Shown here piece by piece: positions 1 through 64,000 of a stretch of DNA of 64,000 nt. Source of the DNA: a virus. Both the position numbers and the translations under genes were made by a program. The stretch lies in IMG/VR virus record IMGVR_UViG_3300034112_001564, positions 1-64,000 of that record, one strand, 5' to 3'. Position 1 is the first letter of the stretch; each line of letters starts with the position of its first letter. The notes beneath the pieces were generated by a model. The model searched no databases and was not told where the DNA came from. It was given only the letters and a program-made list of their open reading frames with translations.

Positions 1-59
1 ACGATGCTAACTGTCCGAATAATCAAACGGCCGCGAAAACCGCAAAAAATATTTTAGGC

Positions 60-87
60 TTGACCGAATTGCGGACGATGCTATCCT
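60..87 (+). promoter_or_regulatory. Sigma-70-like promoter, first copy
   Basis: A TTGACC hexamer (60-65) and TATCCT (82-87) are separated by 16 bp. The surrounding TTTTAGGC, CGGACGATGC and downstream ATGC words recur at 2488-2532, so this is a near-duplicate of a second promoter. It lies about 50 bp upstream of the first gene and should drive the plus-strand left arm. Confidence 0.7.
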
Positions 88-139
88 TCATGCGTCGGGG
101 CATCCCCCCGAAACCATCACTAGATGAAAGGCTCGATCC

Positions 140-412
140 ATGCGAATCGCTCATAAGACTCCCGAATGCACGATCATTGTGGAAGGCGACGATATCCCCG
201 CTCACGTCGAATGGACGACGCACGACGTGATTGATCGCGCAACGGGGCACGTCGTCGGAACCATCGAATGTGTCTGGGAGGATTATGTTCTCGCCGGCAT
301 GCGTCGACTCGGCAGCGTCTCGGATGGCGTGATGGCGCTCGCCCGCTGGGATTTTTCCGACGCCGCCGACGCCGCCGACGCGCTGTACGAAATTCGCCCG
401 ATGATCGGTTAA
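140..412 (+). CDS. Hypothetical small acidic protein (90 aa)
   Basis: The 90-residue product begins MRIAHKTPEC, is acidic in its second half and has no motif I recognise. The ATG follows a GAAAGG purine stretch by about 8 bases and sits 50 bp below the promoter at 60-87, making this the first gene of the plus-strand early arm. There is no signal peptide or membrane segment. Function unknown; it is probably an early small protein like its downstream neighbours. Confidence 0.65.
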   Translation: MRIAHKTPECTIIVEGDDIPAHVEWTTHDVIDRATGHVVGTIECVWEDYVLAGMRRLGSVSDGVMALARWDFSDAADAADALYEIRPMIG

Positions 413-474
413 CACTCGACGATTCGCCGTACTGGACGTTTCCCCGCATCCCCCCATTTTTGAAAGAAAACACG

Positions 475-1434
475 ATGAAAACCGCAACCTATCGCCCGAC
501 GATGAAGAATTCCGATTGCCTGCGATTCGCTCGATTCTGCATGGAATGCGGCAGCCTCGCCGACGCTGCCGCTGAGGCTCGACGCATCGCCCGACGCATC
601 CGCGGCAGCAGCAGGAAGCGGGGCACATGGAAGTACTTCCTGCTGCGATTCGCGGCAGCCCTTGAATCCGGCAGCCTGCCGCATTCCATCTTCGCGGAGG
701 AAGGTAACGTCAAACTGCCTTTCGTCGCATTCTCGACGCTGCCGATTGTGACGTGCCCCGGCGCGGGGGCATGCGCAGGCATCGCAGCCCGCGGCGATGC
801 GCCGAACCTCGCCGATGCATTTTGCTACAGCCTGCGAGCATGGCGATACCCTGCCGCATTCCTGCGGCAGGCGATGAACACGCTACTGCTGAGGTTCAAT
901 CGTCGTGCCATCATCGACGCTTTCAAGGCGCTGCCGGAGGGCGTCACGTTTCGGCTGTATGTCGACGGCGATTTTGATTCCGAATCGACGGCCGTTTTCT
1001 GGTTCAATCTGTTGCGGCAGCGCCCCGATATGGCTTGCTATGGGTATAGCAAGTCGTGGCCGATCATTGAAAAACTCGCCGGCATGGTACCGCCGAATTA
1101 TGCCTTGAATCTGTCGTCGGGAGGCATCGACGACGACGACGCCGAATTCCGCGATAGACTCCGCGCGCTGCCTTTCGTTCGCGGCGATTTCATCGCGCTC
1201 CCCGTCGTCGGCGAGTTTGCCAAGGGCTTCGCTCGATACGATGACGCCGAATATCATCGCGCCGTCCGAAAGGCTGCCGAGGATGCGGGGCTCGGCAAAG
1301 TCTTCTCATGCCCCGGCACTTGCGGCAGTTGCACGGGCGCGGGGCACGCTTGCGGGGCTCGCGACGACGCGGGGGATTTCATCATGCCCCGCATCGTCGC
1401 CATCGGCATTCATGCGCCCGGTTATCTGTCCTGA
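475..1434 (+). CDS. Gp88-like cysteine-rich phage protein
   Basis: The 319-aa protein starts at the ATG at 475; the frame is open further upstream but overlaps the preceding gene, so the internal ATG is preferred. Two Cys-containing patches stand out: CPGAGAC followed by FCYSLRAWRYP near residues 90-125, and CPGTCGSC with HACG near the C terminus. Between them lies FRLYVDGDFDS and WFNLLRQRPD. From memory this pattern matches the Gp88 family of mycobacteriophages, whose function is unknown; the cysteines could bind a metal or an iron-sulphur cluster. A 14-bp perfect hairpin follows the stop. Family assignment is from recall only. Confidence 0.65.
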   Translation: MKTATYRPTMKNSDCLRFARFCMECGSLADAAAEARRIARRIRGSSRKRGTWKYFLLRFAAALESGSLPHSIFAEEGNVKLPFVAFSTLPIVTCPGAGACAGIAARGDAPNLADAFCYSLRAWRYPAAFLRQAMNTLLLRFNRRAIIDAFKALPEGVTFRLYVDGDFDSESTAVFWFNLLRQRPDMACYGYSKSWPIIEKLAGMVPPNYALNLSSGGIDDDDAEFRDRLRALPFVRGDFIALPVVGEFAKGFARYDDAEYHRAVRKAAEDAGLGKVFSCPGTCGSCTGAGHACGARDDAGDFIMPRIVAIGIHAPGYLS

Positions 1435-1453
1435 GCCTGCCGCGCATCGACGA

Positions 1454-1491
1454 CACGAGCCCCGCGGGATTCAAGCCCCGCGGGGCTCGTG
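1454..1491 (+). terminator. Strong GC hairpin after the Gp88-like gene
   Basis: A perfect 14-bp inverted repeat (arms 1454-1467 and 1478-1491, CACGAGCCCCGCGG and its complement) encloses a 10-base loop, 20 bases after the stop at 1434. No U-run follows, so it may be a pause or processing hairpin rather than a classical intrinsic terminator. Confidence 0.6.
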
Positions 1492-1496
1492 CATGC

Positions 1497-1938
1497 GCAG
1501 GGCTCAGGCTCGATCATGACGGGGGCTCAGGCTCGGCAGGCAGGCGACGGCAGGGGCTCAGGCATCGCAGGCAGGCGACGACGGCGGGGGCTCAGGCTCG
1601 GCAGGCGACGACGGCAGGGGCTCAGGCATCGCAGGCAGGCGACGACGGCAGGGGCTCAGGCTCGGCAGGCAGGCGACGGCAGGGGCTCAGGCATCGCAGG
1701 CAGGCGACGACGGCAGGGGCTCAGGCATCGCAGGCAGGCGACGACGGCAGGGGCTCAGGCTCGGCAGGCGACGACGGCAGGGGCTCAGGCATCGCAGGCA
1801 GGCGACGGCAGGGGCTCAGGCTCGGCAGGCAGGCGACGGCAGGGGCTCAGGCATCGCAGGCAGGCGACGACGGCAGGGGCTCAGGCATCGCAGGCAGGCG
1901 ACGACGGCAGGGGCTCAGGCATCGGCAGGCAGGCCGGC
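1497..1938. repeat. Tandem repeat, about 12 units of 30-34 bp
   Basis: Units each begin GGGGCTCAGGC and continue with CATCGCAGGC or TCGGCAGGC, then GGCGACGACGGCA or a 3-bp-shorter GGCGACGGCA. About 12 complete units of 30, 31 or 34 bp run head to tail with a partial unit at each end. There are no unique spacers, so this is not CRISPR. Units differ by loss of GAC or GCAG, typical of slippage. All frames through it give low-complexity peptides, so it is treated as non-coding. Confidence 0.85.
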
Positions 1939-1952
1939 GCACTCGACGCCCC

Positions 1953-2113
1953 CCCCGAACGTGAGAACACGAGCCGCCCCGACCGGCGAAACGAGCCGCC
2001 CCCGAACGTGGAAACCAGCGCAGCCCCGAACGTGGAAACGCGCGCCGCCCCGACCGGCGAAACGCGACGCCCCCGATCATGCGAACCCGAGCCGAGCCCC
2101 CGAACATGGGAAC
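1953..2113 (+). repeat. Tandem array of seven start-associated elements
   Basis: Seven copies of a 16-18 bp element lie at about 1953-1968, 1977-1994, 2000-2015, 2024-2039, 2048-2064, 2071-2086 and 2098-2113. The forms are CCCCGACCGGCGAAACGA and CCCCGAACGTGGAAAC. The same element precedes many start codons between 2.8 and 8.8 kb, always in this orientation. Here the copies are arrayed without genes between them. Confidence 0.8.
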
Positions 2114-2123
2114 CGGCGAGCCG

Positions 2124-2372
2124 CTACGAACCGCGCCGGCGGCTCCGGTCGGCCGCCCTGGCATCCGCGGCGGCCTCCGCGATTTCGCGGAGCTGCTCGA
2201 CCCCGTACATATCAAGCACGAGCGACCAGTCCTCGCCGGCTCGCAGCCCCTGGCCGTGAGCGTGCCGCCAAACGACGGCAGCGATTTCTTCAGAGTAGGC
2301 CGGATCGGCGCCGGCCGCCGCGGCGGCATCGGCAGCCCAATCGAACAGTCTCGCGAGGTTTTCGATTTTCAT
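2124..2372 (-). CDS. Hypothetical alanine-rich protein, reverse strand
   Basis: The 82-aa product starts MKIENLARLF, is Ala-rich and acidic, and has a plausible helical composition with GC-rich third codon positions like neighbouring genes. It runs against an otherwise plus-strand arm and has no strong Shine-Dalgarno sequence before its ATG at 2372. It could be a real antisense-oriented gene or a by-product of high GC. No family is recognised. Confidence 0.45.
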   Translation of the reverse strand: MKIENLARLFDWAADAAAAAGADPAYSEEIAAVVWRHAHGQGLRAGEDWSLVLDMYGVEQLREIAEAAADARAADRSRRRGS

Positions 2373-2495
2373 GCCGGCATCGTATCCAGCGAGCCGCGGG
2401 GGCGCAACCCCGGCCGCGAAAACTCGAAATTTCTCACAATCCCAAGTGTCCAAACAACGCAAACCCGCGGGAATTCCGAGAAAAAGATTTTAGGC

Positions 2496-2523
2496 TTGAC
2501 CGATCGACGGACGATGCTATCCT
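2496..2523 (+). promoter_or_regulatory. Sigma-70-like promoter, second copy
   Basis: TTGACC (2496-2501) and TATCCT (2518-2523) are spaced 16 bp, exactly as at 60-87, and the flanks TTTTAGGC and CGGACGATGC are the same. The spacers differ only in a short central block. It drives the gene at 2571 and the run of small genes after it. Confidence 0.75.
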
Positions 2524-2570
2524 TGTGGCATGCGGGCGAATGAGCCTCCCCAGTGAAATGAGGTGACGAA

Positions 2571-2795
2571 ATGTGCGACGACCAGAAAATCGTGAACGAC
2601 ATGGAAGATGCGATAGAGCGAAACGATCTGCGCGACATGGTGCGACTGCTTCGCGAGTATGACGGGAAGAACCCGATCACGTTTCGCCAGTTCAAAATCG
2701 AATACGGCGACGACTCGACCCGCGCCGAGTGGCGCGAGGCGATTGTCGAAGAGTGCGAGAGTCTGATCGAAGGAATCAAGCACGGCCGGGAATAG
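2571..2795 (+). CDS. Hypothetical small charged protein (74 aa)
   Basis: A 74-aa, highly charged, probably helical protein (MCDDQKIVND at the N terminus) with no recognised family. An AGGTGA ribosome site lies about 6 bases before the ATG, and the second copy of the early promoter ends 48 bp upstream, so this is the first gene of its transcript. Two start-associated elements separate it from the next gene. Confidence 0.75.
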   Translation: MCDDQKIVNDMEDAIERNDLRDMVRLLREYDGKNPITFRQFKIEYGDDSTRAEWREAIVEECESLIEGIKHGRE

Positions 2796-2834
2796 CCCCG
2801 ACCGTGGAAACCCAAACCCCCTAGAAGGAAACGA
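2796..2834 (+). promoter_or_regulatory. Paired start-associated elements
   Basis: CCCCGACCGTGGAAAC (2796-2811) begins at the TAG stop of the preceding gene and is followed by CCCCCTAGAAGGAAACGA (2817-2834), which ends five bases before the ATG at 2839. The second copy contains the AGAAGGA that would serve as the ribosome-binding site. Confidence 0.7.
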
Positions 2835-2838
2835 GACG

Positions 2839-3174
2839 ATGAAGAACCCCGCGACGATCCCCGGCAGCGTCATGGAAGAAATCGAACGGCGTATGGCCCG
2901 CGGCGATGATATGCAAGAAACGCGACGGCACGTCATCAAGCACCACGGCATGAGCGAATGGCGATGGCTCTCGACCACGCCGCACGAGCGACACGCTCGC
3001 GAGAGGGCGCAGGCCGCTCGCTCGATTCTGGAGGTGAGGCAGCTTATCCGCGAAAACGGCTTCAATACCTGGGAGGTCTGCGCCATCGCTCGCGATCCAG
3101 ACGGTTTCGCTTTCTGTGACGGTGGCGGAGCCACCGCGGATGACCTCGGGAGGGAATCCGCCGGCCTTGCGTGA
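2839..3174 (+). CDS. Hypothetical protein (111 aa)
   Basis: The 111-aa product (MKNPATIPGS start) is rich in Arg, Glu and His, with a helical central part. No motif is recognised, and the C-terminal 20 residues are Gly/Ala-rich and may be disordered. Its ATG follows a purine-rich start-associated element. Function unknown; context suggests a small early phage protein. Confidence 0.7.
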   Translation: MKNPATIPGSVMEEIERRMARGDDMQETRRHVIKHHGMSEWRWLSTTPHERHARERAQAARSILEVRQLIRENGFNTWEVCAIARDPDGFAFCDGGGATADDLGRESAGLA

Positions 3175-3196
3175 TAGGCTCCCAGAGCAAACAATC

Positions 3197-3251
3197 GGCC
3201 GCCGGCGCGTTGCCGGTGGCCCCGACCGTGACAACCCCGTAAGAGGAAACC
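3197..3251 (+). promoter_or_regulatory. Intergenic hairpin plus paired start-associated elements
   Basis: A stem GGCCGCCGGC / GCCGGTGGCC (3197-3221, one G-U pair) closes the five-base loop GCGTT. It abuts CCCCGACCGTGACAAC (3220-3235) and CCCCGTAAGAGGAAACC (3235-3251), six bases before the ATG at 3257. The loop resembles those of the hairpins at 5910 and 6206. Confidence 0.65.
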
Positions 3252-3256
3252 AGACG

Positions 3257-3571
3257 ATGAAGGTATACAGCGTCAGCACGAACAAGACATGCGGCGGCCC
3301 GCATCATGGAATCACCGTATCGCTTATCAGCGGGCCTGGGATCGGCGTGCTGCTGCGGCACTTCCCCAGCAGCGAAGCTTCCGCAGCCCGCGCCTACGAG
3401 GCGAGGCTGCAACGAGTGGCGGAGATTCTCAACGAGACAAGCGCGGCGGCGGCCTTGGCGGCAGCCGCTGATGCGCTTGACATGGCGCAGGCGCAGGTCG
3501 ATTGCGAGCGGGATCGGAAGACGCTGATCGCCGCGATGCACGCGGCGCGCCAAGCAGCTCGATCTCTTTAG
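3257..3571 (+). CDS. Hypothetical alanine-rich helical protein (104 aa)
   Basis: The frame is open upstream, but the ATG at 3257 directly follows an AGAGGAAACC element and is chosen as the start. The product begins MKVYSVSTNK, has a short beta-like N-terminal part containing HHGITVSLISG, and a long Ala/Glu/Arg helical region from about residue 38 that could form a coiled coil. No known family. Confidence 0.7.
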   Translation: MKVYSVSTNKTCGGPHHGITVSLISGPGIGVLLRHFPSSEASAARAYEARLQRVAEILNETSAAAALAAAADALDMAQAQVDCERDRKTLIAAMHAARQAARSL

Positions 3572-3607
3572 TCGCCAGACCCCGACCCCGTACATCACAA
3601 CCCATAA

Positions 3608-3623
3608 CCCCGATTAGGAGAAC
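3608..3623 (+). promoter_or_regulatory. Start-associated element with ribosome site
   Basis: CCCCGATTAGGAGAAC lies six bases before the ATG at 3630 and contains AGGAG, so it doubles as the ribosome-binding site. A degenerate upstream partner (CCCCGTACATCACAAC) begins near 3586. The same TTAGGAGAAC form recurs at 5526-5542. Confidence 0.7.
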
Positions 3624-3629
3624 CTGACG

Positions 3630-4634
3630 ATGGCAGCGATTCAAGACTTTGGCGGCAAGATCGGCGGAGCGGCGAAAGACCGCTCGCCCCCCCGCGGGCC
3701 TCGATCGACCCCGACCGGCGAAACGGCGGGCGCTTCCGGCAGGCAGGCCAAGCCGCTCCGGTTCGCATGGTACATAGACCGCAAGACCGGCGCGGTCTAT
3801 GCCGTGAAAGATGGAGACCGCGCCCATCGTCGCCTGCGGGAGTTCCCAAACGGCGAGGCTGCCCGCGCATTTATCGCCAGCCCCGCGGCGCAGTCCGAAC
3901 TGGAGGCCGCCTGGGAGGTCGCCCGCGAGGCAGGCAACGTGACCGAAGAGAAGACACGCGGCACGTTCAACCGCCCTCGCAGCGGCCTCGATCACCGCGG
4001 CGGCGTCGATTCGACGCCGGAGTCTTTCCTCGCCACGTTCGCCCCCTACGGCGTGGAGTTCGGCAATTGGCAGACCGATAGGGCGGCCTGCCTCAACCAG
4101 ACGCACGATGCGCTGTGCGACCTCGCAGGGGTCGTGCGGATGCAGGCCGGATCGCTCACGTTCGGCGGGAGGCTCTCCCTCGCATTCGGATCACGCGGCC
4201 ACGGCAAGGCGTCCGCACACTACGAGCCGGAACGGCGGGTTATTAATCTGACCAAGACCTCCGGCGCGGGCTGCCTCGCGCACGAGTGGTTCCACGCCTA
4301 CGATCACCAGCAGGGGGACGCTGCCGGCCTGGGGGGCTTTGCCTCAGCCGGCCGCAGCGATTTGTGGCTGACGCTGCAAGCCCTGCCAGCGGGGCTTAAA
4401 GACCGCAGCCTCGCAGCCGACCGGACCCGCAGCAAGCGCTACTGGTCGCTGCCCGAGGAGATTCTGGCGCGGGCGTTTGAAGCTTGGGTGAGGCAGTCGG
4501 TGGACAACGACTACCTCGCGAACATCCTGCCGGTGGAGCAGTTCGGCCCCGGCGCGTCTGTCTACCCTTACCCGCTGCCTGCCGAGATGCCCGCAGTGGG
4601 CGTGGCGTTCCGCCGGCTTTTCGGCTTGCCCTGA
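3630..4634 (+). CDS. LPD1-domain polyvalent-type protein with HExxH motif
   Basis: The 334-aa protein carries GVEFGNWQTDR (residues 141-151), GGRLSLAFG (179-187), HYEPERRVINLTKT (197-210) and an HEWFH zincin signature (His218, Glu219, His222) followed by AYDH. This order matches the large polyvalent protein-associated domain 1 (LPD1) of phage and conjugative-element proteins, which are thought to act on arriving in or taking over the host. The first 110 residues are a separate, probably flexible region. A start-associated element lies inside this gene at 3719-3735 and is translated. A metal-dependent protease activity is inferred, not shown. Confidence 0.85.
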   Translation: MAAIQDFGGKIGGAAKDRSPPRGPRSTPTGETAGASGRQAKPLRFAWYIDRKTGAVYAVKDGDRAHRRLREFPNGEAARAFIASPAAQSELEAAWEVAREAGNVTEEKTRGTFNRPRSGLDHRGGVDSTPESFLATFAPYGVEFGNWQTDRAACLNQTHDALCDLAGVVRMQAGSLTFGGRLSLAFGSRGHGKASAHYEPERRVINLTKTSGAGCLAHEWFHAYDHQQGDAAGLGGFASAGRSDLWLTLQALPAGLKDRSLAADRTRSKRYWSLPEEILARAFEAWVRQSVDNDYLANILPVEQFGPGASVYPYPLPAEMPAVGVAFRRLFGLP

Positions 4635-4635
4635 C

Positions 4636-4676
4636 CCCCGTGGATGGAAACGAGAGCACCCCGAAGGAGGGAACGA
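4636..4676 (+). promoter_or_regulatory. Paired start-associated elements
   Basis: CCCCGTGGATGGAAACGA (4636-4653) starts just after the LPD1 gene's stop. CCCCGAAGGAGGGAACGA (4659-4676) contains GGAGG and ends three bases before the ATG at 4680. The first copy lacks a good ribosome site and the second has one, as in the other pairs. Confidence 0.7.
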
Positions 4677-4679
4677 GAG

Positions 4680-4946
4680 ATGAGCGACCCCGAGATGTAC
4701 GCACGACTGCGGATCGCGATGGAGCGGATCGATGCCGCGACTAATGGCCGCGAATGGTTGGCTGGTCGGCACATTCGCCGCGTGATGGATGCGATGGCGC
4801 AGAAGTTTTTCGACAGCACGGGCGGCGACCTGCGATGGCAGGCGACAACTATCCCATCGCCCGCGGAGACGTTCGGCGACAAGACTGCAAGTCAGGACTA
4901 TGCCCCCTGGAGCGAAACGATTACCCCGACCGGAGAAACGACATGA
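4680..4946 (+). CDS. Hypothetical protein (88 aa)
   Basis: The 88-aa product starts MSDPEMYARL; an upstream in-frame ATG at 4644 would add 12 residues encoded by the start-associated element and is not preferred. The protein is helical in its first half, with aromatic residues later, and has no recognised motif. Its stop overlaps the next start by four bases (ATGA at 4943-4946), so the two are translationally coupled. Confidence 0.65.
   Translation: MSDPEMYARLRIAMERIDAATNGREWLAGRHIRRVMDAMAQKFFDSTGGDLRWQATTIPSPAETFGDKTASQDYAPWSETITPTGETT
4924..4941 (+). promoter_or_regulatory. Start-associated element inside a coding end
   Basis: CCCCGACCGGAGAAACGA overlaps the last codons of the preceding gene (encoding TPTGETT) and ends one base before the ATG at 4943. 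It contains GGAG and shows that the element is kept even when it must be translated. Confidence 0.65.
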
Positions 4947-5125
4947 ATCCGATGCTGCCTTGGTGGAGCTGTTCCGCGATGATCCTCGACGGTGCCGACG
5001 AGATCGACGCCGACCTCGAAGTGCGGGCCGCGACGGCCGGCGAGGCCGAGGATATCGCCCGAGCCGAGTGGGCCGATATGGGCCTGGGTGCCGATGCGGT
5101 GAAGGTGCGGAGGTGCGACCAGTGA
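4943..5125 (+). CDS. Hypothetical acidic protein (60 aa)
   Basis: A 60-aa acidic protein beginning MNPMLPWWSC and containing LEVRAATAGEAEDIA, a pattern seen in many small phage proteins in which a short beta-strand is followed by an acidic helix. It overlaps the upstream gene by ATGA and the downstream GTG start by three bases. No function is recognised. Confidence 0.6.
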   Translation: MNPMLPWWSCSAMILDGADEIDADLEVRAATAGEAEDIARAEWADMGLGADAVKVRRCDQ

Positions 5126-5448
5126 CAAGCTATCAAGTCTCTCCGCGTGTCACGCTCCACCCTGGCGATCGATTCCGCGTGAGCGGCGGCCCCTACTACC
5201 GACTCGAAGACGGCAGCCGGGTGCCGCTAGCGGCTCGCGGCGTGTTCACGCTCGTGGCAGTGGATCGCGGGCGGCGTGGCAGGGTGCAGCTCCTCGCCTA
5301 CGGGGCCGGCGGTTTCGCGGTGCTCCACGTTGCCGGCCGGCGGCGGTCGCGGGTGCCGGGGCTCGTCTGCCGCCCCTATCGGGTGCGCCGGGCTGGCGGG
5401 CAGAAAACAATTCGGCCGGCGCGCAAGAAGCAGTTGCCCGCGGCGTAA
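5122..5448 (+). CDS. Hypothetical basic beta-rich protein (108 aa), GTG start
   Basis: The GTG at 5122 overlaps the previous stop and has GGAGGTG about 8 bases upstream, so it is chosen over upstream in-frame codons. The product is strongly basic, with repeated short beta-strand patterns (FRVSGGPYYRL, GRVQLLAYG) and an Arg/Lys-rich C terminus, suggestive of a small nucleic-acid-binding or SH3-like barrel. No family is assigned. Confidence 0.6.
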   Translation: MTSYQVSPRVTLHPGDRFRVSGGPYYRLEDGSRVPLAARGVFTLVAVDRGRRGRVQLLAYGAGGFAVLHVAGRRRSRVPGLVCRPYRVRRAGGQKTIRPARKKQLPAA

Positions 5449-5461
5449 TCATTGCGTAGGA

Positions 5462-5489
5462 TTGACCTACCAAAGGACGAGACTAGAAG
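5462..5489 (+). promoter_or_regulatory. Sigma-70-like promoter
   Basis: TTGACC (5462-5467) and TAGAAG (5484-5489) are spaced 16 bp in a 100-base intergenic stretch. The -35 and spacing equal those of the promoters at 60 and 2496, while the -10 is weaker. It would restart transcription for the gene at 5548. Confidence 0.55.
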
Positions 5490-5500
5490 GGGCAGCGTAG

Positions 5501-5542
5501 CCCCGGCCGGCGAAACGAGACGATACCCCGATTAGGAGAACG
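5501..5542 (+). promoter_or_regulatory. Paired start-associated elements
   Basis: CCCCGGCCGGCGAAACGA (5501-5518) is followed by CCCCGATTAGGAGAACG (5526-5542), five bases before the ATG at 5548. This is the clearest example of a non-ribosome-binding copy followed by an AGGAG-bearing copy. Confidence 0.7.
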
Positions 5543-5547
5543 CGACG

Positions 5548-5907
5548 ATGAGCCGAATGAAGGATGCGATCATTGCATGCTGGGATGCGGACGCGATCCC
5601 AGTCCCTGGTGGCACTGTGAAGAAGTGGCGGGCGGCGGGCCATGCGGCCCCGACAATCCGCGTGCCGGTGACTGGCTACGACGGGCAGACGATCATGCTC
5701 CGCGCCATGCGGCACCGGGATGCCAGCGCGATGGCTATTCGGTTGGAGGGGTCGAGCGACGGTCGCCGGCTGTGCCGCGAGCTGGCTGCCCTGCGGAAGT
5801 ATCGGTACATGACTTTGCCATGCCGATGCGGTGCCTGCGGTGTTCGCGGGCAGCAGCATTACTTCGTGAATACCGGGGCGGAATTGCTCTGCGTGAATTG
5901 CGGCTGA
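5548..5907 (+). CDS. Zinc-ribbon hypothetical protein (119 aa)
   Basis: The 119-aa protein has a C-terminal cysteine set CRCGACG and LCVNCG separated by about 20 residues, which looks like a zinc ribbon. The N-terminal part is helical and basic. The start is fixed by AGGAG in the adjacent element. Such small zinc-ribbon proteins often bind nucleic acid or a host protein; that is inference. A 10-bp hairpin follows the stop immediately. Confidence 0.7.
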   Translation: MSRMKDAIIACWDADAIPVPGGTVKKWRAAGHAAPTIRVPVTGYDGQTIMLRAMRHRDASAMAIRLEGSSDGRRLCRELAALRKYRYMTLPCRCGACGVRGQQHYFVNTGAELLCVNCG

Positions 5908-5909
5908 TT

Positions 5910-5934
5910 CCCCGCCGGCACGTTGCCGGCGGGG
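5910..5934 (+). terminator. Perfect 10-bp hairpin, ACGTT loop
   Basis: CCCCGCCGGC and its complement enclose ACGTT, three bases after the preceding stop. An almost identical hairpin follows the next gene at 6205-6228. There is no U-run. It may be an intergenic processing or termination element. Confidence 0.65.
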
Positions 5935-5966
5935 AGTGGGCAGGCACAAGGTGAAGGAGAGATGCG

Positions 5967-6197
5967 ATGGTCAATCAGTTTCCAGAAGCGGGGCAGTCCC
6001 GCGGGCGGTTCATCACCTGGGCAAGAGAAATCACCGAGGAGGCATTTCGCCTTGACCCGATTTTTATGGACGAGGCCGCCGTGAGGATTTTCGGCGGCTC
6101 CGTCTGGTGCTGGACGGGATCCGAAACGACGGACGCGAAGATTCACGCGATCTGCCGAGCGGCGATGATCGTGCGGTTGCAGGCCGGAGCGGCCTGA
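5967..6197 (+). CDS. Hypothetical protein (76 aa)
   Basis: A 76-aa protein starting MVNQFPEAGQ with an AAGGAGAG ribosome site about 7 bases upstream. It contains a Phe/Trp-rich central patch (FGGSVWCWTG) and two cysteines. It is bracketed on both sides by near-identical 10-bp hairpins, as if it were an insertable cassette. No family is recognised. Confidence 0.65.
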   Translation: MVNQFPEAGQSRGRFITWAREITEEAFRLDPIFMDEAAVRIFGGSVWCWTGSETTDAKIHAICRAAMIVRLQAGAA

Positions 6198-6204
6198 CGG
6201 GATT

Positions 6205-6228
6205 CCCCGCCGGCACGTTGCCGGCGGG
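6205..6228 (+). terminator. Hairpin, second copy (ACGTT loop)
   Basis: GATTCCCCGCCGGC, the ACGTT loop and GCCGGCGGG repeat the sequence at 5907-5932, including the flanking GATT. The stem is 9 bp (6206-6228). It lies seven bases after the stop at 6197. Confidence 0.65.
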
Positions 6229-6253
6229 CGTGGAAACGACGAAACTACGATGA

Positions 6254-6287
6254 CCCCCAGACGGGGGAAACGACACGAAAGGGAAAC
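6254..6287 (+). promoter_or_regulatory. Start-associated elements with internal hairpin
   Basis: CCCCCAGACGGGGGAAACGA (6254-6273) can fold on itself (CCCCC/GGGGG), and a degenerate copy, AAAGGGAAACGA, runs to the ATG at 6289. The second part supplies the purine-rich ribosome site. Confidence 0.55.
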
Positions 6288-6288
6288 G

Positions 6289-6576
6289 ATGGCGACCGAG
6301 CACATTTATGACTACCAGACAACGCTTGACGGCAAGCCCGAGAAGGTGACATTCACCATCGTGCGAGATACCGCGGCAGAGAAAGCAGCCGGCCGGCACC
6401 TGTGGCCGATCACGGCGACCGTTGGAGAGAAGTCGCTCCGATACGTTGTCGCGGCAGGGACAAGGCTTAGAGAGTCTCGCAGCGTCTTGCCAGACTTGGC
6501 CCGCGACGGGTTTATCACGCGGGAACGCGAGATTGAACCATTTGGCGGATTCGGCAGCTATGACCCAACGACATGA
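6289..6576 (+). CDS. Hypothetical protein (95 aa)
   Basis: The ATG at 6289 (MATEHIYDYQ) follows AAAGGGAAACG and is preferred to an ATG at 6250, whose first codons fall in the repeat element. The protein shows alternating strand-like segments (KVTFTIVRD, LRYVVAAGT) and a glycine-rich end, suggesting a small beta fold. No family is recognised. Confidence 0.65.
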   Translation: MATEHIYDYQTTLDGKPEKVTFTIVRDTAAEKAAGRHLWPITATVGEKSLRYVVAAGTRLRESRSVLPDLARDGFITREREIEPFGGFGSYDPTT

Positions 6577-6590
6577 CGACCCACCGCTAC

Positions 6591-6684
6591 CCCCGGCCGG
6601 CGAAACGCTCGCCGGGGACTGCGGCGGGCCGGCGTGGCCCCTGGAACGTGGAAACGCGACGGCCCTGGAGGGCCGCCGCAGACC
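6591..6684 (+). promoter_or_regulatory. Three degenerate start-associated elements in a 135-base gap
   Basis: The gap between stop 6576 and start 6712 contains CCCCGGCCGGCGAAACG (6591-6607), CCCCTGGAACGTGGAAACG (from about 6638) and a GACCGGAAAC remnant near 6675. A GGCCC/GGGCC hairpin sits between the last two. No gene is evident here; the frames that cross it translate the repeats. Confidence 0.55.
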
Positions 6685-6711
6685 GGAAACCTAGAGACGA
6701 GGAGACAGACG

Positions 6712-6951
6712 ATGACATACACGAAGTGCCAAATTCTGAATCACGAGGTCGAGTTCAAGTCGATTCCGACCAGCGGCTGCATCTCGGTCGGCGTGGATGG
6801 CTGGCTTGTCGGCAACTACGAAAACGATTCGGCGGCGATCGTGGCGGCACTGGAGCAAATCCGCGTGATGGACGGACTAGTGAAGCGGCCACTCATTTCC
6901 AATCGTATTCGCAAAAACCTGCGAGAGATGGTCGCTGCGAACGCATCTTGA
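6712..6951 (+). CDS. Hypothetical protein (79 aa)
   Basis: A GAGGAG ribosome site precedes the ATG at 6712; an in-frame ATG at 6634 would translate the repeat elements and is rejected. The 79-aa product (MTYTKCQILN) has an N-terminal strand-rich half with VGVDGWLVGNY and a C-terminal helix. No family is assigned. Confidence 0.65.
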   Translation: MTYTKCQILNHEVEFKSIPTSGCISVGVDGWLVGNYENDSAAIVAALEQIRVMDGLVKRPLISNRIRKNLREMVAANAS

Positions 6952-6992
6952 GCCCCGCCCCGTGGAAACTTTGACCCGATTACACCATGCCG

Positions 6993-7010
6993 CCCCGTGC
7001 GGCGAAACGA
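6993..7010 (+). promoter_or_regulatory. Start-associated element
   Basis: CCCCGTGCGGCGAAACGA lies about 8 bases before the tandem ATGs at 7019 and 7022. A shorter partner, CCCCGTGGAAAC, precedes it near 6957. Confidence 0.65.
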
Positions 7011-7018
7011 GCACGATC

Positions 7019-7375
7019 ATGATGGGCATCAACATCAACGACCGCACCCAGGACTTCACCGCTCAGATTCTGCGCGGCGAGAAGACGGTCGAAACCCGCC
7101 GCACCGACTCGCTCCGCCCCTATGTGGGAAAGCGGGTCGGCATCGTCCGCACCGGCCGGGGGCGGGCGACACTGGTCGGCTACGCGACCATTGGCGAGCC
7201 GATTCGCTACGAGCACCAGCGGCAGTTTGCAGCCGACTACGCTCGCCACCGAGTGGCGGCGGGCTCTCCGCACGACTGCGGCCCCGAGGGCAAATTTGGC
7301 TACGTCCTGATCGACGTTGAGGCGACGCCCCCCAGGCCGGTGACGAGCCGCGGGATCGTGGCGAGGAAGATTTAG
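7019..7375 (+). CDS. ASCH-domain protein (118 aa)
   Basis: The protein contains the ASCH/PUA-like signature ILRGEKTVETRR (about residues 17-28), then LRPYVGKRVGIVRTG and LVGYATIGE. This order of strand, charged loop and strand is typical of ASCH domains, which bind RNA or modified nucleotides and are common in phages. Two adjacent ATGs (7019, 7022) are equally likely starts. Its role here is not known; processing of transcripts or modified bases is possible. Confidence 0.8.
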   Translation: MMGININDRTQDFTAQILRGEKTVETRRTDSLRPYVGKRVGIVRTGRGRATLVGYATIGEPIRYEHQRQFAADYARHRVAAGSPHDCGPEGKFGYVLIDVEATPPRPVTSRGIVARKI

Positions 7376-7400
7376 GCACAGTGCTCGAGGGCCGCCGCCA

Positions 7401-7433
7401 CCCCGAGCATAGAAACCCCGAGCGGCGAAACGA
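7401..7433 (+). promoter_or_regulatory. Paired start-associated elements
   Basis: CCCCGAGCATAGAAAC (7401-7416) shares its last C with CCCCGAGCGGCGAAACGA (7416-7433). An AAAGGA follows before the ATG at 7446. Confidence 0.7.
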
Positions 7434-7445
7434 AAGGACGATGCG

Positions 7446-7829
7446 ATGACGAAGGAAGGATTCAAGATCGACAAGAAGAAGCGAATGTCGAAGAAGGCCG
7501 TCTGCGCCTACTTCGGTGAACGCGGGATGCCCGTGTCCCCCGCGGAGGTGGCCTTCCATGCGGTCGGCACGTTCACCAGCAGGAAGTGGGATCACGAGCA
7601 CGGCGGTCGCTTCACCGACGAGCTGGAGACCATCCCCGCCCTGGCCGTGATCATCAAGGAACGGCCGGCTGGCATCTGCGACTGGGGCGACACCGACGAG
7701 GGCCGCATGGATGTCTACTCGCTCAGAGACATTTATGGAGAGTGCCAGGACGATGTCCCCGCCCCGAAGTACGCTATCGCCGCGGCGAAGCGGGCAATAC
7801 GGCCCGCGAAACGAAAGGCAGCCCGATGA
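7446..7829 (+). CDS. Hypothetical protein (127 aa)
   Basis: The N terminus is lysine-rich (KIDKKKRMSKK), followed by an aromatic acidic body containing ICDWGDTDEGRMDVY and a basic C-terminal tail. No catalytic motif is seen. It overlaps the next start by ATGA (7826-7829). Charge distribution suggests a nucleic-acid or protein-binding role, which is inference. Confidence 0.7.
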   Translation: MTKEGFKIDKKKRMSKKAVCAYFGERGMPVSPAEVAFHAVGTFTSRKWDHEHGGRFTDELETIPALAVIIKERPAGICDWGDTDEGRMDVYSLRDIYGECQDDVPAPKYAIAAAKRAIRPAKRKAAR

Positions 7830-8014
7830 TCTCATACGAACCGATCCCCGCGGAGATTCGGCGCGAGCTTTTTCAGGTCATGTTCGACCGCATCAAGATG
7901 CACTACGAGCTGCGGCAACGCATCCGCAGGAGCGCCGGCCTCCCCGCCGGCAACATGGTCACTGGAGCGTTCCGGCGGCCCGTCCGAGGAAACAAGAGGA
8001 GACCCCGATCATGA
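7826..8014 (+). CDS. Hypothetical basic protein (62 aa)
   Basis: A 62-aa basic protein starting MISYEPIPAE, coupled by ATGA to the genes on both sides. A copy of the GCCGGC hairpin arm falls within its 3' half (about 7938-7956), which encodes SAGLPAGN. No family is recognised. Confidence 0.6.
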   Translation: MISYEPIPAEIRRELFQVMFDRIKMHYELRQRIRRSAGLPAGNMVTGAFRRPVRGNKRRPRS

Positions 8015-8190
8015 AAAACCGAATCACCCCCTACGAGGCCGGTTGGCTGACGTTCTTGGTCAGCAGCGGCATCGCCTCCGAGGCGGCCTGCCGCGAGGCG
8101 ATGAACCGCGTGGCCCAGGACGCCCTCGACGAGATCAACCGCCTGCGGGCGGCCAGGAAGAAGGCTGGCAAAAAACGCAAGGACAATTAG
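8011..8190 (+). CDS. Hypothetical small helical protein (59 aa)
   Basis: The product MKNRITPYEA... is helical with a Lys/Arg-rich tail (ARKKAGKKRK). AGAGGAGACC precedes the ATG, and the start overlaps the previous stop by ATGA. No function is recognised. Confidence 0.6.
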   Translation: MKNRITPYEAGWLTFLVSSGIASEAACREAMNRVAQDALDEINRLRAARKKAGKKRKDN

Positions 8191-8218
8191 GCTACTGGTC
8201 GATAGTTCAATAGGCTAC
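8188..8218 (+). promoter_or_regulatory. Direct repeat TAGGCTAC in an intergenic gap
   Basis: TAGGCTAC occurs at 8188-8195 and 8211-8218, 23 bp apart, in the 55-base gap before the gene at 8246. The AGGCTACTG word also occurs in the gap upstream of the SNF2-like gene (about 32076). This could be an operator; evidence is limited to the repeat itself. Confidence 0.3.
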
Positions 8219-8245
8219 GAAACGACACTTCACAGGAGACTCCCC

Positions 8246-8557
8246 ATGAGTCACGCAGTAGGCGATTCGGTCTGGTTGGCGACTTCCCATGTCGGATTTG
8301 ACGGCCTCTCCCGCGGCCATGTCCTGCGGGTCGAGGTTGTCGCCGTCATCGACGGCACCGTGATGATCCGCTACCCGTCCAGCGGAACGATCCGCTCGGT
8401 CGAGGCCGCGTCGGAGACGATCTGTGACAGCGAGGCCGAGGCATGGGCCGCCGTGGCCCGCGAGCTGACCACGGCCCGAGGCCGCGTCCAGGCGGCGATC
8501 GACGAGGCCACCGCCAAAGCCGCCGGCTGCCGGGTCGGGGAGGCGGTGCCGGCATGA
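8246..8557 (+). CDS. Hypothetical protein (103 aa)
   Basis: A 103-aa protein with an N-terminal strand-rich half (VLRVEVVAVIDGTVMIRYPS), similar in feel to small KOW or SH3-like barrels, then a long Ala/Glu helix. AGGAGA precedes the ATG by about 8 bases. Its stop overlaps the next ATG by four bases. No family can be named. Confidence 0.7.
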   Translation: MSHAVGDSVWLATSHVGFDGLSRGHVLRVEVVAVIDGTVMIRYPSSGTIRSVEAASETICDSEAEAWAAVARELTTARGRVQAAIDEATAKAAGCRVGEAVPA

Positions 8558-8700
8558 ACCCCCGATCGTGGAAATGGGTCATGGACGACCTGATCCGCAC
8601 GCTCGTGCTCGTCCGACTCGGGCAATTGCTCGGGTCGGAGAGCACGGCGGCGCGGGCCGTCCACGACCTCGTCGAAGCCGTTTTTTCGATTGTCAGGTGA
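8554..8700 (+). CDS. Hypothetical small protein (48 aa)
   Basis: A 48-aa product (MNPRSWKWVM) coupled by ATGA to the upstream gene. It contains one amphipathic helix, LIRTLVLVRLGQLL, that might associate with membrane. The 5' codons overlap a degenerate start-associated element. Confidence 0.5.
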   Translation: MNPRSWKWVMDDLIRTLVLVRLGQLLGSESTAARAVHDLVEAVFSIVR

Positions 8701-8719
8701 TTGGCCTGACGCATAGAAT
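8690..8719 (+). promoter_or_regulatory. Sigma-70-like promoter
   Basis: TTGTCA (8690-8695) and TAGAAT (8714-8719) are spaced 18 bp. Both hexamers are close to consensus. It overlaps the end of the preceding gene and lies 36 bp before the HTH gene at 8756. Confidence 0.6.
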
Positions 8720-8729
8720 GACACCCCTA

Positions 8730-8746
8730 CCCGAGTGTGGAAACGA
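8730..8746 (+). promoter_or_regulatory. Start-associated element
   Basis: CCCGAGTGTGGAAACGA is followed by GAGGACACG and the ATG at 8756. It is the last copy before a gene in the plus-strand arm. Confidence 0.6.
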
Positions 8747-8755
8747 GAGGACACG

Positions 8756-9046
8756 ATGAAACCCATCGACCCCAGCGACTACCTGACCATCCAACAGGCA
8801 ATGGACGCTCTCGGCTGCCCCAGGCGGACGCTTGCCAGGGCGATCCTGCGGGCCGAGACGGCCGGCAAGAAGATCGTCACCGAGATTCTCGGCAAGAGCG
8901 TGATCCACAAGTCGAAGATCGCCGTGCTCAAGGAGTTCTACTACCCATACGGCTCGCCGGCCCACCAGAAGATGGTGAAGAAGTGGGGCTCCGCCGGGGG
9001 CACACAGAAAAGGATCAATCGCGAAGAGGCGGAGCAGGGGCGGTAG
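8756..9046 (+). CDS. Helix-turn-helix DNA-binding protein (96 aa)
   Basis: Residues 8-32 (LTIQQAMDALGCPRRTLARAI) form an excisionase/MerR-type helix-turn-helix, followed by a wing-like KIVTEILGKSVIHKSKIAVL. The 96-aa length fits an excisionase or small regulator. It has its own promoter at 8690 and is the last plus-strand gene, convergent with the HNH gene. It could direct integrase excision or control the left arm, but it sits far from the integrase, so regulation is the likelier role. Confidence 0.75.
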   Translation: MKPIDPSDYLTIQQAMDALGCPRRTLARAILRAETAGKKIVTEILGKSVIHKSKIAVLKEFYYPYGSPAHQKMVKKWGSAGGTQKRINREEAEQGR

Positions 9047-9059
9047 TTAAAGCCTGCCT

Positions 9060-9350
9060 TTAACTTGAGTCGCGGGCCGTGCGCTTACTATGGCATGCCT
9101 TGTGTAAAAGCCGGAGGTTACTGAGGCTATCAGTACCACCTTTGGCCTTCTCGACGATGTGGTCGATGTCGCCGCTTTCGCCGACGATCAGCATCCCGCA
9201 CAACTGGCAGATGCCCTGGTCGCGGGCGATGACGGCAAGGCGGGTGCGTCTCCAGGCGGCCGAGCAGTAGCCGCGGGCCGCCGCCGTCGGGCGGGCCTCC
9301 CCCCGTGGGGCGAAACGAGCCGGCCTATACGTCGGGATTCTTTTCGGCAC
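9060..9350 (-). CDS. HNH endonuclease (96 aa), GTG start
   Basis: The protein has the compact HNH order: CQLCG, then DIDHIVEKAKGGTDSLSNLRLLH and CHSK, so a zinc-stabilised beta-beta-alpha metal nuclease is likely. The GTG at 9350 has GGAG 7 bases upstream. Small HNH proteins in phages often sit next to terminase or packaging genes; here the neighbour is a membrane protein at the far end of the minus-strand operon. Part of its N-terminal coding sequence coincides with a plus-strand copy of the start-associated element (9301-9318). Confidence 0.85.
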   Translation of the reverse strand: MPKRIPTYRPARFAPRGEARPTAAARGYCSAAWRRTRLAVIARDQGICQLCGMLIVGESGDIDHIVEKAKGGTDSLSNLRLLHKACHSKRTARDSS

Positions 9351-9666
9351 GAGCCTGCTCCTGCCACCCGTACATCAGAACCTTGTGCGCGTGGTTCTTC
9401 TTCCACCACGCGATGATCGCCTTGACGATCAGTTGAGCCAGCACGCTGATCAAGATCGCGGCGATCACTGAGCCGTACTTGTCCCTGGCGCGGATGCGGA
9501 GGCGGGCGGCGAGCACCTCCTCCATGCGGTCAGGCGGCGCGTCGATTGGGAACTCCTCGACCGCCCATTCGACGAGCTGATCGCGGAGGGCGGGATGCGT
9601 CGAGAGACGGATGCCACCGGCTCGCGAGACATACCGCTTTAACGTGTCGTACTTGGCGTCGGGCAT
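9325..9666 (-). CDS. Single-span membrane protein (113 aa)
   Basis: The ATG at 9666 follows AAGGACGG. A soluble N-terminal half is followed by a hydrophobic segment (VIAAILISVLAQLIVKAIIAW, about residues 66-86) and a basic tail (WWKKNH). One transmembrane span with a charged C terminus could suit a holin-like or accessory membrane role, but no family is recognised. It overlaps the lipoprotein gene before it and the HNH gene after it. Confidence 0.6.
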   Translation of the reverse strand: MPDAKYDTLKRYVSRAGGIRLSTHPALRDQLVEWAVEEFPIDAPPDRMEEVLAARLRIRARDKYGSVIAAILISVLAQLIVKAIIAWWKKNHAHKVLMYGWQEQARAEKNPDV

Positions 9667-9929
9667 TTGCCGTCCTTGCATGGTGCGGGGGCGGCGGAGG
9701 TCGCTGCCTTTCCAGTGCCTTTACAGACAGGGCACTCAGATCGCACGCGGCCGTCAGACAAATACCCGAGGCCGCGGCAATTGCTGCAAACGCCAGACGG
9801 AGCAGGAGCCGGCTTGGCCTGGGCCATCAGCGAGTACCTGCCGGCCACCGCGACGAACGGCCGGAGGTCTTCGGCGGCATGCGTGCAGCCGCAGAGAGAC
9901 AGCAGGAGGACGATCAAGAGCTTAGACAT
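9639..9929 (-). CDS. Lipoprotein with two CXXCXGXG motifs (96 aa)
   Basis: The ATG at 9929 gives MSKLLIVLLL followed by a lipobox ending LCGC, so a lipid-modified Cys near residue 14-16 is expected. The body contains CSNCRGLGYL and CPVCKGTGK, two CXXCXGXG motifs of the DnaJ zinc-finger type. The combination of an outer-membrane-type lipoprotein and a DnaJ-like zinc pair is unusual. Its start overlaps the stop of the intein-bearing protease gene. It could be an o-spanin-like partner in lysis; that is context inference. Confidence 0.7.
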   Translation of the reverse strand: MSKLLIVLLLSLCGCTHAAEDLRPFVAVAGRYSLMAQAKPAPAPSGVCSNCRGLGYLSDGRVRSECPVCKGTGKAATSAAPAPCKDGKCPTPSTTR

Positions 9930-12120
9930 TGCCTTCGGCTCCGTAGGTCGTGTGCTTGCGGCGAGGCCAGCCAGCCACGCTCGAGAGAGCAATGCACTGG
10001 CATCGGTCAAGGTTGTCGGCGAGTGCCCAGAAGCATCCCTCTGGAATCAGGAGATCGGTGCCGAGCACCTTGCGGCTCCCTGAGTTCCATTTCGCCCAGG
10101 AGTTGACGACCAACACGAGCCCCTGCCCGTACTTCCTGTGCGTCTCCGGCCGATCGTCAAATCCTGCGAGCCCCATCGAGTGGTGCCACACCCCAATTTG
10201 ACGACTTACGCCATCCTCATTTCTGGTTCGATCGAAGCCTAAAGAACTACATACGAAGCAGCCGAAACCGGCCGCGAGGAAGTCCCTGATCTGCTCCCTG
10301 CCCTTGAGGAACGTCGCCGTCCTCGCGACGTACTGCTTGCTCTCGCGCAGCCAGTTCTCGCCGGGGGGCGTCGCGCCGCCGAGACGAATCGTCTTCTCGG
10401 TGTAGTGCGTCAGGTCGATCTTCAGATCGGGGTACGGCTTGCGAATGAGGAAGCCCTTCTCGCAGGCAACCTTCGCGGCTTCAGAACACACCCAGCCGTC
10501 CCCGGCAAAATTTCTCCACGCAAAAAGTGATTCGCTGGCGATCACTGACTCGCGGATGCCGGCCTCTGGAAGTTCAGGAGCGCCCTCAAGCCTGCCGGTC
10601 ACCTCGTCGGGCTTGTTGTCGTAGATTTCCGCGCTCAAACTGCCAAGCAAGGCACGCGAACACCCCCATCCGACGCAGTTGTGGACAGCGTATCCGTTCG
10701 CGATGAATGAGTGATCCTCCTCGACCTCGAGACAATACACATCGCCCTCAAACGCTTCGCGGGTCGTCTCGGCAACCTTCTTCCACATGCCCCACTTGCC
10801 GGCCTTTTTCCCAGTAGATACGCCAAGCCCCCGCTCGGTCTTTGCGGCCGGAAAAGCCGCGATGGCATTGTCGCCGAAAAGATGAAGCACGTCCGCCGAC
10901 TTCGACTGCTTATAGGCAGGCCGCGTGCTGACGGAGGCGACGGCCCCGCACGAGTTCGCGATGTCAAACATGTCGCGGACAAGACCGCTGGATACAGAGA
11001 CAGCACACGCCGAGAACACGTTGCTTTTCGCTGGCTTGCCTGTCTTGAACGCGAACGCCCCCTTCGCCACCTGCTTGAGATTGCCGTCGCCTGCAAACCA
11101 ACCACGAAGCAGCCCAAGACGGACAGACTTTTTCGCCGTCAGAAAAACTCGGTTGACCCGTTTTGTGTATGTGTTGCCTGGGGCAAGCTTCTTGAACAGC
11201 CATGCCACGGGGCCGCAGTTGAAGCGAACGTAGACGACAGACGGCTTTGAGGGGACTCTGACAATCCTTGCGTCAAGGCCAAATATGTCATTTATGAACT
11301 GAACCGCTGTCTCCGCGAGAAACGCTTCATGGGAGCCCAGGTTAAACGTGATCCGCGAGGGTCCGTACTTTCCATAGTCGCACGAACCCTCGGCAAGAAA
11401 GAGGCCGATCAGCCACGCGAGCCTGAAGTCCAGCGGGGCATACCTGTTGATTTCTTTTTTACCGTGAAGCCAACGAAGTCGATGTTCAGCCGTCGGCTTC
11501 ACGTTCCGCGGGTCGGCCTGCCCGAATGCAATCGCCCGCGGCGCTTCTGCGAGATCGAAGACGATCTCGTCACCGATTTCCGCGTGCCGCGGGATGAGGA
11601 CATCCGTACCTTTCGTGATGAGTTCGGATTGGCACCAGAACGGATTGTCGTCGTTTCCACAGACAAAACGGTGGTCTGGAGTAGAGCGGACGCTCCTCGG
11701 CACTCCGCGGGCTCGCAGTTTCACAAGGTCGCCCTTGTACGGCTTCTTGAGTGTATTGAGCACCCTTCGGACGTTGCCGTTGTGGGTGACAACGCTCTCG
11801 CCCACCGCGACCGCCTCGATCGGCTTCTCGGTCCCGTCTGCCATGCGTACAGTCGTGCCGGCCGGAAAGCAGTCGCCCCATAATTGCGACGGCCCCGGCA
11901 GCGAGCCTGGAAACACGGCCTCGATGGTTCGCCAGAGCGTCGACAGCCTGCCGGCCCCGGCCTGCTCAAGCCCCCAGTCGTAGGCGACGTTCGCGCCGTT
12001 CGGATCGCCGCCGTACCGCAGCACATAATCGGCGAACACCTCGTCGGCCCGCGGGTCTTTGCGGCAGCCGATGAACCCCTTCGCGTATTTCTCGACGGGG
12101 TCGAAGTCACTCATTGCCAT
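9922..12120 (-). CDS. Papain-like (C1) cysteine protease interrupted by an intein
   Basis: The 732-aa precursor consists of a 334-aa host protein split by a 398-aa intein. In the spliced protein, WGDCVGWGCSRA, HHSMGLAG and VVNSWAKWN supply the Cys, His and Asn expected of a papain-type (C1A) peptidase. The Cys in GDC is both the likely nucleophile and the first residue after the intein. No signal peptide is seen. Neighbours are three small membrane proteins and a lipoprotein, so a role in lysis or host modification is possible. It could alternatively be an inactive papain fold. I recall similar non-secreted C1-like proteins in Planctomycetes, but this was not searched. Confidence 0.85.
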   Translation of the reverse strand: MAMSDFDPVEKYAKGFIGCRKDPRADEVFADYVLRYGGDPNGANVAYDWGLEQAGAGRLSTLWRTIEAVFPGSLPGPSQLWGDCFPAGTTVRMADGTEKPIEAVAVGESVVTHNGNVRRVLNTLKKPYKGDLVKLRARGVPRSVRSTPDHRFVCGNDDNPFWCQSELITKGTDVLIPRHAEIGDEIVFDLAEAPRAIAFGQADPRNVKPTAEHRLRWLHGKKEINRYAPLDFRLAWLIGLFLAEGSCDYGKYGPSRITFNLGSHEAFLAETAVQFINDIFGLDARIVRVPSKPSVVYVRFNCGPVAWLFKKLAPGNTYTKRVNRVFLTAKKSVRLGLLRGWFAGDGNLKQVAKGAFAFKTGKPAKSNVFSACAVSVSSGLVRDMFDIANSCGAVASVSTRPAYKQSKSADVLHLFGDNAIAAFPAAKTERGLGVSTGKKAGKWGMWKKVAETTREAFEGDVYCLEVEEDHSFIANGYAVHNCVGWGCSRALLGSLSAEIYDNKPDEVTGRLEGAPELPEAGIRESVIASESLFAWRNFAGDGWVCSEAAKVACEKGFLIRKPYPDLKIDLTHYTEKTIRLGGATPPGENWLRESKQYVARTATFLKGREQIRDFLAAGFGCFVCSSLGFDRTRNEDGVSRQIGVWHHSMGLAGFDDRPETHRKYGQGLVLVVNSWAKWNSGSRKVLGTDLLIPEGCFWALADNLDRCQCIALSSVAGWPRRKHTTYGAEGNV
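10678..11871 (-). other. Intein with LAGLIDADG homing endonuclease (398 aa)
   Basis: The segment begins at Cys (CFPAGTTVRMADG, splicing block A) and has STPDHRF (block B, TxxH). It contains two LAGLIDADG-type motifs (LIGLFLAEGS near residue 154 and LLRGWFAGDGN near 254), and ends DVYCLEVEEDHSF then YAVHN (blocks F and G), with Cys as the next host residue. All residues needed for class 1 splicing are present: Cys1, block-B His, penultimate His, terminal Asn and +1 Cys. The reading frame is unbroken, so splicing and homing look intact. Confidence 0.95.
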
Positions 12121-12592
12121 TCACCTTGAAGCACCACTTGAGCACCCCGCAGGCATCCATGAGCTGCTGCCGCTTCACGGCATCGACCGTGGCCGTGTCG
12201 GCCCCCGCCGCCGCGAAGAAGACGGCATCGATGGCCTTGTCGAGTCCGGGGTACTTGCCCACGTTCTTCTTCTGGATGGCAAGCTGAAGGCTCCCGGCGT
12301 GGAACTGCGCGAACTTGTCGGTGTCGCCGATGATCGGCGTCGACCGCTCGCCGTCCTGCTTGAGGACATACTCCATCGCGTCGTAGAAATTGGCGAGATA
12401 CTCCCGGTCGGCCGGCAGCATCCTGGGCAGGATCGACTTCAAGTCGCCGGCCCACTTGATCTGCTCGGCGGCAGGCTTCTCGGCGACGACGGTCGTCTGC
12501 GGGGGCAGCGGCCACTTCACGTCCAGCGAGCCGCCCTTCCAGGCGAATGCGAGCAGTGCGCCTGCCACGATGTACCTCGCTGTGTTGTTCAC
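12107..12592 (-). CDS. Hypothetical membrane-anchored protein (161 aa), GTG start
   Basis: The GTG at 12592 overlaps the upstream TAG by one base. Residues 6-18 (YIVAGALLAFAW) form a short hydrophobic anchor or uncleaved signal, and the rest is soluble and helical. No family is recognised. Together with its neighbours it forms a run of small membrane-linked genes around the papain-like protease. Confidence 0.65.
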   Translation of the reverse strand: MNNTARYIVAGALLAFAWKGGSLDVKWPLPPQTTVVAEKPAAEQIKWAGDLKSILPRMLPADREYLANFYDAMEYVLKQDGERSTPIIGDTDKFAQFHAGSLQLAIQKKNVGKYPGLDKAIDAVFFAAAGADTATVDAVKRQQLMDACGVLKWCFKVNGNE

Positions 12593-12867
12593 TACTTGTC
12601 GCTCCCGGCCACCAGGGCCAGCGTTAGGGTGTCGATGGCTGCCCTCTGGGGGCTCTTCTCTTCGCCCAGGAGGCCCGTGGTGTTCAGGCGGGCTCGCACT
12701 CGGGCGAGGTTATGAATGGCGTCCTCGTAGCCCACAGGGGCCACGCTGGGGGCTGGCAGGGGCGTCGATGGCAGCTTGCCCAGCACGAACTTGCCGACGG
12801 CGGCGATCTTAGGCCACGCCACCACTGCCGCCGCAATAATCCCGGCCCCAATCTGCTCGTAGGTCAT
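12592..12867 (-). CDS. Small membrane protein (91 aa), holin candidate
   Basis: The start MTYEQIGAG follows GGAGATC. Residues 6-30 (IGAGIIAAAVVAWPKIAAVGKFVL) are hydrophobic enough for one membrane span, followed by a proline linker and a charged helical tail. Size and layout are compatible with a holin or a host-membrane effector, but nothing is diagnostic. It overlaps the upstream gene by ATGA. Confidence 0.6.
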   Translation of the reverse strand: MTYEQIGAGIIAAAVVAWPKIAAVGKFVLGKLPSTPLPAPSVAPVGYEDAIHNLARVRARLNTTGLLGEEKSPQRAAIDTLTLALVAGSDK

Positions 12868-13157
12868 GTGATCTCCTGTGCGACGAGTGCGAACCATTCA
12901 ACGAGTGCCTGACCCTCGGGCGTCTTCAAAACCGCCTCGATCCGGTCAAGCACGTTGTTGTCCTTGTCAGTGACCGTCTTGTCGGCCGCCAGCCGGAGGG
13001 CGGCGACCAGAGCCAGAGCCTTCTCCGCGGGCGTCTTCGCCAGGGCGACGGCCTCGAGCTTCGCCAAAAGCGGTGCCCACGCCGCCAGCAAGCGGACCTT
13101 GTCGATAATCGACAAGCTGCCGTACATCTGGCCGAACTGCTCGTCACTTACGTCCAT
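12864..13157 (-). CDS. Hypothetical helical protein (97 aa)
   Basis: A 97-aa, Ala/Leu-rich, mostly helical acidic protein (MDVSDEQFGQ start) with no cysteines or recognisable motif. It overlaps its neighbours on both sides by a few bases, so it is part of one coupled operon. Function unknown. Confidence 0.65.
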   Translation of the reverse strand: MDVSDEQFGQMYGSLSIIDKVRLLAAWAPLLAKLEAVALAKTPAEKALALVAALRLAADKTVTDKDNNVLDRIEAVLKTPEGQALVEWFALVAQEIT

Positions 13158-13329
13158 TGCGATTTCTCTCCAGAAACGCCTGATATTCCCGGCTAGTCGT
13201 GCGGCCTTCGCTCGTCAGCTTGCCCCGCACATACGGCTGGTCGCGGACAAGTGCCATCAGCGGCGTCGAGTCGTCGCCGCGGCGACTCTCGAACTCGCGA
13301 TGGTCGATGTCGGCGTCGTCAATCACCAT
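13144..13329 (-). CDS. Hypothetical charged protein (61 aa)
   Basis: A 61-aa protein rich in Arg and Asp (MVIDDADIDH start). It overlaps the upstream and downstream genes by 11 and 14 bases. No family is recognised; it is supported mainly by operon packing. Confidence 0.55.
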   Translation of the reverse strand: MVIDDADIDHREFESRRGDDSTPLMALVRDQPYVRGKLTSEGRTTSREYQAFLERNRNGRK

Positions 13330-13510
13330 GCACCATGAAATTCATGCCGTCATATGCGTCGTCGAACACGGCCCTGGCGAACTCCGCGGCCTCGCTTTTT
13401 CCGATCGTTCTCCCGAACGACCAGACCTCGTCCTCGACGATGTCGTCGCCCTTGCGAATCGTCAGCCTCGCCTCCTTTGGAGCGATCACCAATTCGACTT
13501 TCGCCAGCAT
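13319..13510 (-). CDS. Hypothetical protein (63 aa)
   Basis: The ATG at 13510 has GGAG 9 bases upstream. The protein (MLAKVELVIA) alternates short strands with acidic turns and ends in an aromatic stretch. It lies in a different frame from the upstream HTH gene, whose open frame continues across it for 160 bases; the coding signal favours this frame after about 13535. Confidence 0.55.
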   Translation of the reverse strand: MLAKVELVIAPKEARLTIRKGDDIVEDEVWSFGRTIGKSEAAEFARAVFDDAYDGMNFMVHGD

Positions 13511-13784
13511 TGTTGTCTGCTCCAGTAGGCACATTCATCTTACCAAGTCGGGACTCCCTCTCGGCGGGACTCCAAGTGGCCCGAATCTTGGCGCACTCAA
13601 GGCGAATCTGTGCCGGGGTCGGCAGGTAAAAATCGGGCTCGGGGCGATCCGGTAGCCCCAGGATGCCGGCGGCCACCGCCAGCTCGTCGACCGAGAACTC
13701 TAGCTCGACGCAGATTTCCTCCGTCGTCGAGTCGCCCTTCCAGAGCCGTCGCAAAGCCCGCTTCTGGTTGGCGGAGAGGATCAT
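13350..13784 (-). CDS. GcrA-like helix-turn-helix protein with out-of-frame tail
   Basis: The start MILSANQKRALRRLW overlaps the glycosyltransferase stop by ATGA. Residues 8-40 look like a HTH (STTEEICVELEFSVDELAVA), and IRATWSPAERESRLGKM near residues 67-83 resembles IRATWTPEERRSRMAK in the gene at 16110, so the two are paralogues. The last 60 residues are Arg/Gly-rich and overlap the next gene in another frame. They may be an artefact of an open frame, or the real C terminus may be reached by a +1 frameshift into the next frame. Confidence 0.6.
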   Translation of the reverse strand: MILSANQKRALRRLWKGDSTTEEICVELEFSVDELAVAAGILGLPDRPEPDFYLPTPAQIRLECAKIRATWSPAERESRLGKMNVPTGADNNAGESRIGDRSKGGEADDSQGRRHRRGRGLVVRENDRKKRGRGVRQGRVRRRI

Positions 13785-14653
13785 GGCAATATCGCGACGT
13801 ACCTCGAGCCTGGGTTCAAAAAAAGCTGGTAGCCGGCCTTCTGCATCGAGCGGTGCAGGAAGACGTGCTCGCAGTCGCCGCCCTCGTAGGTGCCGGCCAG
13901 GAACGCCTCGCGGCGGTAGAGGCACAGGCCGCCGAACGCCGAGTTCATCGGGATCGGCGGCGACCCGACGGGCGGCATGAGCAGGTGGAACCACGCATGG
14001 TCGCGGCGGTCCTCAAACCAATTGAGCCTCGCTGCCCACGCATCGTACTGGGCCGCCCCGTAAGCCCCAGACGGTTCCTCTCGCAGGAACAGCGAGTAGC
14101 TCGCCATCGCCCCCGGCTCCCGCCGATGCCAGGACTCGCCCAGCATCTCACAGAACCAGCCGAGGCTGTTGAGCACCCCATCCACGCTGAATCCGCCGTG
14201 CGGGTCGGTGTCGAGCACCATGACATACCCGGCGTCGACCGCGTAACGCCGCACCCACTCCTGGCACTTGGTGCGGCACTTCGCCAGCCGCACCGTCCGC
14301 TCAGACCCGAATCCTCTGGCGTCCTCGCCGCCCAGGCTGTCGTGCTCGATCGTAACCCACTGGCGGATCGCGAAATCGTCGAGCACGTCGTTCGTACCGT
14401 CGGTCGAGTCGTTCTCGTAAACGAAATAAACGCAATCCCTCCAGAGCCCCGCCAGCTCGTCCACGAGCCGCAGCGTATTCTTCAGGTGCGGCATCGAGTT
14501 CCTGGCGATGCTCACGATCGCCAGCTTCTGCCGGCGGGCCTCCACGCGGCCGAATTCGACGTGTTCGCGGTAGCCGGCGACGTAGGCGTCACCGACGGAC
14601 CACATATCCTCGGGTCGGCTGACGGTCATGCCACTGCTGTATCTCAGCCTCAT
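13781..14653 (-). CDS. Glycosyltransferase (GT-A type, 290 aa)
   Basis: KLAIVSIARNSMPHL (from about residue 43) and YFVYENDSTDGTNDVL form the nucleotide-sugar side of a GT-A fold. VMVLDTDPHGGF supplies an acidic DxD-type metal site, and SAFGGLCLYRREAFL resembles acceptor-side motifs. The start overlaps the upstream glycosyltransferase stop by ATGA. It probably transfers a sugar to DNA bases, a phage protein or host surface glycan; the target is not visible from sequence. Confidence 0.75.
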   Translation of the reverse strand: MRLRYSSGMTVSRPEDMWSVGDAYVAGYREHVEFGRVEARRQKLAIVSIARNSMPHLKNTLRLVDELAGLWRDCVYFVYENDSTDGTNDVLDDFAIRQWVTIEHDSLGGEDARGFGSERTVRLAKCRTKCQEWVRRYAVDAGYVMVLDTDPHGGFSVDGVLNSLGWFCEMLGESWHRREPGAMASYSLFLREEPSGAYGAAQYDAWAARLNWFEDRRDHAWFHLLMPPVGSPPIPMNSAFGGLCLYRREAFLAGTYEGGDCEHVFLHRSMQKAGYQLFLNPGSRYVAILP

Positions 14654-15270
14654 GTCGATATTGCCTCGATCATGGCGGCACGCCGGTCTGGGAAGCAGGT
14701 TGCATGGAAGAAGCGACAGCCAGAGACTCCCCTGGAGTCTCTGGCGTGCGGATTCCACTCATACGGCAACTCCGCCCAGGCGCGACCGGCGGGCGTCGCT
14801 ACTGGCGTCGCGTCGGGGTCTCCGCCGAGGGCTGCGATCAAGGCGGCCTGCTCCCACCAGCAAGACGAGCGTCGAAACCCATTCAGGGGCCAGAGACTCT
14901 CAAGCAACTCAGCGGCTTCGGCGCGAGCGAGCCAGACGCCGCAGTTGGGAACGGCCCCGTCCTCGGTGTGATGCACGACCATGCCCACCGAAGCGCCGGC
15001 GGGCAGGTCGTCAAGTATGTCGCGGTCGTCCCTGAGCACGACGACATCGGCGTCCAGCCAGAGCGCGGCGTCGTACCCGCCGTTCAGGAGCGTCAGGATC
15101 AGCGGAATCTTGCCCCACGACGGATGCCGGCTCATGCCGGCGAACTGCTCGCCGGACGGCACGAACAGGTCGTAGCCGTGCCTCTGGGCATACCTCGCGA
15201 ACGTCGGCATCGCCACGTCAAGCAGCTCGGCCATCGGGCCAAAGCCGAACGTGGTTAGTACCTTCCTCAT
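14650..15270 (-). CDS. Glycosyltransferase with DxD motif (206 aa)
   Basis: The 206-aa protein has YDAALWLDADVVVLRD (about residues 66-81) with a DxD metal site, ARYAQRHGYDL upstream and GVWLARAEAAELL downstream. This order recalls the galactosyl/mannosyl transferase family GT34 or GT8. ATG 15270 overlaps the methyltransferase stop. With the next gene it forms a glycosyltransferase pair, suggesting two-step sugar addition. Confidence 0.75.
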   Translation of the reverse strand: MRKVLTTFGFGPMAELLDVAMPTFARYAQRHGYDLFVPSGEQFAGMSRHPSWGKIPLILTLLNGGYDAALWLDADVVVLRDDRDILDDLPAGASVGMVVHHTEDGAVPNCGVWLARAEAAELLESLWPLNGFRRSSCWWEQAALIAALGGDPDATPVATPAGRAWAELPYEWNPHARDSRGVSGCRFFHATCFPDRRAAMIEAIST

Positions 15271-15788
15271 TTCCACCCCAAGAACAAAGAGCGACCCCTG
15301 CTATCCGCGTCGGCCACGGTCGTACTGAACTTCGCCGCCACCGCCGCCTGCATTGAGTCGTCAAGTTGCTCGAAGTCGTGGATTGCCAGAATGCTTCCCG
15401 TAACCTCGGCGCAGCCCAGGTACTCGAGAAACGCCGCCGGCCCGTGGACCGCGTCGTGGAACACGAAGTCGAACTGCCCAGGCTGGCACTGCGACAGGTA
15501 AACCTCGGCATCGGCGGTAACCGGGAAGATGTTCGTGATCCCGAGCGTCGCCCAGTAGGTCTCGCGCATCGCCTCGGCGACGGTGTCTGACAGGTCGACC
15601 GCCGTGATCGATGACTCAGGCGAGGCCAGGGCCATCGCCGCCGCCGAGAGACCCATGTGGCTTCCAAGCTCAAGGATTCGCCACCGCCTGCCTTCGACGG
15701 CCTCGCAGAGCATGCGGATATGCCGCCGGTCGGTGGTCATCGGGTGCGAGTCATCGATGGACTCAACGAATTCACGCCAGTCGCTCAC
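15267..15788 (-). CDS. Class I SAM-dependent methyltransferase (173 aa), GTG start
   Basis: WRILELGSHMGLSAAAMA is the SAM-binding motif I (about residues 34-51), SITAVDLSD is motif II and FDFVFHDAVHG is motif IV-like. The pattern resembles class I methyltransferases that modify small molecules or sugars (CmcI/TylF-like) more than DNA methylases, as no NPPY or PCQ motif is present. The GTG at 15788 overlaps the VRR-NUC stop. Its place beside two glycosyltransferases suggests methylation of a sugar. Confidence 0.75.
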   Translation of the reverse strand: MSDWREFVESIDDSHPMTTDRRHIRMLCEAVEGRRWRILELGSHMGLSAAAMALASPESSITAVDLSDTVAEAMRETYWATLGITNIFPVTADAEVYLSQCQPGQFDFVFHDAVHGPAAFLEYLGCAEVTGSILAIHDFEQLDDSMQAAVAAKFSTTVADADSRGRSLFLGWK

Positions 15789-16078
15789 GACACGTTCTCC
15801 AGAAAATGTCTCGCCTCGGCCGCCGAGGTCACGACGGCCACCGGGCATCCTGCCGCCGAGAGTTCACGCATTCTGTGGAGCTGAATCTTCGTCGGCTCTT
15901 CGCCTGGGCGCTTGCACTCAAGCCAGAACGCGCGGCCGTCCTTGATCATGAGCACGTCGGGGACGCCCGCCATTGAATAGGCGTTCCCGTGGAACTTCGT
16001 CGCCCAGAAGCCCAAGGCTCTTCCCTGAGCCATGACATTTGCAACGATGGTTTTCTCCAGGGGAGCTTTCCGTTGCAT
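15785..16078 (-). CDS. VRR-NUC domain nuclease (97 aa)
   Basis: The small PD-(D/E)xK nuclease carries GVPDVLMI (Asp41) and FWLECKRP (Glu54, Lys56), followed by QLHRMRELSAAGCPVAVV, the conserved tail of stand-alone VRR-NUC proteins. These phage enzymes resolve branched DNA during replication or recombination. A promoter-like sequence lies directly upstream (16085-16113). Confidence 0.9.
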   Translation of the reverse strand: MQRKAPLEKTIVANVMAQGRALGFWATKFHGNAYSMAGVPDVLMIKDGRAFWLECKRPGEEPTKIQLHRMRELSAAGCPVAVVTSAAEARHFLENVS

Positions 16079-16084
16079 TTCCTG

Positions 16085-16113
16085 ATTGTCTTACACGGCA
16101 GGGTTATGGTCAA
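16085..16113 (-). promoter_or_regulatory. Candidate promoter for the VRR-NUC operon
   Basis: On the minus strand TTGACC (16113-16108) and GACAAT (16090-16085) are spaced 17 bp. The -35 equals that of the plus-strand promoters. It overlaps the end of the upstream HTH gene. Confidence 0.45.
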
Positions 16114-16448
16114 GACGAAAACGAGTATGCCTCGCGGTCGAAGTGGAAGTTTCTGATCTCGACTCGCTTGGGCCGGTAGCACTTTGCCATCCTGCTGCGC
16201 CGCTCCTCCGGCGTCCACGTCGCGCGGATGGCGGCGGTACGCTCGGCGATCTGCTCGGGGGTGGGGTCCGGGGTCTCTGGCTCACGCGGAGCGTTGAACT
16301 GCGGCGGCCGGCGGCCCAGGCGGTGCTTGCGGACGAGGTTGAAAAGGTGGCCCCTAGTGCAGCCCAGCTCCTCACAAATCTGGTCGCTCCGCATCTCGCT
16401 CTTCCAGAGATGCGTCAGGTACTTGAGGTCGATCGGGGGGCAGTGCAT
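16110..16448 (-). CDS. GcrA-like helix-turn-helix regulator (112 aa)
   Basis: The ATG at 16448 has a strong AGGAGG. Residues 9-40 (YLTHLWKSEMRSDQICEELGC) form a HTH of the type seen in GcrA and phage regulators, and IRATWTPEERRSRMAK follows near residue 75. The second part matches the gene at 13350-13784, so the pair are diverged duplicates. It likely binds DNA or RNA polymerase sigma as GcrA does; function is inferred from fold only. Confidence 0.7.
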   Translation of the reverse strand: MHCPPIDLKYLTHLWKSEMRSDQICEELGCTRGHLFNLVRKHRLGRRPPQFNAPREPETPDPTPEQIAERTAAIRATWTPEERRSRMAKCYRPKRVEIRNFHFDREAYSFSS

Positions 16449-16479
16449 GGAATCCTCCTTGATGGGGTGAAAACGGAAC

Positions 16480-16971
16480 TTACGGTTGAACGAGATTGGG
16501 GCCAGAATCGGTGTTGCGGTAGACGAATCCTGCCGTTTCGATCGCGGCCCGCAGGCAATCGACGAGTTCGCGAAGTCTCGCAATCTCGTCGCGGGCGGCA
16601 GACGTGCAGGCACGCTGCACCTCGATCTCGGTCGCCGCCTCCTCGAACAACGTGCCGCTGTGCGCGAGGTGCAGCCCACGCCAATGGCGGAGGCGGGAGA
16701 CGATGTCGCCTGAGTAGGCGGCGGTGTCGATTTTGTTCACTCCAGCCGCTCCAGCACCTCCCATGAGCCGTTCGGCCTCTGCCTTGTCGAAACTATCCTC
16801 TGGATAGGCCAGATCGACCACCGTCGGGAAGTGCCTCAGGAGACGCCGAGCCTCGTCGCGAGCGGCCTTCGGAATCTTCTTGTACCCGTCGGGCAGGTAC
16901 GGGCTAGAGAGCCGGAAGAGGAAATCTCTCGCGTAGACGACAGCTCGAGTTCGCTCTGACGGCATGGTCAT
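16480..16971 (-). CDS. BPSL0761-family hypothetical protein (163 aa)
   Basis: The N terminus MTMPSERTRAVVYARDFL and IPKAARDEARRLLRHFPT match, from memory, the small BPSL0761 family found in proteobacteria and prophages, function unknown. The C-terminal half is a helical extension with a possible coiled coil (DEIARLRELVDCLRAAIE). It overlaps the upstream gene's end by a few bases. Confidence 0.7.
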   Translation of the reverse strand: MTMPSERTRAVVYARDFLFRLSSPYLPDGYKKIPKAARDEARRLLRHFPTVVDLAYPEDSFDKAEAERLMGGAGAAGVNKIDTAAYSGDIVSRLRHWRGLHLAHSGTLFEEAATEIEVQRACTSAARDEIARLRELVDCLRAAIETAGFVYRNTDSGPNLVQP

Positions 16972-17348
16972 GTCTTCACCTTCTCACTGCATGCGTCGCA
17001 CAGCGTCATGATCCAGCCACCGCCGCGACGCTCGCCAGCGGAGCCGCACTGTTCGCATGTCACGGCCGACACGGCCTCGGCCATCGCAATCACGCCCTCG
17101 CAGTAATCGTCGCCGCCGTGGTAATAGAGCCGCAAGGCTCCCCACTTTTCCTTGACTTGGGTGAACTGAAACGACGGCGACCCCGTGTGCTTCTCGCGGG
17201 CGGCGATCTCGCTGCACGCCGATCGGATGATTCCATGCCAGCCGTCTCCGCACTCGACGCCAAATGCCATGCAACTCCCCTTGCTCTCACGGTTCGCGAA
17301 GAGCGTCGGGAAGTCTTCGTAGAGCTTCTGCTCAAGTTCGGGGCTCAC
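16968..17348 (-). CDS. Zinc-ribbon hypothetical protein (126 aa), GTG start
   Basis: The GTG at 17348 overlaps the previous stop (GTGA). The C-terminal part has CEQCGSAGE and LCDACSE, a four-cysteine zinc ribbon. The middle includes QVKEKWGALRLYY, a phrase seen in several hypothetical phage proteins. Function unknown. Confidence 0.7.
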   Translation of the reverse strand: MSPELEQKLYEDFPTLFANRESKGSCMAFGVECGDGWHGIIRSACSEIAAREKHTGSPSFQFTQVKEKWGALRLYYHGGDDYCEGVIAMAEAVSAVTCEQCGSAGERRGGGWIMTLCDACSEKVKT

Positions 17349-17554
17349 AGCCTCTTCTCCATCTCGTTGCAACGAGTGTCCAGCGTGGCGTTCACGTCGC
17401 GGAGAGCGGTGATGAGCAGTCGCTGCTGCTGGTTTTCAGCCAGGAGCTTCTGGTAGCGATCGTGGCCGCGGTCGTTCTCTTCCTCCAGAGCCCTGACCTT
17501 CGCCTCAAGCGACGCCAGCCTGTTTTTCGTCAGCCAGTTGATGATCCGCTTCAT
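17345..17554 (-). CDS. Small coiled-coil protein (69 aa)
   Basis: The start MKRIINWLTK overlaps the MazG-like stop by ATGA. Residues 14-65 show a continuous heptad pattern (LASLEAKVRALEEEN and onward), so a coiled-coil dimer is expected. No catalytic residues; a scaffold or regulator of a neighbour is plausible. Confidence 0.65.
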   Translation of the reverse strand: MKRIINWLTKNRLASLEAKVRALEEENDRGHDRYQKLLAENQQQRLLITALRDVNATLDTRCNEMEKRL

Positions 17555-17856
17555 TGCGTCACCTCTTTGCAAAATACGCCCTCCGGCGTCAACGTCCCAC
17601 GCCGATCCTTGATCTCCCCGTAGGCCGACGCGAGGCAGTCCTCGATCGACACGCCCTGGAGGGCCGCGTAGATGATGAGCGTCACGAGCACATCGCCCAC
17701 GCCGTCAACGATGCCCTCGCGGTCGTTCTTGAGCGTGGCGTCAGCCAGTTCGCCCAGCTCGCTGACCGTCTTCATCAACTGGGCCTGCGGCGTGCTGTTC
17801 GGGGTGATCTGGCGATCTCTCGCCCAGGATTCAACTTTATTGATTAGGTCGTGCAT
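17551..17856 (-). CDS. MazG-like nucleotide pyrophosphohydrolase (101 aa)
   Basis: The ATG at 17856 follows GGAGGGAAG. SELGELADATLKND (about residues 33-46) and GIVDGVGDVLVTLII give the E/D metal-binding helices of MazG-type NTP pyrophosphatases, and the 101-aa length fits the single-domain phage form. These enzymes hydrolyse (d)NTPs or alarmone and can prolong host metabolism during infection. Confidence 0.85.
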   Translation of the reverse strand: MHDLINKVESWARDRQITPNSTPQAQLMKTVSELGELADATLKNDREGIVDGVGDVLVTLIIYAALQGVSIEDCLASAYGEIKDRRGTLTPEGVFCKEVTQ

Positions 17857-18055
17857 CTTCCCTCCACCATGCTTGGATGATTCTGTAGTGCCGCATGATT
17901 TGTCTGGCCGATGGCCCGAAGAAAACCTCGTCCCTCGCGTAGACGTGAATCGCCGCCCCACAGGCCAGCGGCATCGTCTCGCACTCCTCGGGCACCGGGC
18001 GAACCGCCCCGTCCAGCGGGCCGCCGACGAACTCGAGACGCAGGAGTTTTGTCAT
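17837..18055 (-). CDS. Hypothetical protein (72 aa)
   Basis: The ATG at 18055 has GGAGG 6 bases upstream. The product MTKLLRLEFV contains GGPLDGAVRPVPE, a phrase found in small phage and bacterial proteins of unknown function, with strand-rich composition. It overlaps the MazG-like start by 20 bases. Confidence 0.65.
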   Translation of the reverse strand: MTKLLRLEFVGGPLDGAVRPVPEECETMPLACGAAIHVYARDEVFFGPSARQIMRHYRIIQAWWREDARPNQ

Positions 18056-18069
18056 GGTGGCCTCCAGGC

Positions 18070-18105
18070 GGCCGGGGGAGGCGACGAGAGCGGCCTCCCC
18101 CGGCC
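18070..18105 (-). terminator. Perfect 12-bp GC hairpin
   Basis: GGCCGGGGGAGG (18070-18081) and its complement (18094-18105) flank a 12-base loop. The hairpin lies between the stop of the signal-peptide gene at 18123 and the next start at 18055. It has no U-run; it may attenuate read-through into the MazG-like segment. Confidence 0.6.
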
Positions 18106-18122
18106 TGACCCGGCGAGGAGGA

Positions 18123-18449
18123 TCAGTTGGAGTAGCGGAGCACGGCGAACCAGCCGCGGCGAACCGGCGACCACGCGACGCCGCGTTCGACGATGCGGTA
18201 GCGGCCACGCATGGCCTCGTTGTAGAAACATGCCGACTTCACTGCCTCGAGCGGGCTGACGGTCGAGAAGCCGATGCCCTCTCGACGGCCACCGAGCAGG
18301 CGGCAGTGGCGGAGCACGCCCGAACGGGCGCAGTCCTCGGCCGTTTCCTGGGCACTGATCACGGTCGTCGTGGTGACGACCACGTTGTTCTCGCCGCTGG
18401 CGATCGTGGTGCAGCAGGCGATGGCGAAAGCAAGCAGAAACAGTCTCAT
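18123..18449 (-). CDS. Secreted hypothetical protein (108 aa)
   Basis: The ATG at 18449 follows GGAGGATTTC. MRLFLLAFAIACCTTIASG is a signal peptide with a likely cleavage after residue 19 (ASG-E). The mature part has four cysteines (CARSG, HCRLL, ACFYN) and a basic end. Export to the periplasm or cell surface is expected; no family is recognised. It is one of several exported proteins in this operon. Confidence 0.65.
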   Translation of the reverse strand: MRLFLLAFAIACCTTIASGENNVVVTTTTVISAQETAEDCARSGVLRHCRLLGGRREGIGFSTVSPLEAVKSACFYNEAMRGRYRIVERGVAWSPVRRGWFAVLRYSN

Positions 18450-18504
18450 GCGAAATCCTCCATGAAAGGGAAACTGAACCGGCCGCATTGTCTGGATCGG
18501 AAGC

Positions 18505-18723
18505 CTATCTGTCAAGATCGTCTTCCATCTCAACCAGAAACTTCCGCATCTCGTGAGCGTAGACCTCCATAGACTCTTTGAGCAGGAACGCGGCCGTCGC
18601 CAGCCCGTTGGCATTGACGGCCTTCGCGGCCCGCCCGAGAGCCTCGATCATGGGCATCGTCGCGACGAGCCTGTCGACCTGCACCGTTGCGGCGGCAACC
18701 ATGATCCGCTCTTCGGGAGTCAT
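18505..18723 (-). CDS. Hypothetical helical protein (72 aa)
   Basis: The start MTPEERIMVA overlaps the GNAT-like gene's stop by ATGA. The product is almost entirely helical, Ala/Glu-rich, with an acidic C terminus (MEDDLD). No motif is recognised. Confidence 0.6.
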   Translation of the reverse strand: MTPEERIMVAAATVQVDRLVATMPMIEALGRAAKAVNANGLATAAFLLKESMEVYAHEMRKFLVEMEDDLDR

Positions 18724-19124
18724 CTCGCCGCCTCTTTCCACGACCCGTCGGGCTTCCTGTCGAACTCGACAAACGGAATGCCCAGGCGGCGTGCTAGCGA
18801 TGCCATTGACGGCCGGAACACGGCGACTTCGTCGTGATCGACGAACACGCCGGCCGCCACGAGGCCGGCGACGCACAGAGTCGCCACGCCGCGGCGGCGG
18901 TAGGCCGTCGCCACGAACGCCTCGATCGTCGGCAGGTTCTGCCATATCTCAGTCCTCGCCCAGCCGAGGATCTCGCCTTGATCCAGGCAGATAGCGATCG
19001 TGCCGGCCGGCTCGCCGTAGAGCAGGGCACGCTGGAAGTCGCTCCCCGCCCGCGTCAGGTGGTCGGCGATGAACCGCCGCTCCGAGCGACGCAGGCGGGA
19101 GGTCTTGAGGACGAAGAGTTCCAT
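18720..19124 (-). CDS. GNAT-fold acetyltransferase-like protein (134 aa)
   Basis: GEILGWART, TIEAFVATAYRRRGVATLCVAGLV and SMASLARRLGIPFVEF follow the GNAT order: strand 4, the RRxGVA acetyl-CoA loop (about residues 76-81) and the late helix. The protein is short for the family but complete in core elements. Substrate unknown; it could acetylate a host protein or a modified nucleotide. Confidence 0.75.
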   Translation of the reverse strand: MELFVLKTSRLRRSERRFIADHLTRAGSDFQRALLYGEPAGTIAICLDQGEILGWARTEIWQNLPTIEAFVATAYRRRGVATLCVAGLVAAGVFVDHDEVAVFRPSMASLARRLGIPFVEFDRKPDGSWKEAAR

Positions 19125-19381
19125 TATCCAAGCCTCACATAGAGCGGGCCATGCTCTCCAACGAATGCGCCCAGGACGTTAAAGGACATGTACTCGTCGG
19201 CCTCCTCGTGCGTCATACCGTCGCGATCGACGAGAACCTGGACGCACTTGTCGTAGTCGTAGACGGCGACAACGGCGTGATGGTGATTCATCGTGTAGCC
19301 GATGAACCCCGCCTCCAGGCCGTCGGCCAGGAGAGCTTCGGGGTTGAGTTCGGCAAGCTCTTCGAGTCGTTCGACGCTCAT
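19124..19381 (-). CDS. Hypothetical protein (85 aa)
   Basis: The product begins MSVERLEELA and overlaps the protease gene by ATGA. FIGYTMNHHHAVVAVYDYDKCVQVLV is strand-rich, followed by an acidic helix (THEEADEYM). It is similar in style to small proteins of cyanophages and other aquatic phages, but no family is named. Confidence 0.65.
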   Translation of the reverse strand: MSVERLEELAELNPEALLADGLEAGFIGYTMNHHHAVVAVYDYDKCVQVLVDRDGMTHEEADEYMSFNVLGAFVGEHGPLYVRLG

Positions 19382-20124
19382 TCGCCAGTGACCTCCTTGA
19401 TCCACTCCCGATAAAGACTCACCCGCGTGTGCGCCGTCTCCTCGCCCTGCCGGCTCTTGAGCGGCCCCTTCGCCGCCATCGTGAAGCTGTTCACGCCGGC
19501 CAGCTTGCCGCCGGCAAAGAGCGGGCCGCCGGAGTCCCCAGGCGAGATGCAAAACTCGAGCGTGCTCGTGCCGCACTGGGCGTGGCAGACGATGACCGTC
19601 CGCTCGAACCGCTCGATCGTCTGCGTCCCGGCACGCAGTTTGCCGTCGTAGCCCGAGTGGCCGTCGGTCAGTCGACCGTGGAGGCCGTAGCCCACGATGC
19701 TCACCGTCTGCCCGACCTTCTCGTCTCCGTCGCTGAGTGGTGGGTAGTAGGCAATGCCGGCGGGCGTCTCGCAGTGGAGCAGGGCCAGATCGTGCCAGCC
19801 GTGCTTGTCATCGACCCAGTCGGGATGAGCGACCACGCGATCGACGGGGCGGCTGGCCGTACCCGTGGTCAGCGTGATCCCGTTGACGCCGTGAGCAACG
19901 TGCGCCGCCGTGATCGCCCAGTGCGGCGAGATCAGCGTGGCCGTCGCCTCGTTGAGCCTGCCGTCGGCGTCGCGACCGCGGAACTTGGACGTGTACGGGG
20001 CGAACGCCTTCGCGTACTCGAGGTACCGGGCATCGGGGACCGCGTCGTCAGTTGTGCCGGCCATCGCGGCCGGCACGCCCAGGAGGAAGGCTGCCAGGGC
20101 TTTGTCTTCGATGGGTGGGGTCAT
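19378..20124 (-). CDS. Secreted trypsin-like serine protease (248 aa)
   Basis: A hydrophobic N-terminal segment (ALAAFLLGVPAAMAG, residues 9-23) resembles a signal peptide. The catalytic triad is visible: ITAAHV (His75), HDLALL (Asp112) and GDSGGP (Ser198), with oxyanion-loop context and three later cysteines. The 248-aa length matches a chymotrypsin-fold S1 domain. Such a phage protease would act outside the cytoplasm, on host surface proteins or competitors. The start ATG at 20124 overlaps a tiny zinc-ribbon gene. Confidence 0.9.
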   Translation of the reverse strand: MTPPIEDKALAAFLLGVPAAMAGTTDDAVPDARYLEYAKAFAPYTSKFRGRDADGRLNEATATLISPHWAITAAHVAHGVNGITLTTGTASRPVDRVVAHPDWVDDKHGWHDLALLHCETPAGIAYYPPLSDGDEKVGQTVSIVGYGLHGRLTDGHSGYDGKLRAGTQTIERFERTVIVCHAQCGTSTLEFCISPGDSGGPLFAGGKLAGVNSFTMAAKGPLKSRQGEETAHTRVSLYREWIKEVTGE

Positions 20125-20216
20125 GCCTTCACGATCCTGAATTCCGAGCACCCGCACTTCGGGCAGGGGCCGTTGGATTCCTTTCGCTCGTTGCAGCGGT
20201 TGCAGTAGCGTGTCAT
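20121..20216 (-). CDS. 31-aa zinc-ribbon micro-protein
   Basis: A 31-codon frame reads MTRYCNRCNERKESN and then CPKCGC, giving a CxxC-CxxC zinc knuckle. It overlaps its neighbours by ATGA on both sides (20121-20124 and 20213-20216), exactly like the other genes in this operon, which supports a real gene despite its size. Confidence 0.65.
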   Translation of the reverse strand: MTRYCNRCNERKESNGPCPKCGCSEFRIVKA

Positions 20217-20431
20217 CGCCCCTGCTCCTTCTCAAGCCAATCGGCCGCCTTCACCAGCCACGCCGCGACTTTCCGCAGCGCGTCTGGATTCTCCGAATAG
20301 TCGGGATCGTCGTTCGTCGGCGGTACGCTGTCGAAGCGACAGTCGACATACGCCGCCGCCCCGTCCTCTGACGGCCTGCACACCATGCAGAACAGCTCGT
20401 CGTCGATGTCGATCGGTGCAGGGGGTTTCAC
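20213..20431 (-). CDS. Hypothetical acidic protein (72 aa), GTG start
   Basis: The GTG at 20431 overlaps the upstream stop as GTGA. The acidic 72-aa product contains two Cys (CMVC), then a Pro/Asp loop and a C-terminal amphipathic helix (VAAWLVKAADWLEKE). No family is recognised. Confidence 0.6.
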   Translation of the reverse strand: MKPPAPIDIDDELFCMVCRPSEDGAAAYVDCRFDSVPPTNDDPDYSENPDALRKVAAWLVKAADWLEKEQGR

Positions 20432-20541
20432 TTGTCCCTCGTCATGTACGGGATAAGGCTGATGTACGCGACCGCCCCGACGAACACGAGCAGCGTCGCG
20501 ACGTTGAGCCAGACGCTGATCGACTGTTCGATTTCGTTCAT
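20428..20541 (-). CDS. 37-aa single-span membrane micro-protein
   Basis: The frame reads MNEIEQSISVWLN followed by a hydrophobic span (VATLLVFVGAVAYISLI) and a short basic tail ending MTRDK. It is packed between overlapping neighbours (20538 and 20431), which supports it. It could be a membrane effector or holin-like peptide; this is not demonstrable here. Confidence 0.6.
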   Translation of the reverse strand: MNEIEQSISVWLNVATLLVFVGAVAYISLIPYMTRDK

Positions 20542-20987
20542 GCCCAGATGACCTCGATTTCTACGACTGCCGTCTCCGGCGGGCTCCACAGCATCGGCCG
20601 GTCAAGGCTCGTGATGTCGACGGAGTCGACGTAGCTAGAAACCGTGATCGACACCGGCCGCTTGCCGGCGACCATCGGCTCGACCGTGCTATTCAGGTTG
20701 TCTGCCGACGGCGTCTGCCCTTCGATGTACCGATAGGTCACTTGAAACCTGTCGTGGTCGCCGACTGAGAGCATCCGCGAGTAGTGGACAACGTCGCATT
20801 CCTTGAGCTTCTCCATGACCATGTCCTGCGCGGACTTGGCGGAGTAGGTCGGCGTAGGCGTCTCAAGAGCCGGAGGTTGAACAGGCAGAGCCTGCTCAAC
20901 CTCCTGGCCCGACGGCATCCTCACGCCAGCCGCGAGGGCCGCGCCGAATGCCGAGAACGCTTTGAGGAAGTCTCTGCGGAGCATCAC
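20538..20987 (-). CDS. Exported protein with twin-arginine-type signal (149 aa)
   Basis: The N terminus MMLRRDFLKAFSAFGAALAAG contains RRDFLK followed by a hydrophobic stretch, the hallmark of a Tat signal peptide, which usually exports folded or cofactor-bearing proteins. The mature part is strand-rich (VSITVSSYVDSVDITSL) with one Cys and no known fold. A Tat-exported phage protein is rare; a chance RR before a Sec-type signal is the alternative. Confidence 0.65.
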   Translation of the reverse strand: MMLRRDFLKAFSAFGAALAAGVRMPSGQEVEQALPVQPPALETPTPTYSAKSAQDMVMEKLKECDVVHYSRMLSVGDHDRFQVTYRYIEGQTPSADNLNSTVEPMVAGKRPVSITVSSYVDSVDITSLDRPMLWSPPETAVVEIEVIWA

Positions 20988-21226
20988 TCACCGTTGAACC
21001 ACTGTAGCCACGTTCGCGCCGGCTTCTTGAGCTGCTCGACATCGAACAGCAAGGCGGCCCACGACTTCTCCAGAGCCTCGACGCGGGCAGTCAGGGCGGC
21101 GATTCCCCTGGTAGCGACCACCACCATGCGATCAGTCGACTCGCCCTCCTCGCGGAGATCGTGAACCGTCTTCGCGATGTCGGCGAGCGACTTCTCGACG
21201 CTGAAAACTGGCTTTTTCTTGCTCAT
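20984..21226 (-). CDS. Coiled-coil protein (80 aa)
   Basis: The product starts MSKKKPVFSV. Residues 11-70 show heptad-like spacing (IAALTARVEALEKSWAALL), so a coiled coil is likely. It overlaps the DpdA-like gene by ATGA and the Tat-signal gene by a few bases. No enzymatic motif. Confidence 0.6.
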   Translation of the reverse strand: MSKKKPVFSVEKSLADIAKTVHDLREEGESTDRMVVVATRGIAALTARVEALEKSWAALLFDVEQLKKPARTWLQWFNGE

Positions 21227-21900
21227 GCGACCTCCTCAAACATGGTCTTCTGGGTGTCATCGACGATCATGCGGTTATCACGCTGATACCGCTTCACAAT
21301 GATTTCCAACGCCTCTCCGTAGGTCAGCCAAGGCAAATCCCGTCGAACCTTGAATGCGTCGCGCCACCAGTTGGTGCTGTCGACGCTGTCAAGACGCCGC
21401 ACCTTTGTGTAAGCACGCAAGGCCCAGCCGTGGATGTGCATGTCCTCGGGGATGTTGTCGCATGCCCAGCGAACGAACCGCTCCTTGCCCTCGCGGGGAG
21501 GCACAAGGCCGATTCCGATCCAGTTACCTCGCTCGCGGGCTATGGCGACTAAGTCCTTCAGAAGTTCCGGCGGGTCAGAGTCGTGAATAGTAGGGAATCC
21601 GTTGGGCATCGCCTCATAGTTGCGGAGGCTCTGTCGCCAGTCGCCCGCGATGTCGTCAAGCCCTGCGACCGCGTCGGCGTGTCCGTCCCAGCGGAGCGAC
21701 CAGTCGGCATACGCCGCGATGTCGATCTTCTGACCGGAGTTCAATACAGAGTACGCGCCGCTGTCGATCAGCAGCCGCCTAAAGGCGTGCTGGTACTTAT
21801 CCAGAAATGGGTCGTACAAGCCGAACGACAGTAGCACTGGCATGCCCTTCACATGCTCTGCCTGCTGCTGGTTGCCGGGGCTGGCGAGATAGACGGTCAT
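21223..21900 (-). CDS. TGT/DpdA-like 7-deazaguanine transglycosylase (225 aa)
   Basis: LLIDSGAYSVL (Asp46-Ser47-Gly48-Ala49) matches the DSGG/DSGA motif of tRNA-guanine transglycosylases and phage DpdA enzymes. HIHGWALRAYTKV (155-167) and DSVDSTNWW (171-179) sit where the second catalytic Asp belongs. The protein is short, about the size of compact phage forms. With QueE and QueD just upstream in the operon it most plausibly inserts a 7-deazaguanine derivative into phage DNA, protecting it from restriction. Acting on tRNA is the alternative. Confidence 0.75.
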   Translation of the reverse strand: MTVYLASPGNQQQAEHVKGMPVLLSFGLYDPFLDKYQHAFRRLLIDSGAYSVLNSGQKIDIAAYADWSLRWDGHADAVAGLDDIAGDWRQSLRNYEAMPNGFPTIHDSDPPELLKDLVAIARERGNWIGIGLVPPREGKERFVRWACDNIPEDMHIHGWALRAYTKVRRLDSVDSTNWWRDAFKVRRDLPWLTYGEALEIIVKRYQRDNRMIVDDTQKTMFEEVA

Positions 21901-22103
21901 GTGATTGCCCTTGCGGCTCTTGCCAGATACCTGAGTTGATTTCGGGCGTGCATCGCACGGCATCTCGGGTCGCGGTAGCGCGCGGCCATGTATTCTCGGT
22001 GAGCTGCCCATTGCTCTGGAGTGCAATCCGACTTCTTGCGGCGAATGCACTTGGGAGCAACGCCGCCACTGCGGATCAAGGCAACACGATCATCGAAGGT
22101 CAT
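21897..22103 (-). CDS. Hypothetical basic protein (68 aa)
   Basis: A basic 68-aa protein (MTFDDRVALI) with two cysteines and an Arg/Tyr-rich C terminus (REYMAARYRDPRCRAMHARN). The pattern recalls small HNH-adjacent zinc proteins but no zinc site is complete. It is coupled by ATGA to the genes on both sides within the 7-deazaguanine cluster. Confidence 0.6.
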   Translation of the reverse strand: MTFDDRVALIRSGGVAPKCIRRKKSDCTPEQWAAHREYMAARYRDPRCRAMHARNQLRYLARAARAIT

Positions 22104-22510
22104 GTGCTGTTCCTCGCCATCACGTCGAAGTTCATCAGGAACACAACGGCGGCCTCAAGCGAGTCAAGGATCGCGTGTGTGTGAACCATGAGCCACGGGC
22201 TTGGTGCTGACGCATCGGAGAACGCGACGACGCCTTTGCCGCTGTCCCACGCCCGAACCACCTCCATAGCAGTCCCCCAAGACGGCCGCGAAGCATTGAC
22301 AAGGACAAAGTTGCAAGCGGCGATCGCGTGGAGGTCTGCTGAGACCAACTCCCTGGCGGCTGAGGCTTCCCGCCCCCTCAAGTCCCAGTCCATCGGATCA
22401 AATATGTCGAACTGGCCGCTGCTGAGGAGCTGCCGCGCCCTTGCACGCCAAGCCATGCACTCGTCGTCGGAGCACCCGTTTATGGGGCCAGCGAGGTATA
22501 CAGCCTTCAT
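22100..22510 (-). CDS. Nucleoside 2-deoxyribosyltransferase-like protein (136 aa)
   Basis: MKAVYLAGPINGCSDDE matches the N-terminal strand and loop of nucleoside 2-deoxyribosyltransferases and related DNPH1-like hydrolases. GTAMEVVRAWDSGKGVVAFS (about residues 87-106) supplies the catalytic Glu and base pocket. In a Que/DpdA operon it may cleave or exchange the base of a deoxynucleotide to supply or clear precursors. A second, HNH-fused member lies at 27658-28542. Confidence 0.8.
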   Translation of the reverse strand: MKAVYLAGPINGCSDDECMAWRARARQLLSSGQFDIFDPMDWDLRGREASAARELVSADLHAIAACNFVLVNASRPSWGTAMEVVRAWDSGKGVVAFSDASAPSPWLMVHTHAILDSLEAAVVFLMNFDVMARNST

Positions 22511-23091
22511 GGCATCCCCCACGACTTGTGAGACTGTGCGCACAGCGTGTAATCGCGGTGCGTCTTGACCCATTCGACGCAGGCGGCGAGTGACTCTCGG
22601 CTCCCAGCCATAGGCTGGACGTAGCGATAGCCGAAGTCGGTGCCTGACAAGTCAAAATCTTCCAGCGCCATTTCGTTCAGGCCGGGCACGAGCTTTAGCT
22701 CCGCGCCCATCCGCTGCTCAAAACGCGCGGTGTGCGGCGAAACGGAAACCCACCACCAGTGGCCTTCCACTTTTCTCACGCCGCTCGTGGCGATGCACGG
22801 CTTGAAGTCCGCAGACCACAGAGCGAGATTGAGGGCGGAAAGGTCTTGGTCTGTCGGCTCGCCGCCAGTCACCCAGACGTACTTCGCTCGGCCGTTCTCA
22901 GCCCGGAGGCGAACGCACTCGTCGACAACCTCGGCGACCGTCGCCTCGCGAGCGAACGTGTAGTTCGTGTCGCATGTCGGGCAGCCGACGCTGCAACCGG
23001 AAAGACGTATGAAAACCATAGGCTCGCCGACGAAGTGCCCCTCGCCCTGGATCGTCCAATACACGCCCTGGCTGGCTAGCGTGAGTCTCAT
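22507..23091 (-). CDS. queE: 7-carboxy-7-deazaguanine synthase QueE-like (194 aa)
   Basis: WTIQGEG (residues 12-18), GEPMVFIRLSGC and the radical SAM cluster CxxxCxxC (Cys33, Cys37, Cys40) are diagnostic for QueE, and VWVTGGEPTDQD gives the SAM-binding GGEP. The 194-aa length is normal. It converts carboxytetrahydropterin to 7-carboxy-7-deazaguanine, the precursor of preQ0. The start overlaps the QueD stop by ATGA. QueC and FolE homologues were not seen in the window. Confidence 0.9.
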   Translation of the reverse strand: MRLTLASQGVYWTIQGEGHFVGEPMVFIRLSGCSVGCPTCDTNYTFAREATVAEVVDECVRLRAENGRAKYVWVTGGEPTDQDLSALNLALWSADFKPCIATSGVRKVEGHWWWVSVSPHTARFEQRMGAELKLVPGLNEMALEDFDLSGTDFGYRYVQPMAGSRESLAACVEWVKTHRDYTLCAQSHKSWGMP

Positions 23092-23483
23092 GGCGTCACC
23101 GTCACCGAGGATGTGTCGGTCTCGTGCAGGACGAGGCTCACGACGTTGAGGCCGGCGGCGACGAGCCGCTCCGCGAGATGCTGCGCCATGTTCTCGCACG
23201 ACGTTTGAAACGGCACTTCGTAGACCTTTCCGCAGGCACCGCTGGCGATAAGCGCCGGCTTGGCCGGGTCTTTGCTGTACAAAAGAAGCGAGTGATCTAG
23301 TTCTGCGACCACCGTCATTGCCGCATCCTCGAGCGAGGCGAATGGGATGGTGACGCTGCCGGCCTTGTCGTGACGGACTGAAATGTCCACGCCGTAGCGA
23401 TGGCCGTGGATGTTCTCGCACTTTCCGCAAATCTCAGGATTGCGGTGCGCGGCGTAGAAATGAAGCTTCTTTGTGACAATCAC
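23088..23483 (-). CDS. queD: 6-carboxytetrahydropterin synthase QueD-like (131 aa)
   Basis: The zinc histidines appear in YAAH (His13) and HGHRYG (His26, His28), with the catalytic Cys22 in CENIHGH, all in the order of QueD/PTPS enzymes. ELDHSLLL and LHETDTSSV complete the fold. It makes 6-carboxytetrahydropterin from dihydroneopterin triphosphate for QueE. It lies directly after csrA-like and before queE-like in the operon. Confidence 0.9.
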   Translation of the reverse strand: MIVTKKLHFYAAHRNPEICGKCENIHGHRYGVDISVRHDKAGSVTIPFASLEDAAMTVVAELDHSLLLYSKDPAKPALIASGACGKVYEVPFQTSCENMAQHLAERLVAAGLNVVSLVLHETDTSSVTVTP

Positions 23484-23662
23484 GTCGCAGGCTCCTTCGA
23501 CGGTGCTCGGTAGATCAGCTCGTCCCGCACGATCTTGATGTGCTTGGGGGCGTTGATCACGAGCCTGACCGTCTTCCCGACGACCGACTCAACCGTGATC
23601 TCGATATGCGGCCGGTCCAGAATGAGCTTCTGGCCGGGGCGCCGCGTGAGACAAAGAGCCAT
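23480..23662 (-). CDS. csrA: CsrA/RsmA-type RNA-binding regulator (60 aa)
   Basis: MALCLTRRPGQKLIL, IEITVESVVGKTVRLVI and NAPKHIKIVRDELIY align along the whole CsrA beta-barrel, and the key C-terminal Arg-Asp-Glu is present. The start at 23662 has an AGGA-type site and is internal to a longer open frame. Host CsrA blocks or stabilises mRNAs at GGA motifs near ribosome sites, so a phage copy could redirect host carbon flow or control phage messages. Phage-borne CsrA is uncommon. Confidence 0.9.
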   Translation of the reverse strand: MALCLTRRPGQKLILDRPHIEITVESVVGKTVRLVINAPKHIKIVRDELIYRAPSKEPAT

Positions 23663-23696
23663 TTCAGGAGTCCTTTCCGATGTGTGCGGCAGTAGC

Positions 23697-24173
23697 TTAA
23701 CGAGACCCAACTGTCCTGTCCAGATGTTTTTTGCACGCCTCCTTCACCATCTGCCGAGGGTGGCTCTCGGCAGCCCACTTCAGGTAGTCCAAGCCTCGCG
23801 GCTGCTTCTCTACCTCGTCAAGTGTCAGGCCGGCGAACCGGCCGTCTCGCAGGACGAACTCCTGCCCTCGAGGCTTGAGATGCCCCTTGATGGCCTTCAC
23901 CCACTGGCCGGTGCCGCAGAACGCGCACGAGAGATACCACTCGCCATGCTCCTCGTGCAGGATGTCGTGGGATTGGGTGTTGCAGGCTGCGTCAGCGCAG
24001 TCGTAAGTGTGGTCGATCATGCCGATGGGCAGGATCGCCCTCTGCGGCCTTGAATCCGCTTTATAGATCGGAGTCTCTTGGATGACCTGCACCGCATCCG
24101 CCTGCGCGCGAGAAGGCCGCTTCTTGGAGGATCGAGTCGGCTCGTCGGGGGTTATGTCGAAAAGCGTGTCCAT
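23697..24173 (-). CDS. ExoX C-terminal-like domain protein (158 aa)
   Basis: The start ATG overlaps the helicase stop as TGATG. Two CxxC-like pairs occur (CADAACN near residue 60 and CAFCG near 80). VLRDGRFAGLTLDEVEKQPRGLDYLKW (about 112-138) resembles the C-terminal module of exodeoxyribonuclease X and DUF3820-type proteins, which bind DNA ends. No catalytic exonuclease motifs are visible, so it is probably a helicase partner. Confidence 0.6.
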   Translation of the reverse strand: MDTLFDITPDEPTRSSKKRPSRAQADAVQVIQETPIYKADSRPQRAILPIGMIDHTYDCADAACNTQSHDILHEEHGEWYLSCAFCGTGQWVKAIKGHLKPRGQEFVLRDGRFAGLTLDEVEKQPRGLDYLKWAAESHPRQMVKEACKKHLDRTVGSR

Positions 24174-25825
24174 CAGCGTGGCAACTCCATTGCGTAAGGT
24201 TCGTCCGACTCGCACACAATCAGCCGCTCTTTGGCTCGAGTAACGCCGACATACTCGATCCGGCACTCCTCGTCGTGGCAGCGTGGGTCCAGCTCTCGCT
24301 CCTGCTCGACCCGCGCGGCCGTCTCGGTCGCCAGGATTACGTCTTGGGCCTCCATCCCCTTGGCCCCGTGGATCGTCGATAGCCTCACGTTCGGCTTGGT
24401 GGCGACCTCCGGCCCATGCCGCTTGGCAGAGTCGTACCACTTCTTCCCGCCGTCAAGCAGGCTAGCCCAGCCCCCAGACCGGATCATATCGACCAGGGAC
24501 TCCGTAGCCCCGCCGACACTGACGATCTCGTCGGCCGGCAGGAAGTCGACATCGTCCCGCCGGCCGCTTGACCACGCAGTCTTCTCGCCACGACGCAGGA
24601 AAATGGCGTCGCCAGTAGCCTTTACGGGCGTCAGTTCGATTGCCGCCTTCCACTCATGGCCGCCGATGTCCTGGCCGTGCTGGAGCTTCCAGTAGGCGTT
24701 GAATGCGACGAGCGCCTTGGTGTCATCCTTCTCGTTGATGCCGGCATGCGGGATTCGGCGGGACTCGAGCACCTCGGAGAACTTCGCCAGCGAGAAGTTG
24801 CAGCGTGCTAGTACCAGTGTCGTGCGGCTGCCGTCGATCTGGCACAAGGCCCGCTCGACAGACGCCTCTCGAATCACGCACCCGTCGTGAGAGGCTGGGG
24901 CGATCTTCCTGTCGAAGTAACCCTTGTGCATCCGCTTCAGGCACCGTTCGCCAAGCTCCATGACGGCCTTCGGGCAACGCCACGACTGAGGCATCGTCCG
25001 CTCCTTGTTGACGCTCCACGACAGGAAGTTGTTGTAGTCCGCCCCGCCAAACCCAAAGACCGACTGGAAGGGGTCTGCGGCCAGATACGCCCACTTCACG
25101 CCTGGGGCGTAGGCCAGCCGCCGGCAGACGCGGTCTACCAGAGCCGAGGCGTCCTGGGCTTCGTCGAATATCCACGCCCGCACGCCCGCGGGCGTGTCCC
25201 CGGCGGGATCGACCTCCTCCGGCCCCTCCAGCTCGAACCGGACGCCGCAGTACCGCCCCAGGAGGTCGACGAAGTCCATTTTCCCGTCGATCCTCTTGGC
25301 TTCCTCGTACTTCCTGACGAAATGCCTCACCGTGGTGATAGGAGGCACCTCTAAGCCCGCGTGAGACTTTTCGGCATGAACGGACGCCAGGGGCACGATC
25401 CGGTTCCTAGCGATGTCCCAGAGCGTCAGAGAGGCAGCCGCCTCGGAGTCGCCGACGCACGCCGAATACCCGCTGTCGGCTACCTTCTTCCACGAGACAG
25501 AGACCCGCAGGCGGTCGGCGACCCACTTCGACGCCTTGTTGTCGCCGGCCAGCATCGCATCCGGCTTGACCTCTAGCATCTTGTGGCAGGTCGAATGCAC
25601 CGTCCTGAACCAGCCATGCCTGTCCAGCAGGCTGTGGTGGCAGTCGAACGCCGCCGCAGCCCGGTTCACCATCTCCTCGCGTGCCGCGGTCGTGAAGCTC
25701 GCAAACCCGATTGCTGCCGGCGAGTCGCCGATCTCGCCGAGTACGCTCTTCATGATCCCCAGCAGTTCCGTCGTCTTGCCAGTTCCTGCCCCGCCGATCA
25801 GCCGCGCGACCTGTGTTTCGCTCAT
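24173..25825 (-). CDS. UvrD/PcrA-like superfamily 1 helicase (550 aa)
   Basis: Walker A is GGAGTGKTT (residues 11-19). Motif II is WIFDEAQDAS, and STIHGAKGMEAQDV and YVGVTRAKERLIV are motifs V and VI of UvrD-family helicases. The 550-aa length lacks most of the accessory 2B region, as in phage forms. It likely unwinds DNA in replication or recombination. AAGGA lies 10 bases before the ATG, in a true intergenic gap with a recurrent GCTACTG motif. Confidence 0.9.
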   Translation of the reverse strand: MSETQVARLIGGAGTGKTTELLGIMKSVLGEIGDSPAAIGFASFTTAAREEMVNRAAAAFDCHHSLLDRHGWFRTVHSTCHKMLEVKPDAMLAGDNKASKWVADRLRVSVSWKKVADSGYSACVGDSEAAASLTLWDIARNRIVPLASVHAEKSHAGLEVPPITTVRHFVRKYEEAKRIDGKMDFVDLLGRYCGVRFELEGPEEVDPAGDTPAGVRAWIFDEAQDASALVDRVCRRLAYAPGVKWAYLAADPFQSVFGFGGADYNNFLSWSVNKERTMPQSWRCPKAVMELGERCLKRMHKGYFDRKIAPASHDGCVIREASVERALCQIDGSRTTLVLARCNFSLAKFSEVLESRRIPHAGINEKDDTKALVAFNAYWKLQHGQDIGGHEWKAAIELTPVKATGDAIFLRRGEKTAWSSGRRDDVDFLPADEIVSVGGATESLVDMIRSGGWASLLDGGKKWYDSAKRHGPEVATKPNVRLSTIHGAKGMEAQDVILATETAARVEQERELDPRCHDEECRIEYVGVTRAKERLIVCESDEPYAMELPR

Positions 25826-25903
25826 TGGACCGCTTTTCCTTTCTGGGTGTTTTGTGGGCCGGTTTTCGGTCCACCGTAAAGTCTTATCCAGTAGCCACTT
25901 AGG
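25826..25903 (-). promoter_or_regulatory. Gap with GCTACTGGATAAGAC motif upstream of the helicase
   Basis: This 78-base gap carries, on the minus strand, GTGACC then GGCTACTGGATAAGACTTTA. A closely related GAAGCTACCGAATAAGACTTTA occurs at about 59940-59960, and related GCTACTA words occur at 47113 and 49668. It may hold a promoter or operator; hexamer spacing is not good enough to call one. Confidence 0.3.
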
Positions 25904-27661
25904 TCACGTTGGCCCACAAACCAGCGTTCCCGCGCTCATAATTGGTTTTTCCAAATCAATTTGGCCCCTATATATAAGGGCCTTTTGGTCCGAACCTCCG
26001 TCAGGATGGGCAATGTTCTCAAGATGGGCAACATGGGCTTGTGTCCACACGACGTACCGACGCCTGACGCCTGCCTCTGTCCGCACCCGCTCTACCCGAA
26101 ACTCGTCCTCGCCGGCTGCTGCCAGCATCCGCCTCTTGAGGGCCACCATGTCGCCCTCGTTGAGCCGGACCTTCCTTGTCTTCTGGATGTCCTCGAAGAC
26201 CCGAGTCCACGAGAAGTAGAGTTCGTAGACGCCGTCGCCAGACCGCACCCAGCACGGTCTGCCAGACGGGTGAGGCATGGAGTCGTCCATATCCGGCTCC
26301 GGCTTGGCGATGTTCGACAAACCGTCCAGCAGCCACCCCGCCACGACCGCATACCGCTGCTGTTCGGCAGGCGGCCACTCCTCGTCCCGATCATCCATCA
26401 GCTTGACCTTCAGCCCGCGAACCTTGACGGTCTTCTTCTCGCCTTCCGGCTTGTAGGAGTATCCGTTCCAGATTTTCGCCCACTCCTTCGGGTTTGGGTC
26501 CGTCACGTCGATCGTGCCGGTGGCCTCGAGCACCTTGCGGGCGACGGCGATCGGGCTTGACCAGTCTGCGCTGGTCAAGGAGACGAAGACACGCATCTTC
26601 TCGTCCTCGTCATCGTCCTGAGTGGCCCCAGGCAGGGGCACTCCCAGTCGGAACTCCTTGGGGTCAGAGTGGACGACAGTCAGCCGCCACAGGCCGGGGA
26701 ACCACTCGCCGCCGCGGATTTCCAGACCGCTGGCGGTGTGGGGGCTCTTCGCCCTGGCCTCGCGAACCTTCTCGTCAGCGTCCTTGTCTGTGCTTGCGAT
26801 CTTCGTGGCCCCGGAAGCCCTGGCCTTCATGCCCCAGCGGAGCTGCCCCTGCCATATCGAAACAAGTTGGGGGTCTTTAAGAGGGTCCGCCAACTGGGTC
26901 TTGTTAAGGGCGCGGAGGATTGTCAGCACGTTCTGCTGTTCAGCCGGGTCGTGCGGGTCTCGCATCCGCATGATCTCAGATGACACCCAGGCAACGAGCG
27001 CGTCGTTGCGCTCGCCCTCGACAATGATCCGCTCGTAGATCGTGTTTTTGGTGATCTCGCCTTCGCCGCCCTCGCCTCCGCACGCGGCTATGACCGCGAG
27101 CACAAGTGCCTCCGGCATCGTTGCCAGCTCGACTTCGTCGGGCGACCGCCCCGGCTCCCACGCATACTTCTTTCCGGTGTGGTGGACGCTAGGAGGAATG
27201 ATCGACTGCGTCATCTTGCCGCCGCCGCCGAACCGCACCTCCAGGCCATCGATCTTCTTGACGCCCTTGGATATGTCAACGAGCCGCTTGTCTATCTTCC
27301 ATAGGCGATGGCCGCCTCGGGAGGAGACGAACCCTGGGGTCGGTATGCCGAGCAGGCCAAACCGCTTCGCGGTTGCGAATGACTTCTCGTCATCCCACTC
27401 GGTATCGATCACGCCGCTGGACGGCCCGAGGGGGAGCCCGATGTTCCACATCTCTCCGTCCTCGTACCACGACGCAATCGTGTCCTCGTCGGTCGTGACG
27501 TGGAGAAGCCAGTCATCATGAATCGGATGCTTCCCCGGCATTCCGCATGACTTCCCCCGGAAGCACATGCAGCCCCCGTCGTCGCGCATTCCGTAGTTCT
27601 GCACCATCGGCCAGCCTTGGTTGGCCGCGTATCCTGCTGCTGCTTTGAAAATGTCGTTCAT
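25904..27661 (-). CDS. Bifunctional primase-polymerase (prim-pol) (585 aa)
   Basis: CMCFRGKSCGMPGKHP (residues 31-46) is the zinc-knuckle entry of phage prim-pol proteins. GVIDTEWDD (Asp86, Glu88), SSRGGHRLWK (His118) and GLEVRFGGGGKM form the archaeo-eukaryotic primase active site. The C-terminal 350 residues have no visible Walker motif. It would prime and possibly extend DNA, working with the separate helicases at 24173 and 30647. The start overlaps the upstream gene by ATGA. Confidence 0.85.
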   Translation of the reverse strand: MNDIFKAAAGYAANQGWPMVQNYGMRDDGGCMCFRGKSCGMPGKHPIHDDWLLHVTTDEDTIASWYEDGEMWNIGLPLGPSSGVIDTEWDDEKSFATAKRFGLLGIPTPGFVSSRGGHRLWKIDKRLVDISKGVKKIDGLEVRFGGGGKMTQSIIPPSVHHTGKKYAWEPGRSPDEVELATMPEALVLAVIAACGGEGGEGEITKNTIYERIIVEGERNDALVAWVSSEIMRMRDPHDPAEQQNVLTILRALNKTQLADPLKDPQLVSIWQGQLRWGMKARASGATKIASTDKDADEKVREARAKSPHTASGLEIRGGEWFPGLWRLTVVHSDPKEFRLGVPLPGATQDDDEDEKMRVFVSLTSADWSSPIAVARKVLEATGTIDVTDPNPKEWAKIWNGYSYKPEGEKKTVKVRGLKVKLMDDRDEEWPPAEQQRYAVVAGWLLDGLSNIAKPEPDMDDSMPHPSGRPCWVRSGDGVYELYFSWTRVFEDIQKTRKVRLNEGDMVALKRRMLAAAGEDEFRVERVRTEAGVRRRYVVWTQAHVAHLENIAHPDGGSDQKALIYRGQIDLEKPIMSAGTLVCGPT

Positions 27662-28542
27662 ACACACGCCTCCACTTGGTTCCAGAGCTTCCCCCACGCC
27701 TCTCCCGCCGTATTCGCAAAAATTCGATTCGCAGCAAACTGCTGGCACAGCCACATTTGACGATCATCGAATTCCTTCGGACTTGCGACAACAACCGTCT
27801 TCTTCCTGGCGACGGCCATGCCGATCTCAAAGATTGTGCCGAAGCAGTCGTCCGAGCTGATCCAGGCAAACAGGAGATCGCACCTTGCGATCGCCAAGTC
27901 GATGTTCCTGTGGACAGCCGACATGGCCCGCCGACGTTCAGCATCGCTTGCCGGCACTTCCATCCCATGATTGTCAAAATCTGTCGACGTGTATGCGTGA
28001 GGCTCTCCGCATGAACAGGCAGTGCCGTGGCCGCCGCCAGCCCCGAAGTCGCACCACCAGGGGCCGACGTAATCAAGCCTCGCCCCGAATGCCGCGGCCG
28101 CCGCGCGAGGCGCTGAATCCCATCGCGTGCCGCTGTCGCTGTTCACGGCGGCGTAGTACCGATTTGAGTCATCGTTCTGATGCCCCCATCCCTCCACGAT
28201 CTCGCCGCGCCAGCCATCGCCTGTGATCTTTCCCGCAAGATAGACAGACCGAATGGGCTTTCCGCGTTCGATGAATGCCGGCGCGTAAACTCGAGGGTCG
28301 TAATTCGACTTGCCATGCGTGAACTCGTGGCAGTCCTTGCAGATAGCCTGCAAGTCCTCCAGCGGCTCGTCGTATTTTCGGGCATATGTCAGGTGGTGAA
28401 CGTGATCCATTTTGTTCACCCGACAGCGTTCACACTTGCCGCCGCTTCGCTTCCTGACCGCCTCGCGTCTGGCGCACCACTCTCTACTGCACAGATACGC
28501 CTGATACTTTTCCTTGCTGTCGCTTTCTATTTTCCAGTCCAC
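27658..28542 (-). CDS. Fusion of HNH nuclease and deoxyribosyltransferase-like domain
   Basis: The GTG at 28542 has GGAGG 7 bases upstream. Residues 37-76 form an HNH module (CERC, DHVHHLTY, CKDCHEFTHG). From about residue 98 SVYLAGKITGDGW begins a deoxyribosyltransferase-like domain with DLLFAWISSDDCFGTIFEIGMAVAR (catalytic Glu). The reading frame is continuous, so this is a true fusion of DNA cleavage with base-nucleoside chemistry. It lies between prim-pol and a hypothetical gene. Sensing or removing modified nucleotides is one possibility. Confidence 0.8.
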   Translation of the reverse strand: MDWKIESDSKEKYQAYLCSREWCARREAVRKRSGGKCERCRVNKMDHVHHLTYARKYDEPLEDLQAICKDCHEFTHGKSNYDPRVYAPAFIERGKPIRSVYLAGKITGDGWRGEIVEGWGHQNDDSNRYYAAVNSDSGTRWDSAPRAAAAAFGARLDYVGPWWCDFGAGGGHGTACSCGEPHAYTSTDFDNHGMEVPASDAERRRAMSAVHRNIDLAIARCDLLFAWISSDDCFGTIFEIGMAVARKKTVVVASPKEFDDRQMWLCQQFAANRIFANTAGEAWGKLWNQVEACV

Positions 28543-28583
28543 TGTTCGCCTCCCTGCCTTCGCTGTTGGTGTTTGGGTGTTGT

Positions 28584-28883
28584 TCAGTTCAGCTCGTGCT
28601 GTCGATTCGCCGGACGGCTGACGATGCTGCTCGGCGCGTCGTGAAGGATCACCGAGTCCGAAAACGGCGTGATGGCGTCCCATGCGTTGCGAAAAAGCGA
28701 GACCTGCTCTTTCGTGGGGTGGATGTCCCAGCCAATCACGGCTCCGACGCCGCCGTCCTCGTTGTCGAAGACATCGACGGCCAGGATGCAGGACGGGCCT
28801 TCGTCGTGACGGATGAATTCAGCGATCGCCATAAAGACGCTGGCTACGCATGTCGTGCAGTCCAGCTCGACGTTCATTTCCAT
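28584..28883 (-). CDS. Hypothetical protein (99 aa)
   Basis: AAGGA precedes the ATG at 28883 by 8 bases. The 99-aa product has two adjacent Cys (DCTTC), strand-rich middle (CILAVDVFDNEDGGVGAVIGW) and no known family. It is the first gene after a terminator-like hairpin at 28916-28962. Confidence 0.65.
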   Translation of the reverse strand: MEMNVELDCTTCVASVFMAIAEFIRHDEGPSCILAVDVFDNEDGGVGAVIGWDIHPTKEQVSLFRNAWDAITPFSDSVILHDAPSSIVSRPANRQHELN

Positions 28884-28915
28884 TGATCAGTTCCTTCTTG
28901 GTGGTTGTGTTCGTT

Positions 28916-28962
28916 AAAAGACCCCCTGCGGAGCCGCCATCGCTGGCGACCCCGCAGGGGTT
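28916..28962 (-). terminator. Rho-independent-type terminator
   Basis: On the minus strand a stem built on CCGCAGGGGGT (left arm 28921-28931, right arm 28952-28961, one bulge) is followed by CTTTTAAC. It ends transcription of the gene at 29108. Arms and U-run are the best terminator signature in the window. Confidence 0.7.
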
Positions 28963-29107
28963 TGAGTCCCGCCCGCCCAGGCCCGTGGGAAAGGTGACAC
29001 GGGTGATCTGGGCCGACTTCCGGCGTTACGACGCCACAAACCGGCTTGGCGACCGGGCGGTTGGACGATGAAGCCAACCGCTATGGCCGCCGGCCCAGCC
29101 GGCTGAA
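28963..29107 (-). ncRNA. Structured gap with two more hairpins; no gene seen
   Basis: Between the stop at 29108 and the terminator lie CGGTTGG/CCAACCG (29058-29080, 9-base loop) and GCCGGC/GCCGGC (29089-29103, 3-base loop). The frames that cross the gap give low-quality peptides. The three stem-loops in 190 bases could form a 3' UTR or a small structured RNA; nothing else is evident. Confidence 0.3.
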
Positions 29108-29896
29108 TCACTCGTCGTCGCCGACATCCGCCGCGGAGACAGTCGCCCCGGCCGGCGGCGTGTTGAACATCGCCGTCAGCGGGGTGTGGTAGACCTTCTC
29201 GGCCACCGTGCCCTGCTCCTCGGAGATCGTGCCGACGGTGCGGAACACGATCTGCGAGTACGGCTGCCCGCCGCCGTTCTTGACCTTCTGGAGCTTCAGC
29301 CCGATGACGCACTCGTAGGGGAACGAGGGCAGCCGCTTCTTGAACGGCAGCCAGTTCGCCAGCGAGCCAGGACCGACGGTCACGAGGATCGGCCACGTCT
29401 CGCCCTCACGCAGGATGGCAAGCACGCGGGATTCCTTGACCTTCCGCGACCGGCCGCCGGCCTTGCCCGAGCCCCAGCCAAACTCTGGGCCAGTGGACAA
29501 TGCCGCCCAGTCGTACTTGCGGTCGCCGATCCGATACTTCTCGAGAGCCTTGGGATCGCAGTCGCCCAAGGTGTCCTCAGAAACCCGATAGCCGACGATC
29601 AGGTCGTGCGTCACGATCACCGGCCGCATGTCAGACGGGTCGTCCTTCGGCCAGAGCGTGCCGCGGCGGCCCTCGGCGACGAGCAGACCGACGATCTCGT
29701 CGGTCGTCTCGATGTTGCCCTGGTTGTCGATCGCCCACACCGTGCCGCCGCCTGCCGGCGTCGGCACCTTGATGAGGTCTTGCTCCCTCATCGGCTCACC
29801 CTCGAGGTTCGACTGGATGATCCTCGCCTGCCGGCTGGTCGGCGAGAGCGAGGGGTAGTCGATGGTCTTCACGTTCGTCGAAATCGCAGTGCTCAT
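29108..29896 (-). CDS. Replication-module protein (262 aa), ssDNA-binding candidate
   Basis: AGGAG precedes the ATG. The protein has QSNLEGEPMREQDLIKVPTPAGGGT early, then LREGETWPILVTVGPGSL and LKLQKVKNGGGQPYSQIVFRT, strand-rich and acidic at the C terminus. I recall similar proteins in phage replication modules without assigned function; an OB-fold single-strand-binding role is plausible. It lies between two helicase-associated genes and is followed by a terminator. Confidence 0.6.
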   Translation of the reverse strand: MSTAISTNVKTIDYPSLSPTSRQARIIQSNLEGEPMREQDLIKVPTPAGGGTVWAIDNQGNIETTDEIVGLLVAEGRRGTLWPKDDPSDMRPVIVTHDLIVGYRVSEDTLGDCDPKALEKYRIGDRKYDWAALSTGPEFGWGSGKAGGRSRKVKESRVLAILREGETWPILVTVGPGSLANWLPFKKRLPSFPYECVIGLKLQKVKNGGGQPYSQIVFRTVGTISEEQGTVAEKVYHTPLTAMFNTPPAGATVSAADVGDDE

Positions 29897-29937
29897 GGTT
29901 GTCTCCTAGAGCTTTCCTAATCGAGCAATCAAACACA

Positions 29938-29962
29938 CCGCCCAGGCAACACGCCTGAGCGG
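29938..29962 (-). terminator. Hairpin with 5-base loop after a stop
   Basis: CCGCCCAGGC and GCCTGAGCGG (one G-U pair on the transcript) enclose five bases; on the minus strand the loop reads GTGTT, like ACGTT and GCGTT in the left-arm hairpins. It lies 10 bases after the stop at 29972 and before the gene at 29896. Confidence 0.5.
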
Positions 29963-29971
29963 CAACGCTTC

Positions 29972-30244
29972 TCACAACCGCTCTTCGCGGTCGCTTCTGG
30001 TGATGTAGTCCTCCTCCATCTGGCGACCTTCTTCCGCCGTGATGACGCGGGCGTCGATGGTCCGCATCGCCCGCCGGTAGCCGGCGTTCCCTGGCTGATA
30101 CCGCGGCCCCGTCGGGGGCGCAGGACGGGCAGCGATCTCGGGGTACGAGATCGTCGTGAGCCGCGTGCCGCTCCCCCACACGATCGTCGTGCGAGTCATG
30201 CCGTGGGCCAGGAACTCAACGTGTCGCGAGATGACATCGCTCAT
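29972..30244 (-). CDS. Hypothetical protein (90 aa)
   Basis: The product begins MSDVISRHVE, is basic in the middle (Pro-rich APPTGPRYQPGN) and acidic at the C terminus. It overlaps the upstream gene by ATGA. No family is recognised; context is the replication module. Confidence 0.6.
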   Translation of the reverse strand: MSDVISRHVEFLAHGMTRTTIVWGSGTRLTTISYPEIAARPAPPTGPRYQPGNAGYRRAMRTIDARVITAEEGRQMEEDYITRSDREERL

Positions 30245-30705
30245 GAGCCACCTCCGACCGTGAGGTGACGAAGAACGGGGCGGACGTATTCGCTGACGAG
30301 GCCGGCGAACGGCGTGCCATCTGCCCACGGCTGGCGGGCGTCCTTGCCCGCCGCCTTGTGCATCTCCTTGAGGACCGTCTTCAGTTGCGACGTGTTGACG
30401 CCGATCAACTGGGCTTCCATGCCCGCGGCCCTCACCGCAGCCAACACCGCGTCCTTGTTGTCGGCCGTGGCGGAAATCGAATGCTCCCACTCGACCCGCC
30501 AACTCCTTCCGGCAACCCTGACTCCGTCCAGGCGTCCTGCCGTCATCTCCTCGACGGCCAATTCAGCGAGACGATCCCGCTTTTTCTTCAGTTCCTTCAC
30601 CGTCAGCTCGGCCGCGTCGATCTCGCGGTCGATCTGGGCGATCTGCTCAAGCGCGTTCGAGAGCGGGCTTATTGTGTCTGGTGCTGTAGGCATTAATGAC
30701 GACAT
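30241..30705 (-). CDS. Coiled-coil replication-module protein (154 aa)
   Basis: AAGGA precedes the ATG at 30705, which lies inside the end of the SNF2-like gene (59-base overlap). Residues 20-50 form a coiled coil (IDREIDAAELTVKELKKKRDRL). The C-terminal half contains LKEMHKAAGKDARQPW and no catalytic motif. It may be a helicase or recombination partner. Confidence 0.65.
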   Translation of the reverse strand: MSSLMPTAPDTISPLSNALEQIAQIDREIDAAELTVKELKKKRDRLAELAVEEMTAGRLDGVRVAGRSWRVEWEHSISATADNKDAVLAAVRAAGMEAQLIGVNTSQLKTVLKEMHKAAGKDARQPWADGTPFAGLVSEYVRPVLRHLTVGGGS

Positions 30706-32041
30706 CGATCACTTCCTTTCGGTTACTGAGGGCTTCGTACACGCGGCCGTCCGCAGAAGTCTTGCCCTGTAGGGTTGCGACGAGACTGAAAAACCGCGTG
30801 CTTCGTTCCTGCCCAGGCCGGTGAAGGCGGGCAATTGCCTGGAGCCATTCGGAGAGGCTGTGGCCGAGGCTGTAGAAGACGCCGACGGCGGCCCTGGTCA
30901 AGTCGATGCCGATTCCGCCAGACTGGATTTGAGCGACCAGAACGGCGGTCTCACCGGCCTGCCACGCGGCAAGGGAGTCGATTCTACCTGATAGCTCGCT
31001 CACGCTGCGGCCAAGCGAGTTGCAGACGTGGATCACGCTGTCGATGTCCGACCTGAACCGGCAGAACACCACGAGCGGCTCGTCGGCCGGCATGTCCTCG
31101 AGCATGTCGGCGAACGCGGCACGCTTCGACGGCGTCTCGTCGATCTGCCTCGCGGTCGCCGTGTCGTCGAGCTTCATGAACCCGCTGGTCGCCTGGAGCA
31201 TTCGCAGCAGGCCGACCATCGCGTTGGCCGGCGTGATGTAGCCGCCGTCGACCTCGGCGCAGAACTCGCGCTCAAGCTGGGTGTAGACCTTGGCCTCCTT
31301 GGCCGTCATTTCGACCGGCACCTCGACATGGTGGATCGGCGGCAGGTCAAGCACGTCCTCGGATTTGCGGTGAAACGTCGTGGCCGCAACTTTGGCCGCA
31401 AATTGCTCGCGGTTTCGCCAGCCGATGACCATGCCGGGGACATGCGGATTGACTATGGCGTAGGTCGCCTTGAAAAGGCCGTAGAGCTGGCCGAATGTCG
31501 GGCATTCTGGGCTTTCGACGGCCCGCCATGTCCCGAAGGCGTCGAGCGGGCTTTGCGAAAGCATGGTGCCTGAAAGCCCGATCCTCTTCGCCGTCGGGTT
31601 TTTCTTGCCCAGCTTGGCCGCCCACTTGCTCGCCGCCCCCGACGGGGACTTCAGGCGATGAACCTCGTCCCACACCAAGCAGTTCCAGGAAACTTTTTCG
31701 ACTTCCTTGATCCGCCAGAGCGACTCGTAGTTGCAGACGATGATGACCGGCGAGGTGTCTGCCATCGCGGCGACGATCTGCCGTCCCTTGTCGGCCGAGG
31801 TGCCGCGGTCAAGCAGGATGATGCGGATTTCGGGCAGCCAGAGGGCCGCCTGCTTCGCCCAGGCCGGGATCACTGCCTTCGGGCAGCCGACGAGGATGCG
31901 GCGGATGCTGCCGGCCAGCATGCCTCGCTTGATGATCTCCAGAGCCACGCGGGTCTTCCCGCAGCCCATGCCGAGCCAGAGCAGGGCGTCACGACGCCCG
32001 TCGGCCCATTCGATCGCTTCCTGCTGATGCGTCCATAGCAT
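30647..32041 (-). CDS. SNF2-like superfamily 2 helicase (464 aa)
   Basis: Walker A is LGMGCGKTR (residues 23-31) and the DEAH-type box is CLVWDEVHRL. SGTMLSQSP is motif III and QSGGIGIDL plus AIARLHRPGQE are motifs V and VI. The length fits small phage SNF2/RapA-type DNA translocases that remodel replication forks or recombination intermediates. It has a clear minus-strand promoter at 32067-32095 and AAGGAG before the start. Confidence 0.9.
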   Translation of the reverse strand: MLWTHQQEAIEWADGRRDALLWLGMGCGKTRVALEIIKRGMLAGSIRRILVGCPKAVIPAWAKQAALWLPEIRIILLDRGTSADKGRQIVAAMADTSPVIIVCNYESLWRIKEVEKVSWNCLVWDEVHRLKSPSGAASKWAAKLGKKNPTAKRIGLSGTMLSQSPLDAFGTWRAVESPECPTFGQLYGLFKATYAIVNPHVPGMVIGWRNREQFAAKVAATTFHRKSEDVLDLPPIHHVEVPVEMTAKEAKVYTQLEREFCAEVDGGYITPANAMVGLLRMLQATSGFMKLDDTATARQIDETPSKRAAFADMLEDMPADEPLVVFCRFRSDIDSVIHVCNSLGRSVSELSGRIDSLAAWQAGETAVLVAQIQSGGIGIDLTRAAVGVFYSLGHSLSEWLQAIARLHRPGQERSTRFFSLVATLQGKTSADGRVYEALSNRKEVIDVVINAYSTRHNKPALERA

Positions 32042-32066
32042 GCGCCTGCTCTCCTTAGCGGGAGGC

Positions 32067-32095
32067 AGGATATAAGGCTACTGAAAAAGAGTCAA
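32067..32095 (-). promoter_or_regulatory. Strong sigma-70-like promoter for the replication operon
   Basis: On the minus strand TTGACT (32095-32090) and TATCCT (32072-32067) are spaced 17 bp, 26 bp before the SNF2-like start. The -10 equals that of the two left-arm promoters. It is probably the main promoter of the leftward middle operon. Confidence 0.75.
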
Positions 32096-32634
32096 GCGGG
32101 CTTCCGCTTGCGTCCTTTTTTCTTGCCTGCGGCCTCGAGCCGGCGGGCGATGGACACGTTGGCTTCGCATGAGGCTCGCGAGAAAATCCAGCACCGGCTG
32201 CGGTTGTTGCGGCCGTTGGTCAGCACGCGGCCGACGATCTTCCCTGCCTTGGCGAGCCGCGGGGGGAACGTCCAGTGAACCGCGAGGATTTCCCCGGCCT
32301 CGCCCGTGGAGATCGCGTCGCCGAACTCGATCTGCTGCTCACATGCCGCGAGCTTCTTGAGCATGGCGGGCCGCTCGTCGACCGACGTTCTCGCCCGCTT
32401 GCCCGTGCCGCCCGACTTCATGGCGGCCTCGTAGTCGGCGAAGTCCTTGTCGCACTCTTTGCTCGAGTAGATCGCAAACGACCGCTCTGGGTCGGACACG
32501 ATCGGCGACAACAGCGCCCGCGTGGTCAGGAGCCCTTTTTCGGCCATCCGCTTCGGCTGCGTGAAATGGACGCCCAGGAGGCAGGCGGCCTCCCAGCTTC
32601 CCAGGGCAAGGTCAACAGGTTTTGCTTTTTTCAT
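32092..32634 (-). CDS. Double helix-turn-helix regulator, repressor candidate (180 aa)
   Basis: AAGG precedes the ATG at 32634. Two similar HTH-like units are present: SWEAACLLGVHFTQPKRMAEKG (about residues 12-33) and AGEILAVHWTFPPRLAKAGKI (about 111-131), each followed by a basic strand and an aromatic FAIYS or WIFSR wing. The C-terminal tail is Lys/Arg-rich. It is divergent from the integrase-side genes with an operator-like palindrome between, as expected for a lysogeny regulator. Direct homology to known repressors is not visible. Confidence 0.65.
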   Translation of the reverse strand: MKKAKPVDLALGSWEAACLLGVHFTQPKRMAEKGLLTTRALLSPIVSDPERSFAIYSSKECDKDFADYEAAMKSGGTGKRARTSVDERPAMLKKLAACEQQIEFGDAISTGEAGEILAVHWTFPPRLAKAGKIVGRVLTNGRNNRSRCWIFSRASCEANVSIARRLEAAGKKKGRKRKPA

Positions 32635-32669
32635 CGTGTCCGCCTTCTGGCGGTCGTGCCGCCACAGGC

Positions 32670-32700
32670 AGGATACCCCCGCAACCTGCCCAAAATCCAA
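32670..32700 (-). promoter_or_regulatory. Weak candidate promoter for the double-HTH gene
   Basis: TATCCT (32675-32670 on the minus strand) lies 35 bp before the start at 32634, with TTGGAT 19 bp further up. The -10 is the same word used elsewhere, but the spacing is long. Confidence 0.35.
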
Positions 32701-32769
32701 TTTCCGAAAAATCCGTCACGGCTCCCCTTGCACAAATTAAGTGGAGGATAGAGGATTTGAATACCAGTG

Positions 32770-32792
32770 CTGGCACCGACACATGGTGCCAG
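32770..32792. promoter_or_regulatory. Operator-like palindrome in the divergent region
   Basis: CTGGCACC and GGTGCCAG (perfect 8-bp arms) flank GACACAT. It sits between the divergent double-HTH gene (32634, minus) and the small gene at 32847 (plus), the classical place for a repressor operator. Both flanking gene starts are within 140 bp. Confidence 0.55.
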
Positions 32793-32846
32793 ACCGGCCG
32801 GCAAAAAGCCAGCCGCCATACGGAAGACACATGGAGGTGCCTGCTG

Positions 32847-33068
32847 ATGCCCCGCTACACGGTGATCTGCGAGTGGTCGGATTCTGGCCCTGACGGCGGG
32901 TATGCCGTCGAGGACGCCGACGAGATCGTGGTCGTGACAGACACCCCGGCCTTGGCCGTGGAGAAGGCGAGAAAAAAATGGCGTATGACCATCGGTGCCG
33001 AGTGGCCGCACTGCCGGCTCACGAACGCATTCGTGCTGACAAAGGAAAAGTTAGCCGAGTCCCTATAG
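32847..33068 (+). CDS. Hypothetical protein in the lysogeny region (73 aa)
   Basis: GGAGGTG lies 8 bases before the ATG. The product (MPRYTVICEW) has strands YTVICEWSD and EIVVVTD and a basic helix (AVEKARKKWRM). No HTH is seen. Its position between the operator-like palindrome and the integrase suggests a lysogeny accessory gene. A 9-bp GC hairpin follows. Confidence 0.65.
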   Translation: MPRYTVICEWSDSGPDGGYAVEDADEIVVVTDTPALAVEKARKKWRMTIGAEWPHCRLTNAFVLTKEKLAESL

Positions 33069-33088
33069 GCGAAAAATTTTGCCCACAC

Positions 33089-33110
33089 GCGCCCCCCCGA
33101 AGGGGGGCGC
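33089..33110 (+). terminator. GC-rich hairpin before the integrase gene
   Basis: GCGCCCCCC and GGGGGGCGC (9 bp) enclose a four-base CGAA loop. There is no U-run after it. It follows the stop at 33068 by 20 bases. Confidence 0.5.
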
Positions 33111-33130
33111 AATCAGTTGTCGCTGCGCAT

Positions 33131-33145
33131 GGAAGTGGTACTTCC
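33131..33145. promoter_or_regulatory. Short palindrome in the integrase leader
   Basis: GGAAGT-GGT-ACTTCC is a perfect 6-bp inverted repeat 20 bases before the preferred integrase start. It might be a regulator site or an arm-type integrase site; the sequence alone cannot tell. Confidence 0.35.
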
Positions 33146-33164
33146 TTCAAGGGAGATGCACGCC

Positions 33165-34019
33165 ATGCTTTTGCACCATGTTCTTACTGATCTCTACGCG
33201 CCGCTGACCGGCATCAGCGGGCGCACGGTTGAGTTGTACGACTACACGCTCAGAAAATGGGCCGAGGTGCTCGGGCGACCGCCCGAGACCACCGACCTTG
33301 AGGAATTGTGCGTGGCGCAGTTCCTGGCCCACCGCGTCCGCACAAAGTCCGCAGCCTCGGCCGCGAAAGACAGGGCTCAGTGCCGCGCCCTCTGGGAATT
33401 CTGTGCCCGCCGCCGCCTCTGCGAGACGTGGCCCGCCATGCCGCGGATTATCGTGCCAGAGCGAGTGCCAGAGGCGTGGCTGACTGACGAGATGACGCGG
33501 TTGCTCGCCTCGGCAGCGCAGGAGCCTGGGAGGATCGGCGGCTTTCCTGCGTGCGACGTTTTCAAGGCATTGCTTCTTCTTGCCTACGACACGGGCGAAC
33601 GCATAACGCCCCTGATGGAGCTGCGGACATCCGACGTTCGTGGTTGCAACGTGATTTTCCGAGCCGAGCAGCGAAAGGGTAGACGCCGCGACATCTTGCG
33701 GGAGATCAGCGTGGCCTGCGCCGACGCCCTCTTGGCCGTTCGCCGTGGCCCTGACGACACGGCCATCCCGTGGGATCGCCACCGCACCTGCGTCTGGCGG
33801 CTCCTGAAGGTCATCCTCCAGCGAGCTGGCCTGCCGTCAGATCGGCGGTGCAAGTTCCACAAGATCAGGAAAACGACTGCGTCGTATTACGAAGCGGCCG
33901 GCGGGTCGGCTCAGAGGCTGCTTGACCACTCGAGCCCCGCCGTCACGAGAAAGTACCTCGACCCCAGGATCGTCAGCCCCGGCGTGCCGGCACCGAGCGT
34001 GCTGCCGAAAGTTGTTTAG
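33165..34019 (+). CDS. int: Tyrosine recombinase / integrase
   Basis: The C-terminal catalytic set is present: the first Arg in DTGERITPLMEL, Lys in the beta-turn RAEQRKGRRR, HKIRKTTAS (HxxR), LLDHSSPAV and the nucleophile Tyr in TRKYLDP. The N-terminal SAM-like domain (LTDLYAPLTG, LYDYTLRKWAEVLG) starts right after the ATG at 33165, which has GGGAG 9 bases upstream. In-frame starts at 33129 and 33156 are possible. It converges on the tail operon, the stops overlapping by four bases. It shows that the phage can integrate; no tRNA gene or att core was recognised. Confidence 0.9.
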   Translation: MLLHHVLTDLYAPLTGISGRTVELYDYTLRKWAEVLGRPPETTDLEELCVAQFLAHRVRTKSAASAAKDRAQCRALWEFCARRRLCETWPAMPRIIVPERVPEAWLTDEMTRLLASAAQEPGRIGGFPACDVFKALLLLAYDTGERITPLMELRTSDVRGCNVIFRAEQRKGRRRDILREISVACADALLAVRRGPDDTAIPWDRHRTCVWRLLKVILQRAGLPSDRRCKFHKIRKTTASYYEAAGGSAQRLLDHSSPAVTRKYLDPRIVSPGVPAPSVLPKVV

Positions 34020-34309
34020 CTAGGCTCCACCCACGTCACCGTCGCCGTGTCGAGCGTCCAGCCTTCGCCGGGGCAGGGCGGGATAAAAGCGTCGATCCGC
34101 TCATCGTAGGTGTAGCCGAGGCCAGCGTAGTTGCCTCGAAAAGCTCTGCCCTGTGGATGCTGGTTTGCCTGCGTGTTGAAACTGGTCCGCTTGCACGGCA
34201 GCCCCCTCACCTCCGCATAGTGCGACTCCCAATCAACGCCCTCATCCTCGTCGCGCCCGACAATCACCTCGACGACGATGCCGTTCTGAAGAAATGCGTA
34301 GTGCGCCAT
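34016..34309 (-). CDS. Virion-associated protein of aquatic-phage type (97 aa)
   Basis: The ATG at 34309 follows GAGG. MAHYAFLQNGIVVEVIVG, RTSFNTQAN, RGNYAGLGYTYDERIDAFIPP and GWTLDTATVTW match a small protein family frequent in cyanophages and other aquatic phages, where it lies among structural genes and has no assigned function. It is the last gene of the rightward-reading minus structural operon. Confidence 0.75.
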   Translation of the reverse strand: MAHYAFLQNGIVVEVIVGRDEDEGVDWESHYAEVRGLPCKRTSFNTQANQHPQGRAFRGNYAGLGYTYDERIDAFIPPCPGEGWTLDTATVTWVEPS

Positions 34310-34321
34310 CTGGTGCCTCAA

Positions 34322-35194
34322 TCAGGTGAACGTGACGGTGCCGGTGCCTGCTGTGATCGTCACGACGCTGTCCCCGTCGGAACTTGTTGTAGACGAAGTC
34401 AGTCCGGCACTGACTGCGATTTGCATGGATGACGCGAAGCGAAGCACAACGATCCCAGACCCTCCAGCACCGCCGACGCCCGTCGTACTACCAGAGCCGC
34501 CTCCTCCACCACCGCCGCCAGTGGACGCAGACCCAGCGGTGCCAGCACCACTTCCGACACGACCGTTGCCGCCGCCGCCGGTGCCGCCTAGTCCCTGCAA
34601 TTTGTTGCCCGTGCCGCCGCCGCCGCCACCGGCATAGGTGACGCTCGCACCGGAAATACTTGATGCAAATCCGCTGCCACCGTTCCCCGCCTTCGCGCTG
34701 GTACCAGCCACGCCGGCACCACCAGCACCGCCGCCGCCGCCGCCGAGTCTGTACGTCGCGCCGTCCGTTGAGCCAGCACCGCCGCCGAAGCCTTGCGTCC
34801 CGGCAACCTGCGCCGAACCGCCCGAGCCGGATGTCGATGTCACGGTGCCGCCGCCGCCGCCTGAGCCTCCGTCAACGCCAGCGAGAGCCGTAGCCGATGT
34901 CGCACCGCCGCCGCCGCCGCCAATCGCCACGACCGACAGTGCGATGGTCGGGGAGCCGTTGATCCCTCGCACCGTCACGCTGCCAGCACCACCGGCACCA
35001 ACCTGCACTGCGTAGGCGACTCCCAGCGCGACCGACACCGCCGTTTCCACGACGCCACCACCACCACCACCGCCGCCCTGCTCGCCGTTTCCGCCGCCAC
35101 CGCCGCCGACCACCAGTACCCTGACGGTGCGGTTGATCTGCGCACGCAGCCGCGAGGCACTCACCAGCGATGTGGAAGCGTTGCGGAGCGTCAC
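34322..35194 (-). CDS. Glycine-rich tail-tip adhesin (290 aa)
   Basis: More than ten runs of 4-9 glycines alternate with short Ser/Ala/Thr segments between residues 28 and 255, ending in GGSGIVVLRFASS. This is the pattern of polyglycine-II domains that form tips of receptor-binding phage adhesins (T-even gp38-like). The first 25 residues attach it to a fibre. Repetitive codons make it a candidate for slippage. Confidence 0.8.
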   Translation of the reverse strand: MTLRNASTSLVSASRLRAQINRTVRVLVVGGGGGGNGEQGGGGGGGGVVETAVSVALGVAYAVQVGAGGAGSVTVRGINGSPTIALSVVAIGGGGGGATSATALAGVDGGSGGGGGTVTSTSGSGGSAQVAGTQGFGGGAGSTDGATYRLGGGGGGAGGAGVAGTSAKAGNGGSGFASSISGASVTYAGGGGGGTGNKLQGLGGTGGGGNGRVGSGAGTAGSASTGGGGGGGGSGSTTGVGGAGGSGIVVLRFASSMQIAVSAGLTSSTTSSDGDSVVTITAGTGTVTFT

Positions 35195-35517
35195 TAGCTG
35201 ATCTCCACTCCGAAGGCACTGAAGGCTACGCTGGCCGACCCTGCGTAGACGCTCACAACGTCAGTCGCCGCCAGCGTCACGCCAAGCGTGAGAGTCACTG
35301 TGTCACTGGCCGGGAGCGGTGCGTCGTAAACCAGATACTGCGAGGTAGCAATCGACGCCCCAGCGGGCCGCACCGCGATCCGATAGGTGGTCGCCGTCGC
35401 GGCTGTGTTGCAAATCGTCAGCGACGACACAATCGCCTGCGACGGTGCCGTATAGAGCGTGGTGAGCGTGGTTGCGGCCGGGTTGCTTTGCCCCAAAACT
35501 TTATGTGTCTGCGGCAT
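35194..35517 (-). CDS. Tail-associated structural protein (107 aa)
   Basis: The start MPQTHKVLGQ follows GGAGG. The product is Ala/Thr-rich with beta-strand periodicity (LTICNTAATATTYRIAVRPAG) typical of small phage decoration or fibre-linking proteins, and similar in tone to the gene at 45573. No specific family. Confidence 0.65.
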   Translation of the reverse strand: MPQTHKVLGQSNPAATTLTTLYTAPSQAIVSSLTICNTAATATTYRIAVRPAGASIATSQYLVYDAPLPASDTVTLTLGVTLAATDVVSVYAGSASVAFSAFGVEIS

Positions 35518-35518
35518 G

Positions 35519-35890
35519 TCAGCCTCCCATAAGCAGGAACGGATGAAAAATCTGGTTTCGCACAGTGTCGGCAAGATCGGCCTCGGTGACGGCACCCGCC
35601 GCGCCGCCGCCACCCCCACCAGAAACCCCGACCTCCGCGTAGACGCTGCCCGTCCACTGATAGAGTCGCGAGTTATCCGACGCAAGGTGCAAGACGCTCG
35701 TCGATCCCGTGGCAGGAAAGTTCGCCGCCGTTGCGTAGGGGGCGATCGAGGAGAACGTCGTGACAGCACCGCTACTGGAGCGGTAGAACAGCCGACCGTC
35801 GGCTTGGTTCACGCCGATCTGGCCGTTACCAAGCGACGGAGGCGTGTTGCCAGCCGTGTTCGAGTATGGGTTGCGAACGACGTTTGCCAC
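35519..35890 (-). CDS. Tail-fibre N-terminal-like protein (123 aa)
   Basis: TPPSLGNGQIGVNQADGRLFYRSSSG resembles the repeated attachment motif of phage tail fibres (GEL-N-DG-L-Y-R). A Gly6 linker follows near residue 95, with ADTVRNQIFHPF at the end. It is the second of a stack of fibre proteins, likely a connector. Confidence 0.75.
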   Translation of the reverse strand: MANVVRNPYSNTAGNTPPSLGNGQIGVNQADGRLFYRSSSGAVTTFSSIAPYATAANFPATGSTSVLHLASDNSRLYQWTGSVYAEVGVSGGGGGGAAGAVTEADLADTVRNQIFHPFLLMGG

Positions 35891-35891
35891 T

Positions 35892-36599
35892 TCAGAAGGT
35901 TCCCGAGTCGATTGTGATATTGTCGATCGAACCGCCCGTGATGTTCACGTTCGACGAACTCTGCTGGCTCATCGACCCGAGGCCGAGGTTCGATCTCGCA
36001 GTTGCCACGTCGGCCAAGTCGCTGAGATTTGACGCCTTGGCGAGCTTGCCGCCGATGGTCGCGGAGATCGTCGTGGAGAATGACGCATCCGAATTTAAAG
36101 CGGAGGCCAGTTCTGCCAGTGTGTTTAACGCTTCCGGTGCCCCGTTCACTAGCGCGGAAACAGCCGCCGACACGAACGCCGTCGTGGCGATCTTCGTCGA
36201 GTTGTCGCCGGTCGTCGGCGTCACTGAGGCAGGGGTGCCCGTGAAGGTCGGCGAGTTAATCGGTGCATAGGTGCTGCTCGCCGACGACTGCGTCAGGTAG
36301 GTGCTGCTCGCGGACGAGATCGTCAGATAGGTCGAAGCGGCACTGGCGGCCGTGAGGTAGTTGGCGAGTTGCGAACTCACGTCCACCGCGGCGACGGCAG
36401 AGGCAACATACGTTTTCGTGGCAAACACGCCGTCGCCGCCGATGGCAATCACGCTGGTTGCGTTGCCGTCCTGACCCAATCCTTTGCCATACCAAACGAC
36501 ATTGTCGACCTCATTAACGGCGCACTCCCCGTTCAAGAGTGTCGCGGGCGCGCCCGCGTTGCCAGAGACTCGTCTTTTCAGCCTGAGACGATTTGCCAT
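35892..36599 (-). CDS. Tail-fibre protein with repeat region (235 aa)
   Basis: LNGECAVNEVDNVVWYGKG is a fibre attachment motif and three ASSTYLT-type short repeats follow. SPTFTGTPASVTPTTGDNST with IATTAFVSAAV is the classic phage tail-fibre repeat. The C terminus is Ser/Asn-rich. It is very probably a fibre or baseplate receptor protein. Confidence 0.8.
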   Translation of the reverse strand: MANRLRLKRRVSGNAGAPATLLNGECAVNEVDNVVWYGKGLGQDGNATSVIAIGGDGVFATKTYVASAVAAVDVSSQLANYLTAASAASTYLTISSASSTYLTQSSASSTYAPINSPTFTGTPASVTPTTGDNSTKIATTAFVSAAVSALVNGAPEALNTLAELASALNSDASFSTTISATIGGKLAKASNLSDLADVATARSNLGLGSMSQQSSSNVNITGGSIDNITIDSGTF

Positions 36600-36618
36600 G
36601 ATGCTCGCTCCTTGAGTT

Positions 36619-36900
36619 TCAGAAATTCTGTCCGTCTAAAATCAGATCACCCTCGGCGTGGTTGCGCCACTTATTTGACGAGTAACGAAGCAGGTCGCCG
36701 TCCGCGACGTTGCTCAACTGCACGTTGCTCAGTTCACCTAGCGAGCCGCCAGCAACACCTGACGGCCCCTGCGGCCCGATCCCGCCGCCAACGCTGGCCG
36801 TCACGACCGATGAGCCAACGCTCGCGGAGATGCTTCCTGAGCCGCTGACGGTCGCCACGATCGGCTGCGACTGTACGGTCGCCGTGATCTGCTGCGTCAT
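36619..36900 (-). CDS. Tail structural protein with collagen-like motif (93 aa)
   Basis: The start MTQQITATVQ overlaps the upstream gene. The product contains GPQGPSG, a collagen-like triplet, and Val/Ser-rich strands. Its C terminus (RNHAEGDLILDGQNF) resembles the junction of fibre modules. Likely a fibre linker. Confidence 0.65.
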   Translation of the reverse strand: MTQQITATVQSQPIVATVSGSGSISASVGSSVVTASVGGGIGPQGPSGVAGGSLGELSNVQLSNVADGDLLRYSSNKWRNHAEGDLILDGQNF

Positions 36901-37217
36901 GCGTAGACCTCCACGGTGCCAGAGAGGGCCGTCCGCTGGACGCCGCCGGGAGCGGTCCAATCAAGCTGCCAGCCGTAGGTGCCAGCGGCGAGAGAAGCGG
37001 TCTGGGTGTCGGTAAGACTCACTGAGACTTGCCCCGCCGAGGCGTCGGCAATCGTCGTCGTGAATGGCACGACGGTCGCCCCGGTGACGAGGCTGGTCAG
37101 GTTCGCCGACACGGTGTAACCGACGAGGTCTGTGCCGTTGAAGTCGATGACGGCTGCGAAGTCGTTGGACTTCCTGAACGCGAGCGGGAGTTTGCCGGGC
37201 AGTACGGAGTAGGTCAT
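36897..37217 (-). CDS. BppU-N-like baseplate protein (106 aa)
   Basis: FRKSNDFAAVIDFNGTDLVGYTVSA and SVSLTDTQTASLAAGTYGWQLDW match the beta-sandwich of BppU-type N-terminal domains that dock receptor-binding proteins. The gene at 46412 is a diverged relative. Function is structural; the specific family call is by pattern. Confidence 0.7.
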   Translation of the reverse strand: MTYSVLPGKLPLAFRKSNDFAAVIDFNGTDLVGYTVSANLTSLVTGATVVPFTTTIADASAGQVSVSLTDTQTASLAAGTYGWQLDWTAPGGVQRTALSGTVEVYA

Positions 37218-37220
37218 GTT

Positions 37221-37346
37221 TCACCAGTAAGAGATGATCACTCGTCCAATCGCCCACCGCATCGCCGCCGCCCCGGCGCGAGCCGAGAGCACCAGCGCGG
37301 CGGCACCGGCTGTGGCGAGGGCGGCGAGGTAGATGGTGTCTCTCAC
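37221..37346 (-). CDS. Small membrane protein (41 aa), GTG start
   Basis: The GTG at 37346 overlaps the stop of the LamG protein (GTGA). The 41-aa product has one hydrophobic stretch (IYLAALATAGAAALVLSA) and an Arg-containing tail. It is a candidate holin-like peptide, but very small; support is its coupling and size. Confidence 0.5.
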   Translation of the reverse strand: MRDTIYLAALATAGAAALVLSARAGAAAMRWAIGRVIISYW

Positions 37347-39223
37347 GAGATGCCCCACTTGGTCATGAGGTACGACTCGATATTCGACACGTTCTGTGAT
37401 GTCAGAGAAGCACTGTAGATCAGTAGCTCCGAGATGTGGCATGACATGAGCCGCTGTCCAGACTCAAGCCCGTAAGCCGTATACCCGCCAATGACGACGC
37501 CCGCTGTACTGGCAGAGTTGAATAGCGTCGAGGTGTTCGTGCCTTGTAGCGAACCATTCATGCGGGCTTGCAATCCTGCGCTTGTGTTGACGTACCCAAG
37601 CAGGCGGGCGGCTCCGTCGTTGAAATTTGACGTGGTAGCCTGCGTTGCCGCGTTGGTGCCATCATGAGCGTACATGGTGGCCGGAGTGGCAGACGTGGCA
37701 CCGCCCGTGTAGGCGAGAATCCACGCCGTCCCAGTAGACTGACCAACACCGGGCCATTTGCCGATGAGGCCAAGATTGCTGCCAGTGGAGCTTGTCTTGT
37801 AGACACAAAATATCGCCAGCCCGTTTGCACCATTGAGTGCAGCAGCGTGAGCGATTCCGAGCCAGTCGCCGCTATCGGCGGTGTCCGCCACAAACTCAAC
37901 AGATTCCCTGCTGTTGAGTCCAGCGAGTCGCCGCGTTGGCCTGCTGCCGCTTGTGGATTGGATCGCGTGGTTGCCTGAACCTGACTTGTCCGTCCACCTC
38001 GCCACGGCACCGTCTGCGGCCACGAGAGAGCCGCCGCTAGTGGCGTCAAACAGCGTCGAGGCGTCGGATGCGTCTAGCCATGTTGTCAAGCCGCTCACGC
38101 TGGCTGGCGTGAATGAACTCCATGTACTTAACGCCGCCCGCTCCCATGTATTCGCTGCCGTGGCGACGTACAGGTAATCACCGTCATACGCGATGCTGCC
38201 CGCCGTGCCGCTCGCCGTCGCCGACGCTGGCACGCTCGACCATGTGAGGCCAGAGCCGCCGCCGCCCGAGCCGGTGATGGTCACGGGGTAAGTCTGGGCG
38301 GCGGTGTAGGTGCCGGTGCCTGCGGCTACTGCTGGCGGCGTGAAGTTTGCCGTAAACCGCGCCGTGCCTTTTGTCACGCGCAGGTCGTCCAATCGCCCAT
38401 TGAGCGAGAACAGATACGGGTGGGCGTTCAGTTGACCGATCCACAGGTCGGTCGTTGCGCCGGGAGTCATGTCGTCGCTGTTTGTCACGGTCGAGCCGAC
38501 TTGCACGCCGTCAACAAACGCGCGGATGCTGCTGCCCGAGCGAGTCACGGCAACGTGATGCCACTGGTTGAGATTAAAGGTCGCCGTCCAGTTCAGGTCG
38601 GTCGTGCCTGTGTAGACGTTGATAGTGTTGTATCCGCTCGACGTGCCGTTGATGCGTAGCTGCCAGCCTTGATTCCCGCCCTGCCCGGCAGGGTAGGTCG
38701 CCATCAAACAGGCACCGTATGCGCCGTCAAATGACGCCGAGGCAGCATTGAAAAACACCCACGTTTCCAGCGTGAAATCGGCGGGGAAGGCAAACGCCGA
38801 ACTGCCAGCGACGCGCAGGTAGTCGCCGGTGCCATCGAACGCCAGCGAGTTGGACCCGTACTTCGCCATCCCCGTCGCCGCCGCATTGCCGTAAGCCGTT
38901 ACGCTGCGTGCGTAGCTCGACGAGTCCGTCAGGTCTCCGTCGCCCTTCAGAAGCAATTGCGTCTGCGTCCAGAACTGGTCCCCGCTCGCCGGAATCGTCA
39001 CGCTGCCCGAGAGCGAGCCGCCGCCAGACGCAGCCAACACGCCGTCGGTGATCGTCAAGCCGCTGCCGACCTTGACGAGGCCCAGCACCGAGGCGGATGC
39101 GGTTGGGATGGAGCCGCCCGTGCTTGTGAGCAATTCCCACGCATAGCCCGTCCAAAAAAACTCGCGTTGGTTCTGTTGGCTGGTTTGCCCGACCGTCGGC
39201 GACGATGGAAACGAGAGTGGCAT
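37343..39223 (-). CDS. LamG-domain tail adhesin (626 aa)
   Basis: Two concanavalin-like jelly-roll modules are visible: LLLKGDGDLTDSS with LAFDGTGDYL and TLETWVFFN (about residues 88-270), and a second with LTTWLDASDAS, ARWTDKSGSGNHAI and LAIFCVYKT (about 375-600). The N terminus (PSSPTVGQTSQQN) is a fibre-attachment motif. LamG modules bind glycans, so this is a receptor-binding protein. Confidence 0.8.
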   Translation of the reverse strand: MPLSFPSSPTVGQTSQQNQREFFWTGYAWELLTSTGGSIPTASASVLGLVKVGSGLTITDGVLAASGGGSLSGSVTIPASGDQFWTQTQLLLKGDGDLTDSSSYARSVTAYGNAAATGMAKYGSNSLAFDGTGDYLRVAGSSAFAFPADFTLETWVFFNAASASFDGAYGACLMATYPAGQGGNQGWQLRINGTSSGYNTINVYTGTTDLNWTATFNLNQWHHVAVTRSGSSIRAFVDGVQVGSTVTNSDDMTPGATTDLWIGQLNAHPYLFSLNGRLDDLRVTKGTARFTANFTPPAVAAGTGTYTAAQTYPVTITGSGGGGSGLTWSSVPASATASGTAGSIAYDGDYLYVATAANTWERAALSTWSSFTPASVSGLTTWLDASDASTLFDATSGGSLVAADGAVARWTDKSGSGNHAIQSTSGSRPTRRLAGLNSRESVEFVADTADSGDWLGIAHAAALNGANGLAIFCVYKTSSTGSNLGLIGKWPGVGQSTGTAWILAYTGGATSATPATMYAHDGTNAATQATTSNFNDGAARLLGYVNTSAGLQARMNGSLQGTNTSTLFNSASTAGVVIGGYTAYGLESGQRLMSCHISELLIYSASLTSQNVSNIESYLMTKWGIS

Positions 39224-39276
39224 GTGTTACCTGCTTAAAGCGACGAGGACGATGGAGGTGCGGATCATGCGATGTG

Positions 39277-42200
39277 TCACTGTGGCGGCAGTAGCTGAAT
39301 GTCGCCGACGCGAACGTCGGTGAGAACTGGGTTGTCAACCACGAACTGCCACCGCCAATATCTGTAGTTGGCGGGTGCTGCAAATGTAAACGTCTTTGTC
39401 TCGTTGTCAGACCACGCCAAGCCGACTCGCTCGTCAATCATTTGGAACGTCGCGCCGTCATTGCTACCAGAGAGAAATATCCTGTTCGGCCCGAAAGTAC
39501 CGGCGGCATCGCCTGTCTTGACTCGGTAGCCACCAGCCCACGATTTCTGGTTCTCAGGAAATGCGTATTGCAGCCACCTGAGCGGCGACACGTTAGCGGC
39601 CGCTCGCACCTGCATCCCACCGCAGCCTTGATCAAAGACACGCCAGAATTCCTCGCTCCCGCCTCCTCCGCACTGCGAGGTACGCCACCCCGGAAAAGCA
39701 TATTCATGAAACGACACTTCGCCGGATGGCGCGGTCATGGAGGTCATCTGTGGTATCAGGCGATACGTCAAATCTTCTGGGGTTACACCTCCCGACAGCG
39801 CCGACCACGCCCCTTGCCCTGCGGCATTGATCGCGGCCACGCGGAAGACGTATTCAACGCCGTTCGTGAGGCCAGTGACTGTCGTTCCGGTTGATTCGGC
39901 AAAGCCGTCGCTGAATGTAGTCCAGTTGGACCCGCCGTCCGAGGAGTATTGGACAACGTAGTCTTGCACAGCGCTTCCGCCGTTGTTTGATGGCGCAGCC
40001 CATGAAAGGCTTGCGGAAGCATTGCTGCGAGTTCCCGACACCCCTGTCGGCGAGTCTGGCGCAGTGAACGGTTTTCCAGAGAATGAATCGCTGTAGCCTC
40101 CAGCGCCGATAGCGTTTACCGCCCGCACTCGCACGCCGTACAGCGTCCCGTTCGTCAAGCCGTCAAGGTTGTAGGAGGTCGCGCTTGTGCCAGTGCTGAC
40201 GGTTTGCGCAGAGCCGCCGCTGGGCGTGTATTCAATGGTGTAGCCTGTGATGGCTGAACCACCGTTGTTGGGCGCGGTCCAACTCAGCGCGAGTCTGCCG
40301 GAGGCTGTTCCGCTCGTGACGGTCACATTCACGACACTGGCAGGTACTGTGGCAGGCGTGCGGCTGATCGCCGTCGTGTACGAGCCTCGGCCAACCGCGT
40401 TGTTCGCGGCAACTCGGATCGAGTAGCTCGTGCCGTTGGTTAGTCCTGTCAGCGTGTACGGGCTTGATGCCGCCGTCACTGTCACGGCGGAGCCGCCTGA
40501 AGGCGTGTACTCCACCGTGTAGTTCGTGATCGCGGAGCCGCCATTGCTCGTCGGCGCGGTCCACGACAGGGCAACGCTGCCGTTTCCGACAGTGCCTGCA
40601 AGCGATGTCGGCGATCCCGGCACGGTTGCTGGTGTTCCAGAGAATGAATCGCTGTAGCCACCCGACCCTACGGAGTTCACCGCCCGCACTCGAACGCCGT
40701 ACAGCGTCCCGTTCGTCAAGCCGTCAAGGTTGTAAGATGTTGCTGCGCTGCCGGTGTTGACTGTCACGGCCGACCCACCCGACGGCGTGTACTCGATCGT
40801 GTAGCTCGTGACCGCGGAACCGCCGTTACTTGAAGGCGCGGTCCAACTCAGCGCGAGTCTGCCCGAGGCTGTTCCGCTCGTGACGGTCACATTCACGACA
40901 CTGGCAGGTACTGTGGCAGGCGTGCGAGTGATCGCCGTCGTGTACGAGCCTCGGCCAACCGCGTTGTTCGCGGCGACTCGGATCGAGTAGCTCGTGCCGT
41001 TGGTCAGTGAAGGCAGAGTGTATGGGCTGGACGCCGCCGTCACCGTCACAGCGGAGCCACCTGACGGCGTGTACTCGACGGTGTAGTTCGTGATCGCGGA
41101 GCCGCCGTCGCTGGCAGGAGCGGTCCACGACAGGGCGACGCTGCCGTTTCCGATCGTGCCTTGAAGGCTCGTGGGTGCGCCCGGAGCGGAGACTGGCGAC
41201 GCGGTTGCGGCGGTGCTGTATCCCCCCGACCCGACGGCGTTCACAGCCCGTGCGCGGACGCTATAGGTCGTGCCGCCTGTCAGGCCGTCAAGATTGTATG
41301 ATGTCGAATTGCTGCCAGTGTTGACCGTCGCAGGCGAGCCGCCTGAAGGCGTGTACTCGATTGTGTATTCGGTGATCGCGGCCCCGCCGTTGCTGGACGG
41401 TGCTGTCCACGAGAGTTCCAGCCTGCCCGCAGTGCCACCTCCAGTGGCATTGAGTCCTGTCGGCTCGCTGGGCGTCGTGGCGGGGGTGCGATTGATTGCC
41501 GTCGTGTACCCGCCACGACCCGCTGCGTTATTTGCGGCGACTCGGATCGAGTAGCTCGTGCCGTTGGTCAGTGAAGGCAGAGTGTATGGGCTGGACGCCG
41601 CCGTCACCGTCACAGCCGAACCACCCGACGGCGTGTACTCGATCGTGTAGTTTGTTATCGTGGAGCCGCCATTGCTTGATGGGGCGTCCCACGAAATAGC
41701 AACGCTCGCGTCGCTTGTGGTGCCGCTCAAGTTGGCTGGAACGCCGGGGACAGTGAAAGGCGTGCTGGAGGCAGCTTCGCTGTAGTTTCCAGCGCCGCCC
41801 GCGTTCACCGCCCGAACCATCAAGCTGTATGAAGTGCCGTTCGTCAGGCCGTCAAGGTTGTAAACCGTATTGGTGCTGCCTGTGTCGACGGTCTGAGGAG
41901 AGCCGCCCGAGGGTGTGTACTCGACGGTGTATCCCGTGATCGCGGACCCGCCCGCCACCGAGGGCGCGATCCAGTCAAGCACAAGCCTGCCAGACTCGCT
42001 GCCGCCGGTTGCCGTCAAGCCCGTCGGAGCGCCGGGTACTGCGATTTGTGGAGTTCGAGCGATCGCCGTCGTGTACTCGCCTCTTCCAACCGCGTTGTTT
42101 GCGGCAACTCGGATCGAGTAGCTCGTGCCGTTGGTCAGGCCGGTCAGCGTGTACGGGCTTGCTGTCGCAGTCACGGTCGCGGCAGAACCACCTGCCGGTG

Positions 42201-45200
42201 TGTATTCGACGGTGTAGTTCGTGATCGTGGCCCCGCCGTCGCTGGCAGGTGCGGTCCACGAGAGATCGACGCTGCCGTCTCCGATCGTGCCGATCAGGCT
42301 GGTGGGAGTGCCGGGAACAAGACCCGGTGTGCCAGTTGCGGCTGTGCTGTACCCGCCCGCTCCAACGACATTCACCGCACGCACTCGCACGCTGTAGGAC
42401 GTGCCGTTCGTGAGGCCGTTGAGATTGAACGAGGCCGACGTGCTACCAGTGCTGACAGTCTGAGCGGACCCGCCAGACGGCGTGTACTCAACAGTGTATC
42501 CCGTGATCGCCGACCCGCCGTTGCTGGGAGCGGTCCACGCAAGCACGAGCCTGCCGGATGCGCTTCCGCCAGTTGCGGTCAGGCCAGTTGGAGTCCCCGG
42601 CGCAGTGGCTGGCGTGCGAGTGATCTCCGCCGTGTACCCGCCCCTGCCGACCGGGTTGTTCGCGGCAACTCGGATCGAGTAGCTAGTGCCGTTCGTCAGC
42701 CCGCTCAGCGTGTACGGGCTGGAGGAGGCGGCTACCGTCTGTGCAGACCCACCCGCCGGGGTGTACTCGACCGTGTAGCTCGTGATATCAGGACCGCCGT
42801 CGTCGGCAGGTGCCACCCACGAGAGATAAACGCTTCCGTCGTCTGACGTGCCACTGAGGTTAGTCGGCACTCCCGGCAGACCCTGCACCAAAACCGGCGA
42901 CGATGCGTCGCTCCACTGGCCGACACCGACTGCGTTGGTCGCTCGAACGCGGAACGTGTACGACACTTCGTTCGTCAGGCCGGTGACGGTGTACGAGGAG
43001 TTGACAGAACCAGTCTCGACCGTCTGGGGGGAGCCACCAGATGCCGTGTACTCGACTGTATACCCCGTGATCGCAGACCCGTTGGCAGACGACGCAGTCC
43101 ACGCGAGAGCCACCTGACCAGAAGTTGCCGTGCCGCTGGGAGTCCCCGGAGAACTCGGCACGCCGCGAGGGGTGACGGCAGAAGACTGCGTCGGAGTGCT
43201 GTCGCCGACCGCCGTGCGGGCAGAGACTCGGAAATAATAAGCCGTGCCGTTTGTTAGTCCCGTGACTGTATACGAACCAGAAGTGTTCTGGCCGTCGTCG
43301 ATCGGCGTCCACGAGGACTGATCGGTGCTGTATTGCAGCAGGTAGTCCAAGACCGGCGTGCCGCCGGTACTGCCAGCTACCCACGACACGACTACTTCGC
43401 CATCACCAGCAGTGCCGGAAACACTGGCTGGCGGGCTGGGCGGGCCGCTCGGCGTGACGGCTGCACTGGATGCCGACCAAGGCCCGGTGCCGGAAGACGA
43501 CTGATACGCCACTCGGAAGATGTAGCTCGTGCCGTTCGTGAGTCCGCCGACAGTCGATGTGACACCTGACGCAGCTTGCGGCGTGAGGTCCGTCCATGTG
43601 CTGCCGGAGTTTGCACTGTAGGAGACGATGTAGTTGGTCAGGACGCGGCAGCTTGTGTTCGCAGGTGCCGTCCAACTCAGAGTCGCCTGCCCGTTGCCGG
43701 ATACGCCCGTCACTGATGTCGGTGCTTCTGGCAAAGCCAGAGACGGCGTAGCCGTAGCGACACTTGAATACACGCCGGTATATTGTCCGTTGGTTGCAGC
43801 CACGCGGAAGTCGTAGCTCACACCATTGGTTAGCCCGGTTACTGTGATGAACGTGTTCGTCGACGCGGGGTGCGAGAAGGTCTGCCAGCTAGGCCCGCTT
43901 TTGTACTGCACAGTGTAGTCAGTCACGTCGCCGTCAGGTGCCGACCAAGAGAGGCATGCCTGCAAGTGTCCAGCGGCAGCAATCAGGCCGGAGACTTGGG
44001 CGGGTGGCGTGAGAAGAGTCACGGGAGTGCTGGTGATCCACACCCCCTGCCCGCCAGCGTTCACGGCGGCGACACGCACTGTGTATGTCTCGCCGTTTGC
44101 AAGTCCGGTGATCGTGCGTGATGTCGTAGACACGCTGCCCCCAGACTCCCACTCGCCGCCATCTCGCTGGTATTCGACGACATAGCCAGTGGCACCAGTC
44201 ACAGCCGCCCATGAGACGGACAACTGCCCGTCTCCGGCGGTCGCCGTCACTGTCACGGGCGAGTCGGGGGCCAGCGGCCTCTTTGCGACCGGGAATGGCT
44301 CAGAGGGCGGAGTGAAGTTCGCCGAATACCTCGCTCGCTTCGTGACCCTGAACTCGTCGATGAAGGCGACGGGCGAGCGGGCTGGGTAGCCGACGAAGAG
44401 CCTTCCAGAGAGAGCAGCCGAACCGCTCCACACGTCCGCAGACGTTTGCGGGTTGATCTGAACTCCGTCGACAAACAGGCGGATGCGAAAGTCAGCCTCG
44501 CGGACCACGGCGATGTGATACCAGCGGGCGGCTTGAAACTGCACCGGCGAAGGCGCACTTAGCTGCGCCACCCACGATCTGCCGTATCGCAGCGCTTGTC
44601 CGTTGGAGGATGTCGTGAGAAAGCTCATGTTCCTGCCTTCGGTGCTGTTGTTTGCACCGTGGAACAGGTAGAGTTCTCGCGTCGGCGCGGCTTTGAAAAA
44701 GACCCAGAACTCGATCGTGAACGCGCCAGTCAGGGCGGTGCTGGGACCGTTGGCGACGGTGAGGTAGTTGCTGCTTGTCGGCAGGTCAGCGCTTTTCGCC
44801 CCCCACTTCTTTTGAGTCGTGGACTGAGTCGCACCAAGAGACGTGATGACCGTGTTGTTCACGGACGAGTCCACGAACGTGGTCCCGCTGCCGTCCATCT
44901 TCAGGAGCAGGGCAACGTCGTCCCAGTTGTCGTCGTAGGACACGGGCGTGGCGGCTGCTGTGCTTGACCACGCCCCCGGCCCGATGCCGTTAACCGCCCG
45001 AACGCGAAACTGATACGCCGTCTGACCAGCGAGGCCGGTGACGGTGAAGCCCAGCGCCGTCGAGGCCGAGGGGCGAGTCACTGCGGTCCACGTCACGCCA
45101 GAGTCGACGCTCTGCTCGATCGTGTAGTCCGAGATCGCGACTCCGCCTGTGCTGGCTGGAGCAACCCAAGATAGTTGCACCTGCCGCTCGCCAGCCGTCG

Positions 45201-45573
45201 CCGTCAAGCTCGTCGGCGCACCGGGCGGAAGGCCGATGAGTGCGGCGACCGTCGTCGAAGCGTAAGGCCCGAAGCCAGCCTTGTTGACCGCCCGCACCCG
45301 GAAGAAGTACGAACTTCCGCTGGTGAGGCCGGTCACGACGGCGGTCGCCGCGCCGCCAGCTTGGTCGTAGAACGTCGTCCACGAAACGCCGTCGGCGCTG
45401 TACTGGACTTGGTGATCCGTAATAGGCAACTGAGATATCGTGGCAGGAGCAGCCCACGACAACGTAGCCGAGCCGTCGCCGCCAGCCACCGTGAGCGAAG
45501 TCGGCGCGGGGGGTGCAAAGGCACTGATGATCGAGTTCCAACCCTGATCGCTTAGTCTATCCAGCCTCGCCAC
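39277..45573 (-). CDS. Giant fibronectin type III / LamG / discoidin tail protein (2098 aa)
   Basis: I count 18 FN3 repeats, each with the SW and TNGTSYxxRVxAxN-type core. A LamG jelly roll lies between the second and third (about residues 213-425), and a C-terminal segment (about 1960-2098; FPGWRTSQCG, WRVFDQGCGG, YRYWRWQFV) resembles a discoidin or galactose-binding domain. FN3 units 9-17 alternate two subtypes. The GTG start overlaps the upstream stop (TAGTG) and has GGAGG. It probably forms a long adhesive fibre. Confidence 0.85.
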   Translation of the reverse strand: MARLDRLSDQGWNSIISAFAPPAPTSLTVAGGDGSATLSWAAPATISQLPITDHQVQYSADGVSWTTFYDQAGGAATAVVTGLTSGSSYFFRVRAVNKAGFGPYASTTVAALIGLPPGAPTSLTATAGERQVQLSWVAPASTGGVAISDYTIEQSVDSGVTWTAVTRPSASTALGFTVTGLAGQTAYQFRVRAVNGIGPGAWSSTAAATPVSYDDNWDDVALLLKMDGSGTTFVDSSVNNTVITSLGATQSTTQKKWGAKSADLPTSSNYLTVANGPSTALTGAFTIEFWVFFKAAPTRELYLFHGANNSTEGRNMSFLTTSSNGQALRYGRSWVAQLSAPSPVQFQAARWYHIAVVREADFRIRLFVDGVQINPQTSADVWSGSAALSGRLFVGYPARSPVAFIDEFRVTKRARYSANFTPPSEPFPVAKRPLAPDSPVTVTATAGDGQLSVSWAAVTGATGYVVEYQRDGGEWESGGSVSTTSRTITGLANGETYTVRVAAVNAGGQGVWITSTPVTLLTPPAQVSGLIAAAGHLQACLSWSAPDGDVTDYTVQYKSGPSWQTFSHPASTNTFITVTGLTNGVSYDFRVAATNGQYTGVYSSVATATPSLALPEAPTSVTGVSGNGQATLSWTAPANTSCRVLTNYIVSYSANSGSTWTDLTPQAASGVTSTVGGLTNGTSYIFRVAYQSSSGTGPWSASSAAVTPSGPPSPPASVSGTAGDGEVVVSWVAGSTGGTPVLDYLLQYSTDQSSWTPIDDGQNTSGSYTVTGLTNGTAYYFRVSARTAVGDSTPTQSSAVTPRGVPSSPGTPSGTATSGQVALAWTASSANGSAITGYTVEYTASGGSPQTVETGSVNSSYTVTGLTNEVSYTFRVRATNAVGVGQWSDASSPVLVQGLPGVPTNLSGTSDDGSVYLSWVAPADDGGPDITSYTVEYTPAGGSAQTVAASSSPYTLSGLTNGTSYSIRVAANNPVGRGGYTAEITRTPATAPGTPTGLTATGGSASGRLVLAWTAPSNGGSAITGYTVEYTPSGGSAQTVSTGSTSASFNLNGLTNGTSYSVRVRAVNVVGAGGYSTAATGTPGLVPGTPTSLIGTIGDGSVDLSWTAPASDGGATITNYTVEYTPAGGSAATVTATASPYTLTGLTNGTSYSIRVAANNAVGRGEYTTAIARTPQIAVPGAPTGLTATGGSESGRLVLDWIAPSVAGGSAITGYTVEYTPSGGSPQTVDTGSTNTVYNLDGLTNGTSYSLMVRAVNAGGAGNYSEAASSTPFTVPGVPANLSGTTSDASVAISWDAPSSNGGSTITNYTIEYTPSGGSAVTVTAASSPYTLPSLTNGTSYSIRVAANNAAGRGGYTTAINRTPATTPSEPTGLNATGGGTAGRLELSWTAPSSNGGAAITEYTIEYTPSGGSPATVNTGSNSTSYNLDGLTGGTTYSVRARAVNAVGSGGYSTAATASPVSAPGAPTSLQGTIGNGSVALSWTAPASDGGSAITNYTVEYTPSGGSAVTVTAASSPYTLPSLTNGTSYSIRVAANNAVGRGSYTTAITRTPATVPASVVNVTVTSGTASGRLALSWTAPSSNGGSAVTSYTIEYTPSGGSAVTVNTGSAATSYNLDGLTNGTLYGVRVRAVNSVGSGGYSDSFSGTPATVPGSPTSLAGTVGNGSVALSWTAPTSNGGSAITNYTVEYTPSGGSAVTVTAASSPYTLTGLTNGTSYSIRVAANNAVGRGSYTTAISRTPATVPASVVNVTVTSGTASGRLALSWTAPNNGGSAITGYTIEYTPSGGSAQTVSTGTSATSYNLDGLTNGTLYGVRVRAVNAIGAGGYSDSFSGKPFTAPDSPTGVSGTRSNASASLSWAAPSNNGGSAVQDYVVQYSSDGGSNWTTFSDGFAESTGTTVTGLTNGVEYVFRVAAINAAGQGAWSALSGGVTPEDLTYRLIPQMTSMTAPSGEVSFHEYAFPGWRTSQCGGGGSEEFWRVFDQGCGGMQVRAAANVSPLRWLQYAFPENQKSWAGGYRVKTGDAAGTFGPNRIFLSGSNDGATFQMIDERVGLAWSDNETKTFTFAAPANYRYWRWQFVVDNPVLTDVRVGDIQLLPPQ
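40100..41160 (-). repeat. Near-identical 564-bp (two-FN3) duplication
   Basis: Words such as GACGGTCACATTCACGACAC and the flanks around them occur at about 40320 and again 564 bp later, the length of two FN3 domains (188 codons). The two copies differ by scattered substitutions. This indicates recent unit duplication inside the adhesin gene. Confidence 0.7.
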
Positions 45574-45947
45574 TAGAAGACCTCCTTCCAGTTCACGTCG
45601 ACTGTCAGCTTGTTGGCGACCGCCGCTGCGACATACAGACTTTGGTTTTCGAGAAGCCCGAATCCAAAAGTCTTGTCGATCACGACGAGGCTGTGACCGG
45701 CCTGAATCGGAATCTGATAGGCGATGTGAAACGGCGTGCCGACGTTTGCGGCGTCGTCGTACCTCGTCACCGTGACCGACACGGCGACTGACGGGTCGGC
45801 GTTAGCGACGATGACGGAGTCGACCAGAAGAAGCTTGCCGCTATCCACCGCGTTGCTGACCAGAGAGGTCGCTGCCGTCGACCCAAGCGAGACCTGATTA
45901 TTATTCGCGAGGATCGTGCTTGCGTTGTTGATGTTTGGGTTTGCCAT
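45573..45947 (-). CDS. Virion structural protein (124 aa)
   Basis: An AGGTGGATC site precedes the ATG. The product is Ala/Val/Asn-rich with strand periodicity and no cysteine (MANPNINNAS, VSVTVTRYDD). It is reminiscent of tail or decoration proteins; no specific family. It abuts the giant fibre gene by TAGTG. Confidence 0.6.
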   Translation of the reverse strand: MANPNINNASTILANNNQVSLGSTAATSLVSNAVDSGKLLLVDSVIVANADPSVAVSVTVTRYDDAANVGTPFHIAYQIPIQAGHSLVVIDKTFGFGLLENQSLYVAAAVANKLTVDVNWKEVF

Positions 45948-45956
45948 CGATCCACC

Positions 45957-46415
45957 TCACGAGAGTGCCAATACTGTTCCGATTCGCACGCCGCTGCCGC
46001 TCGGTCCCATTGGCCCCACGATCGACGAAATCGGCACGAGGTTGTTCCACGCCGTGTCGCCGACCAGTCGCCACTGGAGGTATGAGCCGGTCGACTGGAA
46101 CTCCGGCCGCAAGGCCGGCAGCACGAGGCTCAAGGTCTGCGACGGTGCCGACCCCGTGATCGACACTGCGGCCGTCGGCCCCACGGCGACCGTTCCGATC
46201 GACAGCGTGTTTGGCGGCCCCAGGAGCGACGTAAGCGGCACGAGGTCGGTCCAGCTCGAGCTGGCGACCAGCTTCCACTGAACGTGCGTCGCGTTCGCCC
46301 GAAGCTCGGCCGGCAGGGGCAGCAAGTCGCCGACGTTGACGTTGACTGAGTCGCCGCCGGAAACGGAGACGCCCGCGGTGCCCGAGCCCGCGACCGTAAT
46401 GTTGATTGCGCTCAT
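45957..46415 (-). CDS. Tail structural protein with repeated module (152 aa)
   Basis: Two similar units occur: HVQWKLVASSSWTDLVPLTSLLGP (about residues 44-67) and YLQWRLVGDTAWNNLVPISSIVGP (about 118-141). Both read as strand, helix and GP-linker, typical of fibre-assembly domains. The C-terminal part (MGPSGSGV) is collagen-like. It overlaps the BppU-like gene by ATGA. Confidence 0.65.
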   Translation of the reverse strand: MSAINITVAGSGTAGVSVSGGDSVNVNVGDLLPLPAELRANATHVQWKLVASSSWTDLVPLTSLLGPPNTLSIGTVAVGPTAAVSITGSAPSQTLSLVLPALRPEFQSTGSYLQWRLVGDTAWNNLVPISSIVGPMGPSGSGVRIGTVLALS

Positions 46416-46777
46416 GGGGCCACCGCCGTCACGCTGCCGCTGATGATCGTTCTCGTGATCTGCCCTGGAGCCACCCAGCGGAGATACCAGCGGTAGGTGG
46501 ATGACGGCGACAGCAGGTTGGTCTGGGTCTCGGATAGCGCCACGGTCATGGAGCCGGCGGCTGCATCGGTGACAGTGATGGACGGTTGCGTCACCGTCGC
46601 TCCGATGCCACTGAGGGACTCCACGCCCCCGCCCGTCGTGACCAAGTCGCTCTGGTAGACGTAGCTTTCCCACGAGTACCCAGAAACATTTCTCTGGATA
46701 TTCACGGGCACGGTCAGTTCGTCCCCGCGGACGAAGCGCAGATTTAATTCCCCTGGCAGTAAAACGAAATCGGGCAC
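46412..46777 (-). CDS. BppU-N-like baseplate protein, second copy (121 aa), GTG start
   Basis: LRFVRGDELTVPVNIQRNVSG and VALSETQTNLLSPSSTYRWYLRW match the gene at 36897 and the BppU N-terminal fold. The GTG at 46777 has GAGG 8 bases upstream. Duplicated docking proteins suggest two kinds of fibre are attached. Confidence 0.7.
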   Translation of the reverse strand: MPDFVLLPGELNLRFVRGDELTVPVNIQRNVSGYSWESYVYQSDLVTTGGGVESLSGIGATVTQPSITVTDAAAGSMTVALSETQTNLLSPSSTYRWYLRWVAPGQITRTIISGSVTAVAP

Positions 46778-46786
46778 GGCTTGGCC

Positions 46787-47083
46787 TCAGTGGGGTGCTT
46801 CGCCGGTCTTCTTCACGACAGCCTGCTTGATTTCCTGCTGGCCGGCGGCGATTTCTTGGAGGGTTTCTGCCTGCTTGAACTGCGTTTTCCCGATTTCGTC
46901 GAGGGTTTCTCTCGTCGAATCAAGGAATTCTGTGTGGGATTTGACGATCGGGACGAGCACGGTGCCGTGGAGCGTCACCGCCGCGTCCCTGAGAAACCAG
47001 ATCATTACGGCCAGAATGACGACCGGAACGCCGAACCTCTCGGCCACGCGGAACGCGGCCTCGGTGAACGATTCGCTTGACAT
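46787..47083 (-). CDS. Membrane-anchored coiled-coil protein, holin candidate (98 aa)
   Basis: GGAG precedes the ATG. Residues 18-32 (VPVVILAVMIWFLRD) form one span and the rest is a predicted coiled coil (DSTRETLDEIGKTQFKQAETLQEIAAGQ). A holin or tail-membrane effector role would fit, but the long soluble helix is unlike small class II holins. Confidence 0.55.
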   Translation of the reverse strand: MSSESFTEAAFRVAERFGVPVVILAVMIWFLRDAAVTLHGTVLVPIVKSHTEFLDSTRETLDEIGKTQFKQAETLQEIAAGQQEIKQAVVKKTGEAPH

Positions 47084-47126
47084 CTGCCACTCCGCGAAAA
47101 CTACAAAATGTCGGCTAGTAGCCTTC

Positions 47127-47654
47127 TTAAATTGTAGCAGCGGTCAGTTGCAGTCTGAGGGCATCCAAGGAGCCGGAATTGTCGATGATTCGGGCGACAA
47201 GAAGGTCGCTCACCCCCGCCTCGCTCGAGTGCGACGCCGAGGCGTCGTCGAGGCATCGCCACCCCGGCCGCACGACCCTCCACACCTCGCCGCCAGCGTC
47301 GATGATGGCTTTGGCCTCGTTGTCGAACCGAACGTCGGTTATGACGACGCCGCGGCCGGCGGCCAGTTCCGGCTTCGCCCGCTCGAGCGCGATCCGAATC
47401 CAGATTTCCTCGTGAACGCTGCCTCGACCCCACTCGGTGCCGAGGGTCTGGAGCATCTGCCTAGGCGACTTGCCGAGCCAGGGGATCAATGCCTCTTTCA
47501 CGGCCCGGTCTTGAAGCCGGCCGACGGGGAGGCCCGTAATCGTCGAAATGCACTGATACAGCGGGTCTGCGAAGGCGATCTGCCGGAAATCGGTAAGAAT
47601 TTCCGCCACCGTATTCTTACCGGCCCCAGCCGGCCCGCAGAGTCCAATCAGCAT
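47127..47654 (-). CDS. Deoxynucleoside monophosphate kinase (175 aa)
   Basis: The P-loop is GPAGAGKNT (residues 7-15). PRQMLQTLGTEWGR and VVITDVRFDNEAKAI are the conserved substrate and LID-side motifs of phage T4 gp1-type dNMP kinases. It phosphorylates dNMPs, including modified ones in other phages, for DNA synthesis. It overlaps the dCMP deaminase stop by a few bases, so the two are coupled. Confidence 0.9.
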   Translation of the reverse strand: MLIGLCGPAGAGKNTVAEILTDFRQIAFADPLYQCISTITGLPVGRLQDRAVKEALIPWLGKSPRQMLQTLGTEWGRGSVHEEIWIRIALERAKPELAAGRGVVITDVRFDNEAKAIIDAGGEVWRVVRPGWRCLDDASASHSSEAGVSDLLVARIIDNSGSLDALRLQLTAATI

Positions 47655-48133
47655 TGAAAATCTCTCCCATCGAAGCGAATCGTGACCCCTACGCTGCCGG
47701 CCAGGAGCCTCTGGCTGACTCCGGCCTCCTCGAGCATCCGCTCCGCCATCTCCACGTTCAGGAGCCAGCGTGCCGGCGTGGCGTTCCTCATGGCGACGAG
47801 GCCGACGACCTCCTTGATGCCAGCCTGGATGATCGCCCTGGCACAGTCGGTGCAGGCGAACCAGGGGCAGTAGAGCGTTGCCCCGGCAGTTGCCGCCCCC
47901 ACCTCGGCGGCCTTGTAGATCGCCGCTCGCTCGGCGTGCTCGACAAAGTGGTACTTGAACGGCCTCGCGAGCCTGTGGTCGGGGCGCGACACCCCCCGCG
48001 GCACGCAGTTGGCGGCGTAGATCGTGCCGCCGGCAGTCACCAGCACGGCTCCGTTCTGCGTGTCTGGGTCGTGGGAATTCTCCGCAGCGTAGCGGCAGGC
48101 GTCCCGCAGTCGCACGAAGTCGAAGTCGATCAT
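47648..48133 (-). CDS. Deoxycytidylate deaminase (161 aa)
   Basis: HAERA (His66, Glu68) and CPWFACTDCARA (Cys94, Cys97) are the zinc and catalytic motifs of cytidine/dCMP deaminases, and AENSHDPDTQNGAVLV is the phage dCMP deaminase N-terminal signature. It makes dUMP from dCMP to supply thymidylate. It lies with dNMP kinase among tail genes, an unusual location for nucleotide metabolism. Confidence 0.9.
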   Translation of the reverse strand: MIDFDFVRLRDACRYAAENSHDPDTQNGAVLVTAGGTIYAANCVPRGVSRPDHRLARPFKYHFVEHAERAAIYKAAEVGAATAGATLYCPWFACTDCARAIIQAGIKEVVGLVAMRNATPARWLLNVEMAERMLEEAGVSQRLLAGSVGVTIRFDGRDFQC

Positions 48134-49305
48134 CGTGTCGGCCCCGCGATGTGCATGGCGGTCAGGCCGCCCTCGGGGAGGTAGATGAACGTCTCCATGC
48201 ACTGTCGCGAGCAAATGTAGCCGCTCGCGGAATGCCACTCATCCGGTGGGGTGATCGACGGCGCAGTTCGCAGCACCACCGAATCAACGGACTCGATCGC
48301 CCGCTCGGCGGCCTGGGCGTGGAGGTGGCCGGTGTGAAACTCCCGATACCAGCACCGCGACCAATCAGCCGACGCCTCCATCGCCATGATCTGCGGCAGT
48401 CGCTTCTTCGCCTTGTCGCCGTGGGCCGCGCCGATGAGGTTGCTGCCGTGGGTGACGTACTGCCGGCGTGTGTAGTGCGGCGAGACGGCGACCCTGCCGT
48501 CATTGCGGAATCGCTCTTGAAGGATTCGGCGAAACGCGGCCGTCAGCGTCTCGTCGTGGTTGCCGTTCACGACGAGTACGTCTGTCGGCACAGTGGCCGC
48601 CGACCGCTCGACCAGCCCAAGCAGCGTATCGCAGCCGACTTGGATCATCTTCTGAAACCGACCGTCATTGTCCTGCGGAGTCCCTGCGGTCGTGTTGCCC
48701 GCGGGGCCGTCGGCGTTGAATAAGTCGCCCAAGAACAAGATCGTGCGGCGGGCCGGCTGGTATGTGTCGCCGGTATCAATCAGGGACATGCCTGTCTCGC
48801 CGACCATCTTCTCGGCGATCGACAGATCGTAGTCATCGTGGCCGGTCGACTTGGCCCAGGCGTATTTGCCAAAATGAGTGTCCGCGACGACCAGCACCTG
48901 CCAGAGATCGCCGCGAGACTTCGGCTTGTTCGGCTTCTGCTTCGTCCTGGGCAGATTCGCTCCGGCGATCATCGCCTCGACGATTTCCTTGATGCCTGGG
49001 CCTGCCTTGGGCTTGAGCCTCACCCAGACGCGGTGAAGCTCAGTGACCGTTGGCTCGCCATTGGCGTCGGCGGTCGCGACCTCCCATTTGGTCGCCTCAC
49101 TAGCCGCTACTTCGTAGCGGCTAGTGTCGGCCTCGATGTGCTTGAGGAGATCGTCGACCGTCTTGATTCGACGGCTCGTCGATCTCGCCTCGAGCGTGTC
49201 TCCGTCGCGACGCTGCGTCACCTGCTCGGCGTCAGGGGCCGGCTTCGGGGTGGACGCCGCGGCTGCGGCCGAGAGGATGTCGCCGGTCAGCCCTGGGTCA
49301 GCCAT
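48130..49305 (-). CDS. Calcineurin-like metallophosphoesterase (391 aa)
   Basis: VADTHFGKY (Asp-x-His), FLGDLFNADG (GD), VVNGNHDETL (GNHD), HGDK and FHTGHLHAQ (GHxH) give all five metal-site blocks of the MRE11/Icc superfamily, from about residue 135. The first 130 residues are a separate linker. The nuclease or phosphatase target is unknown; phage members are found in replication and packaging contexts. It overlaps the deaminase start by ATGA. Confidence 0.85.
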   Translation of the reverse strand: MADPGLTGDILSAAAAASTPKPAPDAEQVTQRRDGDTLEARSTSRRIKTVDDLLKHIEADTSRYEVAASEATKWEVATADANGEPTVTELHRVWVRLKPKAGPGIKEIVEAMIAGANLPRTKQKPNKPKSRGDLWQVLVVADTHFGKYAWAKSTGHDDYDLSIAEKMVGETGMSLIDTGDTYQPARRTILFLGDLFNADGPAGNTTAGTPQDNDGRFQKMIQVGCDTLLGLVERSAATVPTDVLVVNGNHDETLTAAFRRILQERFRNDGRVAVSPHYTRRQYVTHGSNLIGAAHGDKAKKRLPQIMAMEASADWSRCWYREFHTGHLHAQAAERAIESVDSVVLRTAPSITPPDEWHSASGYICSRQCMETFIYLPEGGLTAMHIAGPTR

Positions 49306-49532
49306 CGTTGCACCTGCCGGTATTTGGCGACTTTGTAGCCGCGGGCGGAGATCTTCTCGACGATCGTCTTTGCCATCTGGCAGGCCGAGACACCCGTCGC
49401 CTCGGTTGTCTTTCGCCAGGAGTCGCGGACCTCAAGGATCGCGCTTTGGTGCTCTTCGGACAGAGCGTGAAACCAGCTTTGGTTTCCTGGCGACGGCCTT
49501 GCGCTTTCCAGAATCTCCTTGGCTAAGTCCAT
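49287..49532 (-). CDS. Hypothetical helical protein (81 aa)
   Basis: WFHALSEEHQSAILEVRDSWRK and AKYRQVQRWLTQG suggest a short helical DNA- or protein-binding domain. It overlaps the metallophosphoesterase start by 19 bases and the upstream gene by 101 bases. No family is certain. Confidence 0.6.
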   Translation of the reverse strand: MDLAKEILESARPSPGNQSWFHALSEEHQSAILEVRDSWRKTTEATGVSACQMAKTIVEKISARGYKVAKYRQVQRWLTQG

Positions 49533-49653
49533 CCTGTTTTCCCTTGAGGTGAATCCACCCGTCGTCGTCGGGGATGCCGCCTCCGGCGATCTCCTCGTCG
49601 TCGTCCAGCTCAGGCGGGAGAATGACTCCCTTGGGTGGGGTTGCCTTGCCCAT
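49432..49653 (-). CDS. Hypothetical acidic-then-basic protein (73 aa)
   Basis: A 73-aa protein (MGKATPPKGV) with an acidic loop (DDDEE) and a basic tail. Its second half overlaps the next gene in another frame for 101 bases, so only the first half has unshared coding signal. It starts 26 bases below the previous stop, in one of the gaps carrying the GCTACTA-type motif. Confidence 0.5.
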   Translation of the reverse strand: MGKATPPKGVILPPELDDDEEIAGGGIPDDDGWIHLKGKQDGLSQGDSGKRKAVARKPKLVSRSVRRAPKRDP

Positions 49654-49678
49654 GACTAATAGTGTCGCCTAGTAGTCT

Positions 49679-50158
49679 TTACTGGTCAATGCTGTTTCGG
49701 TGCGGCGTCGCCTTGCCCCATTTACCAGCGGGGCATTCCTGATCAGCCCACGATAATTTGCTGACGTACCCGCGAATCCTCGCGACCGGGCAACCGCAGA
49801 GAGAGCAGGCATTGTTTTGCAGATGTTCGCACTGAAGGCAGATATCGTGCCGCCTGATGATCTCGTCGTCCGATGCCATCGGCATGCCTGCGGCGACGTG
49901 ACCGGCGGCGGCAGAGGCGAGATTTCGTACCTTGGTCAAAAACGACGGCGCGCCGTGTCTGGAAAGCTGCGTTGCTACGGCCGCATCTTCCACGCTGTAA
50001 CCCGGCTTCAGCGTCCTCGGATACCACGGGCTGTCAGTGTCGACGATCCACTCGTCGGCAGTCTGCGAGACAACGCACGGCATCACCTCTTCCAGCGTAT
50101 AGCCTCGCTCGGCGCAACGCTCTTCAAGGTGCTCGCGGCGGCAACTGACTGTGTTCAC
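49679..50158 (-). CDS. Zinc-binding hypothetical protein (159 aa), GTG start
   Basis: The GTG at 50158 overlaps the previous stop as GTGA. The C terminus carries a six-cysteine knuckle (CLQCEHLQN, CSLCGCPV, ECPAGKW) and an N-terminal CRREHLEERCAERGY. The C-terminal pattern recalls DUF6171-type phage proteins. Likely a zinc-stabilised structural or DNA-associated protein. Confidence 0.65.
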   Translation of the reverse strand: MNTVSCRREHLEERCAERGYTLEEVMPCVVSQTADEWIVDTDSPWYPRTLKPGYSVEDAAVATQLSRHGAPSFLTKVRNLASAAAGHVAAGMPMASDDEIIRRHDICLQCEHLQNNACSLCGCPVARIRGYVSKLSWADQECPAGKWGKATPHRNSIDQ

Positions 50159-50775
50159 GGCAGCGGGTTGTCCAACGAGTTTATGTGGCAATACGGGCTG
50201 GGCGGCGAAGAATACTCGCCGCTCAACTCAGAGCGAATCAGAGAAAAGCCATCCTTTTGCTTGGTCGGCACCTGTCCAAAAATGTAAGCCCAGTAGCCAG
50301 GGTCGCCCGAGGCTGGAACATAAGACTCCGACAATTCACGATCAACGTCGGGAATGTTTAAAAGCCCCCCTCCTCGGTTGAATAATGTGGGCTGACGAGA
50401 CGGGATGTACGGGCTGGGTTCTCCACCCAGCAATCCACGACTCGGAGAGTTAAATGGATTCCTATTACCATACGAACCCGGCGGATACCTTGGCCCGCCC
50501 GTCACCGAAGGAAGCAAAGCCTCCGGGTATCCCGGGCAAAGCGACAGCGCGTCTGTAACCACATGCCCGTCGACAAGTCGCCCAGGAGGCGCGGGCGTCC
50601 CGAACTGATCCATCACAGCAAAGTCTTGATCTTGCGGCGTCAAAACGTATTGGTTGACTCCAAATGTTGGAATATCCCAGTCGTAGTGTGTGAAGTAGCG
50701 GTAAAACTTGTTCGTGCCGTCAAACGCACGGAACGCCGGGCAGCACTGCGGCGGATTGCAGCATGGACAAGCCAT
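50155..50775 (-). CDS. Cysteine-rich virion protein (206 aa)
   Basis: GGAGATATG precedes the start. The N terminus ACPCCNPPQCCPAF has five cysteines in twelve residues, a possible disulphide or metal cluster. The rest is Pro/Gly-rich and low in helix (RYPPGSYGNRNP, SRGLLGGEPSP). It lies among tail genes and is likely a structural or tip protein. No homologue is recalled. Confidence 0.6.
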   Translation of the reverse strand: MACPCCNPPQCCPAFRAFDGTNKFYRYFTHYDWDIPTFGVNQYVLTPQDQDFAVMDQFGTPAPPGRLVDGHVVTDALSLCPGYPEALLPSVTGGPRYPPGSYGNRNPFNSPSRGLLGGEPSPYIPSRQPTLFNRGGGLLNIPDVDRELSESYVPASGDPGYWAYIFGQVPTKQKDGFSLIRSELSGEYSSPPSPYCHINSLDNPLP

Positions 50776-50776
50776 C

Positions 50777-51421
50777 TCATATCTCCAGCGAAACGAACGT
50801 TGCCGTGAACGTGCCGGCCACAACCGTGGCCGTCTGCGTACCGCTGATGGCGACGACGGTCGCCGTCTGCGTCGGGCCTGCCACTTGCAGAGAAGCAGTT
50901 GTCTTATTCAAGGTGATGCTGCAACTGCTGGTGTTAAAAACAGCAGACACGTCCGTTATCACCGTCACTGCGGAGGAGTTGGCAGACGCAAACGTGATGG
51001 ATTGGGTGGCGTTTGGCCCGATAAAAGTGATCGACTGCGTGGACGTGGAAAACGCTCCGGTCGCGGCTGACATCTGAAAGCTAACCAGATACCACTGCGT
51101 GCCGTCCTTCGCGATGTTGACGATCCTGCTTGTTGCCGTGCTCCTGGGAGCTGGCAGGCTGACGATCTTGTTGATTGCACTGACCGTGTTCGGCGTGGCC
51201 GTGACGCCGTAGAAGGTCACTGTCTTCAACGTGTCTAACGACCATGCGCCGGCAGCGGTGCAGACGCGGAAGACCTTGGGGGCGTATGACTGCCCGTCGC
51301 CCTCGATCACCGTCGGTATGCGGCTCACCGGCCCGCCGAACGGTATGGAGTCCACTTTCGCGATCGTGCTTTTCAGCTTCTCGCGGAGACTCTCGCCGAT
51401 AAGGTATTTGCCGTCTGCCAT
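50777..51421 (-). CDS. Tail structural protein (214 aa)
   Basis: The product starts MADGKYLIGE. A short helical N terminus is followed by Ser/Thr/Val-rich strands with repeated ATVVAISGTQTATVVAG and TVITDVSAVFNTSS, as in small fibre or baseplate domains. It overlaps the next gene by a single base. No specific family. Confidence 0.6.
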   Translation of the reverse strand: MADGKYLIGESLREKLKSTIAKVDSIPFGGPVSRIPTVIEGDGQSYAPKVFRVCTAAGAWSLDTLKTVTFYGVTATPNTVSAINKIVSLPAPRSTATSRIVNIAKDGTQWYLVSFQMSAATGAFSTSTQSITFIGPNATQSITFASANSSAVTVITDVSAVFNTSSCSITLNKTTASLQVAGPTQTATVVAISGTQTATVVAGTFTATFVSLEI

Positions 51422-52497
51422 CAGGTAAACCAGCGTATTCCGAAGTTCGAGAAATTGCTGCCAAACGCCATTTCTGGCTGGATGCAGATGCGGTTGATCA
51501 GTACCCTTGGGTTCGCAGACGGCGACCTTGGCGTGCCGTCGTCGTTCAGCGCCACGGGCTGTGCGGCGGGGCGTTGAACGTAGCCGCCGTCGCCTGCGGG
51601 GACCGTGACCATTGCCCTCGCCTTCTGCTGCTCAGTGCCAATGGCGAGCACTGGGAATGACCCGCCGACCAGCCATACCTTGCCTTCCCTGTGCTCAAGC
51701 GAAAGCGATCTCTGGTCTACGTCTCCGCGGGAAAGGCCGCTGTTGTAGATGTTAAACCCCGTCTGCGGGACGGCCATATCCCAGCCGATTGCCTGGAAGC
51801 CGTGGCGGGTGAGTGTCCAGTGCGCCCTGACGGCAAACCCGAACGTCACCTTGAACCCCCTAAACGTCGTGTTGCCGAACTGCTCGACAACAGCGTTCGA
51901 CGAGATGCTCTGCAACATGCAGCAATGGACGCCGATGGAGAGGTTGCTGAACGTGAACTGGTCGTTGTTCACATACCCGCAATAAGCAAGCAACTGGCTC
52001 ATGTCGCTCGCCGAATACTGGTCGATGTTGATGTTCACGACCGGCTCGAGGCGAGTCACGCCATCGACGAGGTCTCCAACGGGATTGGCGGCCGGCACCC
52101 ACGCCCCCGACGCGCCGCCCGTCACCGGAGCACCGCCCCACGCGGCGATCTCCGTCAGGGACGTAGTCATCGAATACATCGCCGGCCGGACGGTTGGCTC
52201 CTGAAGCCCAGGGTCGGTGCCACCGACGCTCGGGTTGCTGCGGTACTGGGCCGTGACGATGCGGACCAGCCGGCTCTCGCCATCCGCCTTCACGTCCAGG
52301 CTGACGCAAGGGATGGAGTTCTCGGAGCCAAGGGCGTCGCCGATGTTGACGCCGATTGCTTCCGCAATGTTGAACGACTCGTTTGGTGAGTTGAGCAGGA
52401 TTTTCCACGTCCGCGTTGCCTGATCGGCAAGCTGCCCGCCATCGGCACTGCGGCTGAAGGATTTGCCCTGCGCGAGTTCTGATACGAGCTTCGGCAT
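51421..52497 (-). CDS. Distal tail / baseplate protein (358 aa)
   Basis: The protein lies directly after the tape measure gene, the usual place of distal-tail proteins. Its sequence is strand-rich, Gly/Asn-rich with VNIDQYSASDMSQLL and HWTLTRHGFQAIGW, and has no catalytic motif. A distal tail hub or tail-tip role is inferred from gene order, not from a family match. Confidence 0.6.
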   Translation of the reverse strand: MPKLVSELAQGKSFSRSADGGQLADQATRTWKILLNSPNESFNIAEAIGVNIGDALGSENSIPCVSLDVKADGESRLVRIVTAQYRSNPSVGGTDPGLQEPTVRPAMYSMTTSLTEIAAWGGAPVTGGASGAWVPAANPVGDLVDGVTRLEPVVNINIDQYSASDMSQLLAYCGYVNNDQFTFSNLSIGVHCCMLQSISSNAVVEQFGNTTFRGFKVTFGFAVRAHWTLTRHGFQAIGWDMAVPQTGFNIYNSGLSRGDVDQRSLSLEHREGKVWLVGGSFPVLAIGTEQQKARAMVTVPAGDGGYVQRPAAQPVALNDDGTPRSPSANPRVLINRICIQPEMAFGSNFSNFGIRWFT

Positions 52498-55400
52498 TAC
52501 AGCAGGACTCCTGGGTTACCTTCTTTGATCGCCCTAACGACCTCGTCCAGCTTGTCCGTCTGCTTCCGCAGCTCCGCGAGATTCACATCCTTCGCCGAGT
52601 CGTCGCCTCGGAGAAGCCTGTTGAGTTCGCTCTGGCCCTGGCTCGTCGACACGTCGGAGACGTTGAGGGCGGCGCGGGACGGGCCTTGGAGCAGGGCGTT
52701 CTGCCGCTCCTCTTGAAACTGCTGGAGCATCGGGGCGACCTGCTCCATCTGGTTCTGGATGGCTTGGCGGAGGAAGGCTTGCGGGTTCTCGCCCTTGAGC
52801 AGCATATCGAGGGCATTGGCGTTAATGTCCGCACCCGCCCCCTCGGTGAATTCTTTGCGAAAACGCTCGCGGTCAGTCATGCCGAGATCGCGGCCTCGCA
52901 GGGCGCGGTCTCGGTCGTTCTGGATCATCCGCTCGATGTCGATGGCCTTCTGCTCATCGCGAGTGCCGTCGGCAATCATCAAGTCTCTTTCGGCGAGCAT
53001 TCTGCGGCTGTCCTTTTGCCTCGCAATCCGCTCGTCCTTCTCTCTCTGCGTCAGCCCAACGCTCGCCTCTTTTTCGGCAAGCGCCGCGAGTCTCTCGTCA
53101 TTCGCCGCGATCAACCTGTTGTTGGCTGCGAACAGCGGGTCTTGCTCTATTTCCTTTCGTTTGTTGTCCAGATCGTCTTGCAGCTTCTGGGCTAGCTCGC
53201 GGTCAGCACGAAGTTGCGCGTCGGCCGCGTTACGATCTGTGCGATTCTGCTCGGTCGGGTTGTTGATGTACCTCTCCTGGGCCTCATTCGCCTGACGCTC
53301 GCTGTCGGCGATGATCTGGTTCGCGGCGTCCATTCGCCTCTTGAAGGTCGGGTCTTCGGCGGCCCGCTGCCGGCTCTTTTCAAGCTCCTTCTCGCGGGCA
53401 GCGATGCCGTTGTTAATGGCGTCAAGCTGCTTTCTCTCTGCCTCTGTGAGGTTGCGGGCGAGGTGCTCGCGTTGGCGCATAAGCTCAATCTCGCGCTTCC
53501 TGGCTGCGTCAAGCTCATTCTGTTCAGCCGGATCAAGAGACCCAATCCTTGCTTTGGCCTCAAGGTCTGCCCGCCGCTGCGTAATGGCTTCAAACTCTTT
53601 GTTGATGCCCTGCATTCGCGGGTCGTTCTGCACCACGCCTCGCCGAATGTCCAAATCCACCTGAGCCTGCGCCACGCGAGCGCGGTCGTCGATTAACCTT
53701 CGCTCCGCATCGTCGCGAGACTGGCCGCTGCCAGCCCGCAGGGGGTTCTCTTCAAACGCCTTCTGTGCGGCGTCTGCCCCTTGCTCGGATCGCTGCACCG
53801 CAGACTCGCCGACCTTGCGAATGCGGGTCAGCGCGGCCTCGACGGCGACGGCTGCTTCGGCGAATGCCGCAGCGGCCTCCGAGGCGCTCTGGGCGGCCTC
53901 AAGCTCTGCCTCTGCGGCCTTGATTTCTGCGTCAGACCCCTTTGCCGTCGCAACCTCGAGCTGCCCGCGAGCCTCAATCTCTCGGTCGATTGCGGCCTCA
54001 ATGTACGCGGTCGTTCTAATGCTATATTCGTCGCCTGCAAACCGCTCGTTTCCTTGAATCGACGCCAATGCGGCCGTCGTCCGCTCGCCGCCAAACGTGC
54101 GGCCGAGCCGCGTTTCGCGAGAGCGGAGGCGAATGCCAGCCCCCTCTGCCTCGACTTGGTCGATATTCGCCTTGGCCTCGTCTACCTTGGCCCGCTTCTT
54201 GTCAGGGTCGGTTTCCTTCTGGGCTTCCTCGAGCGATACATAGGCTTCTTTCAGCTTCTTGGCATTCGCATCAAGCTCACGCTGGAACGCTGCGGCATTC
54301 GGCACGCCCCTGCGAATCGCCTCCGCAACGTCCTCTTGGGCTTGGCGAATCTGGGCCGCGGGGCCGCGGGAGGACTCGGCGATTTCGTTAGCAGTCCTAT
54401 TGATTTCCCTGAGGAGCGGAGCGCTCAGGGAGCCGAGGACAAGACGGAGTTCTGCGATCTCCTTTTTTGCCGTTGCCGCCTCGTTTGATGTCAAAAGCCC
54501 GCCTTCGATCTGCGTCGACAGTTCCTTGATGCGAGCATCAACCTGCTCCCTCGCCTCGCTGACGCTCCCCGCCAACGGAACGGACGCAGCCCGTTCCATG
54601 AACGGCGCGGCTGCTCGAGCGGGAGCAAATGGGTCGTCGGGATTACTCGCTCCCTCGTCTCTCGCGGCGGCCACGGCCTGTGCTTCCAGAGACTCCCGCA
54701 ACCTTTTCTGAATCTGACCAAAGTCTGGCGGCGGCGCGGAGACGGCGCGGTCGGCGGCGTCCCGCTCGCGTCGCCTGGAGTCCTCCAGTTGCCTCTGAAG
54801 CCCGACGATCTCGCCAACGTCTGTGCTCTTTTCGATATCATCTTGGAGCTTCCGCTGCTCGGCCCGCTCCTTGATCACTTCGGGATCGAAGTCGGCTACG
54901 TTATTTCGGATCGCCTCGTTCTGCTTCTTCCGAATGTCCTCCATCTGCCTCGAGAACTCTGCGGCCTGCTCGCCGCCGGCAGAGAAGGTGCCGCGCGACA
55001 TCGCGTCGCCAAGCGACCTGAACGCCTGCGCCAAATCCTCGACAAGGCTCTTTTGTCGTGCCAGGGCTTCGTTGAGCGCCTTCGTCTGGTCTTCCGCCGA
55101 CCGGCCATTGTTCGCCCACTTAATGAGCCCGACGGCCGCCTGCCCCGCGATCACGGCACCCAGGCCGACGAACAGGCCCGTCGTTCCGCCGACTATAAAA
55201 CCAAGCTGGGTGATGTTGTTGCTGACGGCGCGAAGCTTGAATTCAAGGCCGCCGGTAGAAGACATGAAGTCGTCTACGGCGAATATGGCTTGGTTAAGAC
55301 CGAGGGCAAACTTGTCAGCGCCGGCTCGACCAACGTCGCCGATGCCCTTGACGAATGAAGCAGCTTCTGCCTTGCTCTTGAACAAGCCAGCGGCAAGGGC

Positions 55401-58400
55401 AGCCTCTCCAATCTTCTCTGCGAGCTGGTCGGCCTGCTCCTTCGTGGAGGCGAGACCAATGGTACCCTTCCTGGCAGCGCTCTCGACGAAAGCTGCGTAC
55501 TTGTTGAAGGCGTCGGCGACGGGGCCGCTAGCCGCCGCCCCGATGTCCAGCAGCTTGGCCCTGATGAATCCGATCTGCTTTTCTGTGCGAGTGAACGCCG
55601 CGGTGTTCAGCGCGTCTCCAAGCGTGCCGCCGAGCTTGGCGGCCTGCTGCGTTCTGGTCAGCGCCCGCTCAAGGCCAGCGACCTTCTTTGCGACTGCATC
55701 GATCTCCGCCGCAGTTGACGATGGGCCAAGCCCCTTAAATGCGTCTCGAACCTTGTTGATCGCCGGAATCAACTGAGCCTGCAACGGCGTCGGCAGCTTT
55801 TCAAGGCTGGTCTGGAGCGATACGACATTAGCTTGGAGGTTGGCGTATCCACGAGCGGCTGTGCCGAAGTCTGCTCCAAGAACGTCCACTGGCGGTTTCG
55901 GCGGTTTCGGCGGCGGTGCCGCCGCGATCGCTGCGTCCCGCAACTGGCCCGCACGCTGGCCGGCAAGCCTCGCAGCCGCCTCGTTGCCAGCATTCGCGCC
56001 GACGAACGTCTCGATCTTGGCGATGTTCTTCTCGCCGATGGCTTTCATCGGGCCGTCAAGTTTCGCGACCGCCGCCTTGGCCTCGGCAAGGTTTTTCTTG
56101 AGGATATCGATGGGCTGGCTCGGATTCGCGCCGTCTCCGATGGCCGCCATCGCAGCCTTGAGGTCATCTGCCGCCTTCTTCGCCTGCAACTCCTTGTCGA
56201 CGAGATCGACGAACACCTTGATCAGCGGCGCGCCGAAGTCCGCGTTACCAAGCCCCGCGATGGCCGCGTCCTTGGCGGTCGTCACCCTCGCCAAGGCGGC
56301 GGGGTCGAGGCTGCCGGCTCTGGCGATGGTGCTACGCAGCTCGCCCTCGGCCTGCGCCCTGTTCTGCGGCAGTCCCGTGAACTGGAACGCGGCGGACTCC
56401 TTGAGGGCGTCGATGCTGGCCTTCAGGTCATCCGTCTTCTTCTTGGCGTCTGCGGTAGTGAGGTTGAACTTCTTGTCCTGGGCGACCTTGAATGCGATCT
56501 GGTCAAGAACGTCGTTGTACTTGTCCAAGTCGCCCAATTGTCGCGCCATTGCCGCGTCTTCTAGGAGCGGCTTGTAGTTCTGACGCTGTGCGCGGTCTAG
56601 GCCGACGATGTCGCCTTCTAGCTGCCCTCGGCGGCCGTCTGCCTGCTCCATGTTCTGCGGACGGCCGGTGATGACGAAGGCGGCGCGCTCGCGCATTGAC
56701 GTGATCTTCGCCGTGATCTCGTCAGCCTTTCTCTGCGCCTCGGCGGTGTCAATGGTGACCCTGATTTCTTTTTCCGCGACCTCCTGAGCCTCGCCGAGCT
56801 TCTTGATAACAAGATCAAGCGACAGTTGCGCTGGCCCCGTCGGGAGGCTATCAGCAATCACTGCTTGCAGCTTCGCGTACCGAACCGTGGCCTCCTGCGA
56901 AAGCCTGTTGACCTCCACGAGCGACTCGACAATCCTCGGGTTTGCCTGAATCGCCGAGGCCGGCAGCGCCGCTGCTTTGTCGCCGATAGCCGCTCCGCGG
57001 TCCAAAGACTCGGACAGCCCGGGCTGGTCAAAGAAAAGCTCCCTGCCGGTCTTGATCTTCCCGACCTTCGCCGACGCCTCGGCCAATCGCGAGACCGACG
57101 CCACGACCTGATCGACATCCTGCTTTATGCCGACGAACGTGGCCTCAATTGCCTTGGCGGGAGCGACGCCGTCATCGATCAGTCTTGCCAGCGACTCAAG
57201 ATCGTTTTGCACGCTTGAGAGCGCAGGCAGGAAACCAGCCTGAACCTCTCTGGTCAGCGTACCGAACTGCTGCGTGGCTGCCGCGATAGGCTTTGACAGC
57301 TCCTCCGACTGAGACACCATCTGCCGCATCTTCGTCGTCGCGGCCGTCAGGTCAGAGCGGCCAAGCTCTTCCATGACGCGAGGCAGTTTGCCGAGTACCG
57401 CCCCCGCGGCCTCGGCCTTCTTGGCGACATCGTCAAGCGTCTGAATGTCGACGTTCACGCCGAACTCAGCGGTGACCTTTTTGCCAAGTTGGCGATTCAG
57501 CTTGCCGAGCGTGCTTTCTGCCTCTGTCAGCTCGTCGTACTTCGCCTTGATGTCGACGACGCGCCCGCTGGCCTTGGCCTTCTCCAGAGCGGCCGTCAGC
57601 CTGTCGACCCTGTCCTGCGCCTCGGCGATCTGTGCCTTGAACTCGTCTGTCGATACACTGATCTTGGCGACCCTGGCCTGCTTCTTTTCAAGCGAATCGA
57701 TCTCCTCCGAGATGCCGTCGATCACCGCGCGGACCTTTTGAAGCTCTCGTTCATCACCGCGAACGCGAATGGCCTTCGCCTCAAGGGATGCCCGCTTGCT
57801 GTTCAGCGCATCAAGTTGTTCGTTGATCGCGTCGAGTTCGCGCGAACCGCCGCCGCCGGCTGCGGCCTGATCCTGCAACCTCTTCAAGGCCGCCGTAGCC
57901 TTGGCAAGCCGCCCCTCGAGCTTCTGCACCGCGGCGTCATCGACGGGGACGGTAACCTTGCCACCGCTGTCGGCCGCGGACTTGATCTCCTGCTTCAGCG
58001 CCTGAATCCGATCTTTGGCCGATTCGACATCCGCCGCCACCTTCATAACAGCGGGCGACGACCTGATCTGCTCACGAAGCTCGTTGATCTTCTCCAGGCC
58101 GCCGACGCGGGTGATGATCTCCACGTCCTTCGACGTAAGGCCGTTGATGGCATCGCGGAATTCCGTGATGCTCTTCATTCCGCTCGTCTTCAGGACGATG
58201 TCGATCTGTCGCTCGTTGAGACCTTGCAGCCGCCGCTGAAGGGCGTCCACGTCTCCGATGAGACCCTTGAAGCCCTTGAACGATAGCTTCATCGACTCGG
58301 CGGCCCGCAGAGACCGCTCGACTTTCTGGAGGGGCGTGTAGATACCCTCCAGAGCCCTAGCAGCCTGAGTGGACGCCGATGTCAGGTTGCCCTGCACCCG

Positions 58401-58508
58401 GCTGGCGAAGTTGGCGACTTCTTTCGCAGACTTCGCCAGCTTGCTGTCGAAGTCTCCCGTGCTCGCCGAGACAACTGCACTGATCTTGCCGAGGTAGCCG
58501 TTTGCCAT
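52497..58508 (-). CDS. Tape measure protein (2003 aa)
   Basis: A 2003-aa, Ala/Glu/Lys/Gln-rich, mostly coiled-coil protein beginning MANGYLGKIS, with one hydrophobic stretch near residues 1095-1125 (LGFIVGGTTGLFVGLGAVIA) as in many tape measures. It follows the tail-assembly chaperone pair. Using the known ruler of about 1.5 angstroms per residue, the tail should be near 300 nm. No lysozyme or peptidase motif was seen. Confidence 0.95.
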   Translation of the reverse strand: MANGYLGKISAVVSASTGDFDSKLAKSAKEVANFASRVQGNLTSASTQAARALEGIYTPLQKVERSLRAAESMKLSFKGFKGLIGDVDALQRRLQGLNERQIDIVLKTSGMKSITEFRDAINGLTSKDVEIITRVGGLEKINELREQIRSSPAVMKVAADVESAKDRIQALKQEIKSAADSGGKVTVPVDDAAVQKLEGRLAKATAALKRLQDQAAAGGGGSRELDAINEQLDALNSKRASLEAKAIRVRGDERELQKVRAVIDGISEEIDSLEKKQARVAKISVSTDEFKAQIAEAQDRVDRLTAALEKAKASGRVVDIKAKYDELTEAESTLGKLNRQLGKKVTAEFGVNVDIQTLDDVAKKAEAAGAVLGKLPRVMEELGRSDLTAATTKMRQMVSQSEELSKPIAAATQQFGTLTREVQAGFLPALSSVQNDLESLARLIDDGVAPAKAIEATFVGIKQDVDQVVASVSRLAEASAKVGKIKTGRELFFDQPGLSESLDRGAAIGDKAAALPASAIQANPRIVESLVEVNRLSQEATVRYAKLQAVIADSLPTGPAQLSLDLVIKKLGEAQEVAEKEIRVTIDTAEAQRKADEITAKITSMRERAAFVITGRPQNMEQADGRRGQLEGDIVGLDRAQRQNYKPLLEDAAMARQLGDLDKYNDVLDQIAFKVAQDKKFNLTTADAKKKTDDLKASIDALKESAAFQFTGLPQNRAQAEGELRSTIARAGSLDPAALARVTTAKDAAIAGLGNADFGAPLIKVFVDLVDKELQAKKAADDLKAAMAAIGDGANPSQPIDILKKNLAEAKAAVAKLDGPMKAIGEKNIAKIETFVGANAGNEAAARLAGQRAGQLRDAAIAAAPPPKPPKPPVDVLGADFGTAARGYANLQANVVSLQTSLEKLPTPLQAQLIPAINKVRDAFKGLGPSSTAAEIDAVAKKVAGLERALTRTQQAAKLGGTLGDALNTAAFTRTEKQIGFIRAKLLDIGAAASGPVADAFNKYAAFVESAARKGTIGLASTKEQADQLAEKIGEAALAAGLFKSKAEAASFVKGIGDVGRAGADKFALGLNQAIFAVDDFMSSTGGLEFKLRAVSNNITQLGFIVGGTTGLFVGLGAVIAGQAAVGLIKWANNGRSAEDQTKALNEALARQKSLVEDLAQAFRSLGDAMSRGTFSAGGEQAAEFSRQMEDIRKKQNEAIRNNVADFDPEVIKERAEQRKLQDDIEKSTDVGEIVGLQRQLEDSRRRERDAADRAVSAPPPDFGQIQKRLRESLEAQAVAAARDEGASNPDDPFAPARAAAPFMERAASVPLAGSVSEAREQVDARIKELSTQIEGGLLTSNEAATAKKEIAELRLVLGSLSAPLLREINRTANEIAESSRGPAAQIRQAQEDVAEAIRRGVPNAAAFQRELDANAKKLKEAYVSLEEAQKETDPDKKRAKVDEAKANIDQVEAEGAGIRLRSRETRLGRTFGGERTTAALASIQGNERFAGDEYSIRTTAYIEAAIDREIEARGQLEVATAKGSDAEIKAAEAELEAAQSASEAAAAFAEAAVAVEAALTRIRKVGESAVQRSEQGADAAQKAFEENPLRAGSGQSRDDAERRLIDDRARVAQAQVDLDIRRGVVQNDPRMQGINKEFEAITQRRADLEAKARIGSLDPAEQNELDAARKREIELMRQREHLARNLTEAERKQLDAINNGIAAREKELEKSRQRAAEDPTFKRRMDAANQIIADSERQANEAQERYINNPTEQNRTDRNAADAQLRADRELAQKLQDDLDNKRKEIEQDPLFAANNRLIAANDERLAALAEKEASVGLTQREKDERIARQKDSRRMLAERDLMIADGTRDEQKAIDIERMIQNDRDRALRGRDLGMTDRERFRKEFTEGAGADINANALDMLLKGENPQAFLRQAIQNQMEQVAPMLQQFQEERQNALLQGPSRAALNVSDVSTSQGQSELNRLLRGDDSAKDVNLAELRKQTDKLDEVVRAIKEGNPGVLL

Positions 58509-58512
58509 CGAT

Positions 58513-58773
58513 TCATCCCTGAATTGGCGTGTTCAACTTCATCAGCTCGGCCATGATCTGATCGTTCGTCTGCTCCGGCTTGATCACGCTCGGGATGAAC
58601 GCAGCCTCGTCTGGGAGGTCATGCTTCTTGTAGTTCCCAGACGAGGCCATGATCACCCTGCACAGTCTGGCCGTTTGCCCCCACGGGTCAGGCAGCGGCC
58701 ACCTCTGATCAAATGCGTACCATTCGGCGATCTCCGCGCTGTCAACCTCCTGCAACAGACGCTTGACGCTCAT
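58513..58773 (-). CDS. Tail assembly chaperone T-like (86 aa)
   Basis: LLQEVDSAEIAEWYAFDQRWPLPDPWG resembles the T part of lambda-type tail assembly chaperones (SSRELAEWxAF). The frame stays open upstream of its ATG at 58773 through the end of the G-like gene, and the upstream residues FYFRLAATLG also fit the family. It is therefore probably made as a G-T fusion by a -1 frameshift, with stand-alone initiation as the alternative. Confidence 0.75.
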   Translation of the reverse strand: MSVKRLLQEVDSAEIAEWYAFDQRWPLPDPWGQTARLCRVIMASSGNYKKHDLPDEAAFIPSVIKPEQTNDQIMAELMKLNTPIQG

Positions 58774-58787
58774 CCCCAGCGTCGCCG

Positions 58788-59159
58788 CTAGGCGGAAGTA
58801 GAACCTCCGCTCTGGGCGGTTTCGGAATCTTCCCCCAGGGCATCCACTGCCTCCTGCGTGAAGGCATTCAGCTTCCAGCCGGCCTCGAAGAGACGGTTGA
58901 TCACAACCGAAGACTTCTTGCCGAGAATGTCGGCCTCGTCGTCACTGAAGAGCCGCTCTCCATCCTCGTCGCACAGAGCGAGCAGGAGGAAGCGAATGCG
59001 AAACGCCTTCATCTTCTGGTCGGCGTAGCTCTCCTCGAACCTGTCGCGGTCGGTGCCAGTGAGCACACGGAGATACACGTCGCCCTTCCACTCGGGGACG
59101 GCGACCTTCTCCTTGCGAACGTCGTCGGCGGCCAGGATGCTCTTTCGATCAAGTGCCAT
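58788..59159 (-). CDS. Tail assembly chaperone G-like (123 aa)
   Basis: Starts MALDRKSILA after GGGAG. The sequence includes VYLRVLTGTDRDRFEESY and FLLLALCDEDGERLFSDDEADILG, typical of phage tail-assembly chaperones, which hold the tape measure during tail assembly. Near its 3' end a run of five G (58832-58836) in CTG GGG GAA offers a site for -1 slippage into the T-like frame. Confidence 0.75.
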   Translation of the reverse strand: MALDRKSILAADDVRKEKVAVPEWKGDVYLRVLTGTDRDRFEESYADQKMKAFRIRFLLLALCDEDGERLFSDDEADILGKKSSVVINRLFEAGWKLNAFTQEAVDALGEDSETAQSGGSTSA

Positions 59160-59204
59160 GTCTGCTCTGCTCCCAGTAACGGTGTGGCGCGGCATCCTTG
59201 CCGG

Positions 59205-59570
59205 CTATGCTGCTTGGTAATCAGTCATCAAGAACTTGAGCGAGCCTCGCACCAGCTCGCCCGCCTGCGCGCCTACAGACGCGGACTCGCAGACCACTCG
59301 CCGGCTGATGCTGTAGCCCCTCGACGAGAACGTGAGCTGGCCGACCCTCCTGACGAGCAACTGCGGGTCGACATTCGATGTCAGGAAGTCGACGGTTATG
59401 GTGCCGCCGGACCACTCCCCGGTCGGCACCGCAACCATGCTGCCCAGCACGTCGTTGGCAGAGGTCATGTTGACGACCTCCGCAGTCGGCATCTCCACAG
59501 AGATGCCGACCAGCGACCCGCTGAAGTTCAGGAACGAAAAGGTCGCGCCGTGTGCGGTGGCCCCGGCCAT
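59205..59570 (-). CDS. Tail tube-type protein (121 aa)
   Basis: The 121-aa product (MAGATAHGAT) has VEMPTAEVVNMTSAND and ITVDFLTSNVDPQLL, the strand pattern of a small tail tube or major tail protein. It begins MAG like the next upstream gene (59591), its probable paralogue. Position before the chaperones fits a tube subunit. Confidence 0.65.
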   Translation of the reverse strand: MAGATAHGATFSFLNFSGSLVGISVEMPTAEVVNMTSANDVLGSMVAVPTGEWSGGTITVDFLTSNVDPQLLVRRVGQLTFSSRGYSISRRVVCESASVGAQAGELVRGSLKFLMTDYQAA

Positions 59571-59590
59571 GTCGGGTCACCTCCAGGGCG

Positions 59591-59920
59591 TTAGGCGACC
59601 CGCCAAGTCGCGTTGCCCTTGATGAGATCGCCGACGGTGCCGCCCACGGTCGACGCCGTGAGGGTGGCGTTGCCGGTGAAGCTAACCGGGCCGGCGATGC
59701 TGATCGCCGCGGACTGAATCGTGATGACGGTCGTGGCGATGTAGTCGCAGGAGATTTCCCGCTGCACGAACGTGGGGACGTACTCCCGACGCCCGCCAGG
59801 GGGGATGCCGAGATGCGAACCATCGGCGTTGTCGATCTGGTCGTTGACATTGAAGCTCGTAATCACCAGCGTCTGACCGCTGTAGGTCATCGTCACGCCC
59901 ATCGCAGCAACACCGGCCAT
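59591..59920 (-). CDS. Tail tube-type protein, second copy (109 aa)
   Basis: This protein shares with 59205 the start MAG, a strand-rich fold (VTMTYSGQTLVITSF) and a similar end (DLIKGNATWRVA against ELVRGSLKFLM). Two tube-like subunits could form a tube plus a terminator or cap. Family assignment is by gene order and pattern. Confidence 0.6.
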   Translation of the reverse strand: MAGVAAMGVTMTYSGQTLVITSFNVNDQIDNADGSHLGIPPGGRREYVPTFVQREISCDYIATTVITIQSAAISIAGPVSFTGNATLTASTVGGTVGDLIKGNATWRVA

Positions 59921-59944
59921 AGTGCGCCTCCTTGCGCTAAAGTC

Positions 59945-60370
59945 TTATTCGGTAGCTTCGGACCACCGAATCTGAAACAGTTGTCGAACCTCGTATGCGG
60001 GCGGGAGCTGGGCTCCCACGGCTGCCGGGTCCAGATAGTCATCTGTCTCCGACACGAGCCGTATATCACTTATTGTAACGCCCGCGAGGGTGCCAGTGCG
60101 TCCATCCAAAGCGAGACGCACCTCGTCGGCAAGCTCGCGGGCAACGTCGTAGTAGAGTGCCCAGGAGGCGATCTGGAGATGCACGATCGGCTGGTACATC
60201 GGGCCTGCGAGATGGGCCTCGCGGGTGATGTTATTCCGCTTGTAGATGCAGAACGGCAGGACGGCGTTTTTCGGCACCGCGATCGGGTAGACCTGAAAAC
60301 CGACCAGCCTCGCCACCTCCGGCGAGGTGATGAGCCTCTGGAAAACGTGTTTTTCTGGGGAGATGATCAC
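59945..60370 (-). CDS. Tail completion protein (DUF3168-like, 141 aa), GTG start
   Basis: VYPIAVPKNAVLPFCIYKRNN, PIVHLQIASWALYYDVARELADEVR and ISDIRLVSETDDYLDPAAVG follow the DUF3168/gp17 tail-terminator pattern (strand, helix, strand). The GTG at 60370 overlaps the previous stop (GTGA). It caps or completes the tail. Confidence 0.75.
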   Translation of the reverse strand: MIISPEKHVFQRLITSPEVARLVGFQVYPIAVPKNAVLPFCIYKRNNITREAHLAGPMYQPIVHLQIASWALYYDVARELADEVRLALDGRTGTLAGVTISDIRLVSETDDYLDPAAVGAQLPPAYEVRQLFQIRWSEATE

Positions 60371-61104
60371 TTACTGAGCCTGTCAAGCGAGTTCTGGATT
60401 GCTGCCTTGAGCGTATTCAGTACAGCGTCCTTGGTTTCGGCGATGGACCGCTCCATCGCGTGGCTGGCTGGCATCGGAGCGTAGGTGTCGCCTGGGTGGA
60501 GGGTGATCGGATGCTGCCTGCCGTTGGAGTAGCCGAAATCGTGGGGGTAGCCGATGCCTTGGCGGGCCTGCCGCGTCTCTTCGTCGCGGCTGCCCATCAA
60601 AAAGTAGTAGCCCCTCGACATATTGGCGAACTGCTGGTCATTCGCCGACGAGTGGCGTCGCATCTTGCCGTTGATCATCTGGTGGACGTTGACGTAGGTG
60701 CGGCGGCCCTTGGTCCCCGGCCTGCGCGGGCCGGACCCGAACTCCTTCAGCCAAGCGTGGTTGCCCGAAGCCTGCTTGTCAGTGCTGCGGCCCGTTCCAG
60801 ACTGGTACGGTCCCACAATCGCCACAGTTGCCGCATCGTAGACTTTGGTTTCGATCCTTGTCGATCTCGCGAGGTTGCCGGTGACGTTGCCGACCTTCGA
60901 CTGATAGCTTCGCTTTATGTGGCTGCTGGCCTTTCTGACGGCCTGCTCGAGCGCCTTTGGCTCGCCCACCTCTGCGGCGAGCTTCTGGAGCCTCTCGGCC
61001 AATTCACGGACACCCTCCATCCTGACCGACACGAACCCCTCGGCCAGCGACTTGCCGGTGCTGCCGCCAATCGATCTCGGAGTCCCGTAGCCCTGCGTAA
61101 TCAT
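60367..61104 (-). CDS. HK97 gp10-type tail completion protein (245 aa)
   Basis: MEGVRELAERLQKLAAEV with AVRKASSHIKRSYQSKVG and the following ATVAIVGPYQSGTG match the gp10-like domain of HK97 tail completion proteins. A long basic insertion (RRPGTKGRRTYVNVHQ) extends it beyond the usual 150 residues. Position between connector and terminator genes agrees. Confidence 0.75.
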   Translation of the reverse strand: MITQGYGTPRSIGGSTGKSLAEGFVSVRMEGVRELAERLQKLAAEVGEPKALEQAVRKASSHIKRSYQSKVGNVTGNLARSTRIETKVYDAATVAIVGPYQSGTGRSTDKQASGNHAWLKEFGSGPRRPGTKGRRTYVNVHQMINGKMRRHSSANDQQFANMSRGYYFLMGSRDEETRQARQGIGYPHDFGYSNGRQHPITLHPGDTYAPMPASHAMERSIAETKDAVLNTLKAAIQNSLDRLSK

Positions 61105-61427
61105 GTCGCGTCCTCCCTCGCCAGTATCTCATGGATCGAGCGGGTCTCTCGCTCAAGGACGCTAGAAATCTCCATCACACGGCCCCTCCAGAGAAGCCGG
61201 TGCTGGTGATTTAGGCCGGGGAAGAACCTGATCCGAACGCGGTGCGTCACGATCGCGCCGGCCTGCTGGGCGGCGAAGTAGTCGCTGGCCCTAACGCCCA
61301 TGATGCTGGCGTAGACTGTGGCCTCGTCCACCCAGGTCAGCGTCGTCTCGCCGAAGGAACTCTGCTGCTCCACGGGCTTCTGGATCGTGACCCGCTCGCG
61401 CATCGTGCCCGAATTGATCATGGTCAC
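61101..61427 (-). CDS. Head-tail joining / head closure protein (108 aa)
   Basis: MRERVTIQKPVEQQSSFGETTLTWVDEATVYASI followed by THRVRIRFFPGLNHQHRLLWRG is the full pattern of phage head-tail joining proteins (HK97/SPP1 gp16 type). A GTG at 61427 overlaps the previous stop; the ATG at 61421 is also possible. It closes the head after packaging. Confidence 0.85.
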   Translation of the reverse strand: MTMINSGTMRERVTIQKPVEQQSSFGETTLTWVDEATVYASIMGVRASDYFAAQQAGAIVTHRVRIRFFPGLNHQHRLLWRGRVMEISSVLERETRSIHEILAREDAT

Positions 61428-61753
61428 CCCATCCAGAGGGCGGTGTACGAACCCGTGCCGGACGGCGCAGAGACTGTGATCGTCGTTGTAACTGGCAGCA
61501 CGGCCACGCGGCCGGCGGCCACGTTGAAGCTGCCAGCCAGCCGCAGGACGCTCGTGCCCGTGTTCTTGACCACCAGCGTCGAGAGCGGCGTCGCCCCGAC
61601 GATCTGAACGGCGGCTGTGCCGACGCTGCCGTTGATCGTCTGAGCGCTCGTCAGCGACGGGGAAATGTGCTCGGACAGCGAGCCGATCGTGAGCGAAGTG
61701 TCACTCGAGTCGTGGTAGACGGCGTCGATGTCGATGCGGGCCTTGACGGTCAT
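61424..61753 (-). CDS. Structural protein in the connector cluster (109 aa)
   Basis: The product starts MTVKARIDID and is Ser/Thr/Val-rich with strand repeats (TAAVQIVGATPLSTLVVKNTG), resembling small decoration or tail proteins. It overlaps the head-tail connector gene by ATGA. No family name. Confidence 0.65.
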   Translation of the reverse strand: MTVKARIDIDAVYHDSSDTSLTIGSLSEHISPSLTSAQTINGSVGTAAVQIVGATPLSTLVVKNTGTSVLRLAGSFNVAAGRVAVLPVTTTITVSAPSGTGSYTALWMG

Positions 61754-62391
61754 CGGTAAACCCCCATGCTGGCCGCGGCCAGGAGCGTATCGAACGTCTG
61801 CGGCACAGAAACGGGTGCCCCCGTGACCGCCGGCTGCCTCGTGTCGAACCAGTGGGCCACGAGCAGGCAAATCAAGTGCTTGACCACGGGCGGCGCGCTC
61901 TGCCCGTCGTCGCCGTAGCCCGCCGAATACCGCACCGTGACTGAATTTTCGTCGCCGCGGGTCGCGGGCCAAGCTCTGGCCCACTGCGGGTAAATCCGCC
62001 CAGGCAGGACGCTGGCGTCGACCTGAAAGTCGCCGTTCGCGCTCAAGAGCGTGCCGTAGGTGCCGTCGCCGTTGCGATAGGTCACCGTGATCGACCTGTC
62101 CAGAAGCGGCAGGCGGGGCAGGATGATCGCCCAGACAGGAAACAGGTCGTACTTGGCCTCCCACACGGTCGTGCAGATCGTGATGTCAAGAACATCCTCG
62201 ACATACTGCCTCGCCACGGCGATGAGACCCTGGATGTAGAGGTCATCCACATCGGTATCCACCCGGCAATGCTGCTTCGCCGTCGACAGGCTGACCGGCT
62301 CCACGGCCGGGTTCGTAATGCGTCGCAGGCTGCGAAACGGCGTAATCGTCGCCGTCGGCCTCTGCGGCGTGCCGAAGACAATCTGATCCAT
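61750..62391 (-). CDS. Head-tail connector protein (gp6-like, 213 aa)
   Basis: PVSLSTAKQHCRVDTDVDDLYIQGLIAVARQYVEDVL and YSAGYGDDGQSAPPVVKHLICLLVAHWFDTR match HK97 gp6/phiE125 gp8-type head-tail connectors, which sit under the portal. Length and gene order agree. Confidence 0.9.
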   Translation of the reverse strand: MDQIVFGTPQRPTATITPFRSLRRITNPAVEPVSLSTAKQHCRVDTDVDDLYIQGLIAVARQYVEDVLDITICTTVWEAKYDLFPVWAIILPRLPLLDRSITVTYRNGDGTYGTLLSANGDFQVDASVLPGRIYPQWARAWPATRGDENSVTVRYSAGYGDDGQSAPPVVKHLICLLVAHWFDTRQPAVTGAPVSVPQTFDTLLAAASMGVYR

Positions 62392-62583
62392 TTATCGCCT
62401 CTTCTTCGGTGTGTGCTTGACGGCCACTTCCGCACGCTCGACGGCCTCGGGGACAGCCTCGGCGGTCTCGACCTCTTCGATCAGCCCGCGGCGGATGAGG
62501 ATGTCGCACATCCCGGCCGCCCAGTCCTCGAAGACCTGCCCCTTCTCGTAGCAGTCAAAATTCTGGAGCACGCGGATTTTCAA
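62392..62583 (-). CDS. Small connector-cluster protein (63 aa), TTG start
   Basis: The TTG at 62583 overlaps the previous TGA and has GGGGG about 9 bases upstream. The product (starting at the TTG as M) reads KIRVLQNFDCYEKGQVFEDW, a small-protein pattern often found beside head-tail connectors in siphoviruses, with a basic C-terminal tail. Function unknown. Confidence 0.6.
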   Translation of the reverse strand: MKIRVLQNFDCYEKGQVFEDWAAGMCDILIRRGLIEEVETAEAVPEAVERAEVAVKHTPKKRR

Positions 62584-63308
62584 TGAACGTGCCCCCAGGC
62601 GCTTTCCGGTGCCTTCTGGCCGTTCGTCCAGTATTCCGTCGTGTGCTGCTGCACCTTGCCGCCGTCGGCCGTCCTCGAGGGCCATGTGACCATCAGTTCG
62701 GCGTGGCCGACGCTGACATGCGTGGCGAGGCCCAGCTTGTTGCCGCAGGCGGCCCACGACTTCCAGAACGAGATGTCCTCGTCGGTATGGCCCCCCGTCC
62801 ACTCTCCCTGGTCGTTCGCCTTGGCGAGGAACCAGGGCTTCTTCATCTTCTTGAGGCCCGAGGTCCGCAGGAATGTCAGGCCGAAGTGGGCCGTCTCCAC
62901 GGGCTGCACGACCTTGTTGAAGAAGTCGCCGTCCACCGTCGTCTTCTGGTCAACGTCACTGCCGGCCAGGGCGAACATCACCGCGTTCGCCTCCCGCTTC
63001 GTCTGAAGCGGAGCGATGGCGTCGTAGCCAGAGTGCAGGAGCAGTGCAAGGAGCGCCTCGACCGTCTTCGCACTGAAGACCGTGTCGTAGTCGATGGTCA
63101 GGATCACGTCGTGCGTGTCGACGACCTGCTCCATCGCTCGCTGAAGGCACTGGCCCCAGAAGGCACCCGTCACCTTGATGGGACTGATGCCATGCGGGGC
63201 CAGTGCCGACGAGACACAGAAGAAATTGTCGGTAAATCCAAGCCGCGGGGTGCTCATCACCGCCGCGACTTTGATTTCCGCTTCGACGTTACCGACTCTG
63301 ATCAGCAT
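62580..63308 (-). CDS. Glycosyltransferase in the head module (242 aa)
   Basis: KVAAVMSTPRLGF near the start and VILTIDYDTVFSAKTVEALLALL (about residues 68-90) give the DxD-type metal site of a GT-A fold. FFNKVVQPVETAHFGLTFLRTSGL and HTDEDISFWKSW complete the acceptor side. It has GGAG before the ATG and is sandwiched between a structural gene and connectors. It may glycosylate virion proteins during assembly. Confidence 0.75.
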   Translation of the reverse strand: MLIRVGNVEAEIKVAAVMSTPRLGFTDNFFCVSSALAPHGISPIKVTGAFWGQCLQRAMEQVVDTHDVILTIDYDTVFSAKTVEALLALLLHSGYDAIAPLQTKREANAVMFALAGSDVDQKTTVDGDFFNKVVQPVETAHFGLTFLRTSGLKKMKKPWFLAKANDQGEWTGGHTDEDISFWKSWAACGNKLGLATHVSVGHAELMVTWPSRTADGGKVQQHTTEYWTNGQKAPESAWGHVH

Positions 63309-63384
63309 GGATCGCTCCGTGTGTGGAGCGGGCGCGCATCCATGCGCCTTTGTCGGCCATCATGGCCGTCCCGCAGTTCGGGAA
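63309..63384 (-). terminator. Cluster of three stem-loops before the head glycosyltransferase
   Basis: CGCTCC/GGAGCG (63313-63330), GCGCAT/ATGCGC (63334-63347) and GGCC/GGCC (63355-63367) are consecutive hairpins in the 76-base gap. No U-run is present. They could attenuate or stabilise the capsid transcript ahead of downstream genes. Confidence 0.45.
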
Positions 63385-63810
63385 TCAGCCCTTGACCCAG
63401 CCGATGACGCCAGCGTCAGCCGCCGTCACCGGAGCCTCTTCGCCACGCGACAGACGAGCCGACACCACGGTGTTCACGCTGACCGCGGGGGTCGCCGTGA
63501 CCTTGAGGTAACGCTTCTTCGCCTTGGTGTCGATATCGAGCTTCACGATGGCGGCCGACGCGGTGTCGGACACAGCCGGAATCGTGAAGTCGGTGCCGCC
63601 GACGAGGCCCGACACGTTCGAGTAGGACGAGTTGTCATCCGACTCTTCGACCTTCAGCACGCTGGCGAACACCGTCGAGGCGTTGCTCGCCCGCAGCACG
63701 TCCACGCTCGCGTGGTCGTAGCCGAGGGTGTCGATCGTCAGGGTCACTGCGCTGGTGCCGACGGCCGCGGGGACGGAGCCGACAACCTTATCGTTCTGAG
63801 AATGGATCAT
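63385..63810 (-). CDS. Head-associated structural protein (141 aa)
   Basis: AAGGAG lies upstream of the ATG at 63810. The protein (MIHSQNDKVV) is strand-rich with VTLTIDTLGYDHASVDVLR and AIVKLDIDTKAKKRYLKVTATP, typical of phage decoration or head-fibre subunits. It is next to the probable capsid gene, so a decoration protein is the best guess. Confidence 0.7.
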   Translation of the reverse strand: MIHSQNDKVVGSVPAAVGTSAVTLTIDTLGYDHASVDVLRASNASTVFASVLKVEESDDNSSYSNVSGLVGGTDFTIPAVSDTASAAIVKLDIDTKAKKRYLKVTATPAVSVNTVVSARLSRGEEAPVTAADAGVIGWVKG

Positions 63811-63848
63811 GGTTCTGGGGTTCTCCTTCTAGAGGGTGTTTGTCAGGC

Positions 63849-64000
63849 TCACGACGCCGCGGACTTGAGAGCAACCACGGGGCCGGCGGTCGTGTTGTCG
63901 CCGAGCGAGTGATGAACCACGTCGAACCGCATCGTGCCCTGGAGCAGGAGCTGATCGGTCGTGGCGTAGACTTGGTCGTACATCCGCACTGCGAAGTCGC
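63849..64000 (-). CDS. 3' end of probable major capsid protein (partial)
   Basis: The last 50 codons read FAVRMYDQVYATTDQLLLQG, then an acidic loop and VVALKSAAS. The frame continues past the window end. Position upstream of a decoration-like gene, glycosyltransferase and connectors fits a major capsid protein, but only the tail is seen and no HK97 motif can be checked. Confidence 0.55.
   Translation of the reverse strand, partial: DFAVRMYDQVYATTDQLLLQGTMRFDVVHHSLGDNTTAGPVVALKSAAS

Follow-up and report, generated by a model that had tools for sequence, protein, structure and literature searches.

The window analysed here (64,000 nucleotides, positions 1 to 64,000 of a 72,419-base viral record) contains an arm of small genes in which a 16-nt motif, CCCCGA-N5-GAAAC, is repeated on the plus strand (Table 1). 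At positions 1–9400, exact matches number nine on the plus strand and none on the minus strand (dinucleotide shuffles: mean 0.015, maximum 1), rising to 20 and one when up to one mismatch is allowed (mean 0.2, maximum 2), and to 34 and two with up to two mismatches (mean 2.8, maximum 8). With up to one mismatch, the motif is found on neither strand at 9401–72419, the remainder of the record.

Table 1. Repeat copies and associated features in the left part of the window
Feature	Position	Strand	Remarks
Tandem array, seven distal-type copies	1953..2113	+	Copies at 1953, 1977, 2000, 2024, 2048, 2071, 2098; spacings 24, 23, 24, 24, 23, 27
Single copy, 23 nt 5′ of conserved promoter box	2408..2423	+	
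Conserved box TTCTCACAATCCCAAGTGTCCA, early promoter region	2431..2452	+	Box pattern matched in 15 arms
Sigma70-like early promoter TTGACC-N16-TATCCT	2496..2523	+	Conserved in relatives
Copy pair, spacing 21, SD in second, ahead of start 2839	2796..2832	+	Copies at 2796/2817
Copy pair, spacing 15, SD in second, ahead of start 3257	3220..3250	+	Copies at 3220/3235
Copy pair, spacing 22, AGGAG in second, ahead of start 3630	3586..3623	+	Copies at 3586/3608; first has 3 mismatches
Copy within LPD5/LPD1-domain gene 3630–4634	3709..3724	+	
Copy pair, spacing 23, AGGAGG in second, ahead of start 4680	4636..4674	+	Copies at 4636/4659
Copy pair, spacing 21, ahead of start 4943	4903..4939	+	Copies at 4903/4924
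Copy pair, spacing 25, AGGAG in second, ahead of start 5548	5501..5541	+	Copies at 5501/5526
Copy 17 nt 5′ of start 6289	6256..6271	+	Weaker copy at 6222
Two copies, spacing 49, upstream of start 6712	6591..6655	+	Copies at 6591 and 6640
Copy ahead of start 7019/7022	6993..7008	+	
Copy pair, spacing 15, ahead of start 7446	7401..7431	+	Copies at 7401/7416
Two copies, spacing 25	7978..8018	+	7978 is 17 nt 5′ of start 8011; 8003 overlaps start 8011
Copy just inside small gene 8554–8700, at its start	8560..8575	+	
Copy 11 nt 5′ of wHTH gene	8729..8744	+	
96-aa winged HTH protein (MerR/BldC/Xis-like), putative binding protein	8756..9046	+	
Rightmost copy with up to one mismatch, beyond wHTH gene	9301..9316	+	Weaker copy at 9366

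The initial annotation had described about 20 copies in the same orientation, seven of them in tandem, and both observations were recovered by the scan; neither the opposite strand nor the rest of the phage is comparably rich in the motif. The family had been placed at 1953–8746, where copies do lie, but its extent is larger, with further copies at 9301 and 9366. Copies had also been proposed to be tolerated within coding sequence; those at 3709 and 4924 indeed fall in ORFs, although the latter also stands directly 5′ of the start at 4943. Copies within ORFs occupy all three reading frames. The starts at 140, 2571, 5122, 5967, 7826, 8246 and 8554 have no copy (up to two mismatches) ending within 75 nt.

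Copies located just 5′ of start codons differ from distal ones mainly at position 10, the change giving rise to a Shine-Dalgarno (SD) sequence, and SD-like sequences are present in 56% of start-proximal copies versus 6–11% elsewhere. Across all arms, an ATG lies 3–8 nt after 17.1% of copies, as compared with 5.3% of random positions (p = 2e-41), and the copy-to-start distance peaks at 5–6 nt. The suspected enrichment near starts is confirmed by these figures; paired copies ahead of ATGs, the second usually bearing the ribosome site, are likewise found, with seven such pairs in the window. The presence of the SD in register within start-proximal copies, the peak in start distance, the strict orientation and the location of the pairs in probable 5′ UTRs are all consistent with RNA-level translational control of a true SAS-like kind. 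In this scenario, an RNA-binding protein or an RNA would read the motif in mRNA leaders, the first copy serving as a nucleation or standby site and the second covering the SD, and the translation of many genes would be switched together. A conserved basic all-beta protein encoded at 5122–5448 in 24 of the 34 arms also fits this possibility, which we consider fairly unlikely. On the other hand, 7 of the 16 contigs with copies lack this protein, which discards it (a beta-barrel protein) as a universal binder, and no conserved RNA structure was detected. An intrinsic hairpin was ruled out by the absence of covariation among 604 non-redundant copies. A stem upstream of first copies was also rejected, being more stable than shuffles in 57% of cases versus 65% of random windows; CCCC runs are paired upstream of first copies in 58% of cases versus 46% in random windows. 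Rfam and tRNA searches gave no matches.

The distance between paired copies ahead of starts follows a parity rule, being odd in 156 cases and even in six, and odd in 70 of 76 gene families (15, 21, 23, 25, 29, 31 and further values up to 51). Odd spacing persists from phage to phage, and also inside a given gene family, despite unrelated gap sequences. While the first hold-out for parity comprised mostly arrays, a second one, on new contigs obtained later, gave a ratio of 24:1, with contig L270 repeating spacings of an arm already used. The rule is absent from copy-to-ATG distances and from promoter arrays, and its confinement to pairs speaks in favor of RNA-level control. Taken at face value, the rule would imply a reader of the pair that works in a two-nucleotide register, which is rather doubtful; to our knowledge, no regulatory grammar of this type has been described.

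In total, 657 strand-specific copies were found in 34 related viral contig arms, and the distal consensus, CCCCGANCGTGGAAAC, is constrained at both ends with a variable core. What had been put forward as a phage-specific, start-associated family in one orientation is conserved in many related phages and does not extend beyond a single arm, that of the small genes. The carriers constitute a family of uncultured phages whose hosts are probably planctomycetes. A host-encoded origin was discarded, as the planctomycete MAGs searched showed no clear strand excess beyond phage contigs binned therein, and an annotated phage collection yielded no DNA match. The genome_contigs scan returned mostly few-copy or identical-core loci, only L203 and L204 carrying the motif family; CRISPR arrays and solitary repeats, in which near-identical repeats alternate with regular spacers, were rejected as an explanation given the variable core, the spacing of 15–51 and the dispersal of copies ahead of many genes. 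Copies of the one motif stand ahead of genes from at least 116 unrelated families, combined in varying ways, as would be expected if the copies were modular recombination linkers, that is, homologous promoter/RBS cassettes spread through early-gene shuffling without a dedicated binding protein. We consider this improbable, since passive homology would not be expected to constrain a 16-nt motif at both ends around a variable core, to maintain odd spacing within a gene family across unrelated gaps, or to hold fixed offsets to promoters.

Such offsets are found in the early promoter region. Copies stand at −23 and +28 relative to the conserved box, the −35 lying ~52–85 nt past it, so that they are located upstream of a sigma70-type early promoter conserved in relatives, and are therefore absent from its transcript, which argues against RNA-level control. 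A promoter like TTGACC-N16-TATCCT also occurs at 60–87. Pairs often lie just downstream of sigma70-type promoters, many of them internal promoter-like sequences; a sigma70-like promoter is found within 110 nt upstream of 42 of 158 first copies, versus downstream of 1 of 158 and in 3.9% of random windows. A weak promoter-like match begins 67 nt upstream of the copy at 5501. A reading of the motif itself as an ECF-like −35 was discarded, as sequence logos contain no downstream element at a fixed distance. The proposal that the system coordinates translation or repression of many small early genes is partly supported; a purely translation-start system is not, given the promoter-linked copies.

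A sister clade provides additional information. It carries a diverged motif, CCCGTNCGTGGCAAA, in 17/19-nt arrays 5′ of a sigma54-like promoter; its two-HTH gene also contains one or two copies, in different reading frames. General start association of the CCCGTNCGTGGCAAA copies was not found, which, together with the promoter arrays, again weighs against RNA-level control and points to the ribosome-site overlap being a specialisation of one clade. Taken together, the promoter-offset copies, the promoter-proximal arrays and the promoter and in-gene sites of the sister clade suggest binding sites for a regulator.

The search for a bound protein that the initial annotation had suggested produced a candidate, the wHTH protein of 8756–9046, whose binding to the motif is predicted. 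It is present in 28 of the 34 arms. Among UvrD-related contigs, 13 of the 16 with copies have a strong match to it, against none of the remaining 24 (Fisher p = 5e-8, a comparison confounded by missing arms), leaving three copy-bearing contigs without one. In most relatives, no copy lies directly 5′ of the wHTH gene, whereas this genome has one. The leading array adjoins a second HTH gene in two arms (G024, G034). Diverged motif and diverged wHTH go together in the sister clade, although just two clades are compared here and their other proteins have diverged too. According to the AF2 model (pLDDT 81.5), the protein comprises a single wHTH and one long C-terminal helix. Foldseek relates it to RacA, BldC, Pukovnik Xis, pSK1 Par, RdfS and ParA2 HTH (best E 0.035, weak), the BldC and Xis chains reaching a probability of 0.80–0.97 with E of 0.09–0.2; these fold matches rest on probability and TM-score, the E-values being weak.

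The pSK1 Par and ParA2 HTH matches, along with the array of direct repeats at 21–27 nt near a minisatellite at the arm start, would agree with a partition centromere or with iterons of a replication origin; an initiator or a Par-like wHTH would then bind the array, and the dispersed copies would be secondary. This is very improbable, as most copies lie outside arrays, tied to gene starts or promoters, and no ParA or initiator was identified in the partial annotation.

The best explanation, to which we assign a probability of about 0.5, is that the repeats are asymmetric sites by which a phage-encoded regulator, most plausibly the BldC/Xis-like wHTH protein, controls an arm rich in operons whose genes are small and probably early. 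The regulator would bind the copies as double-stranded DNA, head to tail and oriented with transcription, the copies serving as operators at promoters and as stoperator-like sites ahead of genes. Promoter firing or elongation might in this way be controlled together with ribosome access at the SD-fused copies, where the core of the proximal copy doubles as SD. Most likely, the copies switch the small-gene block as a unit. This regulator-site model is supported because BldC, a member of the predicted fold class, binds direct repeats cooperatively in a head-to-tail manner (PMC5859096), because orientation-dependent promoter and intergenic sites have precedent (PMC9283540), and because the copies lack a hairpin or covariation and fall in all three frames within ORFs. 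Odd spacing would not follow from this model. No repressor or integrase evidence of temperance or lysogeny was found.

Several known systems resemble this one. As in the SAS/ESAS of cluster K mycobacteriophages, a short asymmetric repeat occurs in one orientation in the non-structural arm only, with the SD within the repeat 3–8 nt 5′ of the ATG, a further upstream element at which promoters are located, and conservation over different gene families (PMC3203893; PMC11373665). ESAS contains SigA-like promoters, and the function of SAS/ESAS is unproven (PMC3203893; PMC11373665). Here, this combination of start, SD, orientation and arm characterizes start-proximal copies only, many copies lying elsewhere. 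The cluster K SAS consensus, GGGATAGGAGCCC, for which at most 2 deviations are allowed, does not describe the present motif, CCCCGANCGTGGAAAC; the claimed parallel in layout and difference in sequence are both borne out. Moreover, ESAS consists of upstream 17-bp imperfect inverted repeats, whereas their place is taken here by a direct repeat of the motif itself, with no pairing signal above controls; promoter arrays are present, and the host group is different. Cluster A stoperators, which act with a monomeric repressor, are likewise asymmetric, lie in promoter regions and in short gaps between genes, and are oriented with transcription (PMC9283540), but their sequence differs, and here copies are often paired and overlap the SD. 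Their repressor combines an HTH with a stoperator domain (PMC9283540), and elongation is blocked in a repressor-dependent manner. The best candidate here is a 96-aa protein with, according to the model, a single wHTH and no stoperator domain; another repressor may be involved instead. BldC/Xis/RdfS-type MerR-like proteins share, according to the model, the small wHTH fold, together with asymmetric direct repeats in varying number, although BldC repeats are AT-rich with 9 bp per protomer, while those described here are GC-rich, 16 nt long and 15–51 nt apart (PMC5859096). Finally, Citrobacter phage Mordin has a 26-bp SAS-like repeat with an SD-like core 5′ of 8 gene starts in one arm, but the repeat's sequence and the host are unrelated, and the Mordin announcement describes no pairs or arrays (PMC4611695). 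Our best reading is that the repeats work like SAS and stoperators but belong to neither.

What start-associated repeats do in phages has stood unresolved since 2011. The phages described here, which are unrelated, add an independent case that is much larger and more elaborate. Odd spacing is a sharp regularity to be accounted for by whatever mechanism is proposed. With a promoter-linked layout, a sister clade whose motif has diverged and a specific candidate for the binding protein, the question becomes accessible to reporter assays and to simple binding tests in vitro.

The window spans positions 1-64000 of an IMG/VR virus record 72,419 b long. On the plus strand of window positions 1-9400, the repeat CCCCGA-N5-GAAAC occurs in 9, 20 and 34 copies at 0, ≤1 and ≤2 mismatches to this template, against 0, 1 and 2 on the minus strand and 0.015, 0.2 and 2.8 in shuffled sequence, while the template scan found no copy at ≤1 mismatch on either strand across the other 63 kb of the record. 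The strand- and arm-specific family described in the initial annotation is borne out at ≤1 mismatch. Where it placed the copies, and the direction it gave them, agree with the re-scan, as do the pairs, the array and the copies inside genes that it listed. Copies do fill the range 1953-8746 that it gave, but the right limit falls short, the family also occurring at 9301 and 9366. No published description of the repeat family was found in the open-access literature.

The window's UvrD helicase retrieved 55 related viral contigs, and a paired-motif scan yielded 35 stretches, the majority from family-carrying contigs. The 34 related arms bearing the motif hold 1005 copies at ≤2 mismatches (657 at ≤1), confined to one strand bar a handful; reversed sequence of the 35 stretches gave a single copy at ≤1. 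Copies close to a start are found ahead of 116 gene families, of which 70 are singletons; the motif therefore does not travel with any single gene. That the copies are recombination linkers seems improbable, and an origin or centromere more so. One member contig, binned with a Planctomycetaceae MAG, hints weakly at a planctomycete host. An Acetobacterium tundrae contig bears 10 copies at ≤1 mismatch (20 at ≤2) on one strand over 8 kb, with several different cores; these may be coding repeats or a CRISPR array.

Distal copies have the consensus CCCCGANCGTGGAAAC; their T at position 10 becomes A or G in start-proximal copies, yielding GAGGA or GGAG. A Shine-Dalgarno (SD)-like core is present in 56% of start-proximal copies, compared with 11% of those that come first in a pair and 6% of the remainder, and SD-type copies end 5-6 nt before the ATG. 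An ATG lies 3-8 nt past 17.1% of copies versus 5.3% of random positions, in agreement with the start association originally proposed. SD fusion lends the copies a translation aspect, as in the start-associated sequences (SAS) of cluster K mycobacteriophages (PMC3203893); RNA-level control through the copies is, in our judgement, rather unlikely. A hairpin inside copies was rejected, no covariation favouring it, and folding upstream of copies did not exceed controls.

The start-to-start spacing of paired copies ahead of starts is odd in 156 of 162 cases. Of the 76 gene families downstream, 70 show only odd spacings (p=6e-15). When each combination of family and spacing is counted once, the ratio of odd to even is 106:6, and families with several spacings shift mostly in even steps (15, 21, 23, 25). 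Later-fetched contigs gave 24:1, a single new contig 11/11 odd. The window pair 3586/3608, spaced by 22, is an exception; its first copy has 3 mismatches and it was left out of the count. Neither general indel bias nor DNA helical phase fits as the cause, because promoter arrays mix odd and even spacings and copy-to-ATG distances show no parity.

A conserved box, TTCTCAC-N-CCAAnTGTCC, possibly the site of another regulator, is followed by a TTGAC...TAtnCT promoter in 15 arms. In 9 arms a copy stands 23 nt (21-25) ahead of the box, and in 8 arms one stands 27-28 nt past it; the -35 lies 52-85 nt downstream of the box, which places both sets of copies ahead of the promoter. Of 158 copies that come first in a pair, 42 have a sigma70-like promoter ≤110 nt upstream (3.9% for random windows), whereas 1 of the 158 has one downstream, so that many pairs probably lie just past a predicted transcription start.

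We favour, at a probability of about 0.5, DNA-level binding of the copies by a phage regulator. Where asymmetric sites face one way at promoters and in the gaps between genes, a regulator that binds them is the commonest explanation, and cluster A stoperators are regulator-bound sites of this kind (PMC9283540). By sequence and layout the family belongs neither to these nor to SAS or extended SAS. A 96-aa protein is a candidate binder. It is present in 28 of 34 arms, and its model (pLDDT 81.5) predicts a winged HTH (wHTH) with a long C-terminal helix, for which Foldseek ranked RacA, BldC, Pukovnik Xis, pSK1 Par and RdfS best, with high probability and weak E-values. Among 40 UvrD-related contigs, a strong wHTH match occurs in 13 of 16 copy-bearing ones and in none of the others, a comparison confounded by missing arms. 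In the window genome a copy ends 11 nt ahead of the gene's ATG; most relatives have none directly upstream.

Features of the window
Position	Strand	Feature	Remarks
475-1434	+	GP88-family protein (PF17338; domain scan run on 268-1434)	only 4 arms by tblastn; upstream of array where both seen
1522-1934		GC-rich minisatellite, ~34-nt unit, 12.7 copies	immediately ahead of repeat array; relatives such as arm G001 have other short tandem repeats ahead of promoter box or arrays
2431-2452		conserved box	upstream of early promoter; equivalents in relatives
3630-4634	+	LPD5/LPD1 polyvalent-protein-domain gene	product ~34-36% identical to Stx phage and Pseudoalteromonas phage proteins
5122-5448		conserved all-beta protein	in 24 arms; absent from 7/16 copy-bearing contigs
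8756-9046		96-aa wHTH protein	
9922-12120	-	732-aa protein	intein splicing and LAGLIDADG-like domains (Pfam)
22507-23430	-	QueE-like radical SAM protein (PHROG 2076)	suggests 7-deazaguanine metabolism
39277-45573	-	2098-aa protein	~18 fibronectin type III domains

A sister clade, whose UvrD is 46-49% identical to the window's, lacks the window motif and carries CCCGTNCGTGGCAAA-like copies, likewise on one strand. Its arrays, of 4-7 copies with a 17/19-nt period, are followed by a sigma54-like promoter, TGGCACG-N4-TTGCA. Copies also occur within genes, a two-HTH gene holding one or two, the paired ones in different reading frames. No general start association was seen for sister-clade copies; having SD-fused copies at starts is therefore a specialised trait of the window's clade, and what both clades share is the presence of copies at predicted promoters and in a putative regulator gene.
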